Origin: Bartonella sp. B1099
GTDB lineage: Bacteria; Pseudomonadota; Alphaproteobacteria; Rhizobiales; Rhizobiaceae
Direction: 5' to 3'
Length of the DNA stretch: 64,000 nucleotides
NCBI RefSeq assembly: GCF_944801835.1
Contig: NZ_CALYLN010000001.1
Location: forward strand, 280,001-344,000
The position numbers and the translations under genes were made by a program. Positions 1 to 64,000 of this stretch are shown here, one piece after another. The notes under the pieces are model-generated. The model did not search any database and was not told the origin of the DNA. It was given only the letters and a program-made list of their open reading frames with translations. Position 1 is the stretch's first letter. Each line of letters begins with the position of its first letter.

Positions 1-302
1 AAAATATATAAAACTCAATAACTAAACAGGATCAAATAAATAGGCTGACTTTAAAGAAAGTATAGTGCCTCATTGCAATGCATGAAAAGAGGAGCTACTG
101 CTAAAGTGTGTTAATCATTCTAGCGCTTGTTTGACGTTCCTTTAAAGGTTGCTTGAAAGGGATTTCTCGGCATAAGATCGATGGGTTATTACGGGATAAA
201 AAGGATTTACATGATCTGTAATCTATCAATCAAATTCTTGTAGAAACGTGCTAAGCTATGTTAGCTTTCCTCATTTAATATCGAAAAGTATGCTTAAAAT
301 CT
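1..302. other. Gene-free upstream region
   Basis: AT-rich sequence before the M23 peptidase gene. I see no reading frame with coding character and no convincing promoter or terminator. The ribosome binding site before the peptidase ATG at 303 is weak. Confidence 0.4.
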
Positions 303-2282
303 ATGTGGGATAACGAACAACAAAAGAACGATCCCGGACAGGACCCTGCTCTTGTCGTTAAACGCTTGCATCCTGAACGTCGACAGGTTTCAGCCCGTTG
401 GCTTACGGGAACTGTGCTCACGGGAATCACCTCCTGCATTCTTATGGGGATTGCACTTTTTACAGCTCTTGATGAACAACAACGATTGGTAACACCGCCA
501 CAATGGTTTACAAAAGACACTCTCTCACACGCACAAGACCCTGAAGCCAATGGCTATAAAGGGGATCGTATTGCGCCCACGCATGCACGGCAAAGCTTCG
601 ATAGTAAACGCCAATTTGAGCTATCAATTCTGCAAAAAAAAGGCGATGAAAAAGTTATTCAAACACAACATTTTGAATGGATTCGCATGGCGTTAGCCGA
701 AAAGCGCCCCCAGAAATATAGCTATCCAAAATTTGATTCTTTAAGCATTCTTGCCAGTGATTCGAAAAATCAAAGCAGCAATCTAAAAGATTCGGGACAG
801 ATTTACGGTGCAAAAATCGAAACAAAACTCACCTTACGTAGCTATGATTTTAAGGTCAATCAATTCGATTTTGAGGACACCGATACGCTAACAGAGGAAG
901 AGGCGCAACAAGAGATACAAAAAGCTGGATTTACTTTAGAAAAAAGTAGTGAACTCCTTTCGATTCTCACACTCATCGATCCTTTAAAATTAGAAGATGC
1001 CTCTTCTGATTCCCAAGGAACAGAATCTCCTGAAGTCCGAATCGTTCAAGAAAATGTAACCGTTTCTCCTCAAAATCAGCGGATCGATTTGGCAAAAAAT
1101 TATGTTGAAGATATTATTCCTATTCGTAAAAAACAAAAAATCGCTGATGCTTTCAAAAAAACCAGTTACACAAAGAATCAAATTGAACAAGTTGTTAGCA
1201 CTCTCGAAAAATTTAGCCTTTCCGATACGCTTAAAGAGGGAAGTTTATTGCGCATTGGTATCGTGACACAAGCTGGAGAAGAAGACCATCTCGTACGCGC
1301 AAGTATTTATCACGGGATGTATCATGTTCTCACCATTGCCCTCAATGATAAAGGTCAATTCATTGAAAGCGCAGAGCCTAAGATGTCTAAAGCACTCAAA
1401 ACGGCTTTTCAAAATGGTATTCCCCATTCTTATATCAATAGCGCACAATTACCAACGGCTTATGATGCACTCTATAGTGCTTTGCTGAGCCACAATATAT
1501 CACAATCGCTTTCTTATCGTCTTATTCGTCTGCTTGCCACCAATATTGATATGAAAAGCCGAATAACTCCCAATGACCAAATCGAAATATTTTATGCCGT
1601 CCCCCAAAGCGATAAAGAAACCCAAAACGGCAAAAAGAAAGCAAAAGAACCCTCTCAAAGCACTGATCCAGAAATTCGTTATATTAGTGCAACTTTTGGC
1701 AATACAACTTATAAATATTACCGTTATCAATTAAAAGACGGAAGCGTTGATTATTATGATTCTGAAGGAAAGAGTTCAAAGCCTTTCTTACTGCGCAAAC
1801 CCACACCCAATGGCATTTTCGGTTCCCCCTTTGGTCCACGCAAACATCCTATTTTAGGCTATGTGCGCATGCATACAGGGGTTGATTGGGTGGCACCAAA
1901 AGGCTCACCTATTATTGCTGTAGGAGATGGTATTGTTACAAAAGTAGGCGTCACAGGCGGCTATGGAAACCATACGGAAATTCAACATGCGAATGGATAT
2001 GTCAGCAGTTATTCACACCAAAGCCGTTATGCACCAGATATAAAACCAGGCGTGAAAGTACGACAAGGACAAATCATTGGCTATGTTGGAACAACAGGGA
2101 TGGCAACCGGCCCCCATTGTCATTTTGAAATCATTGTCAATGGCGTCAAAGTTGATCCCATGCGCATCCGTATACCTGATAGCAAAGCCTTAACCAATCA
2201 AGATCTGCAAACATTCCTACAAGAAAAAAACAATATCGATTCCTTAATCAACAGCCCGATAAGCCCCTCTGAAGAGACTTAA
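303..2282 (+). CDS. M23 family metallopeptidase (LytM/peptidoglycan endopeptidase type), membrane anchored
   Basis: Predicted cell-wall endopeptidase of the LytM/peptidase M23 family, 659 aa. The N-terminus is cytoplasmic and basic, followed by one membrane segment at about residues 33-55. A long periplasmic stretch leads to the M23 domain at about 505-620. The zinc-site motifs are present: His524 and Asp528 in HTGVDW, and the HxH pair His605/His607 in GPHCHFEI, so the enzyme should be active. Substrate (peptide cross-links of peptidoglycan) is inferred from the family. The gene stands alone with the next gene more than 500 bp away. The ATG at 303 is used because it precedes the membrane anchor; the Shine-Dalgarno is poor. 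Confidence 0.9.
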   Translation: MWDNEQQKNDPGQDPALVVKRLHPERRQVSARWLTGTVLTGITSCILMGIALFTALDEQQRLVTPPQWFTKDTLSHAQDPEANGYKGDRIAPTHARQSFDSKRQFELSILQKKGDEKVIQTQHFEWIRMALAEKRPQKYSYPKFDSLSILASDSKNQSSNLKDSGQIYGAKIETKLTLRSYDFKVNQFDFEDTDTLTEEEAQQEIQKAGFTLEKSSELLSILTLIDPLKLEDASSDSQGTESPEVRIVQENVTVSPQNQRIDLAKNYVEDIIPIRKKQKIADAFKKTSYTKNQIEQVVSTLEKFSLSDTLKEGSLLRIGIVTQAGEEDHLVRASIYHGMYHVLTIALNDKGQFIESAEPKMSKALKTAFQNGIPHSYINSAQLPTAYDALYSALLSHNISQSLSYRLIRLLATNIDMKSRITPNDQIEIFYAVPQSDKETQNGKKKAKEPSQSTDPEIRYISATFGNTTYKYYRYQLKDGSVDYYDSEGKSSKPFLLRKPTPNGIFGSPFGPRKHPILGYVRMHTGVDWVAPKGSPIIAVGDGIVTKVGVTGGYGNHTEIQHANGYVSSYSHQSRYAPDIKPGVKVRQGQIIGYVGTTGMATGPHCHFEIIVNGVKVDPMRIRIPDSKALTNQDLQTFLQEKNNIDSLINSPISPSEET

Positions 2283-2854
2283 AACATGAAAAGCACCGTG
2301 TAAGTGTCTTTCTCACAAAAGCTTATCAACATTTTCAAAGTCTTTCAAAAAATATCCTAGAGTTTAAACGACCTCAAAGGGATTTCCGCGCTTAAGAATA
2401 TTTTAAAGGAGACGGATACACAAAAAAATAGAGCAATGTTTAAAATAGGCATAGCCTCTATTGCCTTATCAAGACCTAAAGGTGAAATTATAAAAAAGAA
2501 AAAATCGTGACTCTTTTCTTATATGTTCTATCAAGAATCTGAAAATCGCGTTCTTCCCTATCTCTAAAAAAATCCATATAATAACTTTCTATAAAATAAT
2601 AAACAATATTTGCATTCAAATAAAAATACAAATCGTAAAATACTTGATTAAAAAAAGCATTATAAGGAGTTATTTTAGCAAATAAGATGACCATAAAGCT
2701 ATTTTTATTAAATTTACGTCTTTTTTTTCAGTCTAAATTTTAATTTTAACTTGGAAGTTAAATAAATATAAAGTATAATGTAAAATTCAAATTGAAAAAA
2801 ATAATTTTAGCTTTTGCAACATAAAGGTAAAAATACTTAAAAGGGGATAAACTT
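2283..2854. other. AT-rich intergenic region
   Basis: No supported gene. The only minus-strand frame here is a low-complexity run rich in Tyr and Phe with no ribosome site. A good Shine-Dalgarno (AAGGGGAT) at the right edge belongs to the gene starting at 2855. Confidence 0.4.
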
Positions 2855-4432
2855 ATGATATATTCAACTATAAATATAAGTATTGTGATAGGCTTAAGTA
2901 TTTTTCTTATCTCGGAAAAAGCAATAGCGACACCTTATCACACGCAAAATGGAATAACAGCATCAAAAACGCAATCGAAAAAGTTGCAAAATTATTCAGC
3001 AAAGAAGAAAAGCATCAATAGAGCTAAAAAACTAAGAAATCTTCGTATGTCAATTAAGACAAAACAGAAAGGAAATGCACAATGGAAAAAGAAATCTTTA
3101 ACCATAAAAAAATTGGATCAAGCAACAAGTAAAAAGCTCAAATCAAGAATTTCTCTTATAAACGAGAAAAAGTTGACAAACGAAAAAACAAACATTGAGA
3201 GAAGCAGAGGTCTTTCCAACATCCAACAGATTGATCACTTAATGCTTATCCTAAAACTTCTTTCAAGGTACGATGATCGTTCTTCTAAAATACAGCAACC
3301 TCAAGAAAATAATCCTTTACAAGAGATAGAGCAGCCTCAAAATCAGTCTCAGTCTTACCTTTCCAATGTTCAAAAGCCTGAGCAATCCAAACTTCTTTCA
3401 AGCAACGATGATCGTTCTTCTAAAACACAGCAACCTCAAAATCAATCTCGATCTCACAAGGGTTACACCGTCATTATCGCAGCTGACCCCCAGCCATGGC
3501 GTTTAACAACCGGAGATCCGAATTCAACAAAAAATAGAGATCCATGGATCAGAGAAAATAAAAAAGTTGCACAAGCACTAAAATCACATAAGGCAGATTT
3601 TATCATTGTGAATGGTGACTTAACAGAATATGGTCGAAAAGAAACATATGATAGCTATGCCAATATCTATAAAAACCTTGGTGTTCCTGTTTATGAGGGG
3701 CTAGGAAATCACGATTACGCAAATAATGCTCATGATTGTATAATTCCTTGGAAATTCAATTTTTTCGCTGATGCCTGTGCGATAAGTGCTGTTGAAAGAA
3801 TGATCGCAGAAATGAAAAAATATAAGAAGAGCCTATCAAACTTTTCTCAAGATCTCACAGAGAAGTGGCTTTTTAACGGCACTCACCTAGTAAAAGGAAG
3901 TTTGAGTTATTCATGGGATCATGGCGATATTCACTATGTACAACTTCACAATTATCCACTCTATGAAGTGCATTTAAACGACCGTACAACGTCAATAAAT
4001 ATTAAGAACTCTTTGAATTGGCTAAAAAAAGATTTAGAAGCTGCTGATAAAAGAGGGAAAGTTACAATTCTCAACTTTCACGATGCGCGTCCCTATTTTA
4101 AAGATAAAAATTCTCATTTTCTTCATCCTCAAAATGCTCAAAATCTCGCTATATTTAAATCCATCATTACCGCCCATAATGTCAAAGCAATCTTTGTTGG
4201 ACACGTACATAGTCGATTCTATTGCCGCGCACAGGATGATAAAGTCTTTGGAAACATTCCAGTCTATACAGCAGGAGCACTCTTTAGAGGCAGCTATTAC
4301 CTCATAAAAGTAGAGGGAAAAAATATCCATGTTGAAGCTTATAATGAAAGTAACGGAAAACCGATTTTATATGAAGATCTTGGTCTCATAGGAAATGATA
4401 CAAAATTCTCTGAAAGTTGTAGTCGTTTATAA
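2855..4432 (+). CDS. Secreted calcineurin-like metallophosphoesterase
   Basis: 525 aa protein with an N-terminal signal peptide (hydrophobic residues about 8-25, likely cleavage after an Ala-x-Ala near 26). A basic, Lys-rich low-complexity region to about residue 200 follows, then a calcineurin-like phosphoesterase domain. Metal-ligand motifs are visible in order: Asp211 (ADPQPW), Asp255 (GDLTEYG), Asn285/His286 (GNHDY), HDARPYF, and His450/His452 (GHVHSRF). The linker holds an internal duplication around DDRSSK-TQQPQ (about 3260-3310 and 3395-3440). The start has a strong Shine-Dalgarno. The substrate is unknown; the periplasm or outside is inferred from the signal peptide. Confidence 0.85.
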   Translation: MIYSTINISIVIGLSIFLISEKAIATPYHTQNGITASKTQSKKLQNYSAKKKSINRAKKLRNLRMSIKTKQKGNAQWKKKSLTIKKLDQATSKKLKSRISLINEKKLTNEKTNIERSRGLSNIQQIDHLMLILKLLSRYDDRSSKIQQPQENNPLQEIEQPQNQSQSYLSNVQKPEQSKLLSSNDDRSSKTQQPQNQSRSHKGYTVIIAADPQPWRLTTGDPNSTKNRDPWIRENKKVAQALKSHKADFIIVNGDLTEYGRKETYDSYANIYKNLGVPVYEGLGNHDYANNAHDCIIPWKFNFFADACAISAVERMIAEMKKYKKSLSNFSQDLTEKWLFNGTHLVKGSLSYSWDHGDIHYVQLHNYPLYEVHLNDRTTSINIKNSLNWLKKDLEAADKRGKVTILNFHDARPYFKDKNSHFLHPQNAQNLAIFKSIITAHNVKAIFVGHVHSRFYCRAQDDKVFGNIPVYTAGALFRGSYYLIKVEGKNIHVEAYNESNGKPILYEDLGLIGNDTKFSESCSRL

Positions 4433-4514
4433 AGGCATTTTTTCTTTTCAATCTCAACAAATAAAAAGGAAACTCAAACAGAGCTTTATGAGAACAGTAT
4501 ATCCTTTTCACCAC

Positions 4515-4860
4515 CTATATTGAGTTTTGGCAAAGGAATGACAATTTTTGTCTCTCCCTAAAGAAGATGTTTCAAAAGCAAATTTTTTACCAAATTGCAT
4601 ACGAAAGCTGTTCTACCACCACATGGACCAAGGCCAGTTTTTGCTTTGAAGTTTGATTTTTCATGCCCTCGATCATCTTCTACAATTTCTACAATGCGTA
4701 TCAATTATCTATTGGATTTAAATAAAAAAGAGAAATCAATACAGTTCACCCTTTAATCAGGAAAGATGTGCTTTAAGGAATTGGTGAGTAATCCACCCAA
4801 GATAATTCCAAGGGTTGTAGCATCTTTTGAAGACAAGCAACACTTTCATGAAGAGTGATG
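4515..4860 (-). pseudogene. Decayed partial copy of the 3' end of the adjacent histidine kinase gene
   Basis: The stretch is clearly alignable to about 4965-5285, the 3' part of the neighbouring kinase gene. Shared words include GAGTTTTGGCAAAGGAATGA and CCAAGGGTTGT. Many substitutions and small deletions break all frames. It encodes only what was the ATPase end of the kinase and is not a gene. It lies directly downstream of the intact gene, so an old tandem duplication followed by decay is the simplest reading. Confidence 0.8.
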
Positions 4861-4934
4861 ATTTTGCAAAACCATCTTTTATTTTCTTGTTTTAAAAACG
4901 AGCAAACAGAGAAAATTTACGCCTTTTAAAAATA

Positions 4935-6392
4935 TCAGTCAGAGATTTTTTTTGCACTCTTCGTACTGAGTTTTGGCAAAGGAATGACAATCTTTGTTCC
5001 TCCTAAAGAAGACGTTTCAAAAAGTGGTTTTTCACCAAATTGCATACAAAGCTGTTCCACCACCACACGTCCCAGTCCTGTCTTTTGTTTTAAAGTTTGA
5101 TTTTTCATCCCCACGCCATCATCTTCGACAACGAGCATCAATTGTCCATTGGCTTGAGGACCAAAGGAAATATAAATATGCCCCTCCCGTTGATCAGGAA
5201 AAGCATGTTTTAAGGAATTGGTCAGCAATTCACCAAGGATAATTCCAAGGGTTGTGGCATCTCTTGAAGACAAACGACAATCTTTAAAGTCCGTGTGAAT
5301 GGTAATGTTTTCACGCAATTCAAAAGGGACCGCCAATTCGACATCATGCACAACAGAACTGAGAAAATCCGCCAAGAGAGTCGTTTCCATATCATCACTC
5401 AAGCGCAAACGACGATGGGCTGTGGAAATTGTCTGAATACGATCCCGTGCGGCTCCTAAAACAGAACGGACTTCTTCATTTTTACTCCGACTTAATTGAA
5501 GCCCCAGCAAAGAAGATACCGTCCCAAGAGAATTACCAATACGATGACTTGCATCCTGCAACAATATTTCAACCCGTTGGCGTTCTTTTTCGGCGTGATT
5601 GCGCGCTTTTTCTAATTCTTGGGTTCTTTCTTTCACACGGGCTTCAAGCGCGGCATTTTCGCTATGAAGCAGCAATTGATACAATTTTAAAGAACGTACA
5701 TCACGATGAAAACGATTAATCACAAAATAGGCAGAAATAAAAGTACTCACAACCGAAACAATCGCTGCCAATGTTAAAGCAGCCCGCATCAATGCGATTC
5801 CCTCACGTTGTTTTTGTCGCACCACATCATCGCCATTAATAAAACTTGTCATCAATTGCGCTAAACGAGCCACGGGAATCCTCGAGACATCCAACGACAC
5901 AGAAGGTTGAGAAGATTGATCAGGAAGTGTATCAAGCGCCTGCATATGGGCATTCATAAATGCTTTTCGTGCTTCAACTTCTTTTTTAAAAGCCTTAAAC
6001 CATTCATCCCATTGCGGATGCGCATAAACAATAAGTTCGATATAATCGAGAATATCTCCCAATTCCCGCTCTGCATTTTCAAAGCGGATCTTATCTTCTG
6101 GCTTTCGGGTTTTTGCATAGCTGCGATCAGCAACAGCCATATCAATCAGGCTGATCAGCACCAAATCAGCCTGTTCGCGCAATTCTGAACTCGTATTTAA
6201 CTGGGCAACTTCTCGATCAACGGCATTGGAAAGCAACATAATAAAAACCGATGCTAAAAGAGCCATCACAAGGGAAACAACAATCGCTGCCCATCGCCAG
6301 CGTGATATCGTTGCATCAGAAGAAGGCATTTGAGGCAGCAAATTTGTTTTTGTTGTCATAGAATTTCCATTGGCGAACTTGAAAGTCGTCAT
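4935..6392 (-). CDS. Membrane sensor histidine kinase, HisKA_2 type, CHASE3-like sensor
   Basis: 485 aa kinase. Two membrane segments (about 33-56 and 204-226) flank a roughly 145-residue periplasmic helical region resembling CHASE3. A coiled coil (about 236-278) precedes the dimerisation/phospho-acceptor region with His283 in DASHRIGN, typical of HisKA_2. The HATPase has an N box (GELLTNSLKHAF) and a G box (DDGVGM). Such kinases commonly feed the PhyR/NepR/EcfG general stress response, and the gene sits just downstream of ecfG on the same strand, so a role as PhyR kinase is a reasonable inference. An ATG 11 codons further in is an alternative start. A decayed 3' copy lies downstream. Confidence 0.85.
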   Translation of the reverse strand: MTTFKFANGNSMTTKTNLLPQMPSSDATISRWRWAAIVVSLVMALLASVFIMLLSNAVDREVAQLNTSSELREQADLVLISLIDMAVADRSYAKTRKPEDKIRFENAERELGDILDYIELIVYAHPQWDEWFKAFKKEVEARKAFMNAHMQALDTLPDQSSQPSVSLDVSRIPVARLAQLMTSFINGDDVVRQKQREGIALMRAALTLAAIVSVVSTFISAYFVINRFHRDVRSLKLYQLLLHSENAALEARVKERTQELEKARNHAEKERQRVEILLQDASHRIGNSLGTVSSLLGLQLSRSKNEEVRSVLGAARDRIQTISTAHRRLRLSDDMETTLLADFLSSVVHDVELAVPFELRENITIHTDFKDCRLSSRDATTLGIILGELLTNSLKHAFPDQREGHIYISFGPQANGQLMLVVEDDGVGMKNQTLKQKTGLGRVVVEQLCMQFGEKPLFETSSLGGTKIVIPLPKLSTKSAKKISD

Positions 6393-6542
6393 TTTTCAGT
6401 ACAAAGGAAGGCAACCTTATGGAACAAACACCAAAAACCCATGAGAGTATTTCATACGGGCTTTTTTTGTGTTCCGAAGAGATACACGTCAAACATTCTG
6501 AATTTCCTCAGATACTGACTTTACTGTAATAGCTATAACGGG

Positions 6543-6590
6543 AATAAAAAAAACAAGGCTATCCATCATAATTATTATGCTTTTTTAGCC
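6543..6590 (-). terminator. Probable intrinsic terminator of nepR-ecfG
   Basis: On the minus strand an outer GGCTA/TAGCC stem encloses a CATAA/TTATG stem and is followed by a run of eight T. It overlaps the ecfG stop codon and would separate the sigma-factor operon from the kinase gene. Confidence 0.55.
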
Positions 6591-7139
6591 GTTAAATGAA
6601 CACAATGTACTTCCAGCAGAATAAGAATCAGGTCCATAATCGGATTCACCATCGACATGAAGAATCTCCTGTAATCGATGACGCGCCCTGCTCACACGGC
6701 TTTTAATGGTTCCAACAGCACAGCCACAAATAGCCGCTGCATCTTCATAAGAAAACCCCGATGCCCCAATGAGAATAATGGCTTCTCTTTGATCGGCTGA
6801 AAGCAGATTTAAGGCTTTTTTAAAATCTTGCAAATCAAGTGTTCCATATTGAGAAGGATGAACCGCAACATTTTGGGTAAATACGCCGTCGGTATCTTGA
6901 ACTTCTCTTCCCTTTTTGCGCATTTGACTATAAAATTCATTGCGCAGAATTGTAAAAAGCCACGCTTTGAGATTGGTTCCCATCTCAAAGGAATTTTGTT
7001 TAGCCCATGCTTTCATCACCGTATCTTGGACCAAATCTTCGGCTTTATCATGCTTTCCACTTAAAGAAACAGCAAAAGCACGCAGAGCCGGCAACACCAA
7101 AAGGAGTTCTTGTTTAAAGTTTCTCGCACATTTTGACAT
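6585..7139 (-). CDS. ecfG: General stress response ECF sigma factor EcfG
   Basis: ECF sigma factor of the alphaproteobacterial general stress response (ECF15/EcfG class), 184 aa from the chosen ATG. Sigma2 holds AFAVSLSGKHDKAEDLVQDT and the typical FEMGTNLKAWLFTILRN block. Sigma4 holds DQREAIILIGASGFSYEDAA and VGTIKSRVSRARHRL. It directs RNA polymerase to GGAAC/CGTT promoters and is held by NepR until phosphorylated PhyR titrates NepR. It follows nepR closely: the chosen ATG is 7 nt after the nepR stop. An ATG 8 codons upstream overlaps nepR and is the alternative, but lacks a ribosome site. A very good family match. Confidence 0.95.
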   Translation of the reverse strand: MSKCARNFKQELLLVLPALRAFAVSLSGKHDKAEDLVQDTVMKAWAKQNSFEMGTNLKAWLFTILRNEFYSQMRKKGREVQDTDGVFTQNVAVHPSQYGTLDLQDFKKALNLLSADQREAIILIGASGFSYEDAAAICGCAVGTIKSRVSRARHRLQEILHVDGESDYGPDSYSAGSTLCSFNG

Positions 7140-7146
7140 AAAGGAT

Positions 7147-7350
7147 TCAAACCTTTTCCACATTGTTTAAAGCAAATTGCTCTGCACGCTCCAACTTCTC
7201 TAAAAGCTCGAGCAAACGCCGTGGTAGTGCTTCTTCTTGAATTTCCATGTAAAATTGGCGTAATTTCCGTGCTATCTCACTGTTAACCCCGAGAAGATCA
7301 TCTCCAACTTTAAAGGGTGTAGTGAGATTTTTTTCATCACGGTCGTTCAT
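7147..7350 (-). CDS. nepR: Anti-sigma factor NepR
   Basis: 67 aa NepR, the anti-sigma factor that binds EcfG and is released when phosphorylated PhyR mimics the sigma factor. The conserved core IARKLRQFYMEIQEEALPRR-LLELLEKLE (helix 1, short linker, helix 2) is intact at about residues 26-55. A good Shine-Dalgarno (AGGGGGAT) lies before the ATG. It is the first gene of the nepR-ecfG operon and is divergent from phyR, the standard alphaproteobacterial arrangement. Confidence 0.95.
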   Translation of the reverse strand: MNDRDEKNLTTPFKVGDDLLGVNSEIARKLRQFYMEIQEEALPRRLLELLEKLERAEQFALNNVEKV

Positions 7351-7431
7351 TTTTCATCCCCCTAATCCATATAATATCAATAGCACCGCGAAGAATTTTT
7401 CGCCTTATGGTTGTAAATATAGCTGTGGGTA

Positions 7432-7458
7432 AAAAGTTCCATACAAATCGGAACTTTT
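7432..7458. promoter_or_regulatory. Perfect inverted repeat carrying GGAAC on both strands, between nepR and phyR
   Basis: AAAAGTTCC, 9-nt spacer, GGAACTTTT: a perfect 9-bp inverted repeat centred in the divergent nepR/phyR promoter region. Each arm carries GGAAC, the -35 motif of EcfG promoters, pointing outward toward each gene. The expected CGTT is not present at the right distance on either side (AATT and TATT are found), so autoregulation by EcfG is possible but not proven by sequence. Confidence 0.5.
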
Positions 7459-7516
7459 TTATCTGTTGAGAATTTCAACCAACAAAATGCTTGAAAGGTC
7501 AAAGGAGTTATAAATT

Positions 7517-8311
7517 ATGTCATTATCCACGCGCATTGCCCCGCATCTTCCCTATCTTCGGCGTTTTGCCCGTTCTGTCACCGGGAGCCAATCCTCTGGC
7601 GATGCCTATGTATCCGCAATGTTGGAAGCGCTCATAGCCGACATTTCTATTTTTCCCAAAGCATCCAGTGATCGGATTGGGACCTATTGGCTTTTTTGCC
7701 ATCTTTTTGACCAAACCACTCCGAATATCCCTGAACCCCTGCCACAATTTGGAATTGAACAAAAAACCAGTGCCAAATTATCCTATTTGACACCCCGTGC
7801 CCGCCAAGCATTTTTGCTCATTGCCGTTGAAGGATTTAATGAACAAGAAGCCAGCGAAATCATGGATCTAGATACGAAAGAGTTTCGCAAGCTTCTCAAC
7901 CAAGCCTCGATTGATATTTCTCAACAAATTGCCACACACGTGATGATTATTGAAGATGAACCTCTTATTGCACTCGATATTGAGCAAATGGTAGAAAGTC
8001 TAGGTCATCATGTTGTGGGCATAGCGCGCACGCGTGATGAAGCTGTGATCATGTATCATAAGAAAAAGCCACGGTTGATTTTAGCGGATATTCAGTTAGC
8101 CGATAACAGTTCAGGCATTGATGCGGTCAATGAGATTTTGAAAAATGATCGTATACCGGTGATTTTCATCACGGCTTTTCCGGAAAGGTTATTGACCGGC
8201 GAGCGTCCAGAACCGACTTTTTTAGTAACCAAACCTTTTAACCCAGATATGGTGAAAGCGCTTATTTCGCAGGCTTTATTTTTTCAAGAGAATGCTTCTA
8301 AAGCGGCTTAG
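7517..8311 (+). CDS. phyR: Response regulator PhyR (sigma-like anti-anti-sigma)
   Basis: 264 aa PhyR. The N-terminal half is a sigma2/sigma4 mimic without DNA-binding function (LPYLRRFARSVTGSQSSGD; LTPRARQAFLLIAVEGFNEQEASEIM). The C-terminal half is a receiver domain with acidic residues in IIEDEP, phospho-acceptor Asp191 (ILADIQLAD), Thr/Ser in FITAF and Lys in TKPF. Once phosphorylated it sequesters NepR and frees EcfG. AAGGAG precedes the ATG. Divergent from nepR-ecfG and followed 22 nt later by an HWE kinase, likely co-transcribed. Confidence 0.95.
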   Translation: MSLSTRIAPHLPYLRRFARSVTGSQSSGDAYVSAMLEALIADISIFPKASSDRIGTYWLFCHLFDQTTPNIPEPLPQFGIEQKTSAKLSYLTPRARQAFLLIAVEGFNEQEASEIMDLDTKEFRKLLNQASIDISQQIATHVMIIEDEPLIALDIEQMVESLGHHVVGIARTRDEAVIMYHKKKPRLILADIQLADNSSGIDAVNEILKNDRIPVIFITAFPERLLTGERPEPTFLVTKPFNPDMVKALISQALFFQENASKAA

Positions 8312-8333
8312 AGCAAAGTAAACCTTTTCCATT

Positions 8334-9347
8334 ATGATCGTTACGCCTCTTTCCAAGCGTCCTATAGACAGATCTCATATAAGCGCGCTCATGCAAGCGA
8401 TTCGTGGTGCTGATATTTGTGTTCTCTATCAGGCAACAAATCTGGTTTATTTATGGGCTGAAAACTTACCACAACACCTGCACGATAAATGGCGGGTTGG
8501 ATGTCGTGACAGCGACTTTTTTTCGCTTGACCTTGCAGACAATATGGAAACCATTAAATTGCAGGTTTTAGCCAGTGGCAAAATGCAAACCGTTGAAGCA
8601 CGTTTTGAAGATACGAGCAAACAAGAGATTTGGTATAAATTTTCTATTGATTGCCACCGCAATGACAACGGAGACATCATTGGTATTATTACCACCGGTG
8701 TTAATATTTCCGGTTTACGCCGCCGTGAACAAGTGCTTAAAATTCTTCTACGCGAAGTCAGCCACCGTTCTAAAAATCTTCTAGCGATCATTCAAAGTAT
8801 TGCCAGCCAAACGGCCCGCTATACTGAAACGCTTCAGGTTTTCTTACGCAAATTTCAAGGTCGTCTTCATTCTCTTTCTCATTCTCAAGATCTTATCACC
8901 GATTCCGATTGGCGTGGCGCCCAATTTCGTGAATTGGTCCAAACGCAAGCGTTTGGCTATTTAATGAAAGAAACAGAACGTTTTTCACTTGAGGGTGTTG
9001 ATCCTTACCTTTTTCCCAATGCCGCTTTGCATATTGGTTTGGCTTTTCATGAATTGATTGTCAATTCTCTTTCTTTTGGAGCCCTTTCCCAAGAAAAAGG
9101 ACACGTCTATGTACGCTGTGAAATCAAGACACAACTGAATGGCAAAACGCATCTACGCATCACTTGGAATGAACACTTTGAATCCGGAACCCTTCCGGCA
9201 AATGATAAAAAAGCTTGTTTTGGCAGTACTGTTCTCGAAAAAATTGTTCCCATTTCTGTCAATGGTTCAGCTTCCTTCAAATGGACAAAAGAAGGGATTG
9301 TTTATTGCCTTTCTGTTCCTGATACGTATTTTGATATTTTTTCTTAA
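8334..9347 (+). CDS. Soluble HWE-family sensor histidine kinase, probable PhyR kinase
   Basis: 337 aa cytoplasmic kinase without membrane segments. An N-terminal PAS-like region (about 25-125) is followed by the HWE kinase core: phospho-acceptor His144 in LREVSHRSKNLL, the N-box region HELIVNSLSFGALS, and the WxE motif (RITWNEHFE) that defines the family. The DxG glycine box is hard to see, so the ATPase part is divergent. It is the gene after phyR, and in relatives the PhyR kinases are of this HWE/HisKA_2 group, so a role in sensing stress for PhyR is inferred. Confidence 0.85.
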   Translation: MIVTPLSKRPIDRSHISALMQAIRGADICVLYQATNLVYLWAENLPQHLHDKWRVGCRDSDFFSLDLADNMETIKLQVLASGKMQTVEARFEDTSKQEIWYKFSIDCHRNDNGDIIGIITTGVNISGLRRREQVLKILLREVSHRSKNLLAIIQSIASQTARYTETLQVFLRKFQGRLHSLSHSQDLITDSDWRGAQFRELVQTQAFGYLMKETERFSLEGVDPYLFPNAALHIGLAFHELIVNSLSFGALSQEKGHVYVRCEIKTQLNGKTHLRITWNEHFESGTLPANDKKACFGSTVLEKIVPISVNGSASFKWTKEGIVYCLSVPDTYFDIFS

Positions 9348-10168
9348 AAGAGCCTTTTAAACCATAAATTCCTCTCTTCAGGAAAATTTCTAACCTGTTC
9401 AACATAAAGATATTTTTCTCCTCGCAAAAAACCGTAACAATGAAAATGCTCCAGTCAACGCCCTTCCCGCTGTCCATCAATGACCATCTCTTGCCATATA
9501 TTTTAAGACAAAACCCCAAAGGATGAAAAACAAGCTGTTTCAGCTTTTATATACCCCATCAGAGCGGAGCTATTCCTCCTATCTTTTTGTATAATTTTCT
9601 TGTATTATTTTTTCCAGGCGCAAACCTTTTCATTCTGGAAAAATGATGATTTTAAGGATTAAAGCCAACCATTACGCTTCAGAGCTTTACAGGGCTTAAG
9701 GAATCTATGGCAAAATCAATAAACCAATAAAAATGACACAATTTTAATGCTTTTTTATTGATCGCATTCTGAATCCTCCTCTTCACACAAAAGAGAACAT
9801 CCAAAACGGCAGATACCTTTTCCCTTCACGCACTTTTTTAATATTTCTCAATGCTTCCAAGCTCATTTCAACACAGCGCCTGCAAATAGGCTCCTCTCCC
9901 CTGTAAAGTGAACCATCAAGCCCTTGCATAGCCCTTACGCGCTAAAAGCAGCCGTTGAGCACCATTATACCCAGCGATACAACAAACCCATTATATTTCC
10001 CCTTACAACAAACTTTTGACATGAGAGAGCATTCACAAGCGCTATTTTGAGTGTTTTTTACAAATATTTTTCCCCACCAGTTTAGCCCACAAGCTTGGCT
10101 TTTATGAAGTGCAAGCCAATGATTTTGAGTGATTCAATCTAGAAGATTCTTGGGGTTTGGAATCCCTT
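9348..10168. other. Gene-free stretch
   Basis: About 800 bp with no supported gene on either strand. Short frames lack ribosome sites and coding character. The right end contains the EcfG-type promoter annotated separately. Confidence 0.5.
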
Positions 10169-10193
10169 GGAACGAACAAACTTTAAAAACGTT
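10169..10193 (+). promoter_or_regulatory. Consensus EcfG (general stress) promoter
   Basis: GGAAC at 10169-10173 and CGTT at 10190-10193 with a 16-nt spacer, an exact match to the known EcfG consensus GGAAC-N16/17-CGTT. It points at the gene starting at 10264 and would give a leader of about 65 nt. No other exact match was found by eye in intergenic parts of the window. Confidence 0.75.
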
Positions 10194-10263
10194 TAACAAC
10201 GAAGAAACCCTAGGCTGACGAATTGGAGCCTACGCTGTCAACCGCTCATTTGGAAGATATTTT

Positions 10264-10629
10264 ATGAATCCCCTTATTTTTATTCTCTTATTGGTTTCAT
10301 GTACGGATGATTTTAACAGTTGCTATTCCAACAATACCATGGCTAAAATCTACCCAACGGCTCAAGCCTGTGAACAAGCCATGGTGCCATCCATAAAAAA
10401 GTCTGCATTTTATGGACAACAAATTTTTGCCCAATGTATAAACGTCCCCCCCCAATTACATCAACAAAAAGTAAAATTGATCTGGTCTGTAACAAACCAC
10501 GGAAATTTCCTGCTTGAAAGCCAAAATGTCAACGACAAGAGATCAATAGTCCAAAAAGAAGACATTTTACCAACATTGCCTTCTCTTCTGCGTTCTTCTT
10601 CCACAAACCTCTTGCACAAAAAACTTTAA
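10264..10629 (+). CDS. Small Cys-containing envelope protein, probably EcfG-regulated
   Basis: 121 aa protein of unknown function. The first 12 residues are hydrophobic and end in LLVSC, a possible lipobox at Cys13, although there is no N-terminal positive charge. Further Cys residues occur at about 20, 36 and 58. Small proteins of this pattern (short hydrophobic start, then a Cys-spaced domain with an ACEQA-type helix) occur in other Rhizobiales as uncharacterised proteins. GGAAGA precedes the ATG. A consensus EcfG promoter lies about 70 bp upstream, which makes it a likely member of the general stress regulon. The C-terminal 30 residues look poorly conserved. Confidence 0.7.
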   Translation: MNPLIFILLLVSCTDDFNSCYSNNTMAKIYPTAQACEQAMVPSIKKSAFYGQQIFAQCINVPPQLHQQKVKLIWSVTNHGNFLLESQNVNDKRSIVQKEDILPTLPSLLRSSSTNLLHKKL

Positions 10630-10692
10630 ACGCATAAACCCATCAGATCTTAAAAAAAAGTTCAATAGAAGACATGATGGATAAATAAGCCA

Positions 10693-11121
10693 ATGCCCTC
10701 CTCAAAAGCCCCTCACACAGAGCAAAACCCTCACCCCCAAGATCTCCCCTTAGATCCTGCTGTAGAGCGGGTGAGAAAAAAACTGATGGGTTTAATGATG
10801 ATTTCCGTTTTAATAACGCTCTTCCTCATTTTAACCGTTCTATTTTTAATCGTTTATAAAGTTACAACGGGATCAGCGCCAAAACAAACAGAGCTCTCTT
10901 CCTCCCACAGCAAAAATCCACACGTTATCCACCACACGCTCTCCCTACCGAAAAAAACACAGATTTTGTCGCAAAGCCTCTCAGAACACAATATTGTTCT
11001 GAAGACGTTAACCCCTGAGAGACAAACAAAATTTATGATTTACAATTATCATACCGGTGCACTGATTGCCGTTCTTTCTATTGAAACAACAGAAGAAATA
11101 TCAACGGCAATACCTCATTAA
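10693..11121 (+). CDS. Single-pass inner-membrane protein (DUF6476-like)
   Basis: 142 aa. A Pro-rich cytoplasmic N-terminus ends in AVERVRKKLMGLMMISVLIT, leading into one membrane segment (about 35-58). A periplasmic domain of about 80 residues with IYNYHTGALIAVLS near the end follows. The architecture and the ERVRKKLMGLM start of the membrane helix resemble the small alphaproteobacterial DUF6476 proteins. No enzymatic motif is present. It lies 63 bp after the previous gene on the same strand, so co-transcription is possible. Confidence 0.65.
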   Translation: MPSSKAPHTEQNPHPQDLPLDPAVERVRKKLMGLMMISVLITLFLILTVLFLIVYKVTTGSAPKQTELSSSHSKNPHVIHHTLSLPKKTQILSQSLSEHNIVLKTLTPERQTKFMIYNYHTGALIAVLSIETTEEISTAIPH

Positions 11122-11155
11122 ACAAGTCAATAACATCACCGGCTTACAGAGCATT

Positions 11156-11462
11156 TTTGAGATCTCAATATTTTTTCTCGGCTTCAAGATGCTATTACTT
11201 GAACGGCGGCGTTTTTTCTCCGTCTCCCCTCCACCACTTCCAAGACAAGAGATAGCTGTTTTGTCACCCCCTTTTGGGCGAAGTTACCCACGAAAATTCA
11301 AAGAAAGTGCGAGAAACCGCACATACCCCCACATGCATTACAGCAACAGCACCACAAACACTTAACCCAACATGCTTAAAATGTTTAAACATTTTCCTCA
11401 GCTTCAAGATGCTATCACTTGAACGGCGGCGTTTTTTTCTCCGTCTCACCTCATCGAAATAA
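11156..11462 (-). pseudogene. Two decayed copies of the 3' end of the DUF4167 gene
   Basis: Two blocks (about 11156-11260 and 11380-11462) match the 3' coding end of the DUF4167 gene at 12154-12235. Both share GCTTCAAGATGCTATNACTT, then GAACGGCGGCGTTTTTTTCT and the tail corresponding to KKTRRRR...EKNV. The segment 11280-11400 also resembles the sequence just downstream of the true gene (AAAATTCAAAGAAAGTG, CCGCAC). Reading frames are lost. They are remnants of tandem duplication, not genes. Confidence 0.75.
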
Positions 11463-12153
11463 AGGAGCTACTTTTCAAGTCAATACATTTCCATTCTTAA
11501 GAAAACGGATATCGCCTGCAATAACTTAAATGAAAGTGCAAGAAATATACCTTCTTGAGGACGCAAATTCAGTCTATTGATTTATAATGCCCCTTTTTTC
11601 TATGCTAAACGAACACTGCAAATATCTTAAGATTCTCTCATACCAACGCTCTTCATGATGAAGCTTATCAAAATCATTTTCTCACACATCACAGCAGAGA
11701 GGCCTATGCATAAAAAGCTCTTTATGAACTGATTTCAAAAGCCAGAGGGAAAAGCTGTTGCAACATTGATAATGAAAGCAAGAATGCCCAGTTTGCACCT
11801 TTTATTCACAAAAGTGATTGATGGCTTTCACAGTATAGCTTTCCGGTAGTAAAATAGACTGAGTAGATTGAAAGAGATTAAACACCACACACGTATCTAA
11901 CAAAGCAACCTGTCCTTCATAAAAGAACCGCCTCTTAAAATACACAAACGCAGATTTTCTCCATCCCCCTCATCTCTTCCAAGCCCCCCACGCCAAGCCA
12001 AGAGATAATCTTCTTAGCCGTCTCCCCTATTGGCAAATATTTTTCATAAAAACGTAAAGAATGAAAATTCAAAGAAAGTGTAAAAAACCGCACCTGTACA
12101 CATTCTTACACCAAAAGCACCATTAAACACTTAACACGGCTGACTTGAAGGAT
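11463..12153. other. Gene-free stretch downstream of DUF4167 gene
   Basis: No supported gene. The last 100 bp (about 12055-12153) is the parent copy of the flank found duplicated at 11280-11400. Confidence 0.45.
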
Positions 12154-12927
12154 TTAAACATTTTTCTCTGCTTCAAGACTGACCACACGGCGACGACGCG
12201 TTTTTTTCTGTATCCCCTCACTTAATCCCGGCAAATCAGAGACCTCTTCTGTTGATGTTGACACATCGCCATTTTCAGAGTTTTCTGCTGTAGTCAATGA
12301 AAACTCAAGGGATGATTGCTCTTTAGTCCGTACCGTACGCCGGCGCGGAGAGCGACGTGTTTTCTTAACCGGTTCACCATTTTCCTCAGAGCAACCATTC
12401 TCCTGAGCTGTTTTCGCATCTGATAGAGCCTCGACAGCATTTTCACGTGCATTACCATTTTGTGCTTCGACATATGAATCATGACCATTTTTTTGCGACT
12501 TTTTCTGCAATCCATCTGTGTCCTGTAATCCTTTTGTGTCACATGCGATAGCCTCTATTTTTTGCTCTTCAGGATCACTTTCACTGCATTCTTGTCCGTT
12601 GTTTTCATCACGATTTTCATCCCCACGTGTTTCATCACGTCGAGCCGATTGAGCCATTTGCCCAGCTGCGGCTAAAATAATCCGCAAATAGTGCTCGGCA
12701 TGTTGTAAATAATTCTCCGACATCACGCGATCCCCCGCCCCTTGTGCATCCCGCGCAAGGCTGATGTATTTATCAGCAATTTGCTGAGCATTTCCGCGAA
12801 TTTTAACATCCGGACCGCTACTTTCATAATTGCGAGACAACGGGTTAGGACCGCGACGATTATTATTGTTATTACCATTATTGTTATTATTGCGACCGCG
12901 TACCCGTCTATTTTGTTGTGGCCTCAT
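12154..12927 (-). CDS. DUF4167 domain protein
   Basis: 257 aa. The N-terminus is rich in Arg, Gln and Asn (poly-Asn runs at about residues 14-23). The DUF4167 core at about 27-90 contains SGPDVKIRGNAQQIADKY and SLARDAQGAGDRVMSENYLQ, the family hallmark in Rhizobiales. The C-terminal two thirds are acidic and low complexity and end in a basic RRSPRRRT...KKTRRRR tail, suggesting nucleic-acid binding. Function is unknown. In relatives the gene usually follows prfA-prmC, which are not next to it here. Its 3' end has been duplicated twice downstream. Confidence 0.85.
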   Translation of the reverse strand: MRPQQNRRVRGRNNNNNGNNNNNRRGPNPLSRNYESSGPDVKIRGNAQQIADKYISLARDAQGAGDRVMSENYLQHAEHYLRIILAAAGQMAQSARRDETRGDENRDENNGQECSESDPEEQKIEAIACDTKGLQDTDGLQKKSQKNGHDSYVEAQNGNARENAVEALSDAKTAQENGCSEENGEPVKKTRRSPRRRTVRTKEQSSLEFSLTTAENSENGDVSTSTEEVSDLPGLSEGIQKKTRRRRVVSLEAEKNV

Positions 12928-14714
12928 CTTTATCCCTTTATTGGAGTGTGTATCTTATATTGACTCTTCTTCATTGCATTATTTTTTTGCATTATTTTTT
13001 GATCATGCTGCTCATGTTTAACATACGGTTATCAAGCTATCCGCGTTTTATTTCACTCAAACGAACCCTACTGATATTGATAAAAGCATATATTTTCTTG
13101 AAAATCACAAAACAGCAGGGAAATTGTAAATCAAAAATTCCCTCTTTTTCTGTCAACCAGCAGAAACCTAGTGATGTTCACATAAAATGCCAAGTGTTTT
13201 TTTTTAAATAAACCATATTTCACTAAAAAAAATAATTACCTTGTGGAAAACAAAAAGGAGAACACACATAGAACACCTCTGACAAAGAGCAAACTCCTGC
13301 CAGAGAACATGGGAAGCTTCCCTTTTTCTGCCCTAAAACCACTTTTTGCTCTAAAACCACCGCTCCTAAAAACGCCGATATTCTTTCCCCCTCGTGCCCT
13401 AAACTCATAAGCACTTCTGCCCTAACGAGTCACTGCGGGAACCTCTTTATTTTATGAATATAGCCTCTCTTCACCGCTAAAGCAACCCCTTGCGAGCGAT
13501 AATTGACAATCGCTTCACAAAATCCCTTAAGACTCTTATAGATAAATTAATATGAAAGATTATTCAAGCCCTATAATCATCAAAAGACCACTCTTCTTTC
13601 TCAAACATACCAAAGATCCTCTTAATTTCTATTTTAATCCCATAGATTTTTAAGTTAATCCCCCTTCTTTATTGAAGACAAATTGATCCTAAAAACTAAA
13701 TAGTTAAATACAAAAAATATCAAATCATTTAAAAAAACGACCAACATGTTACACTTCCTTAAAAATCGGATTCTCCTTTAAAAAAGTGCCCCTTCAAAGT
13801 CTATCAACAAGAATAACATAACAGATTTCTTCTCTTATCCTTGTCTTATCAAGAAAACTGAGGGGGATAAAATAAGCCCATGGGCCCCCCATAGAGCACT
13901 TTATGCATGAAGCAATCTTGAAATTTATACCCTCTCAAAGAAAGAAATGTTTTTTACTCAGTTTTGTCATATCTCAGTTTATCATATCTATTGCCCCCTT
14001 TATCATCCCTGTTGGCTTAAGCCACCCTCAAAGGAAGCGGATTCTTTCTCCACACCAATCTGTCCACAATCCGAACTTTTTTAAAATTCGTACAACAAAT
14101 TGATTATAAAGATCATTCATCTTTTTTGTCTTAAATTTTTGTATTGAGTAAAAAAACCTTCAGACCGTAAGATTTTTTCATCCTCAATCTGCTTCCTATT
14201 CAATCAATCAAAATTCATTGCCTTGCACGTTACACGCGAAGGAGAGCCTGCACAAACGATAAAAAAGACTCAAAATGCCTCTTATGAACTGTTTTTAAAG
14301 CTCAAAGACTGTCCGTAACATTGGAGCGCTAAATATATGAGAGGCGCTGGCTTGCACTTTTATGAAGCAAAAAGAGAGGGGGAACTTATAAGTTTTATAT
14401 ACTCCATAGACGTTTTATATATTTCATGAGCGCCTTCCTCATTTACGCAGCACCGTTGAAAATGGGCTTCCCATACCTATTATTTCCCTTAAATGAAACG
14501 CCTGCAAAAGTTCCCCTGAAAACGCACCATGCCCTTTAAAATACTTTAAAGAAGCCTCCATAGCTTATACGATCACACCTTAAATGAACCAAGACTTGTA
14601 CAAAATAAATATATTTTAATGGTATAGAGGGCATTGGTATAGAGGCAGAGAGCAATGGGGCGTTTTTTATCTTTTCATCAAAATTCACATTCTTTTAACT
14701 TTTCGTGTAACACC
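12928..14714. other. 1.8-kb gene-free region
   Basis: No gene could be supported on either strand. Short frames (for example on the minus strand at 13223-13414 and the plus strand at 13903-14103) lack ribosome sites and recognisable domains. Probably decayed DNA; the region upstream of DUF4167 genes normally carries prfA-prmC. Confidence 0.5.
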
Positions 14715-15158
14715 TTAAAAGTAATTGCGTTTTCTGCCTTTTTCACCTTCTTTTTCATTGAGAAAACAGTCTCGTAAGAGAAAATAATTTCCATCCCCCG
14801 GTCGAACCATCGTCAAACATTGTTTTTTTGCCGTATCAGAAAGCTTATCCCACATTTCACGAATAGCAAAATAGGCCTCACTTTCCAAATTAAGACAATG
14901 CTGATAAACTTCTCTTTTCATATCGGGCATCACGGAAGCAGAAATTTCCTTGCAATACACACGCAGATCAAAAACAGGAATAGCCAATTCAACAGGCGCT
15001 TGTTGTGCTATTTTTTTGTGAGAAGAAAAATAACTGACCGCCTTTGCAAAAACAAAAAACAAAATCACAATACAACAGACTATCATGCAAACAAAAGCAA
15101 TCTTGCGATATAATCTTTTGAAATAAGCCTTTTGTCTTGCGCGGATTCTTTTTTCCAT
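14715..15158 (-). CDS. Small single-pass membrane protein of unknown function
   Basis: 147 aa from the ATG at 15158, chosen because AAAGGGT lies about 11 nt upstream and the next residues (MEKRIRARQKAYFKRLYRK) form a basic cytoplasmic segment before one membrane helix (about 20-43). The outside domain has Cys residues at about 82, 96 and 120 and a Glu/Lys/Arg-rich tail. No family recognised; it reads as a genuine protein, with its own ribosome site in otherwise empty surroundings. Confidence 0.55.
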   Translation of the reverse strand: MEKRIRARQKAYFKRLYRKIAFVCMIVCCIVILFFVFAKAVSYFSSHKKIAQQAPVELAIPVFDLRVYCKEISASVMPDMKREVYQHCLNLESEAYFAIREMWDKLSDTAKKQCLTMVRPGDGNYFLLRDCFLNEKEGEKGRKRNYF

Positions 15159-16320
15159 AAAGACTATACCCTTTACACATCCCAAGAGAAGCTTTTTACA
15201 ACCCAAAATGATAGAAGTATCTTTTTACATAATACAGGGTATAACAGCAAACGATCAATATGCTTAAGGACTCTTTTTTCTCTGTAGCGTTAATATTTTT
15301 ACTGTTTTTTATCATATAAAACTCTTATGAAAAACCTTCCCTCATTATAGAAAAAACAGATTATAATTTTCTCCCACCAGCTTAAAAGACAAAGATTCTT
15401 CATGCAGCCCACTCTGTAAACAACTCGTCTTCATTAAGACGCACCCCGTTGATTGATAAAGAATGTTCATTATTTTGCATGTTAAATAAGACATCCAAAT
15501 ATCGCAGAACTCTCTCTCATTTCAAATCTGTTTTGGCTATTATATCAGTCAAAACCCCTTGTTTAGACATTACAAGTGGAGCTAACGTGTAGGCCAAAGA
15601 CTATCCAAGAAAGGTATACCTCTAACCGTCTCAAATTCTAAGAGCTTATCGCAACATTGTGGGTTGGACAAGTGGATGAAAACGCCAACATACTCTTTTA
15701 TGAACTATCAAGAAAAGAAGAACCCTATCCATTTTATACAAGTTCATGAGGGTTCCTTATACCATTCACGTAACCCCTCGCGAAATAAACTTAAAAGAAG
15801 GATGACTCTTTAGAGCTTGTCACAACATTGAAAGCCAGAGAAATATATTGAGAGCATTCTGTTTTCCCAGAGGAATACGATCCCCTAAAGACACGTGAGA
15901 AACAAAAGTGTAAAACATGATCTTCATTATTTAAAAGATAGGGATCGTTTTAAAAGTCGTAAAGAAAAAAGAAACTGATAAGACGCGTCATTATCCGCCT
16001 TTACATTTTCAATGAAGCTGTCTCCCCATTTTATGTTTTCCTCCCATGCTACTCCTCCCCCCCCCATGTCATTCTCCTCATGTCATTCTCGGTCAAAAAG
16101 GAACAAAGATCTCTTACGCTTCAACGCCCTTAAAGACAACCAACGCAAAGAAACAAACACCTGCGTTTTTACTTTAATGCCCCCCATTGGGATAAAAATA
16201 CCTAAGAATTGAGCAATTTCATTGCAAAAGGACATCACAAAATACAATGATGAGAATAATGAAAAAAGAATTCAAAGCCTTCTCAAGAACAGAGATCAAG
16301 CACTCCACCTGTGAGGCAAT
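15159..16320. other. 1.1-kb gene-free region
   Basis: No coding region supported. Short plus-strand frames here are pyrimidine-rich and lack starts with ribosome sites. Confidence 0.45.
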
Positions 16321-16353
16321 AAAAAAAGCCGCACCATTCAATGGTGCGGCTTA
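16321..16353 (-). terminator. Strong intrinsic terminator for an unidentified minus-strand transcript
   Basis: AAGCCGCACC / GGTGCGGCTT form a perfect 10-bp GC-rich stem around an ATTCAAT loop (16326-16352). On the minus strand it is followed by seven T. No minus-strand gene is visible for the 850 bp upstream of it (16354-17200), so it may end a small RNA or a transcript running on from the phage-like cluster. Confidence 0.75.
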
Positions 16354-17200
16354 TGAATAGAGATATAATTTAAATAACATAAAAAAGAAATCAATAACCA
16401 ATACTTATACACAAAATGTATAGTATTGCAAGATTTTTAATTATATTTATAAAGTTTATCCAGAGATAAGTATAAAGAATGAGCGATAAAAGCACTTTTT
16501 TATCTCATTCATCTGAATGAAAAAAGACCGTTTTGTCTCTCTTCTGGCTTTAACCATATGAAGAATAATATCTTTTTATTGAAGAGTATCGTTTGCAGTA
16601 AAGCATACTTTAAAAGCAAAATGTATTTAATAAATCAAATTTTTTACGGATGCTATTTTACGACATCAGCAAGATGAGACAAACAAACAACGGTTTTCCT
16701 ATAAGGATACCCCCTATTTTGTACAGTATTGTCTGATAGGAAAACAAGTGCAAAGCAAGCCTTCTCCAATTACACAGCTTTTCTAGTTGCTGATAAGAAA
16801 AGACACAATGACAGATATTTTTTCTTTGAAAAAAGCGTAAAAACAGCAAATTTTTATAGATGTAAAACCATGGCAAGCTCTATTGACAAGATATTTCAAA
16901 CGGCTGCAAGAACTTTTTTTGCAAACTTTTTTGCCATTGTTTTTTATTTAGGTAAGGCTTTTTTCTCTTTGGGCTCCAAAGCCTTGCCTATAAGACTTTG
17001 TCTCTGTGCCTTTATCATGCGCCCACCTCTTTTCAAAAACATCATGATAAATTTTGCTGTAATACCGCTTGTTTTTGAAGACACGCTTTCTATCAATTTT
17101 TACTCTTTTTAAAGACATCACAAACGCATAGTAATTTTACGCCCACTGAAGATGGTAATAAGGTTTCTCTTCATTGATAGCTTCAAGCTATAGATAGGTG
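16354..17200. other. Gene-free region between terminator and phage-like cluster
   Basis: Very AT-rich. Contains an inverted repeat (TCATTCA/TGAATGA, about 16505-16525). Frames on both strands lack coding character. A minus-strand small RNA ending at the 16321 terminator cannot be excluded. Confidence 0.4.
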
Positions 17201-17659
17201 TTATGATGACTTTTTTCTCTTTCCCTTGTTTAACAAAGAAGCAAAACCTTGAGAAGATCCAAAAGTGATGTTTTGACCAGCATGACTGTGTATTTCTGGC
17301 ACCTTCAGAGATATAGCTTCTGAAACAAAATTGCTCTTATCGACAGATGATTCTACACTCATTTCTGGTGCATTTATTTTAGTGCCTGATAAGGTTATTC
17401 CACCACTCACAATACTACTACTCATACTGCTTTGATCATCTTCTTTCGTATTTTGTTTTTGTTTGACATTGTCAAGATCGAGAGTCTTTAACTTTTTTTC
17501 TAAAGCATCCATGCGCTTTGAAATTTTTGTCATATCTTCATATGTTTTTTTCAACAATGCGTTCAAAGGAGCATGTCCCATTCTCCCGCTGGCATAAAGC
17601 ACCACACGAATACATTCAGGATCATCAATGTCCGCAATAGAAAATGGAAAAAGTGCCAT
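17201..17659 (-). CDS. Phage/GTA cluster protein with N-terminal coiled coil
   Basis: 152 aa, last gene of the cluster. The N-terminus (residues 1-30) is globular, a heptad-like helix (about 31-62, KRMDALEKKLKTLDLDNVKQ) follows, then a Ser/Ile-rich beta-like region with ISLKVPEIHSHAGQNITFGS and a basic Lys-rich end. Size and make-up suggest a virion or fibre-associated protein, but no family is recognised. Position after the tail collar gene supports a structural or tail-associated role. Confidence 0.55.
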   Translation of the reverse strand: MALFPFSIADIDDPECIRVVLYASGRMGHAPLNALLKKTYEDMTKISKRMDALEKKLKTLDLDNVKQKQNTKEDDQSSMSSSIVSGGITLSGTKINAPEMSVESSVDKSNFVSEAISLKVPEIHSHAGQNITFGSSQGFASLLNKGKRKKSS

Positions 17660-18502
17660 TATATCCCCTTTTTGAACAGCTCCCTAGAGCCTTTGAATGA
17701 ATCTCTTTTCGCTTTGCACGGCTCTTTTGTTTCTCGTGCAACCAACCGCTTGAAGGCGTCGAAACTGTTTAAAACCGCGTGGCTTTTGAAAAAATTTCTT
17801 TATCGAAAATTTTTACAAGATATTTTTTAAATTATCTTCTGCTTTTCACCTAAAATGATGAATTTATCCCCTAAAACCAAAGAAAAATATAGGATCGCCT
17901 TGCATGCCTTGTTGGCATTCTCCCAATAAGACAAAACAAACCTCATCAATCTTTAAACAATGCCAATCGATAAACAAGAGTTTGAAAACAATCCGGTGTT
18001 TAGCGGGATTCCACTTGGATTCCCTAAATTCTCTATATTGTCACCGCTCAAAGGAGGAAATTTCATGAGAGCTCTACAAGCCTCCCACACAATATTCACC
18101 ACACACATTAAGAAACACCCCATGCATAAAATTTTAACCATCTCTCAAACAAGGAAACGATTATCTGACAGATTTTTTCGTCTCACGCTTATCCTGTTTC
18201 AAGCAATTGCCAAGCAAATACAAAATGCCATTTGCCAAAAGACAGCTCACCAGACGTTATAATAAATCGCCCCCCTGCTCTAGCAAACAGATCGCCCATT
18301 TTGAAAACAAAGAGCACTTTTTATCATCGCCCATCAGAGCTCTAAACTCAAACGCTCTCAACAATGAATCGCGACACCACAAGAGAAAGGCATACAAGAA
18401 AGAGAAAGTGGATAAAACCTTTGATTTTTTAGATGAAAACTCTATAAACGAAGGAAGATTTTCTTCTCTCTTTTAGCCCCTCATCTTAATGATCCCCTCA
18501 CC

Positions 18503-18685
18503 TTAATGATCATTGTCTTGATCCTCTAAAGAACAAGAGGCAAAAAGACCTTTATCTCCAATAAAGGTGCGACAAAAAGTAAAATCATCAAGAGGGTTTA
18601 AGGGGTTATTTTTTTTCAGGAGCATCTCAAAACTTTCTGTACGATAGATTCGATAAGGCGTTTTTTCATCATAAAGATTTTTCAA
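18503..18685 (-). CDS. Possible small protein in the phage/GTA cluster
   Basis: 60 codons from a TTG start. The sequence has balanced composition (YDEKTPYRIYRTESFEMLL, FTFCRTFIGDKGLFASC) and is on the strand of the cluster, just downstream of the tail collar gene. AGAGAGAG lies upstream, but the start codon is non-standard. It may be the remnant of a longer gene. Low confidence. Confidence 0.3.
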   Translation of the reverse strand: MKNLYDEKTPYRIYRTESFEMLLKKNNPLNPLDDFTFCRTFIGDKGLFASCSLEDQDNDH

Positions 18686-18722
18686 CCATTTTGCTCTCTC
18701 TTTTATCTCTCAGCTTTCATTT

Positions 18723-19727
18723 TCAGGCTTTGATCGCATAAACCACCGCCATATTGACGGGGCGTGTTTCATCCCCCCCTGTTTTTTGTAATAAAACCTT
18801 ATGTTCATGCTCTCCTGCAGGATCTGTCAACATTGTTTTAATGAGGAAGAGAGCTGCATACCTTTTAACATCACCCCAATTCGCCTCGAAAATTCTGTTT
18901 TCAGTCTCTGGAAAACTATGCTGGTGTTTGCCTGTTGAATCTGTTTTCCCTTCATGGGTATGGGCTTTAAAAGATTCTTCTTGTCGACTTCCCAAAAGGC
19001 GTCCTTTATCAATGTTTTTTCCACTATCGAGCCCCCGTAAAAACATTCCCCGCAAATCGGGAACATTAAATGTTGTTTTCCCATCTCCTTTTCCCCATAT
19101 TTCCCCCAAAACAGCAAAGAGATTGGCATAGCTCTTTCGCGAATATTCTCTCCCATCACACAACAGCCACCCAGAGGGTATTTTTTCACTCGCAAAAGTT
19201 CCAATAAACCCAGGTGAAAAAGATTCCGGTAAAGGAGGAAAGGGCGGAATTTCAGGAAGTTTTATAGTAGGATTGGTTAAAAACCAGCCATCAGCATTTT
19301 TCCCAGCAATATCATGCGTATAGACGATTTCATAAAGCCCTCCCTTTTGGATTTCTCCCCCTTTTAAAGGCATAATCCCCTCTGGCGTTGCCATATAAGT
19401 TGGTCTTGGAGGCAATTGATTTAAAGAAACATTTGTTATTCCTCTATTGACGCCTTGTGCTTTAAAACGCACCACAATGCCATCCATATAGGTCTCAAAA
19501 AAAGATTTTGTCGCCAAACGAAGAGATGTTCTCTTGTTCTCGTTATCAACCGTAAACTGTGTTTCAATCACGCCCCCATTATCCAACAAATATTCTTTGA
19601 TACGTTGCATCATAGCGCGTGCACTATCATTGACTGAACTTGGCGGTTGCCCTTCAGCCCAGTTTATATTTTCATCGACATAAGCATTTTCTGATGCGAT
19701 GATTGACCAATCATAAATCGAACTCAT
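18723..19727 (-). CDS. Phage tail collar domain protein (tail fibre)
   Basis: 334 aa. The N-terminal part (about 1-30, SSIYDWSIIASENAYVDENI) is typical of tail-fibre proteins that attach to the particle. The tail collar domain lies at about 175-245 with FIGTFASEKIPSGWLLCDGR, YANLFAVLGEIWG and TFNVPDLRGMFLRGLD. The C-terminus ends in RPVNMAVVYAIKA, the usual fibre end. The start is placed at 19727, where ATG overlaps the preceding stop (ATGA), giving translational coupling; a GTG three codons earlier is possible. Likely the receptor-contacting protein of the particle. Confidence 0.85.
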   Translation of the reverse strand: MSSIYDWSIIASENAYVDENINWAEGQPPSSVNDSARAMMQRIKEYLLDNGGVIETQFTVDNENKRTSLRLATKSFFETYMDGIVVRFKAQGVNRGITNVSLNQLPPRPTYMATPEGIMPLKGGEIQKGGLYEIVYTHDIAGKNADGWFLTNPTIKLPEIPPFPPLPESFSPGFIGTFASEKIPSGWLLCDGREYSRKSYANLFAVLGEIWGKGDGKTTFNVPDLRGMFLRGLDSGKNIDKGRLLGSRQEESFKAHTHEGKTDSTGKHQHSFPETENRIFEANWGDVKRYAALFLIKTMLTDPAGEHEHKVLLQKTGGDETRPVNMAVVYAIKA

Positions 19728-20857
19728 AGGAAACACTCTTTTTGCAAAAAGGAAAGACGCGCAAAAACGGAAGAAAAGAAAGCCAGAATTTTATTTTTAG
19801 AAGCCGGTGTTTCCTTCATTTTCTTCATTTTCAGCCCTATTTTGTCATAATCCACATGCAGTAATTTTGTTTTCGCATTGACAAAAACAGCTTCAGGTTT
19901 CACACGCAACACGTCTTGCGCCAGAACGCCCTGATACCGTTGTGGATTTCCTTTATAATTAAAGTTATAAAGAGGATATCCTTTTTTCTTTCCCACAAGG
20001 GTAATATTTTCTTTTGCTCTCACATCACAAAGTCCTAGAATTCCTCCGACCAATCCCAGCACTTGCTGGGCATCACGCAATGGATCTTTTGTCACAGAAG
20101 GGATTATTGTAGATTTTCCGGAAGTTGTTCCGTAATTTCCAGCCGCCTGTGTTCCAACCTGTAATAAGCGTTCCAACCGGTTCCAATCTTGATTATCTTT
20201 TTCTGACCATTTTTGGTGCTCCGCATCTAAGATATTTTGTCGATTGAGATCTTGAATCATCCCCCCTTTCAGAGCATTTCCTTGTACATTACTCTGCCCT
20301 TGATAATAGGCGTTTGCCGCATTCACTTGATCATGCTGCGCGCGATCAATCATCTGGTTTGCATTCATCATATTGTTAATATCTTGATTATACTGCTGTG
20401 CTGCCGCATTTGTAGCCAAGGCGCCCAGTTCATCGGCGAGCACGCCGGTATGGGCTCCAGAACCATAACGCCCCGCCCCAGACATCGATTGATTAATGGC
20501 ATCGGAGGTTTTATTCAGGGCATTTTGCAATGCCATATTAAATTTACTATTATTTCCAATCCAATTTCCCTTCGCCATACCGGCAAGATTTATAGCACTG
20601 TTGGTTGGTGCATTTAACCACTGCGTGAGTGTAGGATTGTTATAAAGCCCTGCAGCTTGTTGTAAACCGGCCAGCGCATTTTGTGTCATATCGCTAAGAC
20701 CCGCAACGCGCTCTCCCTGATAAACATTTCCACCAATTCCTTTTTTATAAAGCCCCTGTGCCTCTGCACTGGCTTGTTTCAGAATATCCGCTGCCCAAGC
20801 GGGGGGTGCATTTGTTTGTGTTGTCGTTTGCACTTGAGGTGTTTTTTTTCTACTCAT
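19724..20857 (-). CDS. Phage/GTA structural protein with C-terminal S74-type chaperone domain
   Basis: 377 aa. Residues 1-240 are Ala/Gln/Asn-rich helices with many AxxAxxG turns (QNALAGLQQAAG, NNMMNANQMIDRAQ), like injection or tail-needle proteins. The last 90 residues form an intramolecular chaperone/peptidase S74-like domain: CDVRAKENITLVGKKKGYPL, then YNFNYKGN, QRYQGVLAQDV and AVFV...LLHVDYDKIG. In such proteins the C-domain helps trimer assembly. It overlaps the previous gene by 4 bp (ATGA) and the next gene likewise, so the three genes are a coupled unit. Confidence 0.8.
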   Translation of the reverse strand: MSRKKTPQVQTTTQTNAPPAWAADILKQASAEAQGLYKKGIGGNVYQGERVAGLSDMTQNALAGLQQAAGLYNNPTLTQWLNAPTNSAINLAGMAKGNWIGNNSKFNMALQNALNKTSDAINQSMSGAGRYGSGAHTGVLADELGALATNAAAQQYNQDINNMMNANQMIDRAQHDQVNAANAYYQGQSNVQGNALKGGMIQDLNRQNILDAEHQKWSEKDNQDWNRLERLLQVGTQAAGNYGTTSGKSTIIPSVTKDPLRDAQQVLGLVGGILGLCDVRAKENITLVGKKKGYPLYNFNYKGNPQRYQGVLAQDVLRVKPEAVFVNAKTKLLHVDYDKIGLKMKKMKETPASKNKILAFFSSVFARLSFLQKECFL

Positions 20858-21345
20858 GGACCCAGAACCTTTCTATATTGAATAAGATTACGAGAATATC
20901 CGTGATGAGCGAGCCTTTTCGCCCATCCAACTCTTCCAAACATGTGTATTTCTTCAGCTTTGATTGTTCGCGCCCATTTTTCAACCTCATCAATCAATTT
21001 GACCAATTTCAGTCCTCCCTCTCCAGCCAAATCTGAGAGAACGACGCATTTTTTCCCCGTATGGATACTTTCAATTTTAGTGATTGCAAAAGCACTAAAT
21101 TGGGTTTTATTTTTTAAGACCAGCCACAATTGAGCTTGTCCTATAGCAATTTCTTCAGCAATTTTTTCCAGACAAACATCATCTGGAAAGCGCTGAGCAT
21201 ATTTTTTCAATGCTGCATTAAGAGGCTCTTGATAGGGCGCTATTTTTTTCCATGACCAGTGCTGTGTTAGGTGAGCAGAATAGACATCTTGATGCTCTTT
21301 CATCATGATTTTAGCTTTCTTAATTTTTTTACGCACACCAAACAT
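20854..21345 (-). CDS. GNAT-like phage cluster protein
   Basis: 163 aa. The C-terminal half follows the GNAT-like pattern common in podovirus structural clusters: QAQLWLVLKNKTQFSAFAIT, then VLSDLAGEGGLKLVKLIDE, a helix ending WARTIKAEEIHMFGRVGWAK, and RLAHHGYSRNLIQYRKVL. Phage members of this fold usually have no proven acetyltransferase activity. It is coupled to the following gene by an ATGA overlap. Confidence 0.65.
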   Translation of the reverse strand: MFGVRKKIKKAKIMMKEHQDVYSAHLTQHWSWKKIAPYQEPLNAALKKYAQRFPDDVCLEKIAEEIAIGQAQLWLVLKNKTQFSAFAITKIESIHTGKKCVVLSDLAGEGGLKLVKLIDEVEKWARTIKAEEIHMFGRVGWAKRLAHHGYSRNLIQYRKVLGP

Positions 21346-21621
21346 CCCCCCCTTGCGCCCTCCACGCGCTCCTGTTTACCGCACAGCTTTCAAAAGGAAG
21401 CCTCCGCCATCCCTTGTGTCATAAGATTAAGAGAGCGCTTTTTTTATCACAAACCATGGGACAAACTCTTTCCGATCATAAAGAAACATCAACCCCACCT
21501 TATTCCTTTAATGATAAGGACATCCCCCTCTGTCCTTTGATGATCATAGCTTGGCTATCGCATGCTTTTTTTTATAATAAAGGCTTAGCTATCGCATACA
21601 TTTTTGATTATAGAGGCATGC

Positions 21622-23088
21622 CTATCGCATGCCGGCTGGCATCAATTCCACATCAAATCCCGTGACATGAGTCCAATTCATTCCCTCAGGAATACGCAAT
21701 TTAAAGCGATAAAATCGTGCCCTTGCGCGACAATGAATTTGTCCAGTATTATGAGAAGGCTGTTTTTCTGGCAACCAAACGGTTTCCTCTTCAAGAGATT
21801 GTCGAAAGCGCATTCCCACAGACAAATAAAACTTTCCACTATTGACTTGAGGCATAATATTTTTCACCCGTGTTATCATGCCATTTGTCTGCCCCATTTC
21901 TTGTGAAGTGACCACACAAGCCATAGGAGCCCCAGAAAACGACCCCAGTCTTCCCTGTTGATCAAATGCTCCCAGAATAGGTGATTCATTTTTCCAAGCT
22001 TTACTATCGAGAGAAAAGGACAAATCATCAATATTCTTAGCCACAAAATCAAGACCTTCTAGCGTTGTTCCGGTCAAGAAAATGGGGAGGATCATTTTGA
22101 TATCCACGAGAGCTTTTGTCCATTTTTGCAATCCCCAATCATAAATGAGCAAGATCCGTTTATGAAGGTTTTCATCGCTATCGACCATCCAATAAACACG
22201 ATTATACACGCCATCGATCGCCGCAGACATGGTATACAGATTACTCTGTCTTGATTTTGCAGTCATAGTTCGATCAACTTTTTCAAAGCCAATGGGGATA
22301 ATCTGTCCGTCATTTGCTATTTGATAAAAACCGCCCTCATCGGCAAAGAAAGCCAAGTCACCGCGACAAACAATCGATTCAGCATTTTTTGCGCCTCTTT
22401 TATCGTGGATTTTTTGGAAACTAAAAATAATCTTAGAGCCTGGAATAAAAGAGCCGGCATAGATTGCAGAACGCATAAAGATAATGGGATTTGTTGTCTC
22501 TGTTGCCCCTTGCACGAAACCGCCATCAGGAAAATCTTGATAATCGCAGCTTTTTTTCCCTACAGTCCAAAATTCTGCATCATTCAATCCTGACCAATGA
22601 ACCCGTCTTGGATGCTCGGTTAATTTCATCAAACAAACGAAATCTCCCCAGACGCGAACGATCCCCGCTTGTGGTGGATTTCCCCCTAAATTTCTAAATG
22701 TTTTATCATGAATAATATCGATCACTTGTGGTTTATCATTAGCATTTACCGCAATAATAAAATCACCAAACAAAGCAAAAGACCACGGCGCATCGATATT
22801 CGCCATATAAGCCTTTCCTTTTTGGCTAATATCTTTCCACTTCATTGTTGTATTATCAAGCAAGAAGATTTTTTCTCTTGTCCCGACAAGAATTGAAACG
22901 CCATTTTTTGTTTTTACCGCAAGAGCGCCTAAAATGGGCTCTGGACATGGCTCTGACAAAGGTTCAAAATTTGGCATAGGGATATAAGAGCCATCCGCCG
23001 GGAGCACATTGACAAGTTCATCGGTAAAAATTCCATTGATATCCGCCACATCGGGTCGATAATCAGCGATTGGGAAAAAAGCCATCAA
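21622..23088 (-). CDS. Beta-propeller-like head/tail (packaged-DNA stabilisation type) protein
   Basis: 488 aa, no signal peptide. Multiple short beta repeats (VKTKNGVSILVGTREKIFLL, SFALFGDFIIAVNANDKP, VRVWGDFVCLMK, CRGDLAFFADEGGFYQIAND) match the propeller-type proteins found after the capsid/adaptor genes of P22-like phages (gp10 position). Order in the cluster (capsid, adaptor, this gene, fibre genes) supports a role in closing the portal and joining the tail. Assignment rests on context and repeat pattern rather than a single motif. Confidence 0.65.
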   Translation of the reverse strand: MMAFFPIADYRPDVADINGIFTDELVNVLPADGSYIPMPNFEPLSEPCPEPILGALAVKTKNGVSILVGTREKIFLLDNTTMKWKDISQKGKAYMANIDAPWSFALFGDFIIAVNANDKPQVIDIIHDKTFRNLGGNPPQAGIVRVWGDFVCLMKLTEHPRRVHWSGLNDAEFWTVGKKSCDYQDFPDGGFVQGATETTNPIIFMRSAIYAGSFIPGSKIIFSFQKIHDKRGAKNAESIVCRGDLAFFADEGGFYQIANDGQIIPIGFEKVDRTMTAKSRQSNLYTMSAAIDGVYNRVYWMVDSDENLHKRILLIYDWGLQKWTKALVDIKMILPIFLTGTTLEGLDFVAKNIDDLSFSLDSKAWKNESPILGAFDQQGRLGSFSGAPMACVVTSQEMGQTNGMITRVKNIMPQVNSGKFYLSVGMRFRQSLEEETVWLPEKQPSHNTGQIHCRARARFYRFKLRIPEGMNWTHVTGFDVELMPAGMR

Positions 23089-23692
23089 GCCCCCCTAAAA
23101 TGTTTCAAGCACCCAGTGCCAAAACACCAAGGCTTGCTCATTGAAACCAAAAAAAGCCCCTAGAATGAAACTCTAAGGACATAAAATTGCATAAAGATAT
23201 AACGATAAGTTGCTAAACCATCGAGAAAAATGATCCCACCCATCATAGCAAACCCACTGCCGCTACCTGCGGGTCCAGCAAAATCACCCGCCAGCACTTT
23301 CCAATACCAGGCGCCAATACCACCCCCCCCCCAATACCAACCACCCCAATACCAACCACCCCAATACCAACCACCAATGCCAGCACTTCTTCAGTATTGA
23401 GAAAAAGCCTTCATAAAATCTTTGAAGAACCCAGTGCCAAGAGATCAGTCCCCTTCAAAAAACCAAGGTTGATGGGGTTAAAACCACAAAGAAACAACCT
23501 ACAGTTGATTTTACTTTCAAAATATCCACGTCCACAAGCCCCCCCAACAGCGGCTTAACCTCAACCCCCAAAGCCAATCCAGACTCCAACACGGATTAAA
23601 GCTCCATTAAAGCCCCAAAGCGACTCTTAAACATAAGCATTGCTCTAGGTCTCAAGAGCACCCTTAAGCATAAAAATTGAAAAGATGTTTTT
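23089..23692. other. 600-bp spacer inside the phage-like cluster
   Basis: No gene. C-rich on the plus strand, with a short tandem repeat at 23331-23375. Such spacers between virion genes are unusual for an active phage. Confidence 0.5.
23331..23375. repeat. Three perfect tandem 15-bp units
   Basis: CCAATACCAACCACC repeated three times without mismatch, preceded by degenerate units (CCAATACC words from 23311). Non-coding spacer. Confidence 0.85.
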
Positions 23693-24388
23693 TTAAAAAG
23701 TCATTGGCTGAATCTTTGAGAAATCTTTTCTGCGTGATGTTTCAATGCGTAAAGCTTGAAGCTGTTCTTGAAAATCTCTAAAAGAAACGGCAGCATATTC
23801 AGGATCTTTAAGAATATTTTTATAAAGTTCATATTTTGCTCGGGCTTTAATGAGATCAAAAGCATAAATCAACCAAGGATTATTGTCCTCTTTAAGCTGT
23901 TCATCGGCTAAATGGAGAGGCGTATAAGAAAGCTGTACGGTTTCGACATTTTCTGGCGTTGGAAAGAGTGCTATTTTTTGATCACGGATGGTATAAAAGA
24001 ATGGTGTTCCCAACTCAGGATGCATCCCATATTGTTGATGGAGTGCTTCCAAGGGCTTAAAGAATAACTTTGTTGGTGTTGCATTCTTTGTTGCTAAAAA
24101 GACGTCAGCCAAGCTTTTTTCTGATTCAATAAAAACCCCTTCTTCTCGTCCATACCATGTTTTCCCACTTTGTGTGTTAAACGTGCTTTTTTTCCTTTCA
24201 TTAAAGAAAAAGAGTTCGCGTTCACACAAACGCAAAGCTGTAACAATTGAATCTTGAATTTGCTGTGAATATTCCGCTGTTGTATCGTCAATTTCATCTT
24301 GAATAAGCGCGACCATAGAAGCAAAAGTTTGCAAGCGATCTGAATGTTTAAGATCGCCCGTGTTAGGATCATCGGGTAGAGTGGTCAT
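23693..24388 (-). CDS. Phage head-tail adaptor protein (P22 gp4-like position)
   Basis: 231 aa from the ATG at 24388, chosen because AAAGGACA lies upstream and the preceding 26 codons have no conserved character. The helical protein has ALRLCERELFFFNERK, then a beta-rich middle containing TPFFYTIRDQKIALFPTPE, VETVQLSYTPLHLAD, and a C-terminal helix pair (NPWLIYAFDLIKARAKYELY). This is the usual pattern of phage adaptor proteins encoded directly after the capsid gene. It would bind the portal ring after packaging. Confidence 0.7.
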   Translation of the reverse strand: MTTLPDDPNTGDLKHSDRLQTFASMVALIQDEIDDTTAEYSQQIQDSIVTALRLCERELFFFNERKKSTFNTQSGKTWYGREEGVFIESEKSLADVFLATKNATPTKLFFKPLEALHQQYGMHPELGTPFFYTIRDQKIALFPTPENVETVQLSYTPLHLADEQLKEDNNPWLIYAFDLIKARAKYELYKNILKDPEYAAVSFRDFQEQLQALRIETSRRKDFSKIQPMTF

Positions 24389-24471
24389 AAGCCTGTCCTT
24401 TTTTTGGAAGTATTTTAAATTTTTCCCCCAACAGAATCCTCTTGTTGGGGGGAAAGAAGGAAGCATTTGCT

Positions 24472-25590
24472 TTAAGCAGGTGCTCCATAAGTTGGAATGA
24501 CGATTGTTCCAAAATCTTGAGCCCCTTGCGTACTTCCTGGCAAGGTAAAGCAGGTTTTTTTCATCCCCATAATGGTTTTTGCTGCGACTCCGAATTCTCT
24601 TTCATAGTCGAAGAGTTCTTCCACCAATTTATAGCGTGTTGCGCCTCGATCTTTTCCAAAAGCGATTACAGCACTTTGTGCTCCAAGAAGCACCGCACGA
24701 CGCACATTAGGGACAGCTTTGTTTGCTGTTCCCGACTCAACCCCTTCGGTAATATGTTCAGCTTCGCGTAAAACGACACCATTATACATGCCCAAAGATC
24801 CATCATAGAGCGGATTTTTGATCCGGCTTCCACTATAGATTGCCTTGGTAATGTCGAGCCATTGCCCGGCATCGGTATTGGTTCGCAATTGCGTCACTTG
24901 GGTTGGATGAAGATAAAGCACATAGACATTTTCCCCATCAATCCGTACGGGACGAATTTTAGGATTAGCTAATTTAGCGCGTTCAACCGCTTTATCGATC
25001 AGTTTAAGATTAAACACATCGTTTTCTTTTAAATCTTCATCTTTTGTTTTATCATTCGGACGCACCACGCGTTTATCGGTTGGTGCCGTTGGGGCATTAA
25101 AGCCATAATGAACGGGTTTGAGTGTAATAGATCGTCCTTCAAAGTTAATGGATTTTGCGGTATATCCGCACACTTGAATGAAGAACATCATACTCAGACG
25201 ATCCGCATACCAATCGACCAAACCATTTTTTGCTTCCGTGCGCAAATCGTGGAGAATGCGTTGCTGATCAATGGTGCCTTCATTTTTGACCCGCACCGCA
25301 TGAACGAGTTCATTAATCGCCAAGCGATCATTGAGAAACTGTAGAGCTTCTTCATTGCCTTCCAACGTTTGCCCTTCACTGACCCCATCACCGTGCAACT
25401 GCACACGCAAATTAAAGCTAATGGCATCGCCACTTGCTTTTGTGGTTTCATCCTTTAACTGTACGATACTGTTTGAATCATTTCCAATTAACGGTGCAAT
25501 CGGGATTGCTTTTGAGACTTCTTGATTTAAGAGTTTAGACCATGTGCGCACTGCCATTGGGTCATTGAGTCCGATATAAGTTACAGTCAT
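24472..25590 (-). CDS. Major capsid protein, N4-gp56 family
   Basis: 372 aa from the ATG at 25590, supported by AGAGGAC just upstream. Features of N4-gp56-type coat proteins are present: LNDPMAVRTWSKLLNQEV near the N-terminus, then LKDETTKASGDAISFNLRVQ, GVSEGQTLEGNEE, AINELVHAVRVKNEG, YVLYLHPTQVTQLRTNT, and YNGVVLREAEHI before GAQSAVIAFGKDRG. This protein forms the head shell. A strong terminator lies between this gene and the scaffold gene upstream. Confidence 0.9.
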   Translation of the reverse strand: MTVTYIGLNDPMAVRTWSKLLNQEVSKAIPIAPLIGNDSNSIVQLKDETTKASGDAISFNLRVQLHGDGVSEGQTLEGNEEALQFLNDRLAINELVHAVRVKNEGTIDQQRILHDLRTEAKNGLVDWYADRLSMMFFIQVCGYTAKSINFEGRSITLKPVHYGFNAPTAPTDKRVVRPNDKTKDEDLKENDVFNLKLIDKAVERAKLANPKIRPVRIDGENVYVLYLHPTQVTQLRTNTDAGQWLDITKAIYSGSRIKNPLYDGSLGMYNGVVLREAEHITEGVESGTANKAVPNVRRAVLLGAQSAVIAFGKDRGATRYKLVEELFDYEREFGVAAKTIMGMKKTCFTLPGSTQGAQDFGTIVIPTYGAPA

Positions 25591-25615
25591 TTTGTCCTCT
25601 AAAAGTTTATTGACA

Positions 25616-25641
25616 TAAAAAACCCGGCAAAACGCCGGGCG
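25616..25641 (-). terminator. Intrinsic terminator/attenuator just upstream of the capsid gene
   Basis: On the minus strand CCCGGC/GCCGGG (25623-25628 with 25634-25639) form a GC stem with a short loop, followed by six T. It lies 26 bp before the capsid ATG, inside the structural gene row. It would stop transcripts coming from the scaffold side unless antiterminated. Confidence 0.8.
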
Positions 25642-26014
25642 CTCAAAACACCACATTTCATTTCAAATGGTGGCTTAAGTTGTTCTTGTGTGTTTTGTTT
25701 CTGTTAGCCTCTCGCCTCCCCCTAATAGAGCACTCCTCACGCCGTCTGTACTTTGAGAACGCCCCCCCGCAAGCCTCAAGCCCACGCGTATCCCCTCGCA
25801 TTTCATGCGCGAAAAAGCCTCTCACGTATTCAGAAAAAAAATAGCCCCCGCATTCCCAGCGTCATACCCCCACGCACGTGTCCAGCTAAAAAACAACCCC
25901 CCGCATTTCACGCACCAGAAACCCTCTCATGGATCCCACAAAAGAACATCCCCCACAATATCCCTGCTGCACCAGAAGTTTCCTCACATTTTCGCGTAAA
26001 CACTATTCTTGTGA
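25642..26014. other. Spacer between scaffold and capsid genes
   Basis: No gene. Plus strand is C-rich with imperfect repeats of a unit around CCCCGCATTTCACGC (about 25790-25930). A promoter serving the capsid gene would have to lie here or overlap the terminator; none is obvious. Confidence 0.4.
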
Positions 26015-26788
26015 TTAAAATTCTCTTCCCCCCATTAAACGATTAAAAGCAGCTTTATTTTTAGGATCAGCAACCCAAGTGCTAAATTCTGCTTCTGACA
26101 TTTTATCCAGCATATCCAAAGAAATCGGCTCACTGGGTGTCAAACCGTTATAAGCAGCAAGAGTCCGTGCAGAATTGTGTCTTTCCTGCAAATTTTCCCC
26201 CATGGTACTCTGAACATTAGTATAGCCAAATTTTTGTGCAATTGTGTAAATCACTTCAGCCGGATTTTGATTTTTTTGCGCACAATCGCGCAAGATCTGC
26301 TTCAATTCATCACCAATCCTTGCATCAATATTTTGGGGATCGGCCATCTCAGGATAGAGCGGCGCAAAAGCTGCCAACTGTTTCGCGCGCGTTTCATAAA
26401 TAAAATCGGCAGCTTGATCAAAATCATGGTGCTTTTGTTTAACACTTGCCACAGACTGCTGATAAAACGCCTGCAGCTGTTCTGCTTCACGAGCCAAGGA
26501 AGGTTGTTGTTTTTCCTGTAACAGCCCTTGTTTTTGCAGTGTTTTTCCCAACCATTGCATATAACCCATAAAGTCCTTTTGCGGATCTGGTGGTGTATTT
26601 TCTTCCCCCTGCATCTCTTTTCCGCCTTCTTGAGAAGATAGCTGTTGTTGAAATCTTTGTCCTTGAAAATTTTCTTCCAAAGTTTTTTCTTCTCTTCCAC
26701 TTTCACCCTCTTCTCCCTCTTGTGTTGAGGCAAGAAAATCCTGTTTCAAATGGTTTTGTTCTGCCGGCGTTAAGTGTTCTTGATCCAT
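26015..26788 (-). CDS. Phage scaffold-like protein
   Basis: 257 aa from the ATG encoding MDQEHLTPAEQ. Very acidic and Gln/Glu-rich in the first 80 residues, then helical (YMQWLGKTLQKQGLL, AREAEQLQAFYQQSVASVKQ), ending in a small conserved-looking domain (MLDKMSEAEFSTWVADPKNK). Composition, length and position between portal and coat protein genes are those of internal scaffolding proteins that guide capsid assembly. No protease motif is seen. Confidence 0.7.
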   Translation of the reverse strand: MDQEHLTPAEQNHLKQDFLASTQEGEEGESGREEKTLEENFQGQRFQQQLSSQEGGKEMQGEENTPPDPQKDFMGYMQWLGKTLQKQGLLQEKQQPSLAREAEQLQAFYQQSVASVKQKHHDFDQAADFIYETRAKQLAAFAPLYPEMADPQNIDARIGDELKQILRDCAQKNQNPAEVIYTIAQKFGYTNVQSTMGENLQERHNSARTLAAYNGLTPSEPISLDMLDKMSEAEFSTWVADPKNKAAFNRLMGGREF

Positions 26789-27167
26789 GACATTAGCCTT
26801 TTCTTTTTTAAAAACAATACAATGAAATTTTTCCAATAAAACAGCCTGCGAGCCACGCTTCCTGCTAACCTTGATCCCCAGGCTCTCTAACCACTTGGGC
26901 TCCAGCCCATCGAGACACCCTGCCCCTCAACCCAAGACGGCCAGATACCTCCCACCCTGCCCGCCCACCATGAACAACGAGGCTCTATCGAACATTTTCC
27001 CCAACATGCCCTATCCACAAAACAACGCTTCTCAAGATAAAGAGAAGCGCCATTGCGCGGTATCAGCAGCACTAAAGATGGAAATTTATAGACACCCTTC
27101 ACTTGATCACTGCACTTGATCAAATGCATCCAACATTGCGCATTATAAAGCGCCATTATAAAGCGTT
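26789..27167. other. Spacer between portal and scaffold genes
   Basis: No gene, C-rich on the plus strand. Short direct repeats occur near the right end (CACTTGATCA twice, CATTATAAAGCG twice). Confidence 0.4.
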
Positions 27168-29018
27168 CTATTGTTGCGCATTTGCTCTTTGCAACATCTG
27201 CATGATCTGCTCTGCTCCGACATTACGCCCCATTTGCGCAGAAACATTTTGCTCTTCTTGAAGAGCATTTTGCGCCTTTATGGCAATTTTATGAATCAGT
27301 GAGGCTGGTAAAGGCGAATAGCGTAAGAGATCGAGCATAATCTCTGGTGTTGCAAAATTTTGCATCAAAGGCAGCAATTGCATGATGAGAGCAAAAGTCC
27401 GCTCTTTTTCATTAAGACTTGTTGGCGCATCATCCACAACAATATCATATTCCAAACTGGTCACCATTTCGCGTGTTAAGGGAACATATTGAGCATTTTC
27501 ATCCCCGGCAATACGCACCAACCGCCCATCGGAGAGATAATTTTGAATAAGATAGAGAATAATTTTTCCCTGTCGTTGCCGATATCGACGCAAAGCATCA
27601 AAAAAGGAAGCCAAAAGATTAAGGGAGGATTGGCGTCGTTGTTGTTCCAGAATACCAGGCTGATTAACCGCTCTTGTTCCAATAAATTCAGAAGACAAGC
27701 CCGTCACCTGTTCGAGAGCGCTCTTTGCTTCATTAAACAATTGGAAAAATCCTTGGGGAAATTGCGCCACCGGTTTAGGCTGGATTCTGCCCCCAGAGAC
27801 AGCCCCACTTTTCAACCAAGTAATACTATCGGCTCTAGCCCAGCTCTCGAGAGCTTGTCGATCATCATCAAAAGCATCGCGTTCAGCCATAATGCCGCCT
27901 TTTGATTGGCTATTGAGCAAATGCATCACTTGACTAAAATATTTATTTGCCCAGCGTTGCGGATCTTTTGTAGGGCGCACAAGTCCGTAAAAGTGCCGGC
28001 TTAATTTATCAAAAGTACCGGTAATACATTCCCATCCCAATTGACCTGCTGGAACCAAAGGCTTATCAGGAGTTTCGAGCAACTTTCTGCCCAAAAATGC
28101 CCGTTTGACAATTTTTCTGGTCAACCTTGTTGCTTGAAGATCTGGAAATTCTTTCCTTAAACTTTGAAAATCCTGCTCCAAATAGTCGATAAACTTTCCA
28201 CTTTGCGGCTCGAGTACTTTATAGACCACCTCGCGTTCAAACCAGCGACATTCAACCAATGTCACCATTTTAGGCTGTTGAGAACCGCCAGCCTCTATCC
28301 CCTCTTCCAGATAGGCTTCTTCTCCCTGATAGCTTTTCGTTATCCCATTGCTGGTTGGGTGTAAAAACCCCTGATGTTTCACCCAATCGGCATGAAGATC
28401 GCTCCAATGCACATGAGGGAACATTTCTTGCGCCACAGCCAGAGGTTTTTCATCAATATACCATAAGCGTTGTGCATCAATAAGATTAGGCTTAACAGCA
28501 CTCGCATCCCAGACCATTTTCATAGGATCGAGCCGCGAAATGACGGGTTTTCCTTGTGGATCTTCTTCATAATCAAGGCGTGTATCTGTCCACCCCATAC
28601 CGCAAATGATGGCATCTTGAAAAGCATCGGAATCTTCATATTCCCCATCAGCTTCATCGCGAAACCATTCAGCCGCCCCTGTCAAGATCTGGTTTGCAAA
28701 GGCTGCGCCTTCTTGTCGTGGAATAAATTGCACTTGTCGTTTATTATTGCGCTCTGCCCCAATAACAGCATTAATCAGCGGGGCAATACGGTTAAAAGTC
28801 ATCACCGGTCTATTTTGTTCGTTCAAGACAGCCAAGTCTTGTTCATTCCATTGCCGCCCATTATAAAAATCGTAGTCTTCTTGGGCATTTTTTCGCCATT
28901 TTTCGACATGAGCAATATCATCTTGATACCATCCGACAAGTTTTTTAAAAAGCGCTTGCTGTTCGAGTGTTTCGATTTGATCGAAAGATGAAAAAGAAGA
29001 ATCTGTAGACATATTCAT
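27168..29018 (-). CDS. Phage portal protein, P22-like
   Basis: 616 aa. The portal ring is the gate for DNA and the docking site for terminase. P22-type landmarks: WRKNAQEDYDFYNGRQWNEQ at the N-terminus, then NRPVMTFNRIAPLINAVIGA, ADGEYEDSDAFQDAIICGMG, RLDYEEDPQGKPVISRLDPM, and EQVTGLSSEFIGTRAVNQPG. The C-terminus is helical (KAQNALQEEQ). The start is set at the ATG overlapping the terminase stop (TAATG), five codons inside the longest frame. Confidence 0.9.
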   Translation of the reverse strand: MNMSTDSSFSSFDQIETLEQQALFKKLVGWYQDDIAHVEKWRKNAQEDYDFYNGRQWNEQDLAVLNEQNRPVMTFNRIAPLINAVIGAERNNKRQVQFIPRQEGAAFANQILTGAAEWFRDEADGEYEDSDAFQDAIICGMGWTDTRLDYEEDPQGKPVISRLDPMKMVWDASAVKPNLIDAQRLWYIDEKPLAVAQEMFPHVHWSDLHADWVKHQGFLHPTSNGITKSYQGEEAYLEEGIEAGGSQQPKMVTLVECRWFEREVVYKVLEPQSGKFIDYLEQDFQSLRKEFPDLQATRLTRKIVKRAFLGRKLLETPDKPLVPAGQLGWECITGTFDKLSRHFYGLVRPTKDPQRWANKYFSQVMHLLNSQSKGGIMAERDAFDDDRQALESWARADSITWLKSGAVSGGRIQPKPVAQFPQGFFQLFNEAKSALEQVTGLSSEFIGTRAVNQPGILEQQRRQSSLNLLASFFDALRRYRQRQGKIILYLIQNYLSDGRLVRIAGDENAQYVPLTREMVTSLEYDIVVDDAPTSLNEKERTFALIMQLLPLMQNFATPEIMLDLLRYSPLPASLIHKIAIKAQNALQEEQNVSAQMGRNVGAEQIMQMLQRANAQQ

Positions 29019-30379
29019 TAAAAAGCCATCCATGAAGTTTGAGAATGGAGAGAAGAGCGATAAGTTTTTTTTCGTGGTCTCGCATGGGGCTGTTCATAAG
29101 CCACACACATGAGTCCAAAGGCATCAGCGCCATGGCTTGCCCAATCATGTTCAGCGCCAAGACCAATATTGCGTTGTTCATCACGCTTTTCATGATACCA
29201 AGCGAGCGCTTTTCTCCCCGTAGCTGTTGTGTCACGATTAAACCATAGAGCAGGAAACAAACGCCTGACGGCTTCGATACGCATTTTCACCGCGCCTGTT
29301 CCCTGATTAGGAATGATTTTGGTTTGAAAACCAGCTTGTTGGAGGGCGCTTTCAAAACTGACATTATAGACACGATCTTTTGTTGCGCCATCATGGGGCA
29401 AGACCATCAACGCCTTTTCATATCCCCTTTGAAAAACCCACCCCACATGTTCAGAGAGCGGTTGACCTTGAGCTTCATAATAATCGAGTACTCTGATTTC
29501 GCGTCCTACAAATTGCGCGACCCACAAAGCGGTTGCATCGGCTTTGGCTCCTGTTCCCCCGATATCCCAAAAGATTTTCACCTGCATCAAAGGATCCCGT
29601 GGAACGGTAGTAATCCGCCCTTCCATTTCGGCTTCCAAAAGACACCTTTGATAATAAGCCCCTTGCACAGCTTGGAGATATTCACCTTCCCAAATATGGT
29701 TATATTGCTCTGGTCTTTGCTGCAAATCGCTCAATCGATCTCGATTAAGCTTTTCGGGAAATTGCGGATTATCGCGCCAATTAATTTCCGCGCCTTTGAT
29801 ATTGGGATTATCGACATTTCGAAAACGTTTTTCCACGGGAGCATTTTCATGATATGGGTTCCAAGTGACCCATAATTCTGCATTCCAATCGTCTCCCTCT
29901 TCGCGCAAAGTTGGGATAAGGGTTTGCCAAGCGGTCTCAGTGACCGGCTCCGCCTCATCGACCCAGCAAAGGAACACCCGCCCCATAGACTTAATACTCG
30001 CGATATTTCGATCAAGCCCCGCAAACACATAGACGATGCGTCCATCTTTTGATTTAATATATTTATCGCCGATTTCATAATAATCTTGCAGAAAAGGGTA
30101 AGCTTCAATTGCGCGTTTAATTTCTTCCAAAGAGCTCTCATTGAGAGAATTTTGAAACTGTCTGGCACAAAGGATAATCCCGCGTTCTCCTGCCATTCCA
30201 TGGCGATATCCCACCACCGCTGTCATCAGAGCAAAAGAGCGTGTTTTTCCAGAGCCTCGTCCGCCCCAAGCGGCTCGGACATCCGCTTTTCCGGTAAAGA
30301 CAGGAATAAGCTTTGGAATAAGAGCCACTTGAGCGGTTTTCTGCCCTATTTTTTGAGAAATTTTCTGAACCGTTGTCAT
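29018..30379 (-). CDS. Terminase large subunit (PBSX-like)
   Basis: 453 aa motor and nuclease for DNA packaging. ATPase: Walker A GGRGSGKT at 39-46, Walker B VFLCWVDEAE with Asp141/Glu142, and a coupling motif near VTWNPYHE (171-178). Nuclease: Asp272 and Asp281 (FWDIGGTGAKADATALW) and a late Asp in EHDWASHGADAFG, the RuvC-like acidic triad. All key residues are present, so the enzyme should be functional. A headful-type enzyme of this sort would suit random packaging by a gene transfer agent. It is coupled to the portal gene by a TAATG overlap. Confidence 0.95.
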   Translation of the reverse strand: MTTVQKISQKIGQKTAQVALIPKLIPVFTGKADVRAAWGGRGSGKTRSFALMTAVVGYRHGMAGERGIILCARQFQNSLNESSLEEIKRAIEAYPFLQDYYEIGDKYIKSKDGRIVYVFAGLDRNIASIKSMGRVFLCWVDEAEPVTETAWQTLIPTLREEGDDWNAELWVTWNPYHENAPVEKRFRNVDNPNIKGAEINWRDNPQFPEKLNRDRLSDLQQRPEQYNHIWEGEYLQAVQGAYYQRCLLEAEMEGRITTVPRDPLMQVKIFWDIGGTGAKADATALWVAQFVGREIRVLDYYEAQGQPLSEHVGWVFQRGYEKALMVLPHDGATKDRVYNVSFESALQQAGFQTKIIPNQGTGAVKMRIEAVRRLFPALWFNRDTTATGRKALAWYHEKRDEQRNIGLGAEHDWASHGADAFGLMCVAYEQPHARPRKKTYRSSLHSQTSWMAF

Positions 30380-31068
30380 GATAAATTTTTATACTTTAGC
30401 AACAATTGAGCTCCACATTTTTGATGATTTCAATTTGATGATTCCAGAACCATTGAAGGAAAAACGCTTATCTCAAAAGCGCTCTGTTCATCCTGATACG
30501 TGATACATCACGCTTTTGGCATTTTTTGCATGCGCCCTCTGCACCCCAAACGCCCTCTCTCGAAGCGCGAAAAGCCCCGCCCTGAAACACCGCACCCCTG
30601 TCCCCCACAAAAGCACGGTATTTCCCCCGAATTTCACCGATCCTTCACAAAAGCCCCTAAAAGCTCAACACCATGCCACACCCCCATCCCCAAGCCTTAA
30701 CACGTGATCAATCTCCTTCAAAGATCCTCGACCAAAGCATGACCAGCCGCCCAGCATAAGATCGAACGTGTCACACTCCTTCAACCATCAAAACAGTATT
30801 ATCTCACATTTCGCCAATCCCCCTGCACCAAAGCCTCTGTGCCCCACGACACCTTTATGGCATCATTCACCACCCCCCCTCCAGCACACACCCTTGACGC
30901 CTCACCCCTCTCCACCGAACACCTTCCAGTATCACAAGCGCCCACCAGCTCGATAACCTCTAAACGCCCTTGACCCATCGTCCCTCAAAACAGCGCACCC
31001 TTCCAAGACGACTTATTCTCTCACCCGCCTCATATTTTCCGATATCACACGTTTGAATTTCCTTAAGA
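30380..31068. other. Spacer between small and large terminase genes
   Basis: About 690 bp without a gene and C-rich on the plus strand. Part of it (about 30655-30715, ending CTTAACACGTGATCAATCTC) resembles the C-rich leading part of the dispersed composite repeat found from 31.5 kb onward. Confidence 0.4.
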
Positions 31069-31389
31069 TCACGCTTCAAGATCACGCTTTTCCGATTGGG
31101 TCTCTTTTGACTTCACGGGAACAATCTCAATCCGCGAAATTGTTTTGACATTTCCTTCTCCTGTCACCTGCAGAGGCAAAACTTTTGCCAGCAACGAAAA
31201 AAAAGGCACAGGATTATTCAGGGCATGATATTGCAGATAAGACACCAGTCCTTCTTCTCCATACTGAGATCCAGCCTGTTCAGCGGCTGTAAGTAAGGCT
31301 TCATTAAACCGCTTTGTTATTTTATTCAAAGTCCCTTTTTTGCGTTCTCTTCGACGTAAGGGAAGACAATTTTTCTCAGCCATCATCAT
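31069..31389 (-). CDS. Probable terminase small subunit
   Basis: 106 aa from the first of three consecutive ATG codons, chosen for the GAAAGGAAC ribosome site; an upstream start would add 12 residues. The basic start RRRERKKGTLNKITKRFNEA resembles DNA-binding N-termini of small terminases. The C-terminal part SYLQYHALNNPVPFFSLLAK-VLPLQVTGEGN is typical of small-terminase-like proteins encoded before PBSX-type large terminases. It would recognise DNA and recruit the large subunit. First gene of the cluster. Confidence 0.65.
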   Translation of the reverse strand: MMMAEKNCLPLRRRERKKGTLNKITKRFNEALLTAAEQAGSQYGEEGLVSYLQYHALNNPVPFFSLLAKVLPLQVTGEGNVKTISRIEIVPVKSKETQSEKRDLEA

Positions 31390-31639
31390 GTTCCTTTCAA
31401 TCAAGAAAAACCCATTCCATACCATAAAAGAATGCCATGAAAATCAGCAACGAACCTTCAAAAGCACTCCACAATGAAAAAAGGAAAACCACCCCCAACA
31501 AGGCAAAAGCCCCAATCCAAAAGCCCCCATAATGCCGAAACCTTCATCCCCAAATCTCTGATCCCATTCCATGCCCTCATAAAAGGGCAACACGCCCCCA
31601 AACCCACACAACGTGTAAATTCTCCAGTTCCTTGAACTT

Positions 31640-31700
31640 CCTCTTCCTTTTTTACAGATACACGTTTTTACGCTTTTGCATTTTTACAGAAAAAAGCCTC
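31640..31700 (+). repeat. Composite dispersed repeat, core of first copy
   Basis: The core reads CTTTTTTACAGATACACG, then TTTTTACGCTTTT, then ATTTTTACAGAAAA: a TTTACAG/TTTACGC word repeated about every 15 nt. Related cores start near 33797, 34716, 36450, 36770, 40328, 40666, 46130, 48228, 49916 and 50490, all on the plus strand. Most copies are preceded by a C-rich block with CCATTCCAC, CACAACGCATAAAT and CACGTCCTTGAAC. Many are followed 150-300 bp later by a boundary element, so core and boundary element may be two ends of one larger module. Not coding. Confidence 0.7.
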
Positions 31701-31910
31701 CAAACTATCACCCCACACCACTTTAGTCAACACTGGTCTGTTAACAATGCAGCTTCTGGTGCTAGCGGATTCCCCTACTGATTATTTCATAGGGTTATCA
31801 CTGTCTCTCAAAGAAGAGTGTTCCCCAGCCTGCAAATCCTGCCCTAAAATATCCACCCCCACTTTCACAGGCAGCCCCTTACATTTACATGCCCCACGAT
31901 CACCACACCC

Positions 31911-31947
31911 CAAAAAGCAGTGTTTTATGGCTTGCTAGGATAAACTT
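31911..31947 (+). repeat. Boundary element (dispersed short repeat), first copy
   Basis: About 40 bp with the pattern CTCAAAGA-CAGTGTTTTA, then GGCATGATAGGATAAA. Further plus-oriented copies, some diverged: 32951-32990, 33621-33650, 36609-36645, 36913-36950, 40915-40952, 42376-42412, 43165-43205, 44124-44166, 44376-44413, 45163-45200, 45204-45240, 48557-48594, 49342-49382, 52873-52912. They lie between almost every gene block from 31.9 to 52.9 kb and were not seen elsewhere in the window. Function unknown. Confidence 0.75.
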
Positions 31948-31949
31948 GC

Positions 31950-32188
31950 GAAAGCAAAAATTTTCACCGTGTGAAAATCCTTTTCTCAAAAAATCTGAAA
32001 TTGTTGCCGATAATAAGATTGTGAAAACATCCATTACACAACAAAAATTTATCAACTCTGATACAAATAGAACAGAAGTCATACCTACAATTCATGTGAC
32101 AGAAAAAAAACAAATGAAGAAAATTTTATAGAAATCTTTGCTGATGGAATTCAAACAGATCTCGAAGACTTTACAAAAATATGACTTG
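31950..32188 (+). pseudogene. Frameshifted remnant of an unknown gene
   Basis: An open stretch (LRKQKFSPCENPFLKKSE...IPTIHVTEKK) runs into an A8 tract near 32103-32110. One added A would join it to ENFIEIFADGIQTDLEDFTK and a stop at 32188. The composition looks protein-like on both sides of the tract. No family recognised and no good start is left, because a boundary repeat occupies the 5' side. Either a broken gene or a homopolymer-variable one. Confidence 0.4.
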
Positions 32189-32249
32189 TATCATTTATCG
32201 TATTTATATATTATGAGACATCTTAATTTAAGCGCGTGAGGGGAAAATA

Positions 32250-32507
32250 ATGTCAAAACTACAAGTGGGCAAAAGTGCATTGTTTCTTTTGCTTTTGTGG
32301 CTTCGTGGTCCTGTAATAGTTATACTAAGCACTCTATCAGTTATATCTTTTGTAACATTCGTTGGACTTCCTATTGCAATACATTTTTCATCAGTAAGTC
32401 GGTCAATATCATCATTGATATACCCCATGTTTTTGTTGTTTATTGTAAGTTTTGGCTCTTTCCTTCTCATTTTTTGTTATGAAACATTGATACGCTTTTT
32501 AAGGTAA
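32250..32507 (+). CDS. Small two-helix membrane protein
   Basis: 85 aa with two strong membrane segments (about 22-46 and 55-80) separated by SVSRSIS. A good Shine-Dalgarno (GAGGGG) is placed 7 nt before the ATG. No family recognised. It sits in the accessory region beside a small lipoprotein gene on the same strand. Size and topology are like small phage or plasmid membrane proteins, but nothing specific can be assigned. Confidence 0.6.
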   Translation: MSKLQVGKSALFLLLLWLRGPVIVILSTLSVISFVTFVGLPIAIHFSSVSRSISSLIYPMFLLFIVSFGSFLLIFCYETLIRFLR

Positions 32508-32646
32508 ACTGTTTACACATACCCCATTAACAATGCTCATAAAAAAACAAAAGCTCACGATAATTCAATCTGTACACCAATACAATAAACCATCTCATAC
32601 CTTAGGATGATGATATTGCCATATATAAATTTAAAGAGGGATAAAA

Positions 32647-32811
32647 ATGAAAAAAACCATTTTATTATGCATCGTTATGTTAGCTGTAGGATTTAGTATT
32701 ACCGGTTGTGGTAAAACTGAAGAGGAAAAGCGTAAGGACCAACAAGAAGAACAAGCGAAAAAGTTTTTTGAGACAAAATCACCAGATACAGATCGTGGAC
32801 ATGCATATTAA
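32647..32811 (+). CDS. Small lipoprotein
   Basis: 54 aa, starting with a classic type II signal (MKKTILLCIVMLAVGF) and lipobox ITGC at Cys21. The mature part is short and highly charged (GKTEEEKRKDQQEEQAKKFF). AGAGGG lies upstream of the ATG. Tiny lipoproteins of this sort include entry-exclusion proteins of conjugation systems, but there is no sequence proof here. Confidence 0.65.
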   Translation: MKKTILLCIVMLAVGFSITGCGKTEEEKRKDQQEEQAKKFFETKSPDTDRGHAY

Positions 32812-32848
32812 ATTACATAGCTTACGACAATAAAGTATGAATTTTGAC

Positions 32849-32985
32849 CTCCACCCCTCACCTTAAAGGACGAAGACTCCATCCAGTGCCATTCTTGTGC
32901 ACAGTCCAGCTTCTTCTAGAGAAGAAGTTGTCTGTTGACTTCAGGTCACGCTCCTCAAAGAGCAGTGTTTGACGGTATGATGGGA
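32849..32985 (+). repeat. Left copy of direct repeat flanking the VOC gene
   Basis: About 130 bp beginning CCACCCCTCACCTTAAAGGA, with CAGCTTCTTCTAGAGAAGAA and ending in a boundary element. It matches 33508-33636 at most positions. Both copies point the same way and enclose only the VOC-family gene. Confidence 0.8.
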
Positions 32986-33084
32986 TAAATAAAACACTCC
33001 GCGAACGGAAGTTTCACAATCTCTTGTTGAAATATCCTCTATAGAGATATACCATGTCAAGAAATCGCTATTAATGGAGAATTT

Positions 33085-33474
33085 ATGAGTACGATCCCCT
33101 CTTATCCTGTTACCCCGAACCTACAGTTGGTATACGTATCAAACATAGAGCATTCTACCGCTTTTTACAAATTCATCTTCAAAAAAGAGCCTATTTTCAT
33201 CTCGCCACGCTATGTTGCATTTGCTTCTTCGGGTGATGCCCTCTTTGCTCTCTGGTCTGGGGGCGATACGCCGGAGGAAAATGTGCCTCGTTTTTCAGAA
33301 ATTGGCATTATGTTGCCTCACGGAGAGGACGTCGATAAACTCTATGCAGAATGGCAAGAACAAACCACCGTTGAGATAAATGTCTTGAAAGAACCCTATA
33401 CGGACGTATTTGGACGGACCTTCCTCATCAAAGATCCCGACGGTCATCTTATTCGTGTTTGTCCACTGGATTAA
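33085..33474 (+). CDS. VOC superfamily (glyoxalase/bleomycin-resistance fold) protein
   Basis: 129 aa single VOC-fold protein. The beta-alpha-beta-beta-beta halves are visible: LQLVYVSNIEHSTAFYKFIF, then YVAFASSGDALFALW, EIGIMLPHGEDVDKLYAEW, and the terminal FGRTFLIKDPDGHLIRVCPL, where the end of DPDGHLIR is the usual family signature. Substrate is unknown; family members bind metal and act on small molecules or sequester antibiotics. The first ~15 residues lack a signal, so it is cytoplasmic. Its base composition is less AT-rich than the neighbourhood and it is bounded by direct repeats, suggesting acquisition as a unit. Confidence 0.85.
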   Translation: MSTIPSYPVTPNLQLVYVSNIEHSTAFYKFIFKKEPIFISPRYVAFASSGDALFALWSGGDTPEENVPRFSEIGIMLPHGEDVDKLYAEWQEQTTVEINVLKEPYTDVFGRTFLIKDPDGHLIRVCPLD

Positions 33475-33507
33475 AAAACCTTAAGACCCGATCTTTAATC
33501 GCCTGAA

Positions 33508-33636
33508 TTTTGACTGCCACTCCTCTCACCTTAAAGGACGAAGACTTCATCCAGCGCCATTTTTTTGAACAGTCTAGCTTCTTCTAAAGAAGAAGCTGCT
33601 TGTTCACTTCGAGATCTTCACCCCTCAAAGCAGAGT
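33508..33636 (+). repeat. Right copy of direct repeat flanking the VOC gene
   Basis: Partner of 32849-32985 (CTCACCTTAAAGGACGAAGA, CTTCTTCTAAAGAAGAAG). A short inverted repeat TTCTTCT/AGAAGAA lies within both copies. Confidence 0.8.
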
Positions 33637-34109
33637 GTTTTATCAAACTTGTCCATCCAGCCCTAAAATATTTTTTCTCTCGTCATCCCTCTTCATCTAA
33701 GCCCTCTGCTCCATTTACAGACTCCTTGCCCCCAAACCTCTCATCCCATTCCACGCCATAACAAAAAGCCCAAATAACACATCAATTCTCCGCTTTCTTT
33801 TACAGATCCACGTTTTTACGCGTTACCATCTTTACAGAAAAATCCTTCAAACCAACACCCCACACTACTTTAGTCAACACTGATCTATTAACAATCGGGC
33901 TTCTTATGTCGCAAAATATCCCCTACGAACTTCAGATCATCACCCTTCAAACGGATAGAACTTCATAAAGCACGCCTTATCCTGAATATTCCTGCTCTCT
34001 TCACCACACCTCAGAACACCACTCTTTTATGAGTGTGCAGCATAGCCAATGTTTTAATTTTTCTTGCTAATCTTTTGAAATTACTTTATCACTTAAAAGA
34101 TATTTTGAT

Positions 34110-34310
34110 CGTCCACGCAACGGTCAATAAGGGAACTAAAAGCCCTAAACCCTAGCGTAAAAATGAGCCCACTGTGTGGGTATCCCGGAATTCCGGGAGT
34201 TTTTGCTATGTCCAGGTGCCAAAAGCACTAAAAGCAAAAAAGCTGACTAGGGTTCAGTACTTTTAGACTCCCGGAATACTCATGCGAGGGCGCTCGCAAC
34301 CGGAGGGGGC
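34110..34310 (+). ncRNA. Brt-family leader RNA, copy A
   Basis: About 200-nt structured element directly before an XRE regulator gene, as described for Brt RNAs of B. henselae (194-203 nt). Promoter-like TTGAAA (34075-34080), 17 nt, AGATAT (34098-34103). Pairings seen: CCCACTGTGTGGG hairpin (34168-34180); long stem ATTCCGGGAG (34190-34199) with CTCCCGGAAT (34268-34277); inner TTTTGC/GCAAAA; terminal GCGAG/CTCGC hairpin (34284-34297) next to the ribosome site of the regulator. RNA ends are inferred from the promoter and from published lengths. Confidence 0.75.
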
Positions 34311-34315
34311 TTGAA

Positions 34316-34678
34316 GTGCAAACCAAAAATTCATATTTTAATGATATTTCTATTGGCAAAAGAATTCGTCACAGAAGAATTTCAATGAGGCTTTCTCAAA
34401 AGGAATTAGGAAGCCATTTAGGTGTCAGTTTCCAACAAATCCAAAAATACGAAAAAGGTTTCAATCGTGTAAGCGCAGGGCGGTTACAGGAAATTGCCAA
34501 CCTACTGAAGGTCCCCATTACCTTTTTTTATGCGGATATTTCAAAAGAAGACATTCCAGAAAATCATTCCCACTACGACCAAGAAACCTATAGCGAAAAG
34601 GAACAGGCCCTTGTAAAAAATTTTAGAGAGCTCCACCCTAAAAAACAAAAAGCAATTTGGTGGTTAATTTCCGATTAG
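34316..34678 (+). CDS. XRE-family regulator, Trp type (copy A)
   Basis: 120 aa helix-turn-helix protein of the Cro/CI type. The HTH spans about residues 15-70 (IGKRIRHRRISMRLSQKELG, then VSFQQIQKYEKGFNRVSAG). A C-terminal helix with KNFRELHPKKQKAIWWLISD follows. The start is GTG at 34316 with GGAGGGGG upstream. It follows a Brt leader RNA; in B. henselae such Trp proteins are poorly transcribed unless the Brt RNA is read through, and Trp1/Brt1 control badA and biofilm. Nearly identical to copy B (differences include Tyr/His at residue 7 and Gln/His in EKEQALV). Confidence 0.9.
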   Translation: MQTKNSYFNDISIGKRIRHRRISMRLSQKELGSHLGVSFQQIQKYEKGFNRVSAGRLQEIANLLKVPITFFYADISKEDIPENHSHYDQETYSEKEQALVKNFRELHPKKQKAIWWLISD

Positions 34679-35025
34679 ATAAAACGCCCACAAAACCTCA
34701 ATCCTTTGCTTCATTTTTACAGATCCACGTTTTTACGCGTTACCATCTTTACAGAAAAAGCCTCCAAACCAACACCCCATACTACTTTAGTCAACACTGG
34801 TCTATTAACAATCGAGCTTCTTATGGAGCAAATATCCCCTACGGACTTCAGATCATCACCCTTCAAACGAATAATCCTTCATAAAGCACACCTTATCCCG
34901 AATATTTCTGCTCTCTTCACCACACCTCAAAACAACACTCCTTTACGAGTGTGCAGCATAGCCAATGTTTTAATTTTTCTTGCTAATCTCCTGAAATTAC
35001 TTTATCACTCAAAAGGTGCTTTGAT

Positions 35026-35228
35026 CGTCCACGCAGCGATCAATAGGGAGTTGAAGCCTGAAAAGCCTAATACATGAATTTGTCCCGCTTTGCGGGTATC
35101 CCGGAATTCCGGGAGCTTTTGCTATGTCCAAGTGTGTCTTACGCACTAAAAGCAAAAGGCTGATTAGGCTCAGTACTTTCAACCTCCCGGAATACTCATG
35201 CGAGGGCGCTCGCAACCGGAGGGGAACT
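35026..35228 (+). ncRNA. Brt-family leader RNA, copy B
   Basis: Same architecture as copy A: CCCGCTTTGCGGG hairpin, long stem between ATTCCGGGAG (about 35106-35115) and CTCCCGGAAT, and GCGAG/CTCGC hairpin at 35200-35213. The apical hairpin is changed (GTGTGTCTTACGCAC) with pairing kept. Its promoter boxes are altered compared with the other copies (CTGAAA and AGGTGC instead of TTGAAA and AGATAT), so expression may be lower. Confidence 0.7.
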
Positions 35229-35232
35229 TGAA

Positions 35233-35595
35233 GTGCAAACCAAAAATTCACATTTTAATGATATTTCTATTGGCAAAAGAATTCGTCACAGAAGAATTTC
35301 AATGAGGCTTTCTCAAAAGGAATTAGGAAGCCACTTAGGAGTGAGTTTTCAACAAATCCAAAAATACGAAAAAGGTTTCAATCGTGTAAGCGCAGGGCGG
35401 TTACAGGAAATTGCCAACCTACTGAAGGTCCCCATTACCTTTTTTTATGCGGATATTTCAAAAGAAGACATTCCAGAAAATCATTCCCACTACGACCAAG
35501 AAACCTATAGCGAAAAGGAACACGCTCTTGTAAAAAATTTTAGAGAGCTCCACCCTAAAAAGCAGAAGGCAATTTGGTGGTTAATTTCCGATTAG
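35233..35595 (+). CDS. XRE-family regulator, Trp type (copy B)
   Basis: 120 aa, GTG start at 35233 with GGAGGGGAAC upstream. Almost identical to copy A at protein and DNA level, including the 3' flank, so the A and B cassettes are a recent ~900-bp tandem duplication. HTH and C-terminal WWLISD motif intact. Same predicted role as a DNA-binding regulator read through from a Brt RNA. Confidence 0.9.
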   Translation: MQTKNSHFNDISIGKRIRHRRISMRLSQKELGSHLGVSFQQIQKYEKGFNRVSAGRLQEIANLLKVPITFFYADISKEDIPENHSHYDQETYSEKEHALVKNFRELHPKKQKAIWWLISD

Positions 35596-36982
35596 ATAAA
35601 ACGCCCACAAACATTATTCGTCGCTCTCCCCCTGCACCTAAAGCTTTTGATATCGGATATCACCCGCCTCCAATAATGTACAGCAGCCTCCCAATGGAGA
35701 AGGACATCCCTCCACTTCAAACAACACCCCTCTTGCAATACCGCCCCTTGTTCAGCCCCCTTGACAGCATCGGATTCAACAGCAACAAGCAATAAAGCAA
35801 CAAAATCTTGGAAAAAGACCTTGAGCATCCACACCCCATTCTCTTCTCACCCACGTCTTCCCAATAGCTTTTATGGAGGGGCTCTTATCTGCTCTGGTTT
35901 AAAGATACAATTCCGATTGTGTCATTATGATACCTTTTTACATTAACCTTGTCAAGTTTTATATTGTTCTTTTAATATTTTGTGTCATTCTTTCTCATAA
36001 TCATCTCTCTCATGCAACCAGAATGCCCAAAACATAAAGCACAAAATAAACCATCATGATGTTGCTCATTCACGCGTTTTTGAAAAAATTTGAAAAAACA
36101 TGCCTTACTGCTTTCGCCATTTCACGACAGTGCACTGCAAAATAACGCTCCATACCTTGTGATCATAAAAACCAACCTTTCCCCCTTCACTCTCTCCTCC
36201 CTCTCTTATAGCAACCACGCCCCCTTCATCCCATTCTCTCCCATTTCGACACTCTCTCCTCCCTCTCTCTGCTTCCTCTTCTCTCCCATCAACGCATCCA
36301 TACGCCCCCCCTCTTCATCACAACGTGTTCCTCCATTGACAAACGCTTCCTCTTCGCCTTCCAATCCTCTCCACCCCATAACAAAAGCTTCACCCGCCCC
36401 AAAGCACACACAACGCATAAATCCACCCACGTCCTTGAACGTCCGCTTCACTTTCACAGATACACATTTTTACGCTTTTACAGCTTTACAGAAAGCAGCC
36501 AAATGAAACGTTCACCCAGCCCGCACACTGCTCTGTCAAGAATCCAACAATTTATAGCAGATTTCTCTGACCCCCCACTCAAGCAGAGCTGCACACCATA
36601 AGCGCCCCTAAAAACAACGGCGCTTTATGGCATAAGAGGATTATTGCCCCTCCTCTTCGCCCTCCAAATCCTCTCTCCCCTCTCCACCCCATAACAAAAG
36701 CTTCACCCGCCCCAAAGCACACACAACGCATAAATCCACCCACGTCCTTGAACGTTCACTTCACTTTCACAGATACACATTTTTACGCTTTTACAGAAAT
36801 AAGCCAAATGAAACGTTCACCCAGCCCGCACACTGCTCTGTCAAGAATCCAACAATTTATAGCAGATTTCTCTGCCCCCCCACTCAAGCAGAGCTGCACA
36901 CCGTAAGCGCCCCTAAAAACAACGGCGCTTTATGGCATAAGAGGATTATTGCCCCCTTCTATCCCATGGAATTTCCCCCCAC
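35596..36982. other. Non-coding region with duplicated composite repeats
   Basis: No gene. Pyrimidine-rich on the plus strand. About 300 bp is duplicated in tandem (about 36343-36645 and 36650-36950), each unit carrying the composite-repeat core and ending in a boundary element with CGGCGCTTTATGGCATAAGA. Long frames across it follow base skew and are not genes. Confidence 0.6.
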
Positions 36983-39562
36983 TTATGCTTCAGGCGAAAA
37001 ATCCAAGCGATCTCCTTGTTTTGTAACTGTCACCGCCGTCTCATCGTGAATTTCTCCAAACAAGATTTTTTCTGCGAGCGGATCTTGAATTTCCTTTTGG
37101 ATAATCCGTTTAAGGGGGCGTGCCCCATAAAGGGGGTCATAACCTTTATCGGCAAGGAACTGTCGGACTTCTGGTTTGATATGCAAGGTTATGTTGCGTT
37201 CATTGAGCAAATTTTGCAAATGTTGTATCTGAATATCAACAATCGCCTCCATATCTTTGCGTTGCAACCGCTGAAAGAGAATAATCTCATCGATACGGTT
37301 TAAAAACTCCGGACGGAAAGCGGCTTTGACAACATTCATCACATCGTCTTTTGCTTGATCAACCGTTTGCCCTTCCGGCAAAGCGGTTAAAAATTCAGCA
37401 CCAAGATTGGAAGTCATAATCAACAAAGTATTACGAAAATCGACTGTTCTTCCTTGACTATCGGTCAAGCGCCCTTCATCCAACACTTGCAGCAGCAGAT
37501 TAAAGATATCCGGATGCGCCTTTTCAATTTCATCAAAGAGAATAACTTGATAAGGTCTTCTTCGCACGGACTCCGTCAGTACGCCCCCTTCTTCATATCC
37601 GACATATCCGGGCGGCGCCCCAATGAGCCGCGCCCCAGCATGCTTTTCCATATATTCCGACATATCAATACGCAACATAGCATTGGGATCTTGAAAAAGA
37701 AACGCCGCCAAAGCTTTGGTGAGTTCTGTTTTTCCCACACCGGTAGGTCCCAAGAACATAAAGGAGCCGAGGGGACGATTAGGATCTTGCAACCCAGCCC
37801 GTGCCCTCCGGACAGCTCGCGCCACCGCTTGCACCGCTTCACCCTGTCCCACGACACGGGTAGCAATTTCATCTTCCATGCGCAAGAGCGCTTCGCGTTC
37901 TGCTTCCAACATCCGATCAACAGGAATACCGGTCCAGCGAGAAATGATCCGTGCGACATGTTCAGCGGTCACCGTTTCTTCAACGAGATGATTTTGTTGG
38001 TCATCATTTTCGGCTAAGGTCAATTGTTTTTCGAGTTCCGGAATAACACTATAAGCCAATTCCCCAGCGCGTTGGAATTGTCCATCCCGCTGTGCAATTG
38101 CCAAAGCATTGCGCGCTTCTTCGAGTTGTTTTTTCAAATCAGCCGCATGCCCTAATTTTTGTTTTTCAGCCTGCCAAGCCGTTGTCATCTCGGCGGACTG
38201 TTGTTCCAATATTTTGAGTTCTTCCTGCACATTTTTCAAACGTTCTTTTGCTGTAGGTTCAACATCTGTTTTCAAAGCCTCCCGTTCGATTTTCAACTGT
38301 AAAATGCGCCGATCGAGAGCATCTAATTCTTCGGGCTTTGAATCAACCTGCATACGCAAGCGTGCAGCGGCTTCATCGATCAGATCAATAGCTTTATCGG
38401 GCAAGAAACGATCAGTAATATAACGAGAAGAAAGTCGTGCAGCGGCAATCAAAGCACTATCTGCTAAACGCACTTTGTGGTGCTGTTCATATTTTTCTTT
38501 AATCCCACGCAAAATAGAAATCGTATCTTCCAAAGAGGGCTCAGGTACGAAGACCGGTTGAAAGCGGCGGGCAAGAGCTGCGTCTTTTTCGACATATTTT
38601 CGATATTCATCCAAAGTTGTAGCGCCCACACAATGGAGTTCTCCACGGGCAAGAGCCGGCTTTAACAAGTTGGAAGCATCCATCGGACCATCAGATTTTC
38701 CAGCCCCCACAAGGTTATGCAATTCATCAATAAAGAGAATAATTTGCCCATTTTCGGCTTGCACTTCCGCCAGAACGGCTTTAAGGCGTTCTTCAAATTC
38801 CCCGCGGTATTTTGCACCGGCAATAAGCGCACCCATATCCAACGCATAGAGTTGTTTATCGCGCAAAGTTTCTGGAACATCGCCATTGATAATGCGCAGC
38901 GCCAACCCTTCAACAATAGCGGTTTTTCCGACCCCTGGCTCTCCGATCAGCACAGGATTATTTTTCGTCCGCCGTGAGAGCACCTGAATGGTGCGTCGAA
39001 TTTCTTCTTCTCGCCCAATGACAGGGTCGAGTTTTCCTTCGCGTGCATCTTTTGTGAGATCACGTGCATATTTTTGCAAGGCATCATATTGACCTTCGGC
39101 ATGGGGGCTTGTGGCTGTTTTTCCTTTGCGCAGATCATTAATTGCCTGATTAAGCGCCTGCGGGGTCAAGCCCGCCTTTGTGAGAATATCGGCTGTTTTT
39201 GCAGATTTTTCCATCAACAGCGCTTGCAACATGCGCTCGACAGTAACAAATTGATCACCGGCTTTTTGTGCGAGCTCCTCTGCGGCTGCGAAGACTTTTG
39301 CCACCGGCTGCGAGAGATAGAGTTGTCCATTTCCCCCTTGCACTTTTGGCAAAACTTCGAGTGCTTCTTTAAGTGCCTTTTGAATAAGCTTCAGATCTCC
39401 CCCTGCTTTTTGGATCAGCGATGCAGCCAATCCTTGTGGATCATCTAACAACACTTTCAAGAAATGCTCTGGCATAAACTGCTGATGATCAGAAGCCAGC
39501 GCGTTATTTTGTGCTGATTGTAAAAAGCCCTGCACGCGTTCGCTATATTTTTCCAAGTGCAT
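36983..39562 (-). CDS. clpB: ATP-dependent chaperone ClpB
   Basis: 859 aa disaggregase that works with DnaK to rescue aggregated proteins. Order: Clp N-domain ([20 protein letters not shown]), NBD1 with Walker A GEPGVGKT and Walker B LFIDELHN, the long coiled-coil middle domain that marks ClpB, NBD2 with GPTGVGKT and [11 protein letters not shown], and the C-domain ([19 protein letters not shown]). Full family length. The ATG at 39562 is preferred to one 11 codons upstream because AGAAAGGA lies before it and MHLEKYSER aligns with family starts. A heat-shock-like promoter is found upstream. Single gene, flanked by repeat modules on both sides. Confidence 0.97.
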
Positions 39563-39732
39563 TTTTTTCCTTTCTTGAGGCAACTCTTTAGGCATTCTTT
39601 TTTAGTCATCGCCCCAGCCCTTTTGTTTTCTCAAAACACTAAACCAAAAGCTCTCCCCCGCATGTCATAAAGACCGCCCCACCACACGAACACCAGAAAC
39701 GTTGAAGCATGAAGAACTGTCGTGTTAAAATG

Positions 39733-39762
39733 AATATGGGTTATGATCTAAACGAGTGCAAG
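39733..39762 (-). promoter_or_regulatory. Possible RpoH (sigma-32) promoter of clpB
   Basis: On the minus strand CTTGCAC, 15 nt, CCCATATT. This is close to the sigma-32 consensus (CTTGAAA, 13-15 nt, CCCCATNT) and lies about 170 bp before the clpB start. ClpB is a standard RpoH target. Confidence 0.45.
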
Positions 39763-39839
39763 AGCAAAACATGAAAGAAAAAATAAAGACAAGAAACGCG
39801 TGCAAAAAAGCATCATAAAACCAGAAGATAAAAGGTTTT

Positions 39840-41009
39840 GCAAAACAGCGCCCCCAAAAAAATGACCTCATTCCTTGCGACCAATGACACATCCCCATCC
39901 CCTAAAAACATTCAGGAGAGCGCCCTCAAGAAAAACATGAAAGCCCCCCTAGAAAAATTGACTTTACCCCGCCATGCGCGCGCCTCTTCCTCCAACACAC
40001 ATCCAACATAAATCTTCCTCCCCCCTTCTATCAACGCCCCAACATCCTTAGCGCACCTTTTCCCTCTCAAGCTTATCTCCCTACTGACAGCCTCTCTCCT
40101 CCAGTCACGCCCCTTCCATCCCACTCTCTCCTTCCTCTCTCTGTTTCCTCTTCTCTCCGCTCAACGCACCAATACGCGCGTCCCTTCTCCATCTCAACTC
40201 ACCCTCCATTAATAAGATCTTCAGCTCCAAATCCTCTCTCCCCATTCCACACTATGGCAAAAAACCACTCCCCACCCCAAAGCTTGCACAAAGCATAAAA
40301 CCCTCCACGTCCTTGAACCTCCCCTTTCTTTTTCACAGATCCACATTTTTACGCTTTCCCATTTTCACTCAAAAGCAGCCAAAGAACTTCAAAACCACCC
40401 CACTCCCCCTTCAAAAAGCAAATTCCCCCCAAAGGACAAAATGCTCCCCCACTCTATAAACAACAATCCCAATAAACAACAATCCAACCTCTTGCCCCAC
40501 GCCTCCACAGATCAAACGCCCTTCTCCATCTCAACTCACCCTCCATTAATAAGATCTTCAGCTCCAAATCCTCTCTCCCCATTCCACACTATGGCAAAAA
40601 ACCACTCCCCACCCCAAAGCTTGCACAAAGCATAAAACCCTCCACGTCCTTGAACCTCCCCTTTCTTTTTCACAGATCCACATTTTTACGCTTTCCCATT
40701 TTCACTCAAAAGCAGCCAACCAAAGGCTCACGCTCCTGCGCTCCTCAGTACACAGCCACTTTGTAAACAACACAACAGTTTAGCAACGCTCCTATCTTGA
40801 GATCACCGCCCTTGGGGAGCGGTGCGACAAAAGGCGCGACAAGCAAGCTCCACAATCCACACACACAAAAAAAGCGCCTTAAATGTATAAAGCGATAGAG
40901 CTGATATCACCACAATTCAAAGATCAGTGTTTTACGCCATGATAGGATCATGAACGCACTGTCTTTTTTAAAAAAAGAAACGGCATGGAGATCTCAAATC
41001 GCTCAATGA
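39840..41009. other. Non-coding region with duplicated composite repeats
   Basis: No gene. Two near-identical ~200-bp copies (about 40182-40381 and 40517-40719) carry CTCCATTAATAAGATCTTCA, CCATTCCACACTATGGCAAA and the composite-repeat core. A boundary element follows at 40915. Confidence 0.65.
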
Positions 41010-42239
41010 TCATTCTCGACTGTCATGTGAAGGGGGTGTTAACGTTTTACTTTTTTTAATTTTTATAACACCAGTCATTCCAGTGGCAATAATAAAGGCA
41101 GACATCGCTAAAAAAGAGCCCATTAATCCGACGAGTGCAAAAAGTCCAGCAATAAGGCCAGACACGGCTTCCGCAGAGTTTGCTAGGGTTGAAAAGGTTC
41201 CAAAACTCTTTCCAAAATCTTCACGATGAGAATATAATTGAAGCGCTGAGACTAAACTAATATCCACAAATGCACCCGTAAAGCCTAAAACAAAGGCGAA
41301 TACGAGAAGGAGTTTTAAAGAAAGGATTGAAATTAAAGGCATAACAAATAAAACGCCCCCATAAAGAAGCCAAAAGATCATAAGCTTTAATGATGTAACA
41401 TTGACGATCATTTTATGATAGAACAAACTGCCGACAATCGTTCCCACAGCCATGAGAGAAAAAAGTGAACTCACAAAGCTTTCCTCTGCCCCTATAGAGA
41501 GAACAAAAGCTGGAATTAAAAATCTTAAAATTGCCCCCGTAAAGAGAATAGCAAACGCCGATCCAATGAGCGTAATCAATAAGTTATTATTTTCAGTAGA
41601 AATAGTTTTAAGATAAGAAGCTGTTTCCCGATAAATTTTTATAAAATTGAATGATTGAGTCTCACTTGAATTTAAACTCATGAGATTCAATAACAGGATA
41701 ATAGAGATAAAGTAGGTAAAAAAATCAAAAATGAGGACGGTGGATTTATTGGCTAAAAACAGCAGGAGGGAACAAACTAAAGGACCAATGACGGCGGCAA
41801 TTTCATTGATAATTTGTGCAAGACTATTTGCCTTTGTCAGATCCTTGATTGCAAACATTCTAGGAATAGCAGCTTGAAAGCTTGGTTGAAAAATACTTCT
41901 TCCGATTGTTGTACCTATTGCTGCCAAAATAAGCACAATAATATGGTCAGTCCCTGTTATAGTGGTTATGAACACGAAGAATGCAGCGAATAATCTCACC
42001 ACTTCACTGCAGATCATATTTTTCTTCAAAGAAAAATTATCTGCGAACCAACCGCCTATAGGTCCAAAAAAGAGAAAAGGGATAAATCGAAAAAAATATA
42101 CAAGACCGATCAAAAAGGCATTATCTGTGACTTCTAAAACAAGTAAAACGAAAACGACTTCATAAGCATAATCACCAACTTTAGAAATAAACAGAGAAGA
42201 AAAAAGAGCGAAGGGACTCTTTTTTAAAAATAACTTCAT
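41010..42239 (-). CDS. MFS exporter (MFS_3/EntS-like)
   Basis: 409 aa, about 12 membrane segments, no signal peptide. The start LFISKVGDYAYEVVFVLLVL and GPIGGWFADNFSLKKN (loop 2-3 motif) with RSIFQPSFQAAIPRMF match the MFS_3 group of macrolide or siderophore exporters. The start at 42239 is preferred over a longer frame because the extra 19 residues are not part of the family and GGGTGGG lies just upstream. Substrate unknown. It is a single gene between repeat modules, opposite in strand to the surrounding regulator cassettes. Confidence 0.85.
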   Translation of the reverse strand: MKLFLKKSPFALFSSLFISKVGDYAYEVVFVLLVLEVTDNAFLIGLVYFFRFIPFLFFGPIGGWFADNFSLKKNMICSEVVRLFAAFFVFITTITGTDHIIVLILAAIGTTIGRSIFQPSFQAAIPRMFAIKDLTKANSLAQIINEIAAVIGPLVCSLLLFLANKSTVLIFDFFTYFISIILLLNLMSLNSSETQSFNFIKIYRETASYLKTISTENNNLLITLIGSAFAILFTGAILRFLIPAFVLSIGAEESFVSSLFSLMAVGTIVGSLFYHKMIVNVTSLKLMIFWLLYGGVLFVMPLISILSLKLLLVFAFVLGFTGAFVDISLVSALQLYSHREDFGKSFGTFSTLANSAEAVSGLIAGLFALVGLMGSFLAMSAFIIATGMTGVIKIKKSKTLTPPSHDSRE

Positions 42240-42503
42240 ATCACCCACCCGATATTCAACTTTTTTACAGTTAAAATTCCCCGCCCTTTCATACAATTGA
42301 TGATATGAACTTCAAAGGAACGCCCAATTCGTTGTTAAAATATCCCCGCTAAGTATTCCATACCCTAATATCGACCTCAAAGAACATTTTTTCACAAAAA
42401 AGAGGATAATTCTTGAACTCCAAAAAATATTTTACCTTTTCAATATCTTCATTTTTCTTGCCAATCTTTTGAAATTGCCTTATGAATGAATACTGTAATT
42501 TTG

Positions 42504-42706
42504 GTCGCTTACGCAACGATCAATAGGGATTTGAAACCCCCGAAAACTTGACACATAAATTTATCCCGCTTTGCGGGTATCCCGGGATTCCGGGAGATTT
42601 TGCACTGTCCAGGTGCTTACCAGCACTAAAAGCAAAAAGCTGACTCGGATTCAGTACTTTTAGCCTCCCGGAATACCAATGCGAGGGCGCTCGCAACTGG
42701 AGGGGG
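42504..42706 (+). ncRNA. Brt-family leader RNA, copy C
   Basis: Promoter-like TTGAAA (42469-42474), 17 nt, ACTGTA (42492-42497). Hairpin CCCGCTTTGCGGG, long stem ATTCCGGGAG with CTCCCGGAAT, inner TTTTGC/GCAAAA, GTGC/GCAC apical hairpin, and terminal GCGAG/CTCGC (42681-42694) just before GGAGGGGG of the next gene. A CCCCC run near the 5' end (42537-42541) could pair with that ribosome site. Confidence 0.75.
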
Positions 42707-42712
42707 CTTAAA

Positions 42713-43102
42713 GTGCAGACCAAAAACCCACAGTTTCAAACCAAAAACCCACATTTTATTGATATTTCAATCGGCAAAAGGATTCGTCAAAGACGCATTG
42801 CCATGGGGCTTACTCAAAAGGCATTAGGAAGCTTTTTAGGGGTGAGTTTCCAACAAATTCAAAAATATGAAAAAGGTTTAAACCGTGTAAGCGCAAGCTG
42901 TTTACTAGAAATCACCAATATACTGCAAGTTCCAATAAGCTTTTTTTATGCGGATCTTTTAACAAAGGATATTGTTACAAAAGAAAATCTCTCAAACCCT
43001 GATCAATACATCTATAGCGAAAAAGAATTTTCCCTTTTAAAAAACTTTAGAGAGCTTCCCCGCAAAAAACAGCAGGCGATTTGGTATCTAATCTCTGATT
43101 AG
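42713..43102 (+). CDS. XRE-family regulator, Trp type (copy C)
   Basis: 129 aa, GTG start. The N-terminus carries a 9-residue duplication (QTKNPQFQTKNPHF). HTH at about 24-80 (IGKRIRQRRIAMGLTQKALG, VSFQQIQKYEKGLNRVSAS), C-terminal RKKQQAIWYLISD. It belongs to a second subgroup with D and E, differing from A/B in MGLTQKALG and the TKDIVTKENLSNPDQYIYSE region. Downstream of Brt copy C. Confidence 0.9.
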   Translation: MQTKNPQFQTKNPHFIDISIGKRIRQRRIAMGLTQKALGSFLGVSFQQIQKYEKGLNRVSASCLLEITNILQVPISFFYADLLTKDIVTKENLSNPDQYIYSEKEFSLLKNFRELPRKKQQAIWYLISD

Positions 43103-43292
43103 ACCAAAGCGCACAGCAACATTCTTCGCGCATCTCCCTCCCCCAGCTTAAAATTCCCCATCCCCCAAAAAGAGCAGTGTTTTAGGGCATGATAGGATAA
43201 ATTTATCATAGAAGAGAAAAATGCGCTAAGCTTAAAAAGTAAGCCCCATTATTCCTATAACAATGACACCATCACGATCTTAACTGACAAGG

Positions 43293-43691
43293 TTAAGAAA
43301 GGAGTCTTGTTGAGAGCCCATTTTTCGTTAGCAGGTCTATTGCTAATTTATCAAATGAAACAAAGGTTTCACCACCTAGCCAATGTCCCTCATAAGATAT
43401 AATTCCATCAGCAAAATCTCCACCAGCCTCAAGCATAGCAAGCCCTGCTTCAACAGCTGGTCGATTCATGACGACATTACGCGTTGCAAGAAGATCACGA
43501 ACCATCAAAGCAATCTCTTCTTTTGATAATTTTGCCCCGCGGCGGAGTATCCAAATCAGTTCGCAAAGACAAGGCAGAGAAATAGCGATGAGAGAAGCTT
43601 CTCTTAAGATCTTACTTGCTATTTCACCTTGCTTTTTATCATCTTGTAAAACAGCGCGGGCTAGAACATTTGTATCGACAGAAATCTTCAC
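43293..43691 (-). CDS. vapC: PIN-domain toxin, VapC type
   Basis: 132 aa ribonuclease toxin of a type II toxin-antitoxin pair. PIN-domain acidic residues are in place: Asp6 (SVDTNVLAR), Glu44 (LCELIWIL), Asp95 (FADGIISY) and Asp114 (VSFDK). The start is the GTG overlapping the antitoxin stop (GTGA); a TTG five codons upstream is less likely. VapC enzymes usually cleave tRNA or rRNA and are inhibited by VapB. Translational coupling to vapB is typical. Confidence 0.88.
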   Translation of the reverse strand: MKISVDTNVLARAVLQDDKKQGEIASKILREASLIAISLPCLCELIWILRRGAKLSKEEIALMVRDLLATRNVVMNRPAVEAGLAMLEAGGDFADGIISYEGHWLGGETFVSFDKLAIDLLTKNGLSTRLLS

Positions 43692-43939
43692 TTTTTCCCC
43701 GCCCAACCAGAGGCAGCAATTTCGTTCATTTCTTCCACAGTCAGTGTTTTTTTAACTTTTCCAGCAAATCGTCCGATAAAGCTATCAATTGTGCTTGTAG
43801 GCTGTGCTGCTTTTATACGAAGTTCACCACCTGGTAACTTATCAAAGTTGATGCGCTCCCCTGGTTTAACACCAAGGTGCTGGAGTAAATCCCGCTTCAG
43901 CGTCACTTGTCCTTTTGCTGTAACAGTTAGTGAAGGCAT
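43688..43939 (-). CDS. vapB: AbrB-type antitoxin, VapB
   Basis: 83 aa. The N-terminal swapped-hairpin AbrB/SpoVT fold (LTVTAKGQVTLKRDLLQHLG-VKPGERINF) binds DNA for autoregulation. The C-terminal tail (IDSFIGRFAGK, TVEEMNEIAASGW) is the toxin-binding part. AGAGGA precedes the ATG, and TTGAAT and TATACT boxes lie about 40-60 bp upstream. The 4-bp overlap with vapC and the gene order (antitoxin first) are standard. The pair lies between two near-identical Brt-Trp repeats. Confidence 0.88.
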   Translation of the reverse strand: MPSLTVTAKGQVTLKRDLLQHLGVKPGERINFDKLPGGELRIKAAQPTSTIDSFIGRFAGKVKKTLTVEEMNEIAASGWAGKK

Positions 43940-44506
43940 AGAAAAATCCTCTTAATATAGATATCGTTATTGAGTATATATAAAAAATAATGAAAAATTC
44001 AATTACTTTTTAAAAATTGCCAAAGCGCTATAGGGCAGATCCTGAACATGAGGAATTGTAAGATATATTCGTTTTCATACCGGCAATACCTGATTATCCC
44101 CGAAAAATAGGAGACCTTGAACTCCTCACAGCGTTAAACAACGGTGCTTTATAGCATAGAAGAATGTGTAGAATTGAAGATAATCATGTTTCATCTATCC
44201 ACTGACACAAATGCGATCAATAGGAAAAGCTTTTAAAGCAGAAAAACACGCACCATTGAAAAAAAATGATGAGGCCGTAGGTTTTACGCATCCTCCACCT
44301 TTTGCTAAAAACAGCAAAGGAACGCCCAATTCGTTGTCAAAATATCCCCGCTAAGTATTCCATACCCTAATATCGACCTCAAAGAACATTTTTTCACAAA
44401 AAAGAGGATAATTCTTGAGCTTCAAAAAATATTTTCACCTTCCCAATATCTTCATTTTTCTTGCCAATCTTTTGAAATTGCCTTATGAATGAATACTGTA
44501 ATTTTG

Positions 44507-44707
44507 GTCGCTTACGCAACGATCAATAGGGATTTGAAAACCCCAAAACTTGACACATAAATTTATCCCGCTTTGCGGGTATCCCGGGTTTCCGGGAGTT
44601 TTTGCTATGTCCAGGTGCTTACCAGCACTAAAAGCAAAAGGCTGGCTGAGCTCAGTGCTTTCAAACTCCCGGAATACCAATGCGAGGGCGCTCGCAACTG
44701 GAGGGGG
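44507..44707 (+). ncRNA. Brt-family leader RNA, copy D
   Basis: Promoter-like TTGAAA (44472-44477) and ACTGTA (44495-44500). Same hairpins as copy C. The long stem reads GTTTCCGGGAG with CTCCCGGAAT, so one pair near its base is weakened. Confidence 0.72.
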
Positions 44708-44713
44708 CTTAAA

Positions 44714-45082
44714 GTGCAGACCAAAAACCCACATTTTATTGATATTTCAATCGGCAAAAGAATTCGTCAAAGACGCATTGCCATGGGGCTTACTCAAAAG
44801 GCTTTAGGAAGCTTTTTAGGGATGAGTTTCCAACAAATTCAAAAATATGAAAAAGGTTTAAACCGTGTAAGCGCAAGCTGTTTACTAGAAATCACCAATA
44901 TACTGCAAGTTCCAATAAGCTTTTTTTATGCGGATCTTTTAACAAAGGATATTGTTACAAAAGAAAATCTCTCAAACCCTGATCAATACATCTATAGCGA
45001 AAAAGAATTTTCCCTTTTAAAAAACTTTAGAGAGCTTCCCCGCAAAAAACAACAGGCGATTTGGTGTCTAATCTCTGATTAG
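44714..45082 (+). CDS. XRE-family regulator, Trp type (copy D)
   Basis: 122 aa from the GTG at 44714, with GGAGGGGG upstream. A longer frame reaches back into the Brt leader and should not be used as the start. HTH intact (RQRRIAMGLTQKALG, MSFQQIQKYEKGLNRVSAS); C-terminus IWCLISD. Differs from copy C mainly by loss of the short N-terminal duplication, Val to Met before SFQQ, and Tyr to Cys near the end. Confidence 0.9.
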   Translation: MQTKNPHFIDISIGKRIRQRRIAMGLTQKALGSFLGMSFQQIQKYEKGLNRVSASCLLEITNILQVPISFFYADLLTKDIVTKENLSNPDQYIYSEKEFSLLKNFRELPRKKQQAIWCLISD

Positions 45083-45404
45083 ACCAAAGCGCCCAGCAAC
45101 ATTCTTCGCGCATATCCCTCCCCCCCAGCTTAAGATTTCCCCATGCTTAATATCACCAAATCCCAAATGATGATATTTTACAACATTGTAGGATATAACC
45201 AGACCTCAAACGACGCTGTTTTACGGTCTCATAGAGGAACATCCCTCCTAAGAATAACCAACATCAAAGTCTAGAGAAGACCTTTCACTATTCTCAGCAG
45301 AATTTTATCTGATTGGACAGGCCTATAGTTTCACTTCTTAAGGCGATTTTTCTGCCAACATTTCTTTATTATCTCCTTCTTTTAGACAAACCGTCAAAGG
45401 GATT

Positions 45405-45794
45405 TCATCTCTTATAAGTACGGATATAATAACGTGTTACTCCAGCCTCATCATAATAGACAGTAGACAGGATACCTATATTTGTTGGCATTATTTGATA
45501 AGTCAAAACGACACCATTTTGCTGTTTATTTGGTTGATCTGTATAGATCACGCGATATCCATTGCGCTGCAACAGATCGATAAATAAAGGTGCAAAATTG
45601 TCTTCTCTTTTACTTTTTTTCACAATAAGTGTTGTTTGAGCTGGCAATAAAGATTGTTTAAGATTGTGAACAAAATCATGAGCAATTAATTTTATATCAG
45701 AGTTGGTAATATTTCGATCAACATAATTTGCATGATTCATAGATGCGCAACCAGCCACCAACACAAGTGGTAACGGTAATAAATATCTTGACAC
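45405..45794 (-). CDS. Lipoprotein resembling conjugal transfer protein TrbH
   Basis: 129 aa with signal peptide and lipobox VAGC at Cys16. The mature part follows the TrbH pattern: a helix (LIAHDFVHNLKQSLLPAQTT), a strand with LIVKKSKREDNFA, a helix plus FIDLLQRNGYRVIYTD, and a C-terminal strand pair ending GVTRYYIRTYKR. TrbH is part of plasmid-type T4SS mating channels. No other trb gene is nearby, so if the match is right it is an orphan remnant or has been reused. Similarity is by pattern only. Confidence 0.5.
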   Translation of the reverse strand: MSRYLLPLPLVLVAGCASMNHANYVDRNITNSDIKLIAHDFVHNLKQSLLPAQTTLIVKKSKREDNFAPLFIDLLQRNGYRVIYTDQPNKQQNGVVLTYQIMPTNIGILSTVYYDEAGVTRYYIRTYKR

Positions 45795-46306
45795 CTTAAC
45801 CCCCTCTCAATTGTATTTTCTCTTGAGAAGCTCCTACACCAAAAGTTAAGAGCACCTTTGCTAAAAAGCAATGTTAACAATGTATTGGTTTGTAATCAAG
45901 GAATAGTACATCAATTTTTCACGCGTCAAAGAAACGGTGGCTTGATAGCCCTCAAAACTTATCCTTAACCTATAGTGATACTTCAGATACAAAATATATA
46001 TGTTAAACGTCAACAAAACACATGGAAGGCATAGCGTAGACATATCCTATATGGACACTTACTTTCATGCTATTCTGCATAAATACAGCCTCCACAACGC
46101 ATTAACCCTCCACGTCCTTGAACTTTCCTTCTTTTCTTACGATTTTACGATTTAACGTTTTTACGCTTTATCATCTTTACTAAAAAGCAACCCAATGAAA
46201 CTTTCCCCTATTCCCCTTCAAAAAGCAAATTCCCCCAAAGAACAAACCCTCCCCCCCAAGCCTTGCTCCAACACGCAAAACTCACACAACCTCCACCATA
46301 GCCCCT
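45795..46306. other. Non-coding region
   Basis: No gene. Contains one diverged copy of the composite-repeat core (about 46085-46190, with CCACGTCCTTGAAC and TTTTTACGCTTTATCATCTT). Confidence 0.5.
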
Positions 46307-46636
46307 TTATTCTTCTTCATCGCTAACCTGTGGAGGTGGAGGAAGGATATAAGCCCCCGAAAGCCAGCGATTGAGATCAATGGCGCGGCATCGGGGTGAA
46401 CAAAAAGGATACGCAGACTTTTGAGACATTTGACCACAAATAGGACAAGGATGCGGAGGACGAGTCTCTTTTGGTAAATTGGGCTCTTGTTGCTCAGAGC
46501 GTTCTTTTTGGCTATGAAATTTCTTTTGGCTTTGAAACGTCTGCGCCTCTTTCATTAAATTTTCTTCTGTTTTTCTTTTTTCATTTTGCCTTGTTTTATT
46601 TTTGCTTTGCACTTTTTGCTGCCTTTCACCCTGCAT
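46307..46636 (-). CDS. yacG: DNA gyrase inhibitor YacG (zinc-binding)
   Basis: 109 aa. The C-terminal 50 residues are the YacG zinc finger: CPICGQ, then FCSPRCRAIDLNRWLSGAYI, with four Cys ligands. YacG binds GyrB and limits gyrase activity. The protein carries a Lys/Gln/Glu-rich N-terminal extension of about 55 residues not found in most homologues, which are around 60-70 aa. The start at 46636 is supported by AAGGTAA. Last gene of infA-maf-yacG, the Rhizobiales order, with 21 bp to the maf stop. Confidence 0.85.
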   Translation of the reverse strand: MQGERQQKVQSKNKTRQNEKRKTEENLMKEAQTFQSQKKFHSQKERSEQQEPNLPKETRPPHPCPICGQMSQKSAYPFCSPRCRAIDLNRWLSGAYILPPPPQVSDEEE

Positions 46637-46657
46637 AGCTCTTACCTTCAAATTTTT

Positions 46658-47413
46658 CTACGGCATCTCTTCAGTCCACTGAGCGTAAAGTGGATAGTGA
46701 TAAGCAGTCAAGAGATCGGCAGTTTCAGCCAAAGGCAATCCCACGACATTCGAATAAGAGCCTGCGATATAGACCACAAAAGCCCCTGCTTTTCCTTGGA
46801 TAGCATAGCCACCCGCTTTCCCTTGCCATTCTCCAGAAGCAAGGTAAGCCTTCATCATAAAAGAGGTTAAGCGTCTAAAACGGACACGCGTTTCAACCAA
46901 TTTTACGGTTATTTTTCCTTGTTCATTCAAGGCACAAATGGCGCCATAGACCTTGTGCGCCCTTCCAGAAAGGAAACGCAAACATTCATAAGCCTCATCC
47001 TCCCCTTCTGGTTTGGGAAGAATGGTGCGCCCCACCGCCACCACCGTATCAGCCGCCAAGATAATCGTTTTCTGCCCAGATAATTTTTTTGGAACGTTTT
47101 GCAATTTTTCTTGAGGGTTTTGATTTTCTTGGGATTTTTGAGCGTACCAGCGCAAGCTCTCTTGCGCTTTGAGTGCTTTTTCTTTTGCCAAACGTTTGGC
47201 AAGGTTTGCGGGATGTTCTTTTAATTTTGGTGTTTCATCAATATCGCTTGCATAAACCTGTTGGGGCTCAATGCCCATTTGCGCTAAGAGCATTAAACGC
47301 CGTGGCGAAGCGGAGGCAAGCACCAAATGAATTTCTTCTCCCAAATGCATTTTCCCCCCAAGAGTTTGTGCCCAACGTTTTTTCCCCCACTCTTTTATAA
47401 TTTTCATTTCCAC
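46658..47413 (-). CDS. maf: Maf-like nucleotide pyrophosphatase
   Basis: 251 aa in the longest frame. Maf proteins hydrolyse non-canonical or modified nucleoside triphosphates. Landmarks: LVLASASPRRLMLL, IDETPKLKEHPANLAKRLAK, the catalytic ADTVV, LSGRAHKVYGAI, GGYAIQGKAGAF and SYSNVVGLPL. An insertion of about 25 residues (QKSQENQNPQEKLQNVPKKL) sits before the ADTVV strand and makes the protein longer than usual. The family start is nearer LVLASASP, so the ATG at 47350 (MHLGEEIHL) is a good alternative. Co-oriented with infA and yacG. Confidence 0.9.
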   Translation of the reverse strand: MEMKIIKEWGKKRWAQTLGGKMHLGEEIHLVLASASPRRLMLLAQMGIEPQQVYASDIDETPKLKEHPANLAKRLAKEKALKAQESLRWYAQKSQENQNPQEKLQNVPKKLSGQKTIILAADTVVAVGRTILPKPEGEDEAYECLRFLSGRAHKVYGAICALNEQGKITVKLVETRVRFRRLTSFMMKAYLASGEWQGKAGGYAIQGKAGAFVVYIAGSYSNVVGLPLAETADLLTAYHYPLYAQWTEEMP

Positions 47414-47590
47414 CCCTTTTACAATCGGCTTATTTTTTCCCCCATATTAAGCGCCATGGGTCTCCTTATTCTTTTTGTGCACTGCCCTTAATTCTTTTTG
47501 TATACTTTCCGCACTGATTTTACACTTTTTCAAGGTCATTTTAAACATTGCTCTTTTCTGACGCAGAGAAAGTCCCTTCAAGGACTGTTA

Positions 47591-47617
47591 AAAATCACAG
47601 AAAGAATATTGTGACTT
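47591..47617 (-). terminator. Weak intrinsic terminator after infA
   Basis: Minus-strand GTCACA/TGTGAT stem around a 10-nt loop followed by TTTTT (47591-47616). It lies about 30 bp after the infA stop and before maf, so infA may be partly separate from maf-yacG. Confidence 0.4.
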
Positions 47618-47646
47618 TTACAAAAAAGCGCCCCCCCTCCATAAGG

Positions 47647-47865
47647 CTACTTATAGCGGTATGTAATGCGTCCTTTTGTCAAATCATAAGGGGTCATTTC
47701 GACCATGATTTTATCACCGGCTAACACGCGAATACGATTTTTTCGCATTCTTCCAGCGGTATGTGCAATAATTTCATGATCATTTTCGAGTTTTACACGA
47801 AACATCGCATTTGGTAAGAGTTCGGTAACGATACCCGAAAATTCTAAAACTTCTTCTTTTGACAT
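47647..47865 (-). CDS. infA: Translation initiation factor IF-1
   Basis: 72 aa S1-like OB-fold protein: [69 protein letters not shown]. This is the complete family sequence. It occupies the ribosomal A site during initiation. ATG at 47865 with AAAGGAAAT upstream. Confidence 0.97.
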
Positions 47866-48556
47866 AAACAATAATTTCCTTTACAATGCACATATTTTGT
47901 TAAGCTGTGCGTTATTTTCCAGCGTTCATACCCTATTTTCTCAAATTTGTGAATAAAAATTCCACAAAAAGGGGAAGGTTTTTCCAGTTTTCTCTTTTCT
48001 GTTCTCAAAAAACCGCACCTTCCATTTTGAGCATTCCAATTTCACTCCCTCAAATTTTACCTGCCAATTTTTTTCAATTTTTAGAATGATCTTGGTTTCA
48101 GCATGACAAGAAATGACACTCAATCCCCCCCAATTTTCTCCCTCCTATTCCACACCATGCCACAAGCCCAAACCACATCCCAAAAGCTTGCACAATACAT
48201 CAATCCCCACGGCTTAAACGTCCCTCATCTTTTTACAGATACACGTTTTTACATTTTACCATTTTTAAAGAAATCTGTAGACTAAACTGCCGATAAAAAG
48301 ACCGATTGACTTGCCCCCACAAGACAAAACTTCCCTTCCCGCACCACTGCGAAAACAAAACTTTACAAACGACAATTCAGCCTCTTGCCCCGCGCGCTAT
48401 CCCAAATCGCCTCCTCAAAAACATGGAACAGACAGGACCAAACACGCCTCATTCCCCATGCTGATCACTTCATGTGGTCCAGATCACTCCCTCTCAGCGA
48501 GAATACTTCATAAAATACGCCTTGCTCTATCCCGAATGACTCTCTTCACCACTCCG
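47866..48556. other. Non-coding region with composite repeat
   Basis: No gene. 48121-48445 is a near-identical copy of 49811-50130 and contains the composite-repeat core (48228-48275). The region ends in a boundary element. Confidence 0.6.
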
Positions 48557-48684
48557 TAAAGAGTGTGTTTTTAGGGCATAAGAGTATAATTCTTGAGCTC
48601 CAAAAAATATTTTCACCTTCCCAATATTTTCATTTTTCTTGCCAATTTTTTGAAATTCCTTTATTAGTTAAAAGATATTTTGAT

Positions 48685-48886
48685 TGTCTACGCACCGATC
48701 AAGAGGGAACTAAAAGCCCTAAACCCTAGCGTATAATTGAACCCATTCTTGTGGGTATCCCGGGATTCTGGGAGTTTTTGCACTGTCCAGGTGCTTACCA
48801 GCACTAAAAGCAAAAAAACTGACTCGGATTCAGTACTTGTTACTCCCGGAATACCAATGCGAGGGCGCTCGCAACTGGAGAGGGGC
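48685..48886 (+). ncRNA. Brt-family leader RNA, copy E
   Basis: Promoter-like TTGAAA (48650-48655), 17 nt, AGATAT (48673-48678). Long stem partners GATTCTGGGAG and CTCCCGGAAT, apical GTGCTTACCAGCAC hairpin and terminal GCGAG/CTCGC are kept. The basal hairpin is changed (CCCATTCTTGTGGG). It appears intact although the regulator behind it is broken. Confidence 0.7.
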
Positions 48887-48891
48887 TTAAC

Positions 48892-49283
48892 ATGCAAACC
48901 AGAAATTCACAGTTTCAAACCAAAAACCCGCATTTTATTGATGTTTCTGATCAAGCAAAAGAATTCATCAAAGACGCATTGCCATAGGGCTTTCTCAAAA
49001 GGCATTAGGAAGCTTTTTAGGGGTGAGTTTCCAACAAATTCAAAAATATGAAAAAGGTTTAAACCGTGTAAGCGCAAAATGTTTATTGGAAATCGCTCAA
49101 AAACTAGCAGTTCCGATGAGCTTTTTTTATGCGGATATTGTGACAGCAGATATTATCTCAAAAGACCATCACGCACACGATGATCAATATACCTATAGTG
49201 CAAAAGAACACGCTCTTTTAAAAAATTTCAGAGAGCTTCTCCGCAAAAAACAGCAGGCAATTTTTGGGCTCATTTCTGATTAG
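48892..49283 (+). pseudogene. Frameshifted Trp-type XRE regulator (copy E)
   Basis: ATG at 48892 begins MQTRNSQFQTKNPHFIDV as in copy C. Two extra bases near 48945-48955 (GATGTTTCTGATCAAGCAAA in place of GATATTTCAATCGGCAAA) then shift the frame and give a stop after about 31 codons. The remaining HTH and C-terminus read openly from about 48957 in the shifted frame (IRRRIAIGLSQKALGSFLG-like, then FFYADIVTADIISKDHHA). A GTG at 49023 could start a truncated protein lacking most of the HTH. Probably recent loss, since no other damage is seen. Confidence 0.85.
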
Positions 49284-51411
49284 ACAAAAGCGCACAGAAA
49301 CATTCTTCGCTCATACTATCCTTTTCAGTAAAATTTATGCACCTCTCAAAGAGAGTGTTTCATAAAACACGACAGATAATGCCACTCTAAAATATTCTTA
49401 ATTTCTACGCACTTTCAAAAAAGTTCCCAACCATCATTGCTCCACAAAGCACCAAATAATCCCGCTTCTCCCCCCCACACACATAAGACAAAACCGCCAC
49501 CCCGAGCACTTCTGTAAACAAAGATCTGCAAACGACCAACCAACCTCTTACCGCGCGCGCTATCCCAAATCACCTCTTCAAAAACATGGAACAGACAAGA
49601 CCAAACAATCTCTATCCTCCGCGCTTTTTCATGCATCCCTTCGCACCACCGCCTCTTATACAGGACCATCCTAACCTACCCATACACACTTTCCCTCTCC
49701 TCCCTTCCATCCTCTCGTCCCCCCACACTTACCTCTTCCTCTCCTTCCCAACTTCTCCCTCCTCCAATCACGCCTCCCCTTTTCATCCCAGCTTGTCTCT
49801 CCAATCACAAACTCTTCACCCCAATTTTCTCCCTCCTATTCCACACCATGCCACAAGCCCAAACCACATCCCAAAAGCTTGCACAATACATCAATCCCCA
49901 CGGCTTAAACGTCCCTCATCTTTTTACAGATACACGTTTTTACATTTTACCATTTTTAAAGAAATCTGTAGACTAAACTGCCGATAAAAAGACCAATTAG
50001 CTTGCCCCCACAAGACAAAACTTCCCTTCCCGCACCACTGCGAAAACAAAAGTTTACAAACGACAATTCAGCCTCTTGCCCCCGTGCGCTATCCCAAATC
50101 GCCTCCTCAAAAACATGGAACAGACAGGACCAAACAATCCCTATCCTCCGCGCTTTTTCACGCATCCTTTCGCACCGCCGCCTCTTATACAGGACCATCC
50201 TAACCTACCCATACACACTTTCCCTCTCCTCCCTTCCATCCTCTCATCCCCCCCCACTTACCTCTCCCTCTCCTTCCCAACTTATCCCCCCTCCAATCAT
50301 GTCACCCCTCTCCATCCCATCTTGCCCTTCCACTCACAAGACGCTCTTCTCCAGTCACGCCTCCCCTTTTCATCCCAGCTTGTCTCTCCAATCACAAACT
50401 CTTCACCCCAATTTTCTCCCTCCTATTCCACACCATGCCACAAGCCCAAACCACGCCCCAAAAGCTTGCACAACACATCAATCCTCTACTCTTTTTTGCA
50501 CATTTCTGTTTTCACGCTTTTACAGATTTACAGAAATATCTGTACAAAATGATGATACGACTACGTTTTTAAAAAACGCCTCTAAAACCTCGATCCCATT
50601 TTCACTTCAATCCCCCCACTTTAATTTCAATCATAGAGATAAACCGGTTTATTATTTTATTGACCAGCACAAAATCTTACACGCCCATTTGGGTGATCAA
50701 AAGGGGTCATAAAAAGCATTTTTACAATTTTTGAGAGAATCTTGCCCCACAAGCGGTGCTTTTCTTAGAATGAACAAAAATCCATTGAATGGCTTCACTC
50801 TCAGAAAGTTATACATGAGAAAACTTTTTGATTTTCGCCTTCAATATTCACAACGATAAATTGTTTTTCTACGTCAATGTTTTTTGTAAGGAGCATCATC
50901 AAAGCGCTCATGCTTTTCTAAAACAAAGACTTCACAGAAAAAACATCAAAAAAGCAGATAAAAAAAAAGGTTCGTCTCTTATAAACAAACCTCAGAGAAA
51001 ATTATTGAGATAACTTTCAAAATTTTAAACTACTCCCTCTAAAAGTATCTAAAATACTTCAGAAGCACCAAAATGAATACAAAGGGTTATTTAGCACAAA
51101 GTAAAAAAAAATCAAGAACAAAAAATTTTTATCGTTAATGCACCCTTAACAAACGTGAGCTTTTTTTATCCCCACCACCGCTCGACAATCCAACGGTTCG
51201 CCCCCTCTTCGAGCGAATCCCTCCATAGCATTTAAAAATAGCGCGGATTTAAAAAAAAATTACCCCCCAAAAAGACGACAAACCAAGTCTTTTTTTTAAG
51301 ATCAATCGCAAATAGGCATAAAAGCCAATTTCTCGATACAAGATCGCTTTGAGGAGATCAAAAATCTTGATGAATATCGCCCCAGTACACTTGATGAATT
51401 ATCCCCCGAGT
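49284..51411. other. 2.1-kb non-coding region of duplicated, pyrimidine-rich blocks
   Basis: No gene. 49811-50130 repeats 48121-48445. 49575-49720 is repeated at 50105-50250 (GGAACAGACA, CTATCCTCCGCGCTTTTTCA). Further short copies follow to about 50480. Long plus-strand frames here are Pro/Ser/His-rich products of base skew. 50550-51411 is AT-rich without recognisable content. Confidence 0.6.
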
Positions 51412-51449
51412 AAAAAAGAAGCGGATTTTTTTTAACATCTCCGCCTCTT
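51412..51449 (-). terminator. Intrinsic terminator of DUF5993-dsbB
   Basis: Minus-strand AGAGGCGGA pairs with TCCGCTTCT (one G-U) and is followed by TTTTT, about 45 bp after the dsbB stop. Confidence 0.65.
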
Positions 51450-51492
51450 TAACCGTAAAATTATGATGAGGAATAATTAAAAAAATTCAAGA

Positions 51493-52068
51493 CTATGAAG
51501 GGAACCAATTTGATAACAATTCATACCTTACAGGGTCATCAGCGCATTGTCCTCCCCCACATTCCAATATGGTCGAAATCAAATTTGCCGCGATTAAAAA
51601 CACAAATAAGAAACTTGCCGTTTTACTCAAAATTGGCAAAGGAGAAAATTCTTTAAACTTGTATGCCAATTCGCCTAAAATCATGACGAATGCCACAGCA
51701 AAGATACAAAGGACAGAAATAATGAAAGCCCAAGTATAAAAATGCAATCCAAAGAACGTTGAACCATATCCCAGATCATCAGGTGTGATATGCAAAAATA
51801 CCTGCCGAGCAGCAACAGCACTGGTGACCATACAACCGATAATAACCATCCCATAATGGGTATTTTTCACCCTATGGTGAATATTGAGCAAGAACCCACA
51901 TCCAGCCAGCATCAATCCAACGCGTTGCAGCAAACAGAGGGGACAAGGTAACTCAAATTTTACCAATTGATAATAAAAAGCGACCACCAAGACAATGGAC
52001 AATCCAATCAGTCCTAGTATATTCATAAAAATGACGAAATGAGGATTTTTTTGTTCAACATTTTCCAT
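51493..52068 (-). CDS. dsbB: Disulfide bond formation protein, DsbB family
   Basis: 191 aa inner-membrane quinone reductase that reoxidises a periplasmic DsbA-like partner. Four main membrane segments. The quinone-side pair is Cys42/Cys45 in PCPLCLLQR. The second periplasmic pair is Cys170/Cys175 (LECGGGQCADDP). The closely spaced second pair with GGGQC suggests the DsbB-like branch encoded with DUF5993 rather than the E. coli type. GAGAGAA precedes the ATG, 10 bp after the DUF5993 stop. Confidence 0.88.
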   Translation of the reverse strand: MENVEQKNPHFVIFMNILGLIGLSIVLVVAFYYQLVKFELPCPLCLLQRVGLMLAGCGFLLNIHHRVKNTHYGMVIIGCMVTSAVAARQVFLHITPDDLGYGSTFFGLHFYTWAFIISVLCIFAVAFVMILGELAYKFKEFSPLPILSKTASFLFVFLIAANLISTILECGGGQCADDPVRYELLSNWFPS

Positions 52069-52078
52069 GGCTATTCTC

Positions 52079-52231
52079 TCAAAAAGATAAATTCAAAGTA
52101 GAAGTTGCGTGATGATTAAAAGTTAGAAGAATAACAACGAACAAAATAGCCCACAAAGCATAACTTATATTTTTTTTGCCATACACCGTTGTTATTGCAG
52201 TGCCTAAAGCGATTAAAAATGGAAAAAACAT
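52079..52231 (-). CDS. DUF5993 small membrane protein, partner of DsbB
   Basis: 50 aa. MFFPFLIALGTAITTVYGKK, then a second helix SYALWAILFVVILLTF and NHHATSTLNLSF. The two-helix layout and the HHATxxLNLSF end are the signature of DUF5993, usually encoded next to DsbB-like genes. A strong AAGGAGAT ribosome site precedes the ATG. First gene of a two-gene operon with dsbB. Role unknown, presumably in the DsbB complex. Confidence 0.8.
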   Translation of the reverse strand: MFFPFLIALGTAITTVYGKKNISYALWAILFVVILLTFNHHATSTLNLSF

Positions 52232-53064
52232 AACTTTTAAATCTCCTTTCTTAATATTCGGTGTTTAACTGTTCTTTCTTATTATGAGCGTTCATACATA
52301 TTAAAAAATTGGGCAAAAAAGAGACCATGGATTTATTTTCACAATTCATCCTTCACTTTGTAGTGCTGTTATCTTTATGGTCTTATCGTTACATTTATAT
52401 GAAGAAATGATGAAAGAGATCATCGCCTAAAAGCGCCTCTTAACAAAAATTAAAGCGTTGATTATTTGCGTTCTTTGATCTCAACAATGATTGAAAAAGC
52501 CCCTCCCCCCATACTTAAACAACCAAATAAAAATCCTTTGAAAGACAAGATATTCCTTTGTACTTTTTCTGGAAAAATATCCTTATTTACAACGCAGTTA
52601 TGCCATAAAAATCTCTTTTTATCATAAACAGTGTTTCAAATTGCACCATATTGTAAAGTATATGGGAACGGTATTCATTTTAGCAACAAAAAATGAGACA
52701 TTTTCTAAAAACCTTATAGTTTTCAAAAATTTTTCCAGAATATATTTTCAGCCTGTATTTTTTGCTTTTTGCTTCAAAGTACATTTTCTTTAAAGTACAA
52801 AAGCATTCTTAAAGTAAAAGCCACTCTCGCTGGTTTCAGCTCTCCCCCTCCAACATATTGAACAGCAAAAAGCTCAAAGGACAGTATTTTATGCGCTTGA
52901 AGAGGGTATTTTTGAACTTCTGTATTTGCCCTTTAAATTTTGACCTTTCAATCTTATTTTAAAAAAACTATTTCTCTGCCATCAATTGGCTTTGCAAAGA
53001 GATTATAAAACTCTTACAAAACGAATGATAAAGAATCGCCTTGAACCTTTGAAAAGGATAGAGA
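52232..53064. other. Non-coding region before purE
   Basis: No supported gene. One boundary element copy at 52873-52912. AAGGATAGAGA before 53065 is the purE ribosome site. Confidence 0.5.
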
Positions 53065-53559
53065 ATGATGAAGAAATCATGTGATGTCGGGATTTTAATG
53101 GGGAGCCAATCGGATTGGCAAACGATGTGCCATAGTGCCGATATTTTGACGGCTCTTGGCATTTCTCATAGTTCGCATATTGTCTCAGCCCACCGCACTC
53201 CTGAACGCCTTTACCAATTTGCCAAAGAAGCAAAATCGGCAGGTTTTAAAATTTTAATTGCTGGTGCTGGGGGTGCAGCCCATCTTCCTGGAATGCTGGC
53301 AGCGCTTACGCCGCTTCCTGTTTTTGGCGTTCCAGTGCATTCACAATCTCTCTCTGGTCAAGACTCTTTACTTTCAATCGTGCAAATGCCAGCAGGCATA
53401 CCGGTTGGCACGTTAGCCATTGGCAAAGCAGGGGCAATTAATGCCGCCCTTTTAGCTGCCGCTGTCATGGCGGTTTATGATCCTGATCTTGCCCAACGCT
53501 TAGAAGATTGGCGTCAGCAACAAACCACCAATGTCGCCCTAACGCCTACGGAGGTTTAA
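53065..53559 (+). CDS. purE: 5-(carboxyamino)imidazole ribonucleotide mutase PurE
   Basis: 164 aa class I PurE that converts N5-CAIR to CAIR in purine synthesis. Family motifs: [19 protein letters not shown] (catalytic His), [40 protein letters not shown] and [20 protein letters not shown]. Full length. Followed one base later by purK, with which it forms the operon and the two-step route. Confidence 0.97.
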
Positions 53560-53560
53560 A

Positions 53561-54721
53561 ATGACACTGTCTTCCAACATCCCGCCATCCAACGCCTCCC
53601 CATCCAGCACCACACTCTCCAACACCGCGCCATCCAGCATGCTCCCTCCAGGCAGTGTCATTGGTTTAATCGGCGGCGGACAATTAGCACGCATGCTCGC
53701 CATAGCGGCCGCAGAATTAGGATTTCGAACGGTTATTTTTTGCCCTGAATCTGATTGCCCAGCCGCTCAAACAGCCAATAAGCATATTGTTTCCTCCTAT
53801 GATGATACATCAGCCTTAGATGAATTGATTGCGCAGTGTGATGTTGTCAGTTATGAATTTGAAAATCTTTCGCTTGAAACGATTCAATATGTAGAGGAAA
53901 GCAAGCCTGTTTATCCTTCTTCTAAAGCCTTAGAGATCGCACAAGACCGACTTTTTGAGAAACAATTTTTACGGGATCAAGGGATTAGCACCGCCTCATG
54001 GCATGCTGTTGACGATTTTTCTTCTCTTGTTTCTGCTCTTGATACCTTAGGGGGCCGTGGTCTTTTAAAGACACGTCGTTTTGGTTATGATGGAAAAAAT
54101 CAGATCAAGCTTGATCATCCCGATGAACAAACCTGTAAAGAAGCCTTAGAAACTTTTCAAGGACAGCCTTGTATTTTGGAAGAGATCGTTCCTTTTTTAT
54201 CGGAAATTTCGGTTCTCTCGGCGCGGACAAAAGAAGGGACGCATATTTTTTATGATTGTCCTGAAAACCAGCATCAAAACGGCATTCTTCATAAATCCTT
54301 TGTTCCCTCTCATATTCCCCTTGAAGTGCAAAAAGCCGCGCAAAACATCGGCGTTACCGTAATGGATGCTCTTCATTATGTAGGTGTTCTTTGCATTGAA
54401 TTTTTTGTCTTAACGGATGGTCGTCTTTTAGTGAATGAATTAGCCCCGCGTGTACATAATTCTGGTCATTGGACTCAAAAAGCCTGCATCACCTCACAAT
54501 TTGAGCAGCATATACGTGCGATTTGTGGTCTGCCCTTAGGCAGCCCCTATCGCCATAGTGATTGCCAAATGACCAATCTTCTTGGGAACAATTTGAACAC
54601 TTTAAAATATTTTCTTACACAAGAGCACACTTCGATCCATTTATATGGCAAACGCACTGTCCAACCCTATCGCAAAATGGGCCACGTCATTCAATTAACG
54701 GGACCAGCGAGCAAATCTTAA
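53561..54721 (+). CDS. purK: N5-carboxyaminoimidazole ribonucleotide synthase PurK
   Basis: 386 aa ATP-grasp enzyme making N5-CAIR from AIR, bicarbonate and ATP. IGLIGGGQLARMLAIAAAEL starts the family-conserved part at about residue 32. ATP-grasp elements include LKTRRFGYDGKNQ, ILEEIVPFLSEISVL and the C-terminal VNELAPRVHNSGHWT. The first 31 residues (SSNIPPSNASPSSTTLSNTA-PSS) are extra and come from a 15-bp minisatellite that is also found at 59 kb. GGAGG precedes the ATG just after purE; no alternative start lies closer to the conserved part except ATG at codon 27 (SSMLPPGSV). Confidence 0.95.
   Translation: MTLSSNIPPSNASPSSTTLSNTAPSSMLPPGSVIGLIGGGQLARMLAIAAAELGFRTVIFCPESDCPAAQTANKHIVSSYDDTSALDELIAQCDVVSYEFENLSLETIQYVEESKPVYPSSKALEIAQDRLFEKQFLRDQGISTASWHAVDDFSSLVSALDTLGGRGLLKTRRFGYDGKNQIKLDHPDEQTCKEALETFQGQPCILEEIVPFLSEISVLSARTKEGTHIFYDCPENQHQNGILHKSFVPSHIPLEVQKAAQNIGVTVMDALHYVGVLCIEFFVLTDGRLLVNELAPRVHNSGHWTQKACITSQFEQHIRAICGLPLGSPYRHSDCQMTNLLGNNLNTLKYFLTQEHTSIHLYGKRTVQPYRKMGHVIQLTGPASKS
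53577..53650 (+). repeat. 15-bp minisatellite units inside the 5' end of purK
   Basis: Units in register: CCATCCAACGCCTCC, CCATCCAGCACCACA, CTCTCCAACACCGCG, CCATCCAGCATGCTC. They encode five-residue repeats of the type PSNAS. The same unit forms the array at 59039-59388. Confidence 0.85.
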
Positions 54722-56062
54722 CCTCCCTATACAAACGTTTTCCCATTTTTCCGAAGTAAAAAAACAAAAACCTCCGCGCGCACCGCGATCCAACGGCTCA
54801 GCAGCAATGCCTCTAACCCTTGTCCCCCCTCACGGTTTTCTCTCCTCAAAATTCCCTTCTCCTCCATGCCTCCCTCTGAAAAAAACAAAAAAATGTACCA
54901 TTCAACAATCCAACAGTGCCTTCCCTTTTCAAAAATATCCCTCCACGACTTAAAACCATCCACTACCCCACTCAGTTTTGCCTTTTCTCCACCTTTTCCA
55001 ACATCCTTCTTCCCCCATCCATACCCTTTTCATTCCAACCTTTAAGGAATAGACTTACCGCTTGCGCCCACAGCAAAAGCACTCTTACAATGCGCTCTTC
55101 TTGTCTCACGGCTGTCCTTATGTTCATTTTTTCACAGAGAAATGCCAAGCTTCACGCTCCATACCGAACATCTATGTAAAAGATATAATTATAAGTACTA
55201 AGCTTATCCATCACAGATAACATCCACGCGAATTCAATACAAGATATTGATTTATAATGATAAATAATCATCTTTTAACTTGAATCATCCCCCCAGTAGT
55301 GTAAGATTTTTTCATCGTCATCTCTCTCATATTGAATCAATTAATATCACTTGCTTACACGTCGAAAGTAGAGCGAGTGTATGAGTAAAAATGTGGACAG
55401 AAAGGAATAAAATACCCCTCCTGAATCCTCTCAAGTACCAAAGGCTGTCGCAATATTTTAAGACTGGTAAAGAGTGTGATGGTGTATAACCTTTGTCATC
55501 TTTTCGAAGGCTTTAAACGCTCCTCTTTGCTTCATTTAGCGAGAAAGCTTAAAACTAACAGATTTAAATACTCTGATACACTAAAAGAAAACAGTAAAAT
55601 TAGCGTAATTTCTAAAACAACAGCTATTTAAAAATCATTCACTTTAATATCTATCAACCTTCTGTATGTTTATCGCCTTCGTTCTCACCTCTATAGGCCT
55701 TATTCACATTTAAACGCCTAACGGCTCTCAAGGACGAAGAATCCCATGTCGATCTATCCACAATCGAACTTCCCTTAAGCAAGTTCAGACGACTTGCACA
55801 CTACATATTAAATGCCTCTACACCTGAGGATCAGTCATAAAGATAATTGTATGCACAAACGAATCGTTTACACAGTGAAATGAAGGATTGTACATATCTA
55901 ATTAAGTAATAAAGGGAAGATGTGCAACAAACATTGCAAATCGCTCATATTATAAGCCTAAAAAGTACAGAAAATCTTCTTTCCATGTAACAAAGAGTAG
56001 CGTGAAAACAGGATCGTTAACTTTAACAGAACAAAACATTCAAGAAATAAACTGATATCCAC
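54722..56062. other. 1.3-kb gene-free region after purK
   Basis: No gene supported. The left part is pyrimidine-rich, the right part AT-rich. No clear terminator after purK was found. Confidence 0.5.
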
Positions 56063-56440
56063 ATGACAATACAAAAACCAAACGTATCAAGCACAGCGTC
56101 AAAAGAACAAAGTGATACATGCTCTCAATGGGATTTAGTCCTTGATATACAAAAAGAAGTTAAGGAAACAATAAAATATGGTGTTGTTTCAAAGAAAGAA
56201 TTTATACTCATCATTTTTATAAGCATTTGTATATACATTTTCCTTGCAGTAACAGGCAATGCAGATAAAGCTCAAATGGATGCTATAACTGCAATAGGGC
56301 TGATATGCTCATTAATTCTTTACGTTTCAATACCCATCTCTTTGGTGCTCTACATCATGGTAAAAAAGAAACTGAAAAAAGTAATGAAGCAACTGGACGA
56401 AATCATTGCTAAGCCAAATCCAACAAGGAGACAAAAATGA
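56063..56440 (+). CDS. Two-helix membrane protein of unknown function
   Basis: 125 aa. The polar N-terminus (about 1-47) has a helix WDLVLDIQKEVKETIKYGVV. Membrane segments lie at about 48-66 and 74-96, and a basic C-terminal helix (MVKKKLKKVMKQLDEIIAK) faces the cytoplasm. No family recognised. The next small gene overlaps its stop by 4 bp, so the two are translationally coupled and probably work together. Confidence 0.65.
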   Translation: MTIQKPNVSSTASKEQSDTCSQWDLVLDIQKEVKETIKYGVVSKKEFILIIFISICIYIFLAVTGNADKAQMDAITAIGLICSLILYVSIPISLVLYIMVKKKLKKVMKQLDEIIAKPNPTRRQK

Positions 56441-56604
56441 CTGAAGCTATAATATTAGGGCAGATTCTAGGAATTATTTGTGGTTGTGGTATAGTAATAT
56501 TATCTGTTTGGCTTTTTTATTCTTTTCTTAAATATCGAAAACTGTACCGTAAAGCACTTACAGGACGAGACCTAGTAATCAAGCATGTCACAAAGATTGA
56601 TTAA
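56437..56604 (+). CDS. Small single-pass membrane protein coupled to the preceding gene
   Basis: 55 aa: MTEAIILGQILGIICGCGIV begins a membrane helix that ends near WLFYSFLKYRKLYRK, followed by a short polar tail. ATG overlaps the preceding stop (ATGA) and AAGGAGA lies 6 nt upstream, which argues strongly for translation. No family recognised. Confidence 0.65.
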   Translation: MTEAIILGQILGIICGCGIVILSVWLFYSFLKYRKLYRKALTGRDLVIKHVTKID

Positions 56605-57881
56605 GTCATAAAATCGTGAAACATATGATTTATTAAAAAGCGATAATTCTTATTTTCATATTTTTAGACTTCCTTGATGTAATTACAGTTTCCATTATTC
56701 AAGGTATTAAGCGCTTCATTAGGGAAGTATTTGAAACTTTAAGCTTAATATTATACATCCTATGTCAAGGGACAAGGAGCAATAATTTCCCAATGGGGAA
56801 TAACTGTCGACGACACTTTACAAGAGCTGAAAGTACAGGGAGTGAAAGAATTACAGACGAAAAGCATTAAAAAACATAAAGCGATAAATTATGATTTTTA
56901 TTTTAGCAAACATGATTTTTACTTTTGCATCTCGTGAGACTTTCTTCTCTTTCAACAGCATCAACTTTAAGTAAGGGTTGTTGTTTTCAAAGCACATAAT
57001 TGTTTCATATTTTCTTTCCTCTTTTTTCTCCTTTCCAGATCAATTTTCTTCTCTCATGCCCCCAGCTTTTTTTTAGTATTTTTCCATCTTTTCTTTAAGT
57101 TTATTCAGACAATGAATAATCATGAAATGATAAGACGCCTCAGGAACCGTGAATATCCATTGATTTTATACCCTATTTTTATGGCATTTCGCACAAAGTC
57201 TTCCCTTATCGTAAGCCTCCTTTGTTTATGCAATAGACTTATCACACATAAGAAACAGTTTTCTCTCTCTTATCTCAGCAATATCATTCATCAAGCCCCT
57301 CAAAACAGCGCTTTACAAAGCAGCAAATTTTTCGCGCTTCAAGCATCTTTCAAGAGCCACGAACAGCGCCGCCACCCTTTAGCTCTCCTGTGTCTTACAA
57401 GCTTCATAGCCCTGCTCTTTTAAAAACATCACCACGCCCTTAAAAGCCCCCCACTATGGAACAATCCAATGGCGCAACAACGCGGCCCGAACTCTTCAAC
57501 GCCCCCCTGACAGAGCTTATTTGTTCAAAGCTGAGAAGTTTTTAGCTTATTTTCACGCCTTATCCGTCTTTTGCTCAAATATTTTGTCCTTCAAAGCAAG
57601 CATCAAGCCCCTTTTTGTCGCAGAGAGACCCTTGACAAGAGTAAGTCTTCTTGTTAAATTCTCTATCACTTTTTTTGCAATTTTCACTTACTCATTGTGC
57701 TAATGAAGTGTATTGACGCGTGCCTTAAGGGTGCGTTTTTATTTTTATGATCACAGTGAAAAAGTGTAGGGTGTTGTATTATGATGCAATGATACGATCA
57801 TAAGGCAATATTCATATGCCGTGTATTGTTTTATTGTTGTTATGATATTGTATTATGTAAACTGTTTAAACGGTGAATAGG
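56605..57881. other. Gene-free region with a possible coding remnant
   Basis: No intact gene. A frame at about 56766-56878 reads QWGITVDDTLQELKVQGVKE without a usable start and may be the tail of a lost gene. The rest, including frames at 57112-57423 and 57521-57703, looks non-coding. Confidence 0.4.
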
Positions 57882-58007
57882 ATGAAAATTAAAAATTCGC
57901 TTAAAGCACTCAAGGAACGCCATCGGAACAATCGTTTGGTGCGCCGTAAAGGACGTGTTTATATCCTCAATAAAACGAACCCACGTTTTAGAGCGCGTCA
58001 GGGCTGA
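57882..58007 (+). CDS. rpmJ: 50S ribosomal protein L36 (YkgO-type)
   Basis: 41 aa: [41 protein letters not shown]. This is the Zn-ribbon-free (no Cys) form of L36 with the longer C-terminus found in alphaproteobacteria. A GGTGAATAGG ribosome region precedes the ATG and a terminator follows. Confidence 0.95.
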
Positions 58008-58029
58008 TTTTTTCAGAGTAAATGTTTTT

Positions 58030-58062
58030 ATGCCTACTTTTTGTAGGCATTTAAAATTTTCT
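58030..58062 (+). terminator. Intrinsic terminator of rpmJ
   Basis: ATGCCTAC / GTAGGCAT stem with a TTTTT loop (58030-58050), followed by TTAAAATTTT, 23 bp after the rpmJ stop. Confidence 0.75.
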
Positions 58063-58150
58063 CTTGAATTTTTTAAGGAGTGTAAGTCTGTTGATGACGA
58101 GTCCAGTGTTTGATAATATTTGGTGATTTATCTTTTGAGGGCTTGTTGTT

Positions 58151-58936
58151 ATGGATTTTTCTATTTTAAAAGCTTTTCAATTTTTTCCGCGGTGTTTTTT
58201 TTATCTTTTTCAGCGCGCTTTTTTTCTTTCTTTGATGGGTATTTTTTGTTTCATTTCTTCTAGCTATGGACAAAATCCTCCTTCACTTCCTGAAGATCGT
58301 CCTTCTCCACAGTCGCTTTTACCCTTAGATGATCTGATCCCCAATTCTCCTCCTCCCTCTTCCGCAACGTCCTCTGATTCTGATTCGTCAGTGATGATTC
58401 TTGAAGATTTCGACTCAGAGCAGCTTTCCTCTGTTGATAGAGTTAAGCAACGCAAAGAGGCAGAAATTTTACGTTTATTGAAAGAATTAAAATATTGCGC
58501 TGATGTTGCAAAAGCAAAAAAGATCAGTCAACAACTTCAACTTTTATGGTCCCAATCGGGGAGTGAGACGATTGATCTTTTAATGTCATGGGCTGAAAAT
58601 GCGATCAATAATGATGATTATGGGCTTGCGCTTGATTATATTGATAATGCTCTTGCCCTTTTACCTCACCACGCTGAAGCTTGGATAAGACGTGCTTGGA
58701 TTCACATTCAACTGAGTGATTTCAAACTTGCCATGCTTGATCTCAACCATGCTCTTGAACTTGAGCCGCGTAACTACATTGCCTTTTTTGAACTTGGAGT
58801 TACCATGGAAGCGACAGAGCGTCCAAAACTTGCTCTCAAAGCTTATGAAACGGCCTTAAGCATCTATCCACAAATGCAAAGGATTCAAAAGCGCATTGAA
58901 ACTTTGTTAGACGAACAATCACCGCAAGCTCTTTGA
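58151..58936 (+). CDS. Exported TPR-repeat protein
   Basis: 261 aa with a hydrophobic segment near the N-terminus (about 19-38, AFFLSLMGIFCFISSSYG), probably a signal peptide, then a Pro/Ser/Asp-rich linker. At least two or three TPR units follow: YGLALDYIDNALALLPHHAE, AWIRRAWIHIQLSDFKLAML-DLNHALELEPRN and YIAFFELGVTMEATERPKLA-LKAYETALSIYP. TPRs bind proteins; the partner is unknown. Periplasmic location is inferred. Confidence 0.85.
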   Translation: MDFSILKAFQFFPRCFFYLFQRAFFLSLMGIFCFISSSYGQNPPSLPEDRPSPQSLLPLDDLIPNSPPPSSATSSDSDSSVMILEDFDSEQLSSVDRVKQRKEAEILRLLKELKYCADVAKAKKISQQLQLLWSQSGSETIDLLMSWAENAINNDDYGLALDYIDNALALLPHHAEAWIRRAWIHIQLSDFKLAMLDLNHALELEPRNYIAFFELGVTMEATERPKLALKAYETALSIYPQMQRIQKRIETLLDEQSPQAL

Positions 58937-59038
58937 ACGGATCATACTTAAAACAAAACCCTTTAAGTCTATTTCAAGTTTGCATAAAACGCGCAGCCCC
59001 TTTCAAGCTGAATAAATGAACCCTGCTCCCTGCCACAC

Positions 59039-59388
59039 ACAAGCCCTCCACGCCCTCCAACACCGCGCCCTCCAACGCCACGCCCTCCAGCACCACGCCC
59101 TCCAACGCCACGCCCTCCAACGCCACACCCTCCGGCACCACGCCATCCAACGCCACACTCTCCAACGCCACGCCATCCAACACCGCGCCCTCCAACGCCA
59201 CGCCCTCCAGCACCACGCCCTCCAACGCCACGCCCTCCAACGCCACACCCTCCGGCACCACGCCATCCAACGCCACGCCCTCCAGCACCACACCCTCCGG
59301 CACCACACCCTCCAACACCACACCCTCCAACACCACGCCCTCCAACGCCACGCCCTCCAGCACCACGCCCTCCAGCACTATGCCATTG
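59039..59388. repeat. 15-bp minisatellite array (about 23 units)
   Basis: Consensus CACGCCCTCCAACGC with variants at 3-4 positions (CCATCC, CCCTCC, CTCTCC; AACGC, AACAC, AGCAC, GGCAC). Because the unit is a multiple of three, both strands are open over most of it (HALQR-type on plus, VALEG-type on minus), which is expected of the repeat and is not evidence for a gene. Related units occur inside purK. Confidence 0.9.
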
Positions 59389-59864
59389 GCAATGTTTTTT
59401 TTACAACCTTAGAAAATGATAAAAACGAAAGGCATCCCCTGCGTGCCCTCATAATTGAAAGCAGCCTTAAAATACACTTCATAAGACAAAAAACTTCAAA
59501 GGTGCTTCGTTTGAATTCAACAAACATCCTTGAATAAGAAATATTCCTCTTCAAGCTTTGCCGGCAAACATTTCCGTAAAACATCAAAATAAAGCCTTGC
59601 CTAGAAAGCGCCAATCAAGCTTTCCCCCGAAAAAGCAAAACGCCCATCAAACATTGCCAATGGAAAAAAGTTGCTTCATTCCCCCTCTTCCATCCAGTGT
59701 TTTTTTTGATTTTTATACTTTGAATAAGCCATCCATCCATTCTTCAGTGCTTCCCCGCCATCACCAGCGAGGGTGTAAAAAATCTCTTGTAAAACTTTAT
59801 AAAAAATAAAACATTTGCGGTTATTTTATCTCTAGCAGAAGCTGTGAAATTGTTTTATATTAAA
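59389..59864. other. Gene-free region
   Basis: No gene supported. AT-rich end at 59790-59864 should contain the promoter of the 6S RNA (TATATT at about 59857-59862 is too close to the RNA start to be certain). Confidence 0.4.
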
Positions 59865-60033
59865 GAGGGTGTTCTGCGCTTCTCGACAGGAAATAACGTA
59901 TTCCTGAGACCTTAGTGATCTCCAAGGGAGCTGTCCCTGATGAAGCCCGTGGGCTTTTTCATATGGCGCCCACCTATTTGTATAGGTTCCCGGGATCAAC
60001 TTTTTCCATCGGCTGTTGTGGATCACCCTTTTT
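59865..60033 (+). ncRNA. ssrS: 6S RNA
   Basis: The RNA folds as a long hairpin with closing GGGTG (59868-59872) and CACCC (60024-60028) followed by T6. Characteristic 6S blocks: GTTCTGCGCTTCTCGACAGG at the 5' side, CCTGAGACCTTAGTGATCTC, AAGGGAGCTGTCCC, GAAGCCCGTGGGCTT and GGCGCCCACC, with AACTTTTTCCATCGGC on the 3' side. The location upstream of the 5-formyltetrahydrofolate cyclo-ligase gene is conserved in proteobacteria. 6S RNA binds the housekeeping RNA polymerase holoenzyme and mimics an open promoter. Confidence 0.85.
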
Positions 60034-60204
60034 TGCATCATTTTCCCTCCCCTAAAACTTTTTTCCCCTACACTAAAATTGTTCATGCCCTTTTCTATTG
60101 AGACTCTCTTTTCTATAAATCAATAGCTTCTTTTTAAGCGATTAAAATGACGATAAGCTTTAACTTCATGAGATTTGCAACAGCTGATAAAAATAATATC
60201 CCCT

Positions 60205-60285
60205 ATCAACTTCATCCCTTCGCGCGAAAGCAGTACAAGAATGGTTTATCGCGTTGTGATGCTTTTTCACAAGAAGAGCCCGCCT
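60205..60285 (+). pseudogene. Decayed copy of the 5' end of the 5-FCL gene
   Basis: CTTCATCCCTTCGCGCGAAA and the following sequence (AAGAATGGTTTATCGCGTTG) match 60435-60510 inside the intact gene at most positions. It breaks off after about 80 bp. A local partial duplication. Confidence 0.75.
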
Positions 60286-60406
60286 TAATTTTCATAAAGC
60301 TTGACTTGTTCCACGCCCATGACTCTTAATTCTGAGCAGCGGTTTACAAAATACAAACCATGGCTACAATGGAGACAAGACCAACCGCTAAACAAGTGAC
60401 GAAACA

Positions 60407-61012
60407 ATGCCCCAAGTTCCTCTCTGTGAAACAGCTTCATCCCTTCGCGCGAAAGCACGCAAGAATGGTTTATCACGTCGTGATGCCCTTTCAAAAGAAG
60501 AGCGCACGCTGTTTTCACAGCATGCTTGTTGCCACTTTCTTGAATATCTTGAAAAAAAAGGGACAGATTTTTCACGCCTCATTTTAGCAGGCTATTTTCC
60601 CATTAAATCGGAAATTGACCCGCGCCCTCTCCTTGAGGCGATAGCCTCACGCGGAGGACGTTTAGCCTTACCCGCCGTGCTTGATTCGACCACCATGATT
60701 TTTCGAGCATTTTCGCCACACACGCAGCTTGAGCCTATGCGTTTTGGCACCGTTGGTCCAGGAGTAGACAATGCGACTGTTATCCCCAATAATATTCTTG
60801 TTCCACTTTCTGCGTTTGATCATCACTGTCACCGTCTTGGCTATGGAGGCGGCTATTATGACCGCGCCGTTGAAGCCCTTGAAAAACAAGGACATCATAT
60901 GGCATTATGGGGCATAGGCTTTTCGTGTCAGGAGGTTTTCTCTATTCCAGCAGCCGAACATGATTTACAGGTTCAAGGAATTTTTACAGAAAAAGGTTTC
61001 TTAAAATGTTAA
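60407..61012 (+). CDS. ygfA: 5-formyltetrahydrofolate cyclo-ligase
   Basis: 201 aa enzyme that converts 5-formyl-THF to 5,10-methenyl-THF using ATP. Motifs: basic N-terminal SLRAKARKNGLSRRDALSKE, GYFPIKSEIDPRPLLEAI, LEPMRFGTVGPGVDN, ILVPLSAFDHHCHRLGYGGG, YYDRAVEAL, with the GYGGGYYDR nucleotide/folate site intact. A partial copy of its 5' end and the 6S RNA gene lie upstream. It is followed after 18 bp (from the preferred start) by a phosphodiesterase gene, a common alphaproteobacterial pair. Confidence 0.93.
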   Translation: MPQVPLCETASSLRAKARKNGLSRRDALSKEERTLFSQHACCHFLEYLEKKGTDFSRLILAGYFPIKSEIDPRPLLEAIASRGGRLALPAVLDSTTMIFRAFSPHTQLEPMRFGTVGPGVDNATVIPNNILVPLSAFDHHCHRLGYGGGYYDRAVEALEKQGHHMALWGIGFSCQEVFSIPAAEHDLQVQGIFTEKGFLKC

Positions 61013-61030
61013 AATGTGATTAAAGCGCCT

Positions 61031-61852
61031 ATGCGGTTTTTATTTTTGGGTGACATTGTCGGTAACACAGGCTGTGAAGTTGTTTTTAAGCATCTTCCTC
61101 AACTGATTGAGAAATGGCAGCTTGATTTTGTTGTGGTCAATGGAGAAAATGCCTCTGATGGTTTTGGTCTCGCCCAAGAGACATATCAAGATCTTTTAAT
61201 GGCGGGTGTTGATGTTGTGACCACCGGCAACCATGCTTTTTCTAACAAAGAAGCTTTACAGTATGCACATGAGAGTGATCGTTTTTTACGTCCTGCCAAT
61301 TTCTCGAAAGAGACTCCAGGAAGAGGTGCTGGTGTTTTTACGGCTAAAAATGGTGCGCGTATTCTTGTCGCCAATCTATTGGGCAGTGTTTTTATGCCCG
61401 ATAAAGTCACCGATCCCTTTGAGATAGCGGAAAATATTCTGCTTGCCTGTTCGTTAATGGAACAAGCCGATGCGATTATTTTTGACTTTCACGCAGAGAC
61501 GACGAGCGAGAAGCAATGTTTTGGTCATTTTCTTGATGGTCGTGTGAGTGTTATTGTTGGCACGCATACGCATATTCCCACCGCTGATGCACAGATTTTA
61601 GAAGGCGGCAGTGCGTATTTAACAGATGCGGGCATGTGTGGTGATTACAACTCCTCCCTTGGCATGGATAAAGAAGAACCGTTACACCGTTTTCTTTATA
61701 AGACGAAGCAAGATCGTTTTGAACCGGCACGTGGACCTGCCACCCTTTGTGGTTTTGCGGTTGAGATTTCAGACCGCACCGGCTTAGCAGAAAAGGTCTC
61801 AGCAGTGCGCATTGGTCCGCATTTAAAGCCGGAAGTTCCAGATTTTTGGTAG
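61031..61852 (+). CDS. TIGR00282/YmdB-type metallophosphoesterase
   Basis: 273 aa from the ATG (MRFLFLGDIVGNTGCEVV); a GTG five codons upstream is in frame. Metal ligands are intact: Asp in LGDIVG, Glu and Asn in VNGENASDGFG, Asn/His in TTGNHAFSNKE, His in FDFHAETTSEK, and HxH in VGTHTHIPTAD. Relatives (YmdB) are 2',3'-cyclic nucleotide phosphodiesterases that influence RNA turnover and biofilm in Bacillus; the role here is unknown. Likely co-transcribed with the preceding gene. Confidence 0.9.
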   Translation: MRFLFLGDIVGNTGCEVVFKHLPQLIEKWQLDFVVVNGENASDGFGLAQETYQDLLMAGVDVVTTGNHAFSNKEALQYAHESDRFLRPANFSKETPGRGAGVFTAKNGARILVANLLGSVFMPDKVTDPFEIAENILLACSLMEQADAIIFDFHAETTSEKQCFGHFLDGRVSVIVGTHTHIPTADAQILEGGSAYLTDAGMCGDYNSSLGMDKEEPLHRFLYKTKQDRFEPARGPATLCGFAVEISDRTGLAEKVSAVRIGPHLKPEVPDFW

Positions 61853-62060
61853 GCTTTAAGCGCCCCTTCCTCCAAGCCGCACGCCCCTTCCTTTAAACCG
61901 CGCCCCCTCTTTTAAGCCTCTCCCTCTTTAGCCCCGCCCTTTGATGGATCACGCACCCCTCTTCCCTTTTGAAAACTCAGCAAGAGACGATTCTTGCAGC
62001 TCCCAATCAATTAAGAAATCTCTCAATCATTTTTACACATTTTTATGAGCGGACATTCAT
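61853..62060. other. Short pyrimidine-rich spacer
   Basis: C/T-rich plus strand with imperfect repeats around AAGCCGCACGCCCCTTCC. No gene or clear terminator. Confidence 0.4.
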
Positions 62061-62063
62061 TAC

Positions 62064-62120
62064 ATGAGTGAAGGCATTAATATGAGTGAAGGACGATAAC
62101 GTATAAAAGTGATCACTTTT
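62064..62120 (+). promoter_or_regulatory. Probable operator region of the MFS gene
   Basis: Two direct repeats ATGAGTGAAGG (62064-62074 and 62082-62092, 18 bp apart) followed by a perfect 16-bp palindrome AAAAGTGATCACTTTT (62105-62120). All lie 55-110 bp upstream of the transporter start. No regulator gene is visible next to it. Confidence 0.5.
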
Positions 62121-62175
62121 CCTGTGGATAAAGATAAAGGATGATACAATATCACTATATGCATAAGTATAAATT

Positions 62176-63417
62176 GTGCTTACTTTAAAAATCTTAAGTT
62201 TTGAAAAGTATTTGTTTGTGGATAATAAGCCTTCTTTATTATTTATAATCTCTATTGTATGTTTATCCATCGGTGGTTTAATCTCTACGGATATTTTTCT
62301 CCCCGCTCTTGGAGATATGCGTCAATATTACCAAGTGAGTGAATCTGAGATACAGAGTGCGGTGGCCATTTTTTTACTTGCTTTAGCTGTTGGACAACTG
62401 ATTTATGGACCGCTTAGCGATAATTTTGGACGCAAAAAGACACTTTTGTTTGGTTTATTTTTGTGGTTTTTTACCACATTGAGTATAATTTACACCATTC
62501 ATATTCAAACTTTTTTTGCACTGCGTTTTTTACAAGGTCTTGGAGCCTGTTCTGGGATCGTTTTAAGTCGCGCTATTATTAATGATTTGATGGATAAAAA
62601 GGCCGCAGGAAGGCTTTATTTGGTTATATTTCCTTTTGTTGGAACATCACCAGCACTTGCGCCATTAATTGGGGGGGTGTTATTGCAAGTTTTTCATTGG
62701 CAAGCCACTTTTATCTTTTTAAGCCTTTTTATCCTTTCAACCATTTTGCTGTGTTATTTTGTCCTAACAGAGACTCTTCCCCCTATCAAACGTCACTCTT
62801 TCACGCCTATAGGAGTCCTTAAGGGTAGTTTAGGCGTCCTTAGAAATAAGCAATTTATTTTTTACGCATTGATACCATGTTTTGCCTATGCAACCTATTT
62901 CGCTTACATTGTTGAGTCACCTTTTTTTCTTACAGCTTTGGGCTTACCCAGTAACGATATTGGATATAGTTACATTGGTGTTTCTTTAACCTATGTCTTA
63001 GGCAACTTGGTTGCACGAAGATTTCTTAAGCAAGAATCTATGGAACGGACCATTCGACGTGGATATATTATTTTTGTCCTAGGAGGGATATTATTTGCTC
63101 TCCAAATCTATGTGAGTCCGTGGCCTCTCGTCACGAGTTTGAGTACCATTTCACTTCTAACTTTTGGCAATGGCTTTTTGTTGCCATTAGGAACAGCGTT
63201 AGCGATTTCCTCACATCCGCAAGCAGCTGGAGCAGCATCCGGTGTTATGGGCGCTTTACAATTAGGAAGCGCAGCATTAAGCGCCGCAGTGATTGGAAAA
63301 CTATCCGGACATAGTCCGTGGGATGTTGCACTTTTATTGGCAATATGTTGTAGCGTGGGCTTTATCATTTATATTCGAAAAGCCAATTATTTTATCACCA
63401 TAAATCAAGTCAAATAA
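62176..63417 (+). CDS. MFS multidrug transporter, Bcr/CflA family
   Basis: 413 aa, 12 membrane segments. Family motifs: STDIFLPALGDMRQYYQVSE near the first helix, motif A GPLSDNFGRKKTLLFG, RFLQGLGACSGIVLSRAIIN, and FVGTSPALAPLIGGVLLQVF in helix 5. Exports drugs or small metabolites by proton antiport; substrate unknown. The start is uncertain: the frame opens at GTG 62176 without a clear ribosome site, and the first ~20 residues are not conserved. It is followed by genes of a possible aldolase/dehydrogenase pathway, so it could export a product of that pathway. Confidence 0.88.
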   Translation: MLTLKILSFEKYLFVDNKPSLLFIISIVCLSIGGLISTDIFLPALGDMRQYYQVSESEIQSAVAIFLLALAVGQLIYGPLSDNFGRKKTLLFGLFLWFFTTLSIIYTIHIQTFFALRFLQGLGACSGIVLSRAIINDLMDKKAAGRLYLVIFPFVGTSPALAPLIGGVLLQVFHWQATFIFLSLFILSTILLCYFVLTETLPPIKRHSFTPIGVLKGSLGVLRNKQFIFYALIPCFAYATYFAYIVESPFFLTALGLPSNDIGYSYIGVSLTYVLGNLVARRFLKQESMERTIRRGYIIFVLGGILFALQIYVSPWPLVTSLSTISLLTFGNGFLLPLGTALAISSHPQAAGAASGVMGALQLGSAALSAAVIGKLSGHSPWDVALLLAICCSVGFIIYIRKANYFITINQVK

Positions 63418-63436
63418 CCAAATTGGGGGGTGAGTA

Positions 63437-63608
63437 ATGCTTAAAAATCTTGATGTCACTTTGCGTGATGGAAGAATTTTCTTTTTCACGAGACGAAATC
63501 GTTGAACCTCTTAAAAATCTGACAGCGGCTCAAGTTGAATATATTGAAATCAGCTATTTTAAAGGGTCGTTTAAACCCATGGACAATGTAGATCAAAAGC
63601 ATTTATAA
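63437..63608 (+). pseudogene. Truncated, frameshifted aldolase (HMG-CoA lyase-like, DRE-TIM) gene
   Basis: Strong ribosome site (GGGGGGTGAG) and MLKNLDVTLRDG, the DRE-TIM start motif. A frameshift near 63470 then gives a stop; the next frame continues FSRDEIVEPLKNLTAAQVEY-IEISYFKGSFKPM and stops at 63608. Only about 55 of the roughly 300 or more codons of such aldolases remain. Downstream sequence to 63920 shows no further homologous blocks that I can recognise. Confidence 0.75.
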
Positions 63609-63921
63609 ATTAAGCGTTGCAAGAGAGTAAAATATCTTTAGAGTCAACTAAAATATTTTTAGCGTTAGAAGAGGGATTTGTCACCCTTTAAACTTTACAA
63701 TAAAAAGTGCGAGGCATTTAAACGATATGAGCATCGTGTTGTTCTTACACCTAGAAAACCAATGGGAAAGATGGGAAAGTTTTGGCTCTTCTTTTAAAAA
63801 GCTCTTTTTTAAAAAAGAGAGAGTTGAAGGAGATGGGCGTTATTATCCGTGAAGTTTGAATGCATATGTGGGAGGTTCATTCTGTTATGACGAATAAAAT
63901 CATCAACAAATTGAGGGAGGG

Positions 63922-64000
63922 ATGATGAAAAAGAAAGTTCTTGTGCTAGCGGGTGATGATGTGGGACCAGAGCTCTGCGATGCAGCACTGATGGTTTTAG
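63922..64000 (+). CDS. Isocitrate/isopropylmalate dehydrogenase-type protein, 5' end only
   Basis: Cut by the window end. MMKKKVLVLAGDDVGPELCD-AALMVL matches the start of the isopropylmalate/isocitrate dehydrogenase superfamily (first strand, then GDxxGPEL). GGGAGGG precedes the ATG. Which member it is cannot be told from 26 residues. The neighbouring aldolase remnant would suit a leucine-like chain-extension pathway. Confidence 0.65.
   Translation, partial: MMKKKVLVLAGDDVGPELCDAALMVL

Follow-up and report, generated by a model that had tools for sequence, protein, structure and literature searches.

In Bartonella henselae, nine Brt RNAs and their Trp regulators (Brt1-9/Trp1-9) have been described, in which a leader of ~200 nt stands 10-18 nt upstream of an XRE gene, the arrangement being multicopy (Tu et al. 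2016, PMC5387305). The 3' end of these RNAs is strongly conserved, as is that of the leaders reported here, and one of the genes, trp8, is broken (PMC5387305), a state for which we find a counterpart in trp E. Brt was reported to be abundant and trp to be poorly transcribed (PMC5387305), and deletion of the 3' stem-loop raised trp1 (PMC5387305, PMC8070961). Tu et al. (PMC5387305) folded single sequences, termed the RNAs genus-specific and named SreA/SreB of Listeria as leader RNAs with a proposed dual role in cis and trans, these differing from Brt in being described as riboswitches. A further RNA, sRNA-Xcc1 (Rfam RF02221), differs in size, the mapped RNA having 88 nt (PMC2996969), and is found on integrons and before symE in Xanthomonas (PMC12444791). 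In a table of a 2025 Xylella paper, loci of sRNA-Xcc1 and of C4 appear close together and are assigned to distinct families (PMC12189769). Here we compare five leaders of one Bartonella genome with these systems and describe a pseudoknotted architecture, its covariation and its relatives beyond the genus.

Five Brt leaders and their trp genes

All five ~200-nt leaders that an earlier note had placed at 34110, 35026, 42504, 44507 and 48685 of the window (the whole stretch of DNA analysed, 64,000 nt) are present there on the + strand, namely copy A, copy B (35021-35213), copy C (42499-42694), copy D (44501-44695) and copy E (48677-48872). Their terminal hairpin, the 14-mer GCGAGGGCGCTCGC, starts at 34284, 35200, 42681, 44682 and 48859 and at no other site in the window. 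Across the whole genome 16 exact sites were found, all inside Brt leaders, including a truncated one on contig 4; a search allowing up to two mismatches added none besides their own opposite strand. The recurrence of promoter boxes and a long stem was likewise confirmed, promoter-like boxes and the stem ATTCCGGGAG/CTCCCGGAAT being repeated among the copies.

The proposed identity as the Brt/Trp system was borne out by a ~200-nt leader, an XRE gene 10-18 nt downstream, the genus and the multicopy state (cf. PMC5387305). With predicted transcript ends the leaders measure ~194-203 nt, each followed after 10-18 nt by a Trp (XRE) gene, which is not intact behind copy E. Judged by these sequence features, the five leaders are real Bartonella Brt RNAs. 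The statement that each adjoins an XRE regulator holds for copies A to D, in which trp is open: trp A (34316-34678, +; 120 aa; HTH_3 1.2e-11), trp B (35233-35595, +; 120 aa; 98% identity to trp A), trp C (42713-43102, +; 129 aa; HTH_3 7.3e-11) and trp D (44714-45082, +; 122 aa from GTG). It does not hold for copy E, where trp E (48892-49283, +) is a frameshifted remnant with 31 aa open from the ATG start codon and a later part open in another frame, the protein match containing two stops.

Two variable helices crossing the conserved stem

Comparison of the copies reveals two predicted long-range helices, H1 and H2, which join the 5' and 3' halves of Brt and were absent from the earlier note. 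Both cross the CCGGGAG/CTCCCGG stem (P), so that the predicted Brt fold is a pseudoknot, in which the 3' half provides one continuous antisense strand, composed of H2-3', H1-3' and P-3', that pairs in the folded RNA with H2-5', H1-5' and P-5' upstream.

In copy A (all positions on the + strand), the promoter-like boxes TTGCTA (34064-34069) and TATCAC (34087-34092), predicted from the sequence and repeated in the aligned copies, are separated by a 17-nt spacer and precede the 5' hairpin Hp1 (TTGATCG/CGGTCAA, 34105-34127). Comparison of copies places Hp2 (GGG...CCC) at 34131-34145, its loop containing the H1 5' strand CTAAAAG (34136-34142). The H2 5' strand AACCCTAG (34148-34155) is complementary to the H2 3' strand CTAGGGTT (34247-34254), which lies within a GCTGA..TCAG loop, and the H1 3' strand CTTTTAG (34260-34266), recognised by complementarity, stands 1 nt 5' of the P 3' strand. 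P itself consists of ATTCCGGGAG (34190-34199), with double changes in the wider class, and of CTCCCGGAAT (34268-34277), placed by alignment of the copies. The terminal hairpin (34284-34297) is followed by the ribosome site CCGGAGGGGG (34300-34309), which is in part complementary to CTCCCGG. The P 5' strand could also form a competing local hairpin with CCCGG at 34184-34188.

In copy B, GTTGAAG (35050-35056) and TTTCAAC (35177-35183) form H1 and AGCCTAAT (35064-35071) and ATTAGGCT (35163-35170) form H2, both by complementarity on the + strand, with P at 35106-35115 and 35184-35193 and the terminal hairpin at 35200-35213. Copy C (+) retains P (42587-42596 with 42665-42674) and the terminal hairpin (42681-42694), its H1 and H2 being non-complementary; copy D (+; terminal hairpin 44682-44695) has a complementary H1 and a non-complementary H2, and in copy E (+; terminal hairpin 48859-48872) neither helix is complementary. 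Copies A and B are thus matched in both helices, D is half matched and C and E are unmatched. Separate specificities had been suggested for two subgroups, A/B and C/D/E. This stands in part: the subgroups are mosaic, with both helices kept in A and B, H1 only in D and neither in C and E, and H1/H2 vary copy by copy, so that specificity, if any, would reside in the copy-specific H1/H2 sequences.

We assembled a wider Brt set from 212 nhmmer matches, many of them to overlapping loci, of which 195 were left after removal of 12 short and 5 end-cut ones; these comprise 151 distinct sequences, 147 parsed and 4 unparsed. Complementarity in cis reached a score of at least 14 for H1 in 109 of the 147 parsed distinct copies (40 shuffles: mean 25, maximum 33) and for H2 in 110 (mean 20.5, maximum 26). 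The helices are hypervariable, with 39 distinct sequences of H1 and 46 of H2, some differing by one end pair only, yet the predicted complementarity is kept copy by copy in about three quarters of the distinct Brts. An alignment of 110 copies (MAFFT) contains 365 cells changed on both sides compared to 134.5 (sd 16.9) by shuffling (0/500 shuffles), with double changes at 8 of 9 pairs of H1 and 6 of 7 pairs of H2, the strongest covariation found. That substitutions in the arms of hairpins frequently preserve pairing, as had been claimed, is true of the 5' hairpin (double changes at 4/7 pairs, 110 distinct copies) and not of the GCGAG hairpin (0/5 pairs). Across copies and species, covariation is therefore strong for H1, H2 and the 5' hairpin and lacking in the GCGAG hairpin stressed in the earlier note, which is nearly invariant, being exact in 123/147 distinct copies. 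In the 102 fully matched copies, H1-3' precedes P-3' at a distance of 0 nt (77) or 1 nt (25).

The state of the helices goes along with that of the adjacent gene. An open trp (≥95 aa) follows 84 of the 102 fully matched copies, with 15 broken and three cut by contig ends, and 17 of the 45 copies without full match (Fisher p 3e-8, relatedness ignored), suggesting that H1/H2 pairing has been lost mostly where trp is broken too. In copies C and D, trp is open despite the unmatched H2.

Two further arguments were set aside. The H1/H2 fold has the lower predicted energy in 74/101 copies, the mean difference from the P fold being 2.6 kcal/mol (sd 4.7), and enforcing one or the other is predicted to leave the ribosome site about equally accessible (0.34-0.44, by a method that cannot fold pseudoknots); no energy argument for a switch between P and H1/H2 is drawn from these values. 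Selection for distinct H1/H2 codes within a genome was not significant on uncollapsed loci (130 of 138 matches parsed; 1/457 within versus 22/2864 between genomes, 84/500 permutations), and the count on collapsed sequences (0/470 within-genome pairs, 4/300 permutations) is biased because identical copies had been merged. As the diversity of H1/H2 is about that of the linkers and the Hp4 loop, diversifying selection is not demonstrated.

Relatives on plasmids and probable links to sRNA-Xcc1 and C4

Covariance models find relatives of Brt immediately upstream of traM on conjugative plasmids of Ti type and, in other Bartonella, upstream of an XRE gene; of 384 other alphaproteobacterial genomes, 44 have matches. 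One survey scored at most 7 candidates per genome, and its copy numbers are lower bounds. Reciprocally, four of the five window copies (D, 2.5e-6; A, 2.9e-6; B, 1.7e-4; E, 0.078) are recovered by model R2 (traM-leader type), from which the multicopy Brts had been left out; copy C is not among the matches listed. H1 and H2 are complementary in all 24 RNAs scored outside the multicopy Brts; plasmid RNA L175, complementary by eye, was excluded because its anchor failed, and L153, nearly identical to two other divergent Bartonella RNAs, was not entered. P shows 10-11 double changes at three of its pairs in these relatives, most of them carried by two sub-lineages and thus reflecting few independent events. 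Among 29 of 30 further loci, H1 is paired in 26 and H2 in all 29, which is partly circular because the finding model includes H1/H2, and their 3' strands match the following 75 nt no better than shuffles do. The plasmid regions, 22 picked by hand from 82 plasmid matches listed (85 rows less three near-duplicates), mostly have a short spacing between leader and gene, and those before traM carry a hairpin containing GGGGGCG with no XRE gene directly downstream. The best-ranked matches of an open-access literature search held no description of an RNA leader of traM and, likewise, none of Brt pseudoknots or Brt relatives. An A. tumefaciens mutant in hfq is reported to have less TraM protein (PMC4201532), which we count in favour of the antisense model below. 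These model matches indicate that the published genus-specific status of Brt does not extend to its architecture.

The relatives overlap RF02221, whose 87-position model aligns to their P-5' to P-3' half and is without the 5' half bearing H1-5' and H2-5'. At its cut-off of 53 bits it has no match in the window, nor in copies A and B to an E-value of 2, and a direct Rfam identity of Brt was rejected on this basis. Two other loci of this genome exceed the cut-off, and four proteins downstream of its RF02221 loci were scanned, three being of antirepressor type (Rha, Rha, AntA); the genes behind the class, traM and XRE genes as well as Rha and AntA at RF02221-type loci, are unrelated. The model c4-a1b1 (RF03163) matches the 5' half of the relative L231 (5.4e-6, below the Rfam cut-off); no locus scanned has C4 itself (RF01695) among its listed matches, and neither model matches copies A and B to an E-value of 2.

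In the C4 system, antisense regions are complementary to upstream elements a1/b1, second copies of which, a2/b2, stand at the downstream ribosome site. In this genome, 10 of 12 RF02221-type loci carry H1-5' and H2-5' a second time, at the downstream ribosome site, which resembles C4 of P1/P7 (cis versus shuffle: H2, 15.25 v 11.02; H1, 17.88 v 13.62; 0/200 shuffles each, n=12). Of 18 matches in the genome, 13 loci had been taken and 12 scored, L225 being left out as alike to L224; two of the 12 are without a downstream gene, and L222 is without a matching 5' half. At these loci the antisense strand has two alternative partners, the 5' half of the same RNA and the ribosome site. Brt has complementarity to upstream strands in copies A and B, for H1 only in D and not in C and E. 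At the Brt ribosome site, cis equals shuffle for H1-3' (10.29 v 10.23; 101 of 102 matched copies), ruling out a switch between H1-3' and the ribosome site in Brt, and H2-3' covaries weakly (10.91 v 10.45, sd 0.18; same copies). Among 25 RNAs of plasmid type, of the order and from divergent Bartonella, H2-3' equals shuffles (77/200), H1-3' is reached by 6/200, and P-3' by 0/200, barely above the maximum and possibly as an effect of two sub-lineages. The second-copy logic is therefore seen in other members and not in Brt, which, with no copy of H1 and a weak one of H2 at its ribosome site, we do not file as C4. Brt and the traM leaders further differ from C4 in preceding regulators instead of ant, and their ribosome-site copies do not clearly covary.

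Proposed silencing of trp and rival explanations

With a probability of roughly 0.55, we favour a model that places Brt, as the Bartonella branch, in a C4-like class of antisense leaders and has it stand before Trp (XRE) genes and silence them. The architecture and homology of the class follow from the pairing and the model matches described above; for a repression of trp through antisense pairing, with termination by Rho, we infer steps modelled on the P1/P7 C4 system. The antisense strand would block translation of trp, most likely through CTCCCGG binding to the CCGGNGGGG ribosome site, the untranslated mRNA would be cut short by Rho, and the shortened RNA would be trimmed back to the GCGAG hairpin, resulting in abundant Brt of ~200 nt and little trp. 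Copy-specific H1/H2 would prevent the many copies expressed together from folding onto one another. If true, this explains how an abundant Brt ends without a terminator. Against it count the open trp of copies C and D behind an unmatched H2, the like accessibility of the ribosome site in both enforced folds, the lack of clear ribosome-site copies in Brt and the observation that no longer transcript was seen when antisense Brt1 was expressed (Tu et al., PMC5387305).

A published hypothesis, which we regard as unlikely, sees Brt as a riboswitch or ligand-sensing attenuator, the 3' stem-loop terminating transcription unless a signal, with heme proposed, refolds it; trp1 increased once this stem-loop was deleted, and lower heme gave a higher reporter signal (PMC8070961). 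The P and H1/H2 folds are indeed near in energy, and the conserved unpaired TATGTCC and TAAAAG could bind something. However, the eight nucleotides 3' of the terminal hairpin contain only 0-3 T in the 142 of 147 copies where the hairpin was located, and this absence of a U-tract rules out an intrinsic terminator and speaks against attenuation. The helices also vary freely among paralogues of one genome, and the class precedes unrelated genes, unlike a metabolite sensor of one pathway. The near invariance of the palindrome (123/147), with no covariation, would suit a protein site, and a stretch resembling FQQIQKYEKG is repeated in the Trp prefixes examined. GCGAG-N4-CTCGC might accordingly be a Trp operator, at which bound Trp halts RNA polymerase between Brt and trp, which we consider improbable: this genome has the palindrome in Brt leaders only, excluding a general Trp operator, yet Trp1 was reported to bind near badA (PMC8070961), the GGGGGCG hairpin of the traM-type relatives has no XRE gene directly 3' and trp is poorly transcribed under the published conditions (PMC5387305).

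Slightly less probable still is a Brt acting mainly in trans on distant mRNAs such as badA, its link to trp having been inherited via duplication. Antisense Brt1 raised badA and Brt1 is among the most abundant RNAs (PMC5387305), and the title of Chen 2011 calls sRNA-Xcc1 trans-acting. In contrast, the pairing predicted between Brt1 and badA is weak (PMC5387305). That H1/H2 and trp decay together, and that the gene follows the leader closely in most plasmid regions, likewise favours an effect on the neighbouring gene.

Returning to the antisense-leader model, its extension to a superfamily is put forward tentatively, at a little under even odds. Brt, the traM leader of Ti-type plasmids, sRNA-Xcc1 and C4 of P1/P7 would form one superfamily of pseudoknotted antisense leaders with hypervariable H1/H2 as addresses, by which mobile elements silence antirepressors, quorum-sensing anti-activators and XRE regulators. 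If true, this unites Brt, sRNA-Xcc1 and C4, kept apart as three families in the literature covered here, and puts a structured RNA ahead of TraM, the brake on Ti-plasmid conjugation. Dozens of natural compensated helices make the mechanism testable with strand-swap reporters. Bartonella would have multiplied the element into a set of switches insulated from one another; its genomes contain up to 34 model matches each.

Window leaders and their genes

Five ~200-nt leaders (copies A-E) are present upstream of XRE genes at 34110, 35026, 42504, 44507 and 48685 of the window, which spans 280001-344000 of contig 1 in the 2.29 Mb Bartonella genome (G000). The earlier note placed an XRE regulator behind each leader, which holds for trp A-D, being open and encoding 120, 120, 129 and 122 aa, respectively, but not for trp E, which is frameshifted. 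An Rfam scan at the cut-off matched none of the five leaders, the sole match in the window being 6S RNA (RF00013, 73.2 bits) at 59868-60028. In Tu et al. 2016 (PMC5387305), Brt1-9 and Trp1-9 of B. henselae are described, Brt being abundant and trp poorly transcribed, a riboswitch plus trans action is proposed for Brt, and Brts are reported from Bartonella only. A 2021 review (PMC8070961) states that trp1 rises when the 3' stem-loop is deleted, and it describes a heme-responsive reporter.

Between copies C and D, a PIN-domain gene (PF01850) and a small partner gene lie on the minus strand (43293-43939), which looks like a toxin-antitoxin pair. A minus-strand gene at 45405-45794 resembles the conjugal transfer protein TrbH (under the NCBIfam cut-off). 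By eye, a long near-identical direct repeat flanks copy E and trp E (about 48130-48440 and 49820-50130).

Long-range helices and the terminal hairpin

The Trp/Brt relatives come from 41 genomes, from fetched regions and from named records (45 loci, 30 of them Bartonella). A search by nhmmer, with a sequence-only profile built from the five window copies, yielded 212 matches in 136 partly overlapping loci, corresponding to 151 distinct sequences of which 147 were parsed. Two long-range helices join the leader halves: H1 pairs the loop of the 5'-half GGG...CCC hairpin with the segment immediately 5' of CTCCCGG, and H2 joins the 7-8 nt that follow to the GCTGA...TCAG hairpin loop. In cis, 109/147 copies are complementary for H1 and 110/147 for H2, the maxima in 40 shuffles being 33 and 26. 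Both helices cross the CCGGGAG/CTCCCGG stem P, and in the 102 copies matched in both the gap between H1-3' and P-3' is 0 or 1 nt, fitting coaxial stacking in a pseudoknot, a fold which energy calculations cannot treat.

Among 110 distinct copies, the structure counter yielded 365 double-change cells compared to 134.5 in shuffled data (0/500), the shuffles here and below taking no account of relatedness, and H1/H2 account for 14 of the 27 pairs that carry such changes. Gene conversion between copies could inflate these counts; it is unlikely as the sole cause because dozens of distinct compensated helices exist (39 H1 and 46 H2 sequences, some differing by one end pair only). Function tracks the helices, as open trp goes with H1 and H2 pairing: trp is open in 84 of the 102 copies with both helices (15 broken, 3 running off the contig) compared to 17/45 without both. 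In the window, both helices are matched in A and B, only H1 in D and neither in C and E, and the leader halves look exchanged between families. Within-genome orthogonality of the H1/H2 codes was not significant. In seven tandem Brts (L010, L083, L092, L110, L115, L118, L134) one copy lies ~0.3-0.4 kb upstream of the second, too close for an intervening trp gene, and most upstream members have lost H1/H2 pairing.

In 123/147 copies the terminal hairpin matches GCGAGGGCGCTCGC exactly; it shows no double changes among the 110 distinct copies and, within G000, occurs only in Brt leaders or in a Brt remnant. The 8 nt after it hold just 0-3 T (142 copies) and form no U-tract. We reject intrinsic termination as its role, which may be to shield a trimmed 3' end or to bind a protein.

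Relatives outside the multicopy Brts

R1, a covariance model of the Brt 3' part, matched 40/61 Bartonella genomes with 1-34 matches each, three of the 40 having one weak match (E about 1e-10). These three genomes, which lack multicopy Brts, carry a single divergent Brt-like RNA upstream of an XRE gene (L152, L153, L154; 104 aa in the two loci with ORFs listed), its helix sequences differing from Brt with the plan being identical; between two of these RNAs, H2 changes on one side only, from T.G to T-A. Across the order (397 genomes), R1 gave two further matches outside Bartonella at about 1e-5 (L158, L159); a third one, at 5.9e-4, looks like a chance match. Blastn with L158 and L159 returned 370 and 224 plasmid records, most of them from Agrobacterium and Rhizobium and the majority predicted conjugative, while a Brt query returned only 5 plasmids, all Bartonella. 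A reverse test used a second model, R2, which has H1/H2 as its stems and contains no multicopy Brts. In the window it matched D, A and B (2.5e-6 to 1.7e-4), with a weak match to E (0.078) and none to C. Among 385 alphaproteobacterial genomes, R2 matched 45 including G000 (E up to 0.001), in 39/277 genera.

In 22 plasmid regions picked by us from the matches listed, the RNA lies by annotation immediately upstream of traM, encoding the anti-activator of TraR, in 10. Two further regions, from R. leguminosarum and Bartonella kosoyi pTLV-1, have an HTH gene downstream of the RNA, and the other 10 have a hypothetical or DUF gene next or no annotated gene directly behind; TraM (2.8e-33), HTH_3 and RovC_DNA-bd were each confirmed by Pfam in a single region. 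All 24 RNAs scored outside the multicopy Brts have complementary H1 and H2 (mean H2 score 16.9, shuffle mean 11.3, max 12.8; H1 17.7, shuffle 14.1, max 15.7). The 23 aligned RNAs contain 112 double-change cells compared to 46.5 shuffled (0/500), including 10-11 double changes at three pairs of P, mostly between two sub-lineages. These double changes together with the complementary H1/H2 support both P and H1/H2 in these RNAs despite their crossing.

Links to sRNA-Xcc1 and C4 and a possible mechanism

The sRNA-Xcc1 family RF02221 matches relatives, often at R2 positions and covering only the P-to-P half, in 22/31 genomes positive for R2 (E up to 0.1, the cut-off being exceeded in one genome). 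In one relative, L231, the 3' half matches RF02221 and the 5' half matches RF03163, the family of a1/b1 sites targeted by C4 antisense RNA, at 5.4e-6, under the cut-off. G000 itself has 18 RF02221 matches on contigs C1, C2 and C4, none being a Brt or lying in the window. These loci form a second multicopy leader-RNA family, some copies preceding phage antirepressor-type genes; among 13 fetched (L218-L230), four scanned downstream proteins comprised two Rha, one AntA and one without family. In 12 of these loci, the 3' strands match the 5' half (H2 17.25 versus 12.44, H1 21.58 versus 16.39) as well as the ribosome site (H2 15.25 versus 11.02, H1 17.88 versus 13.62; 0/200 shuffles each), resembling the C4 layout of phages P1/P7, i.e. 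a1/b1, a'/b' and a2/b2.

What these RNAs have in common is a continuous antisense strand, which pairs in cis with upstream sequence and which can also pair with the ribosome site in the RF02221 loci. Between CTCCCGG and the Brt ribosome site CCGGNGGGG there is partial complementarity; this pairing is beyond a covariation test since the site is nearly constant, and H1-3' shows no covariation with the Brt ribosome site. C4 acts by translational repression followed by Rho-dependent termination. By analogy, trp translation would be repressed in Brt with Rho-dependent termination following, which would explain why Brt is abundant, trp low and a U-tract missing.

A small alphaproteobacterial genome, G743 (L231-L233), contains 37 RF02221 matches (E up to 0.1), an expansion comparable to that of Brt in Bartonella.
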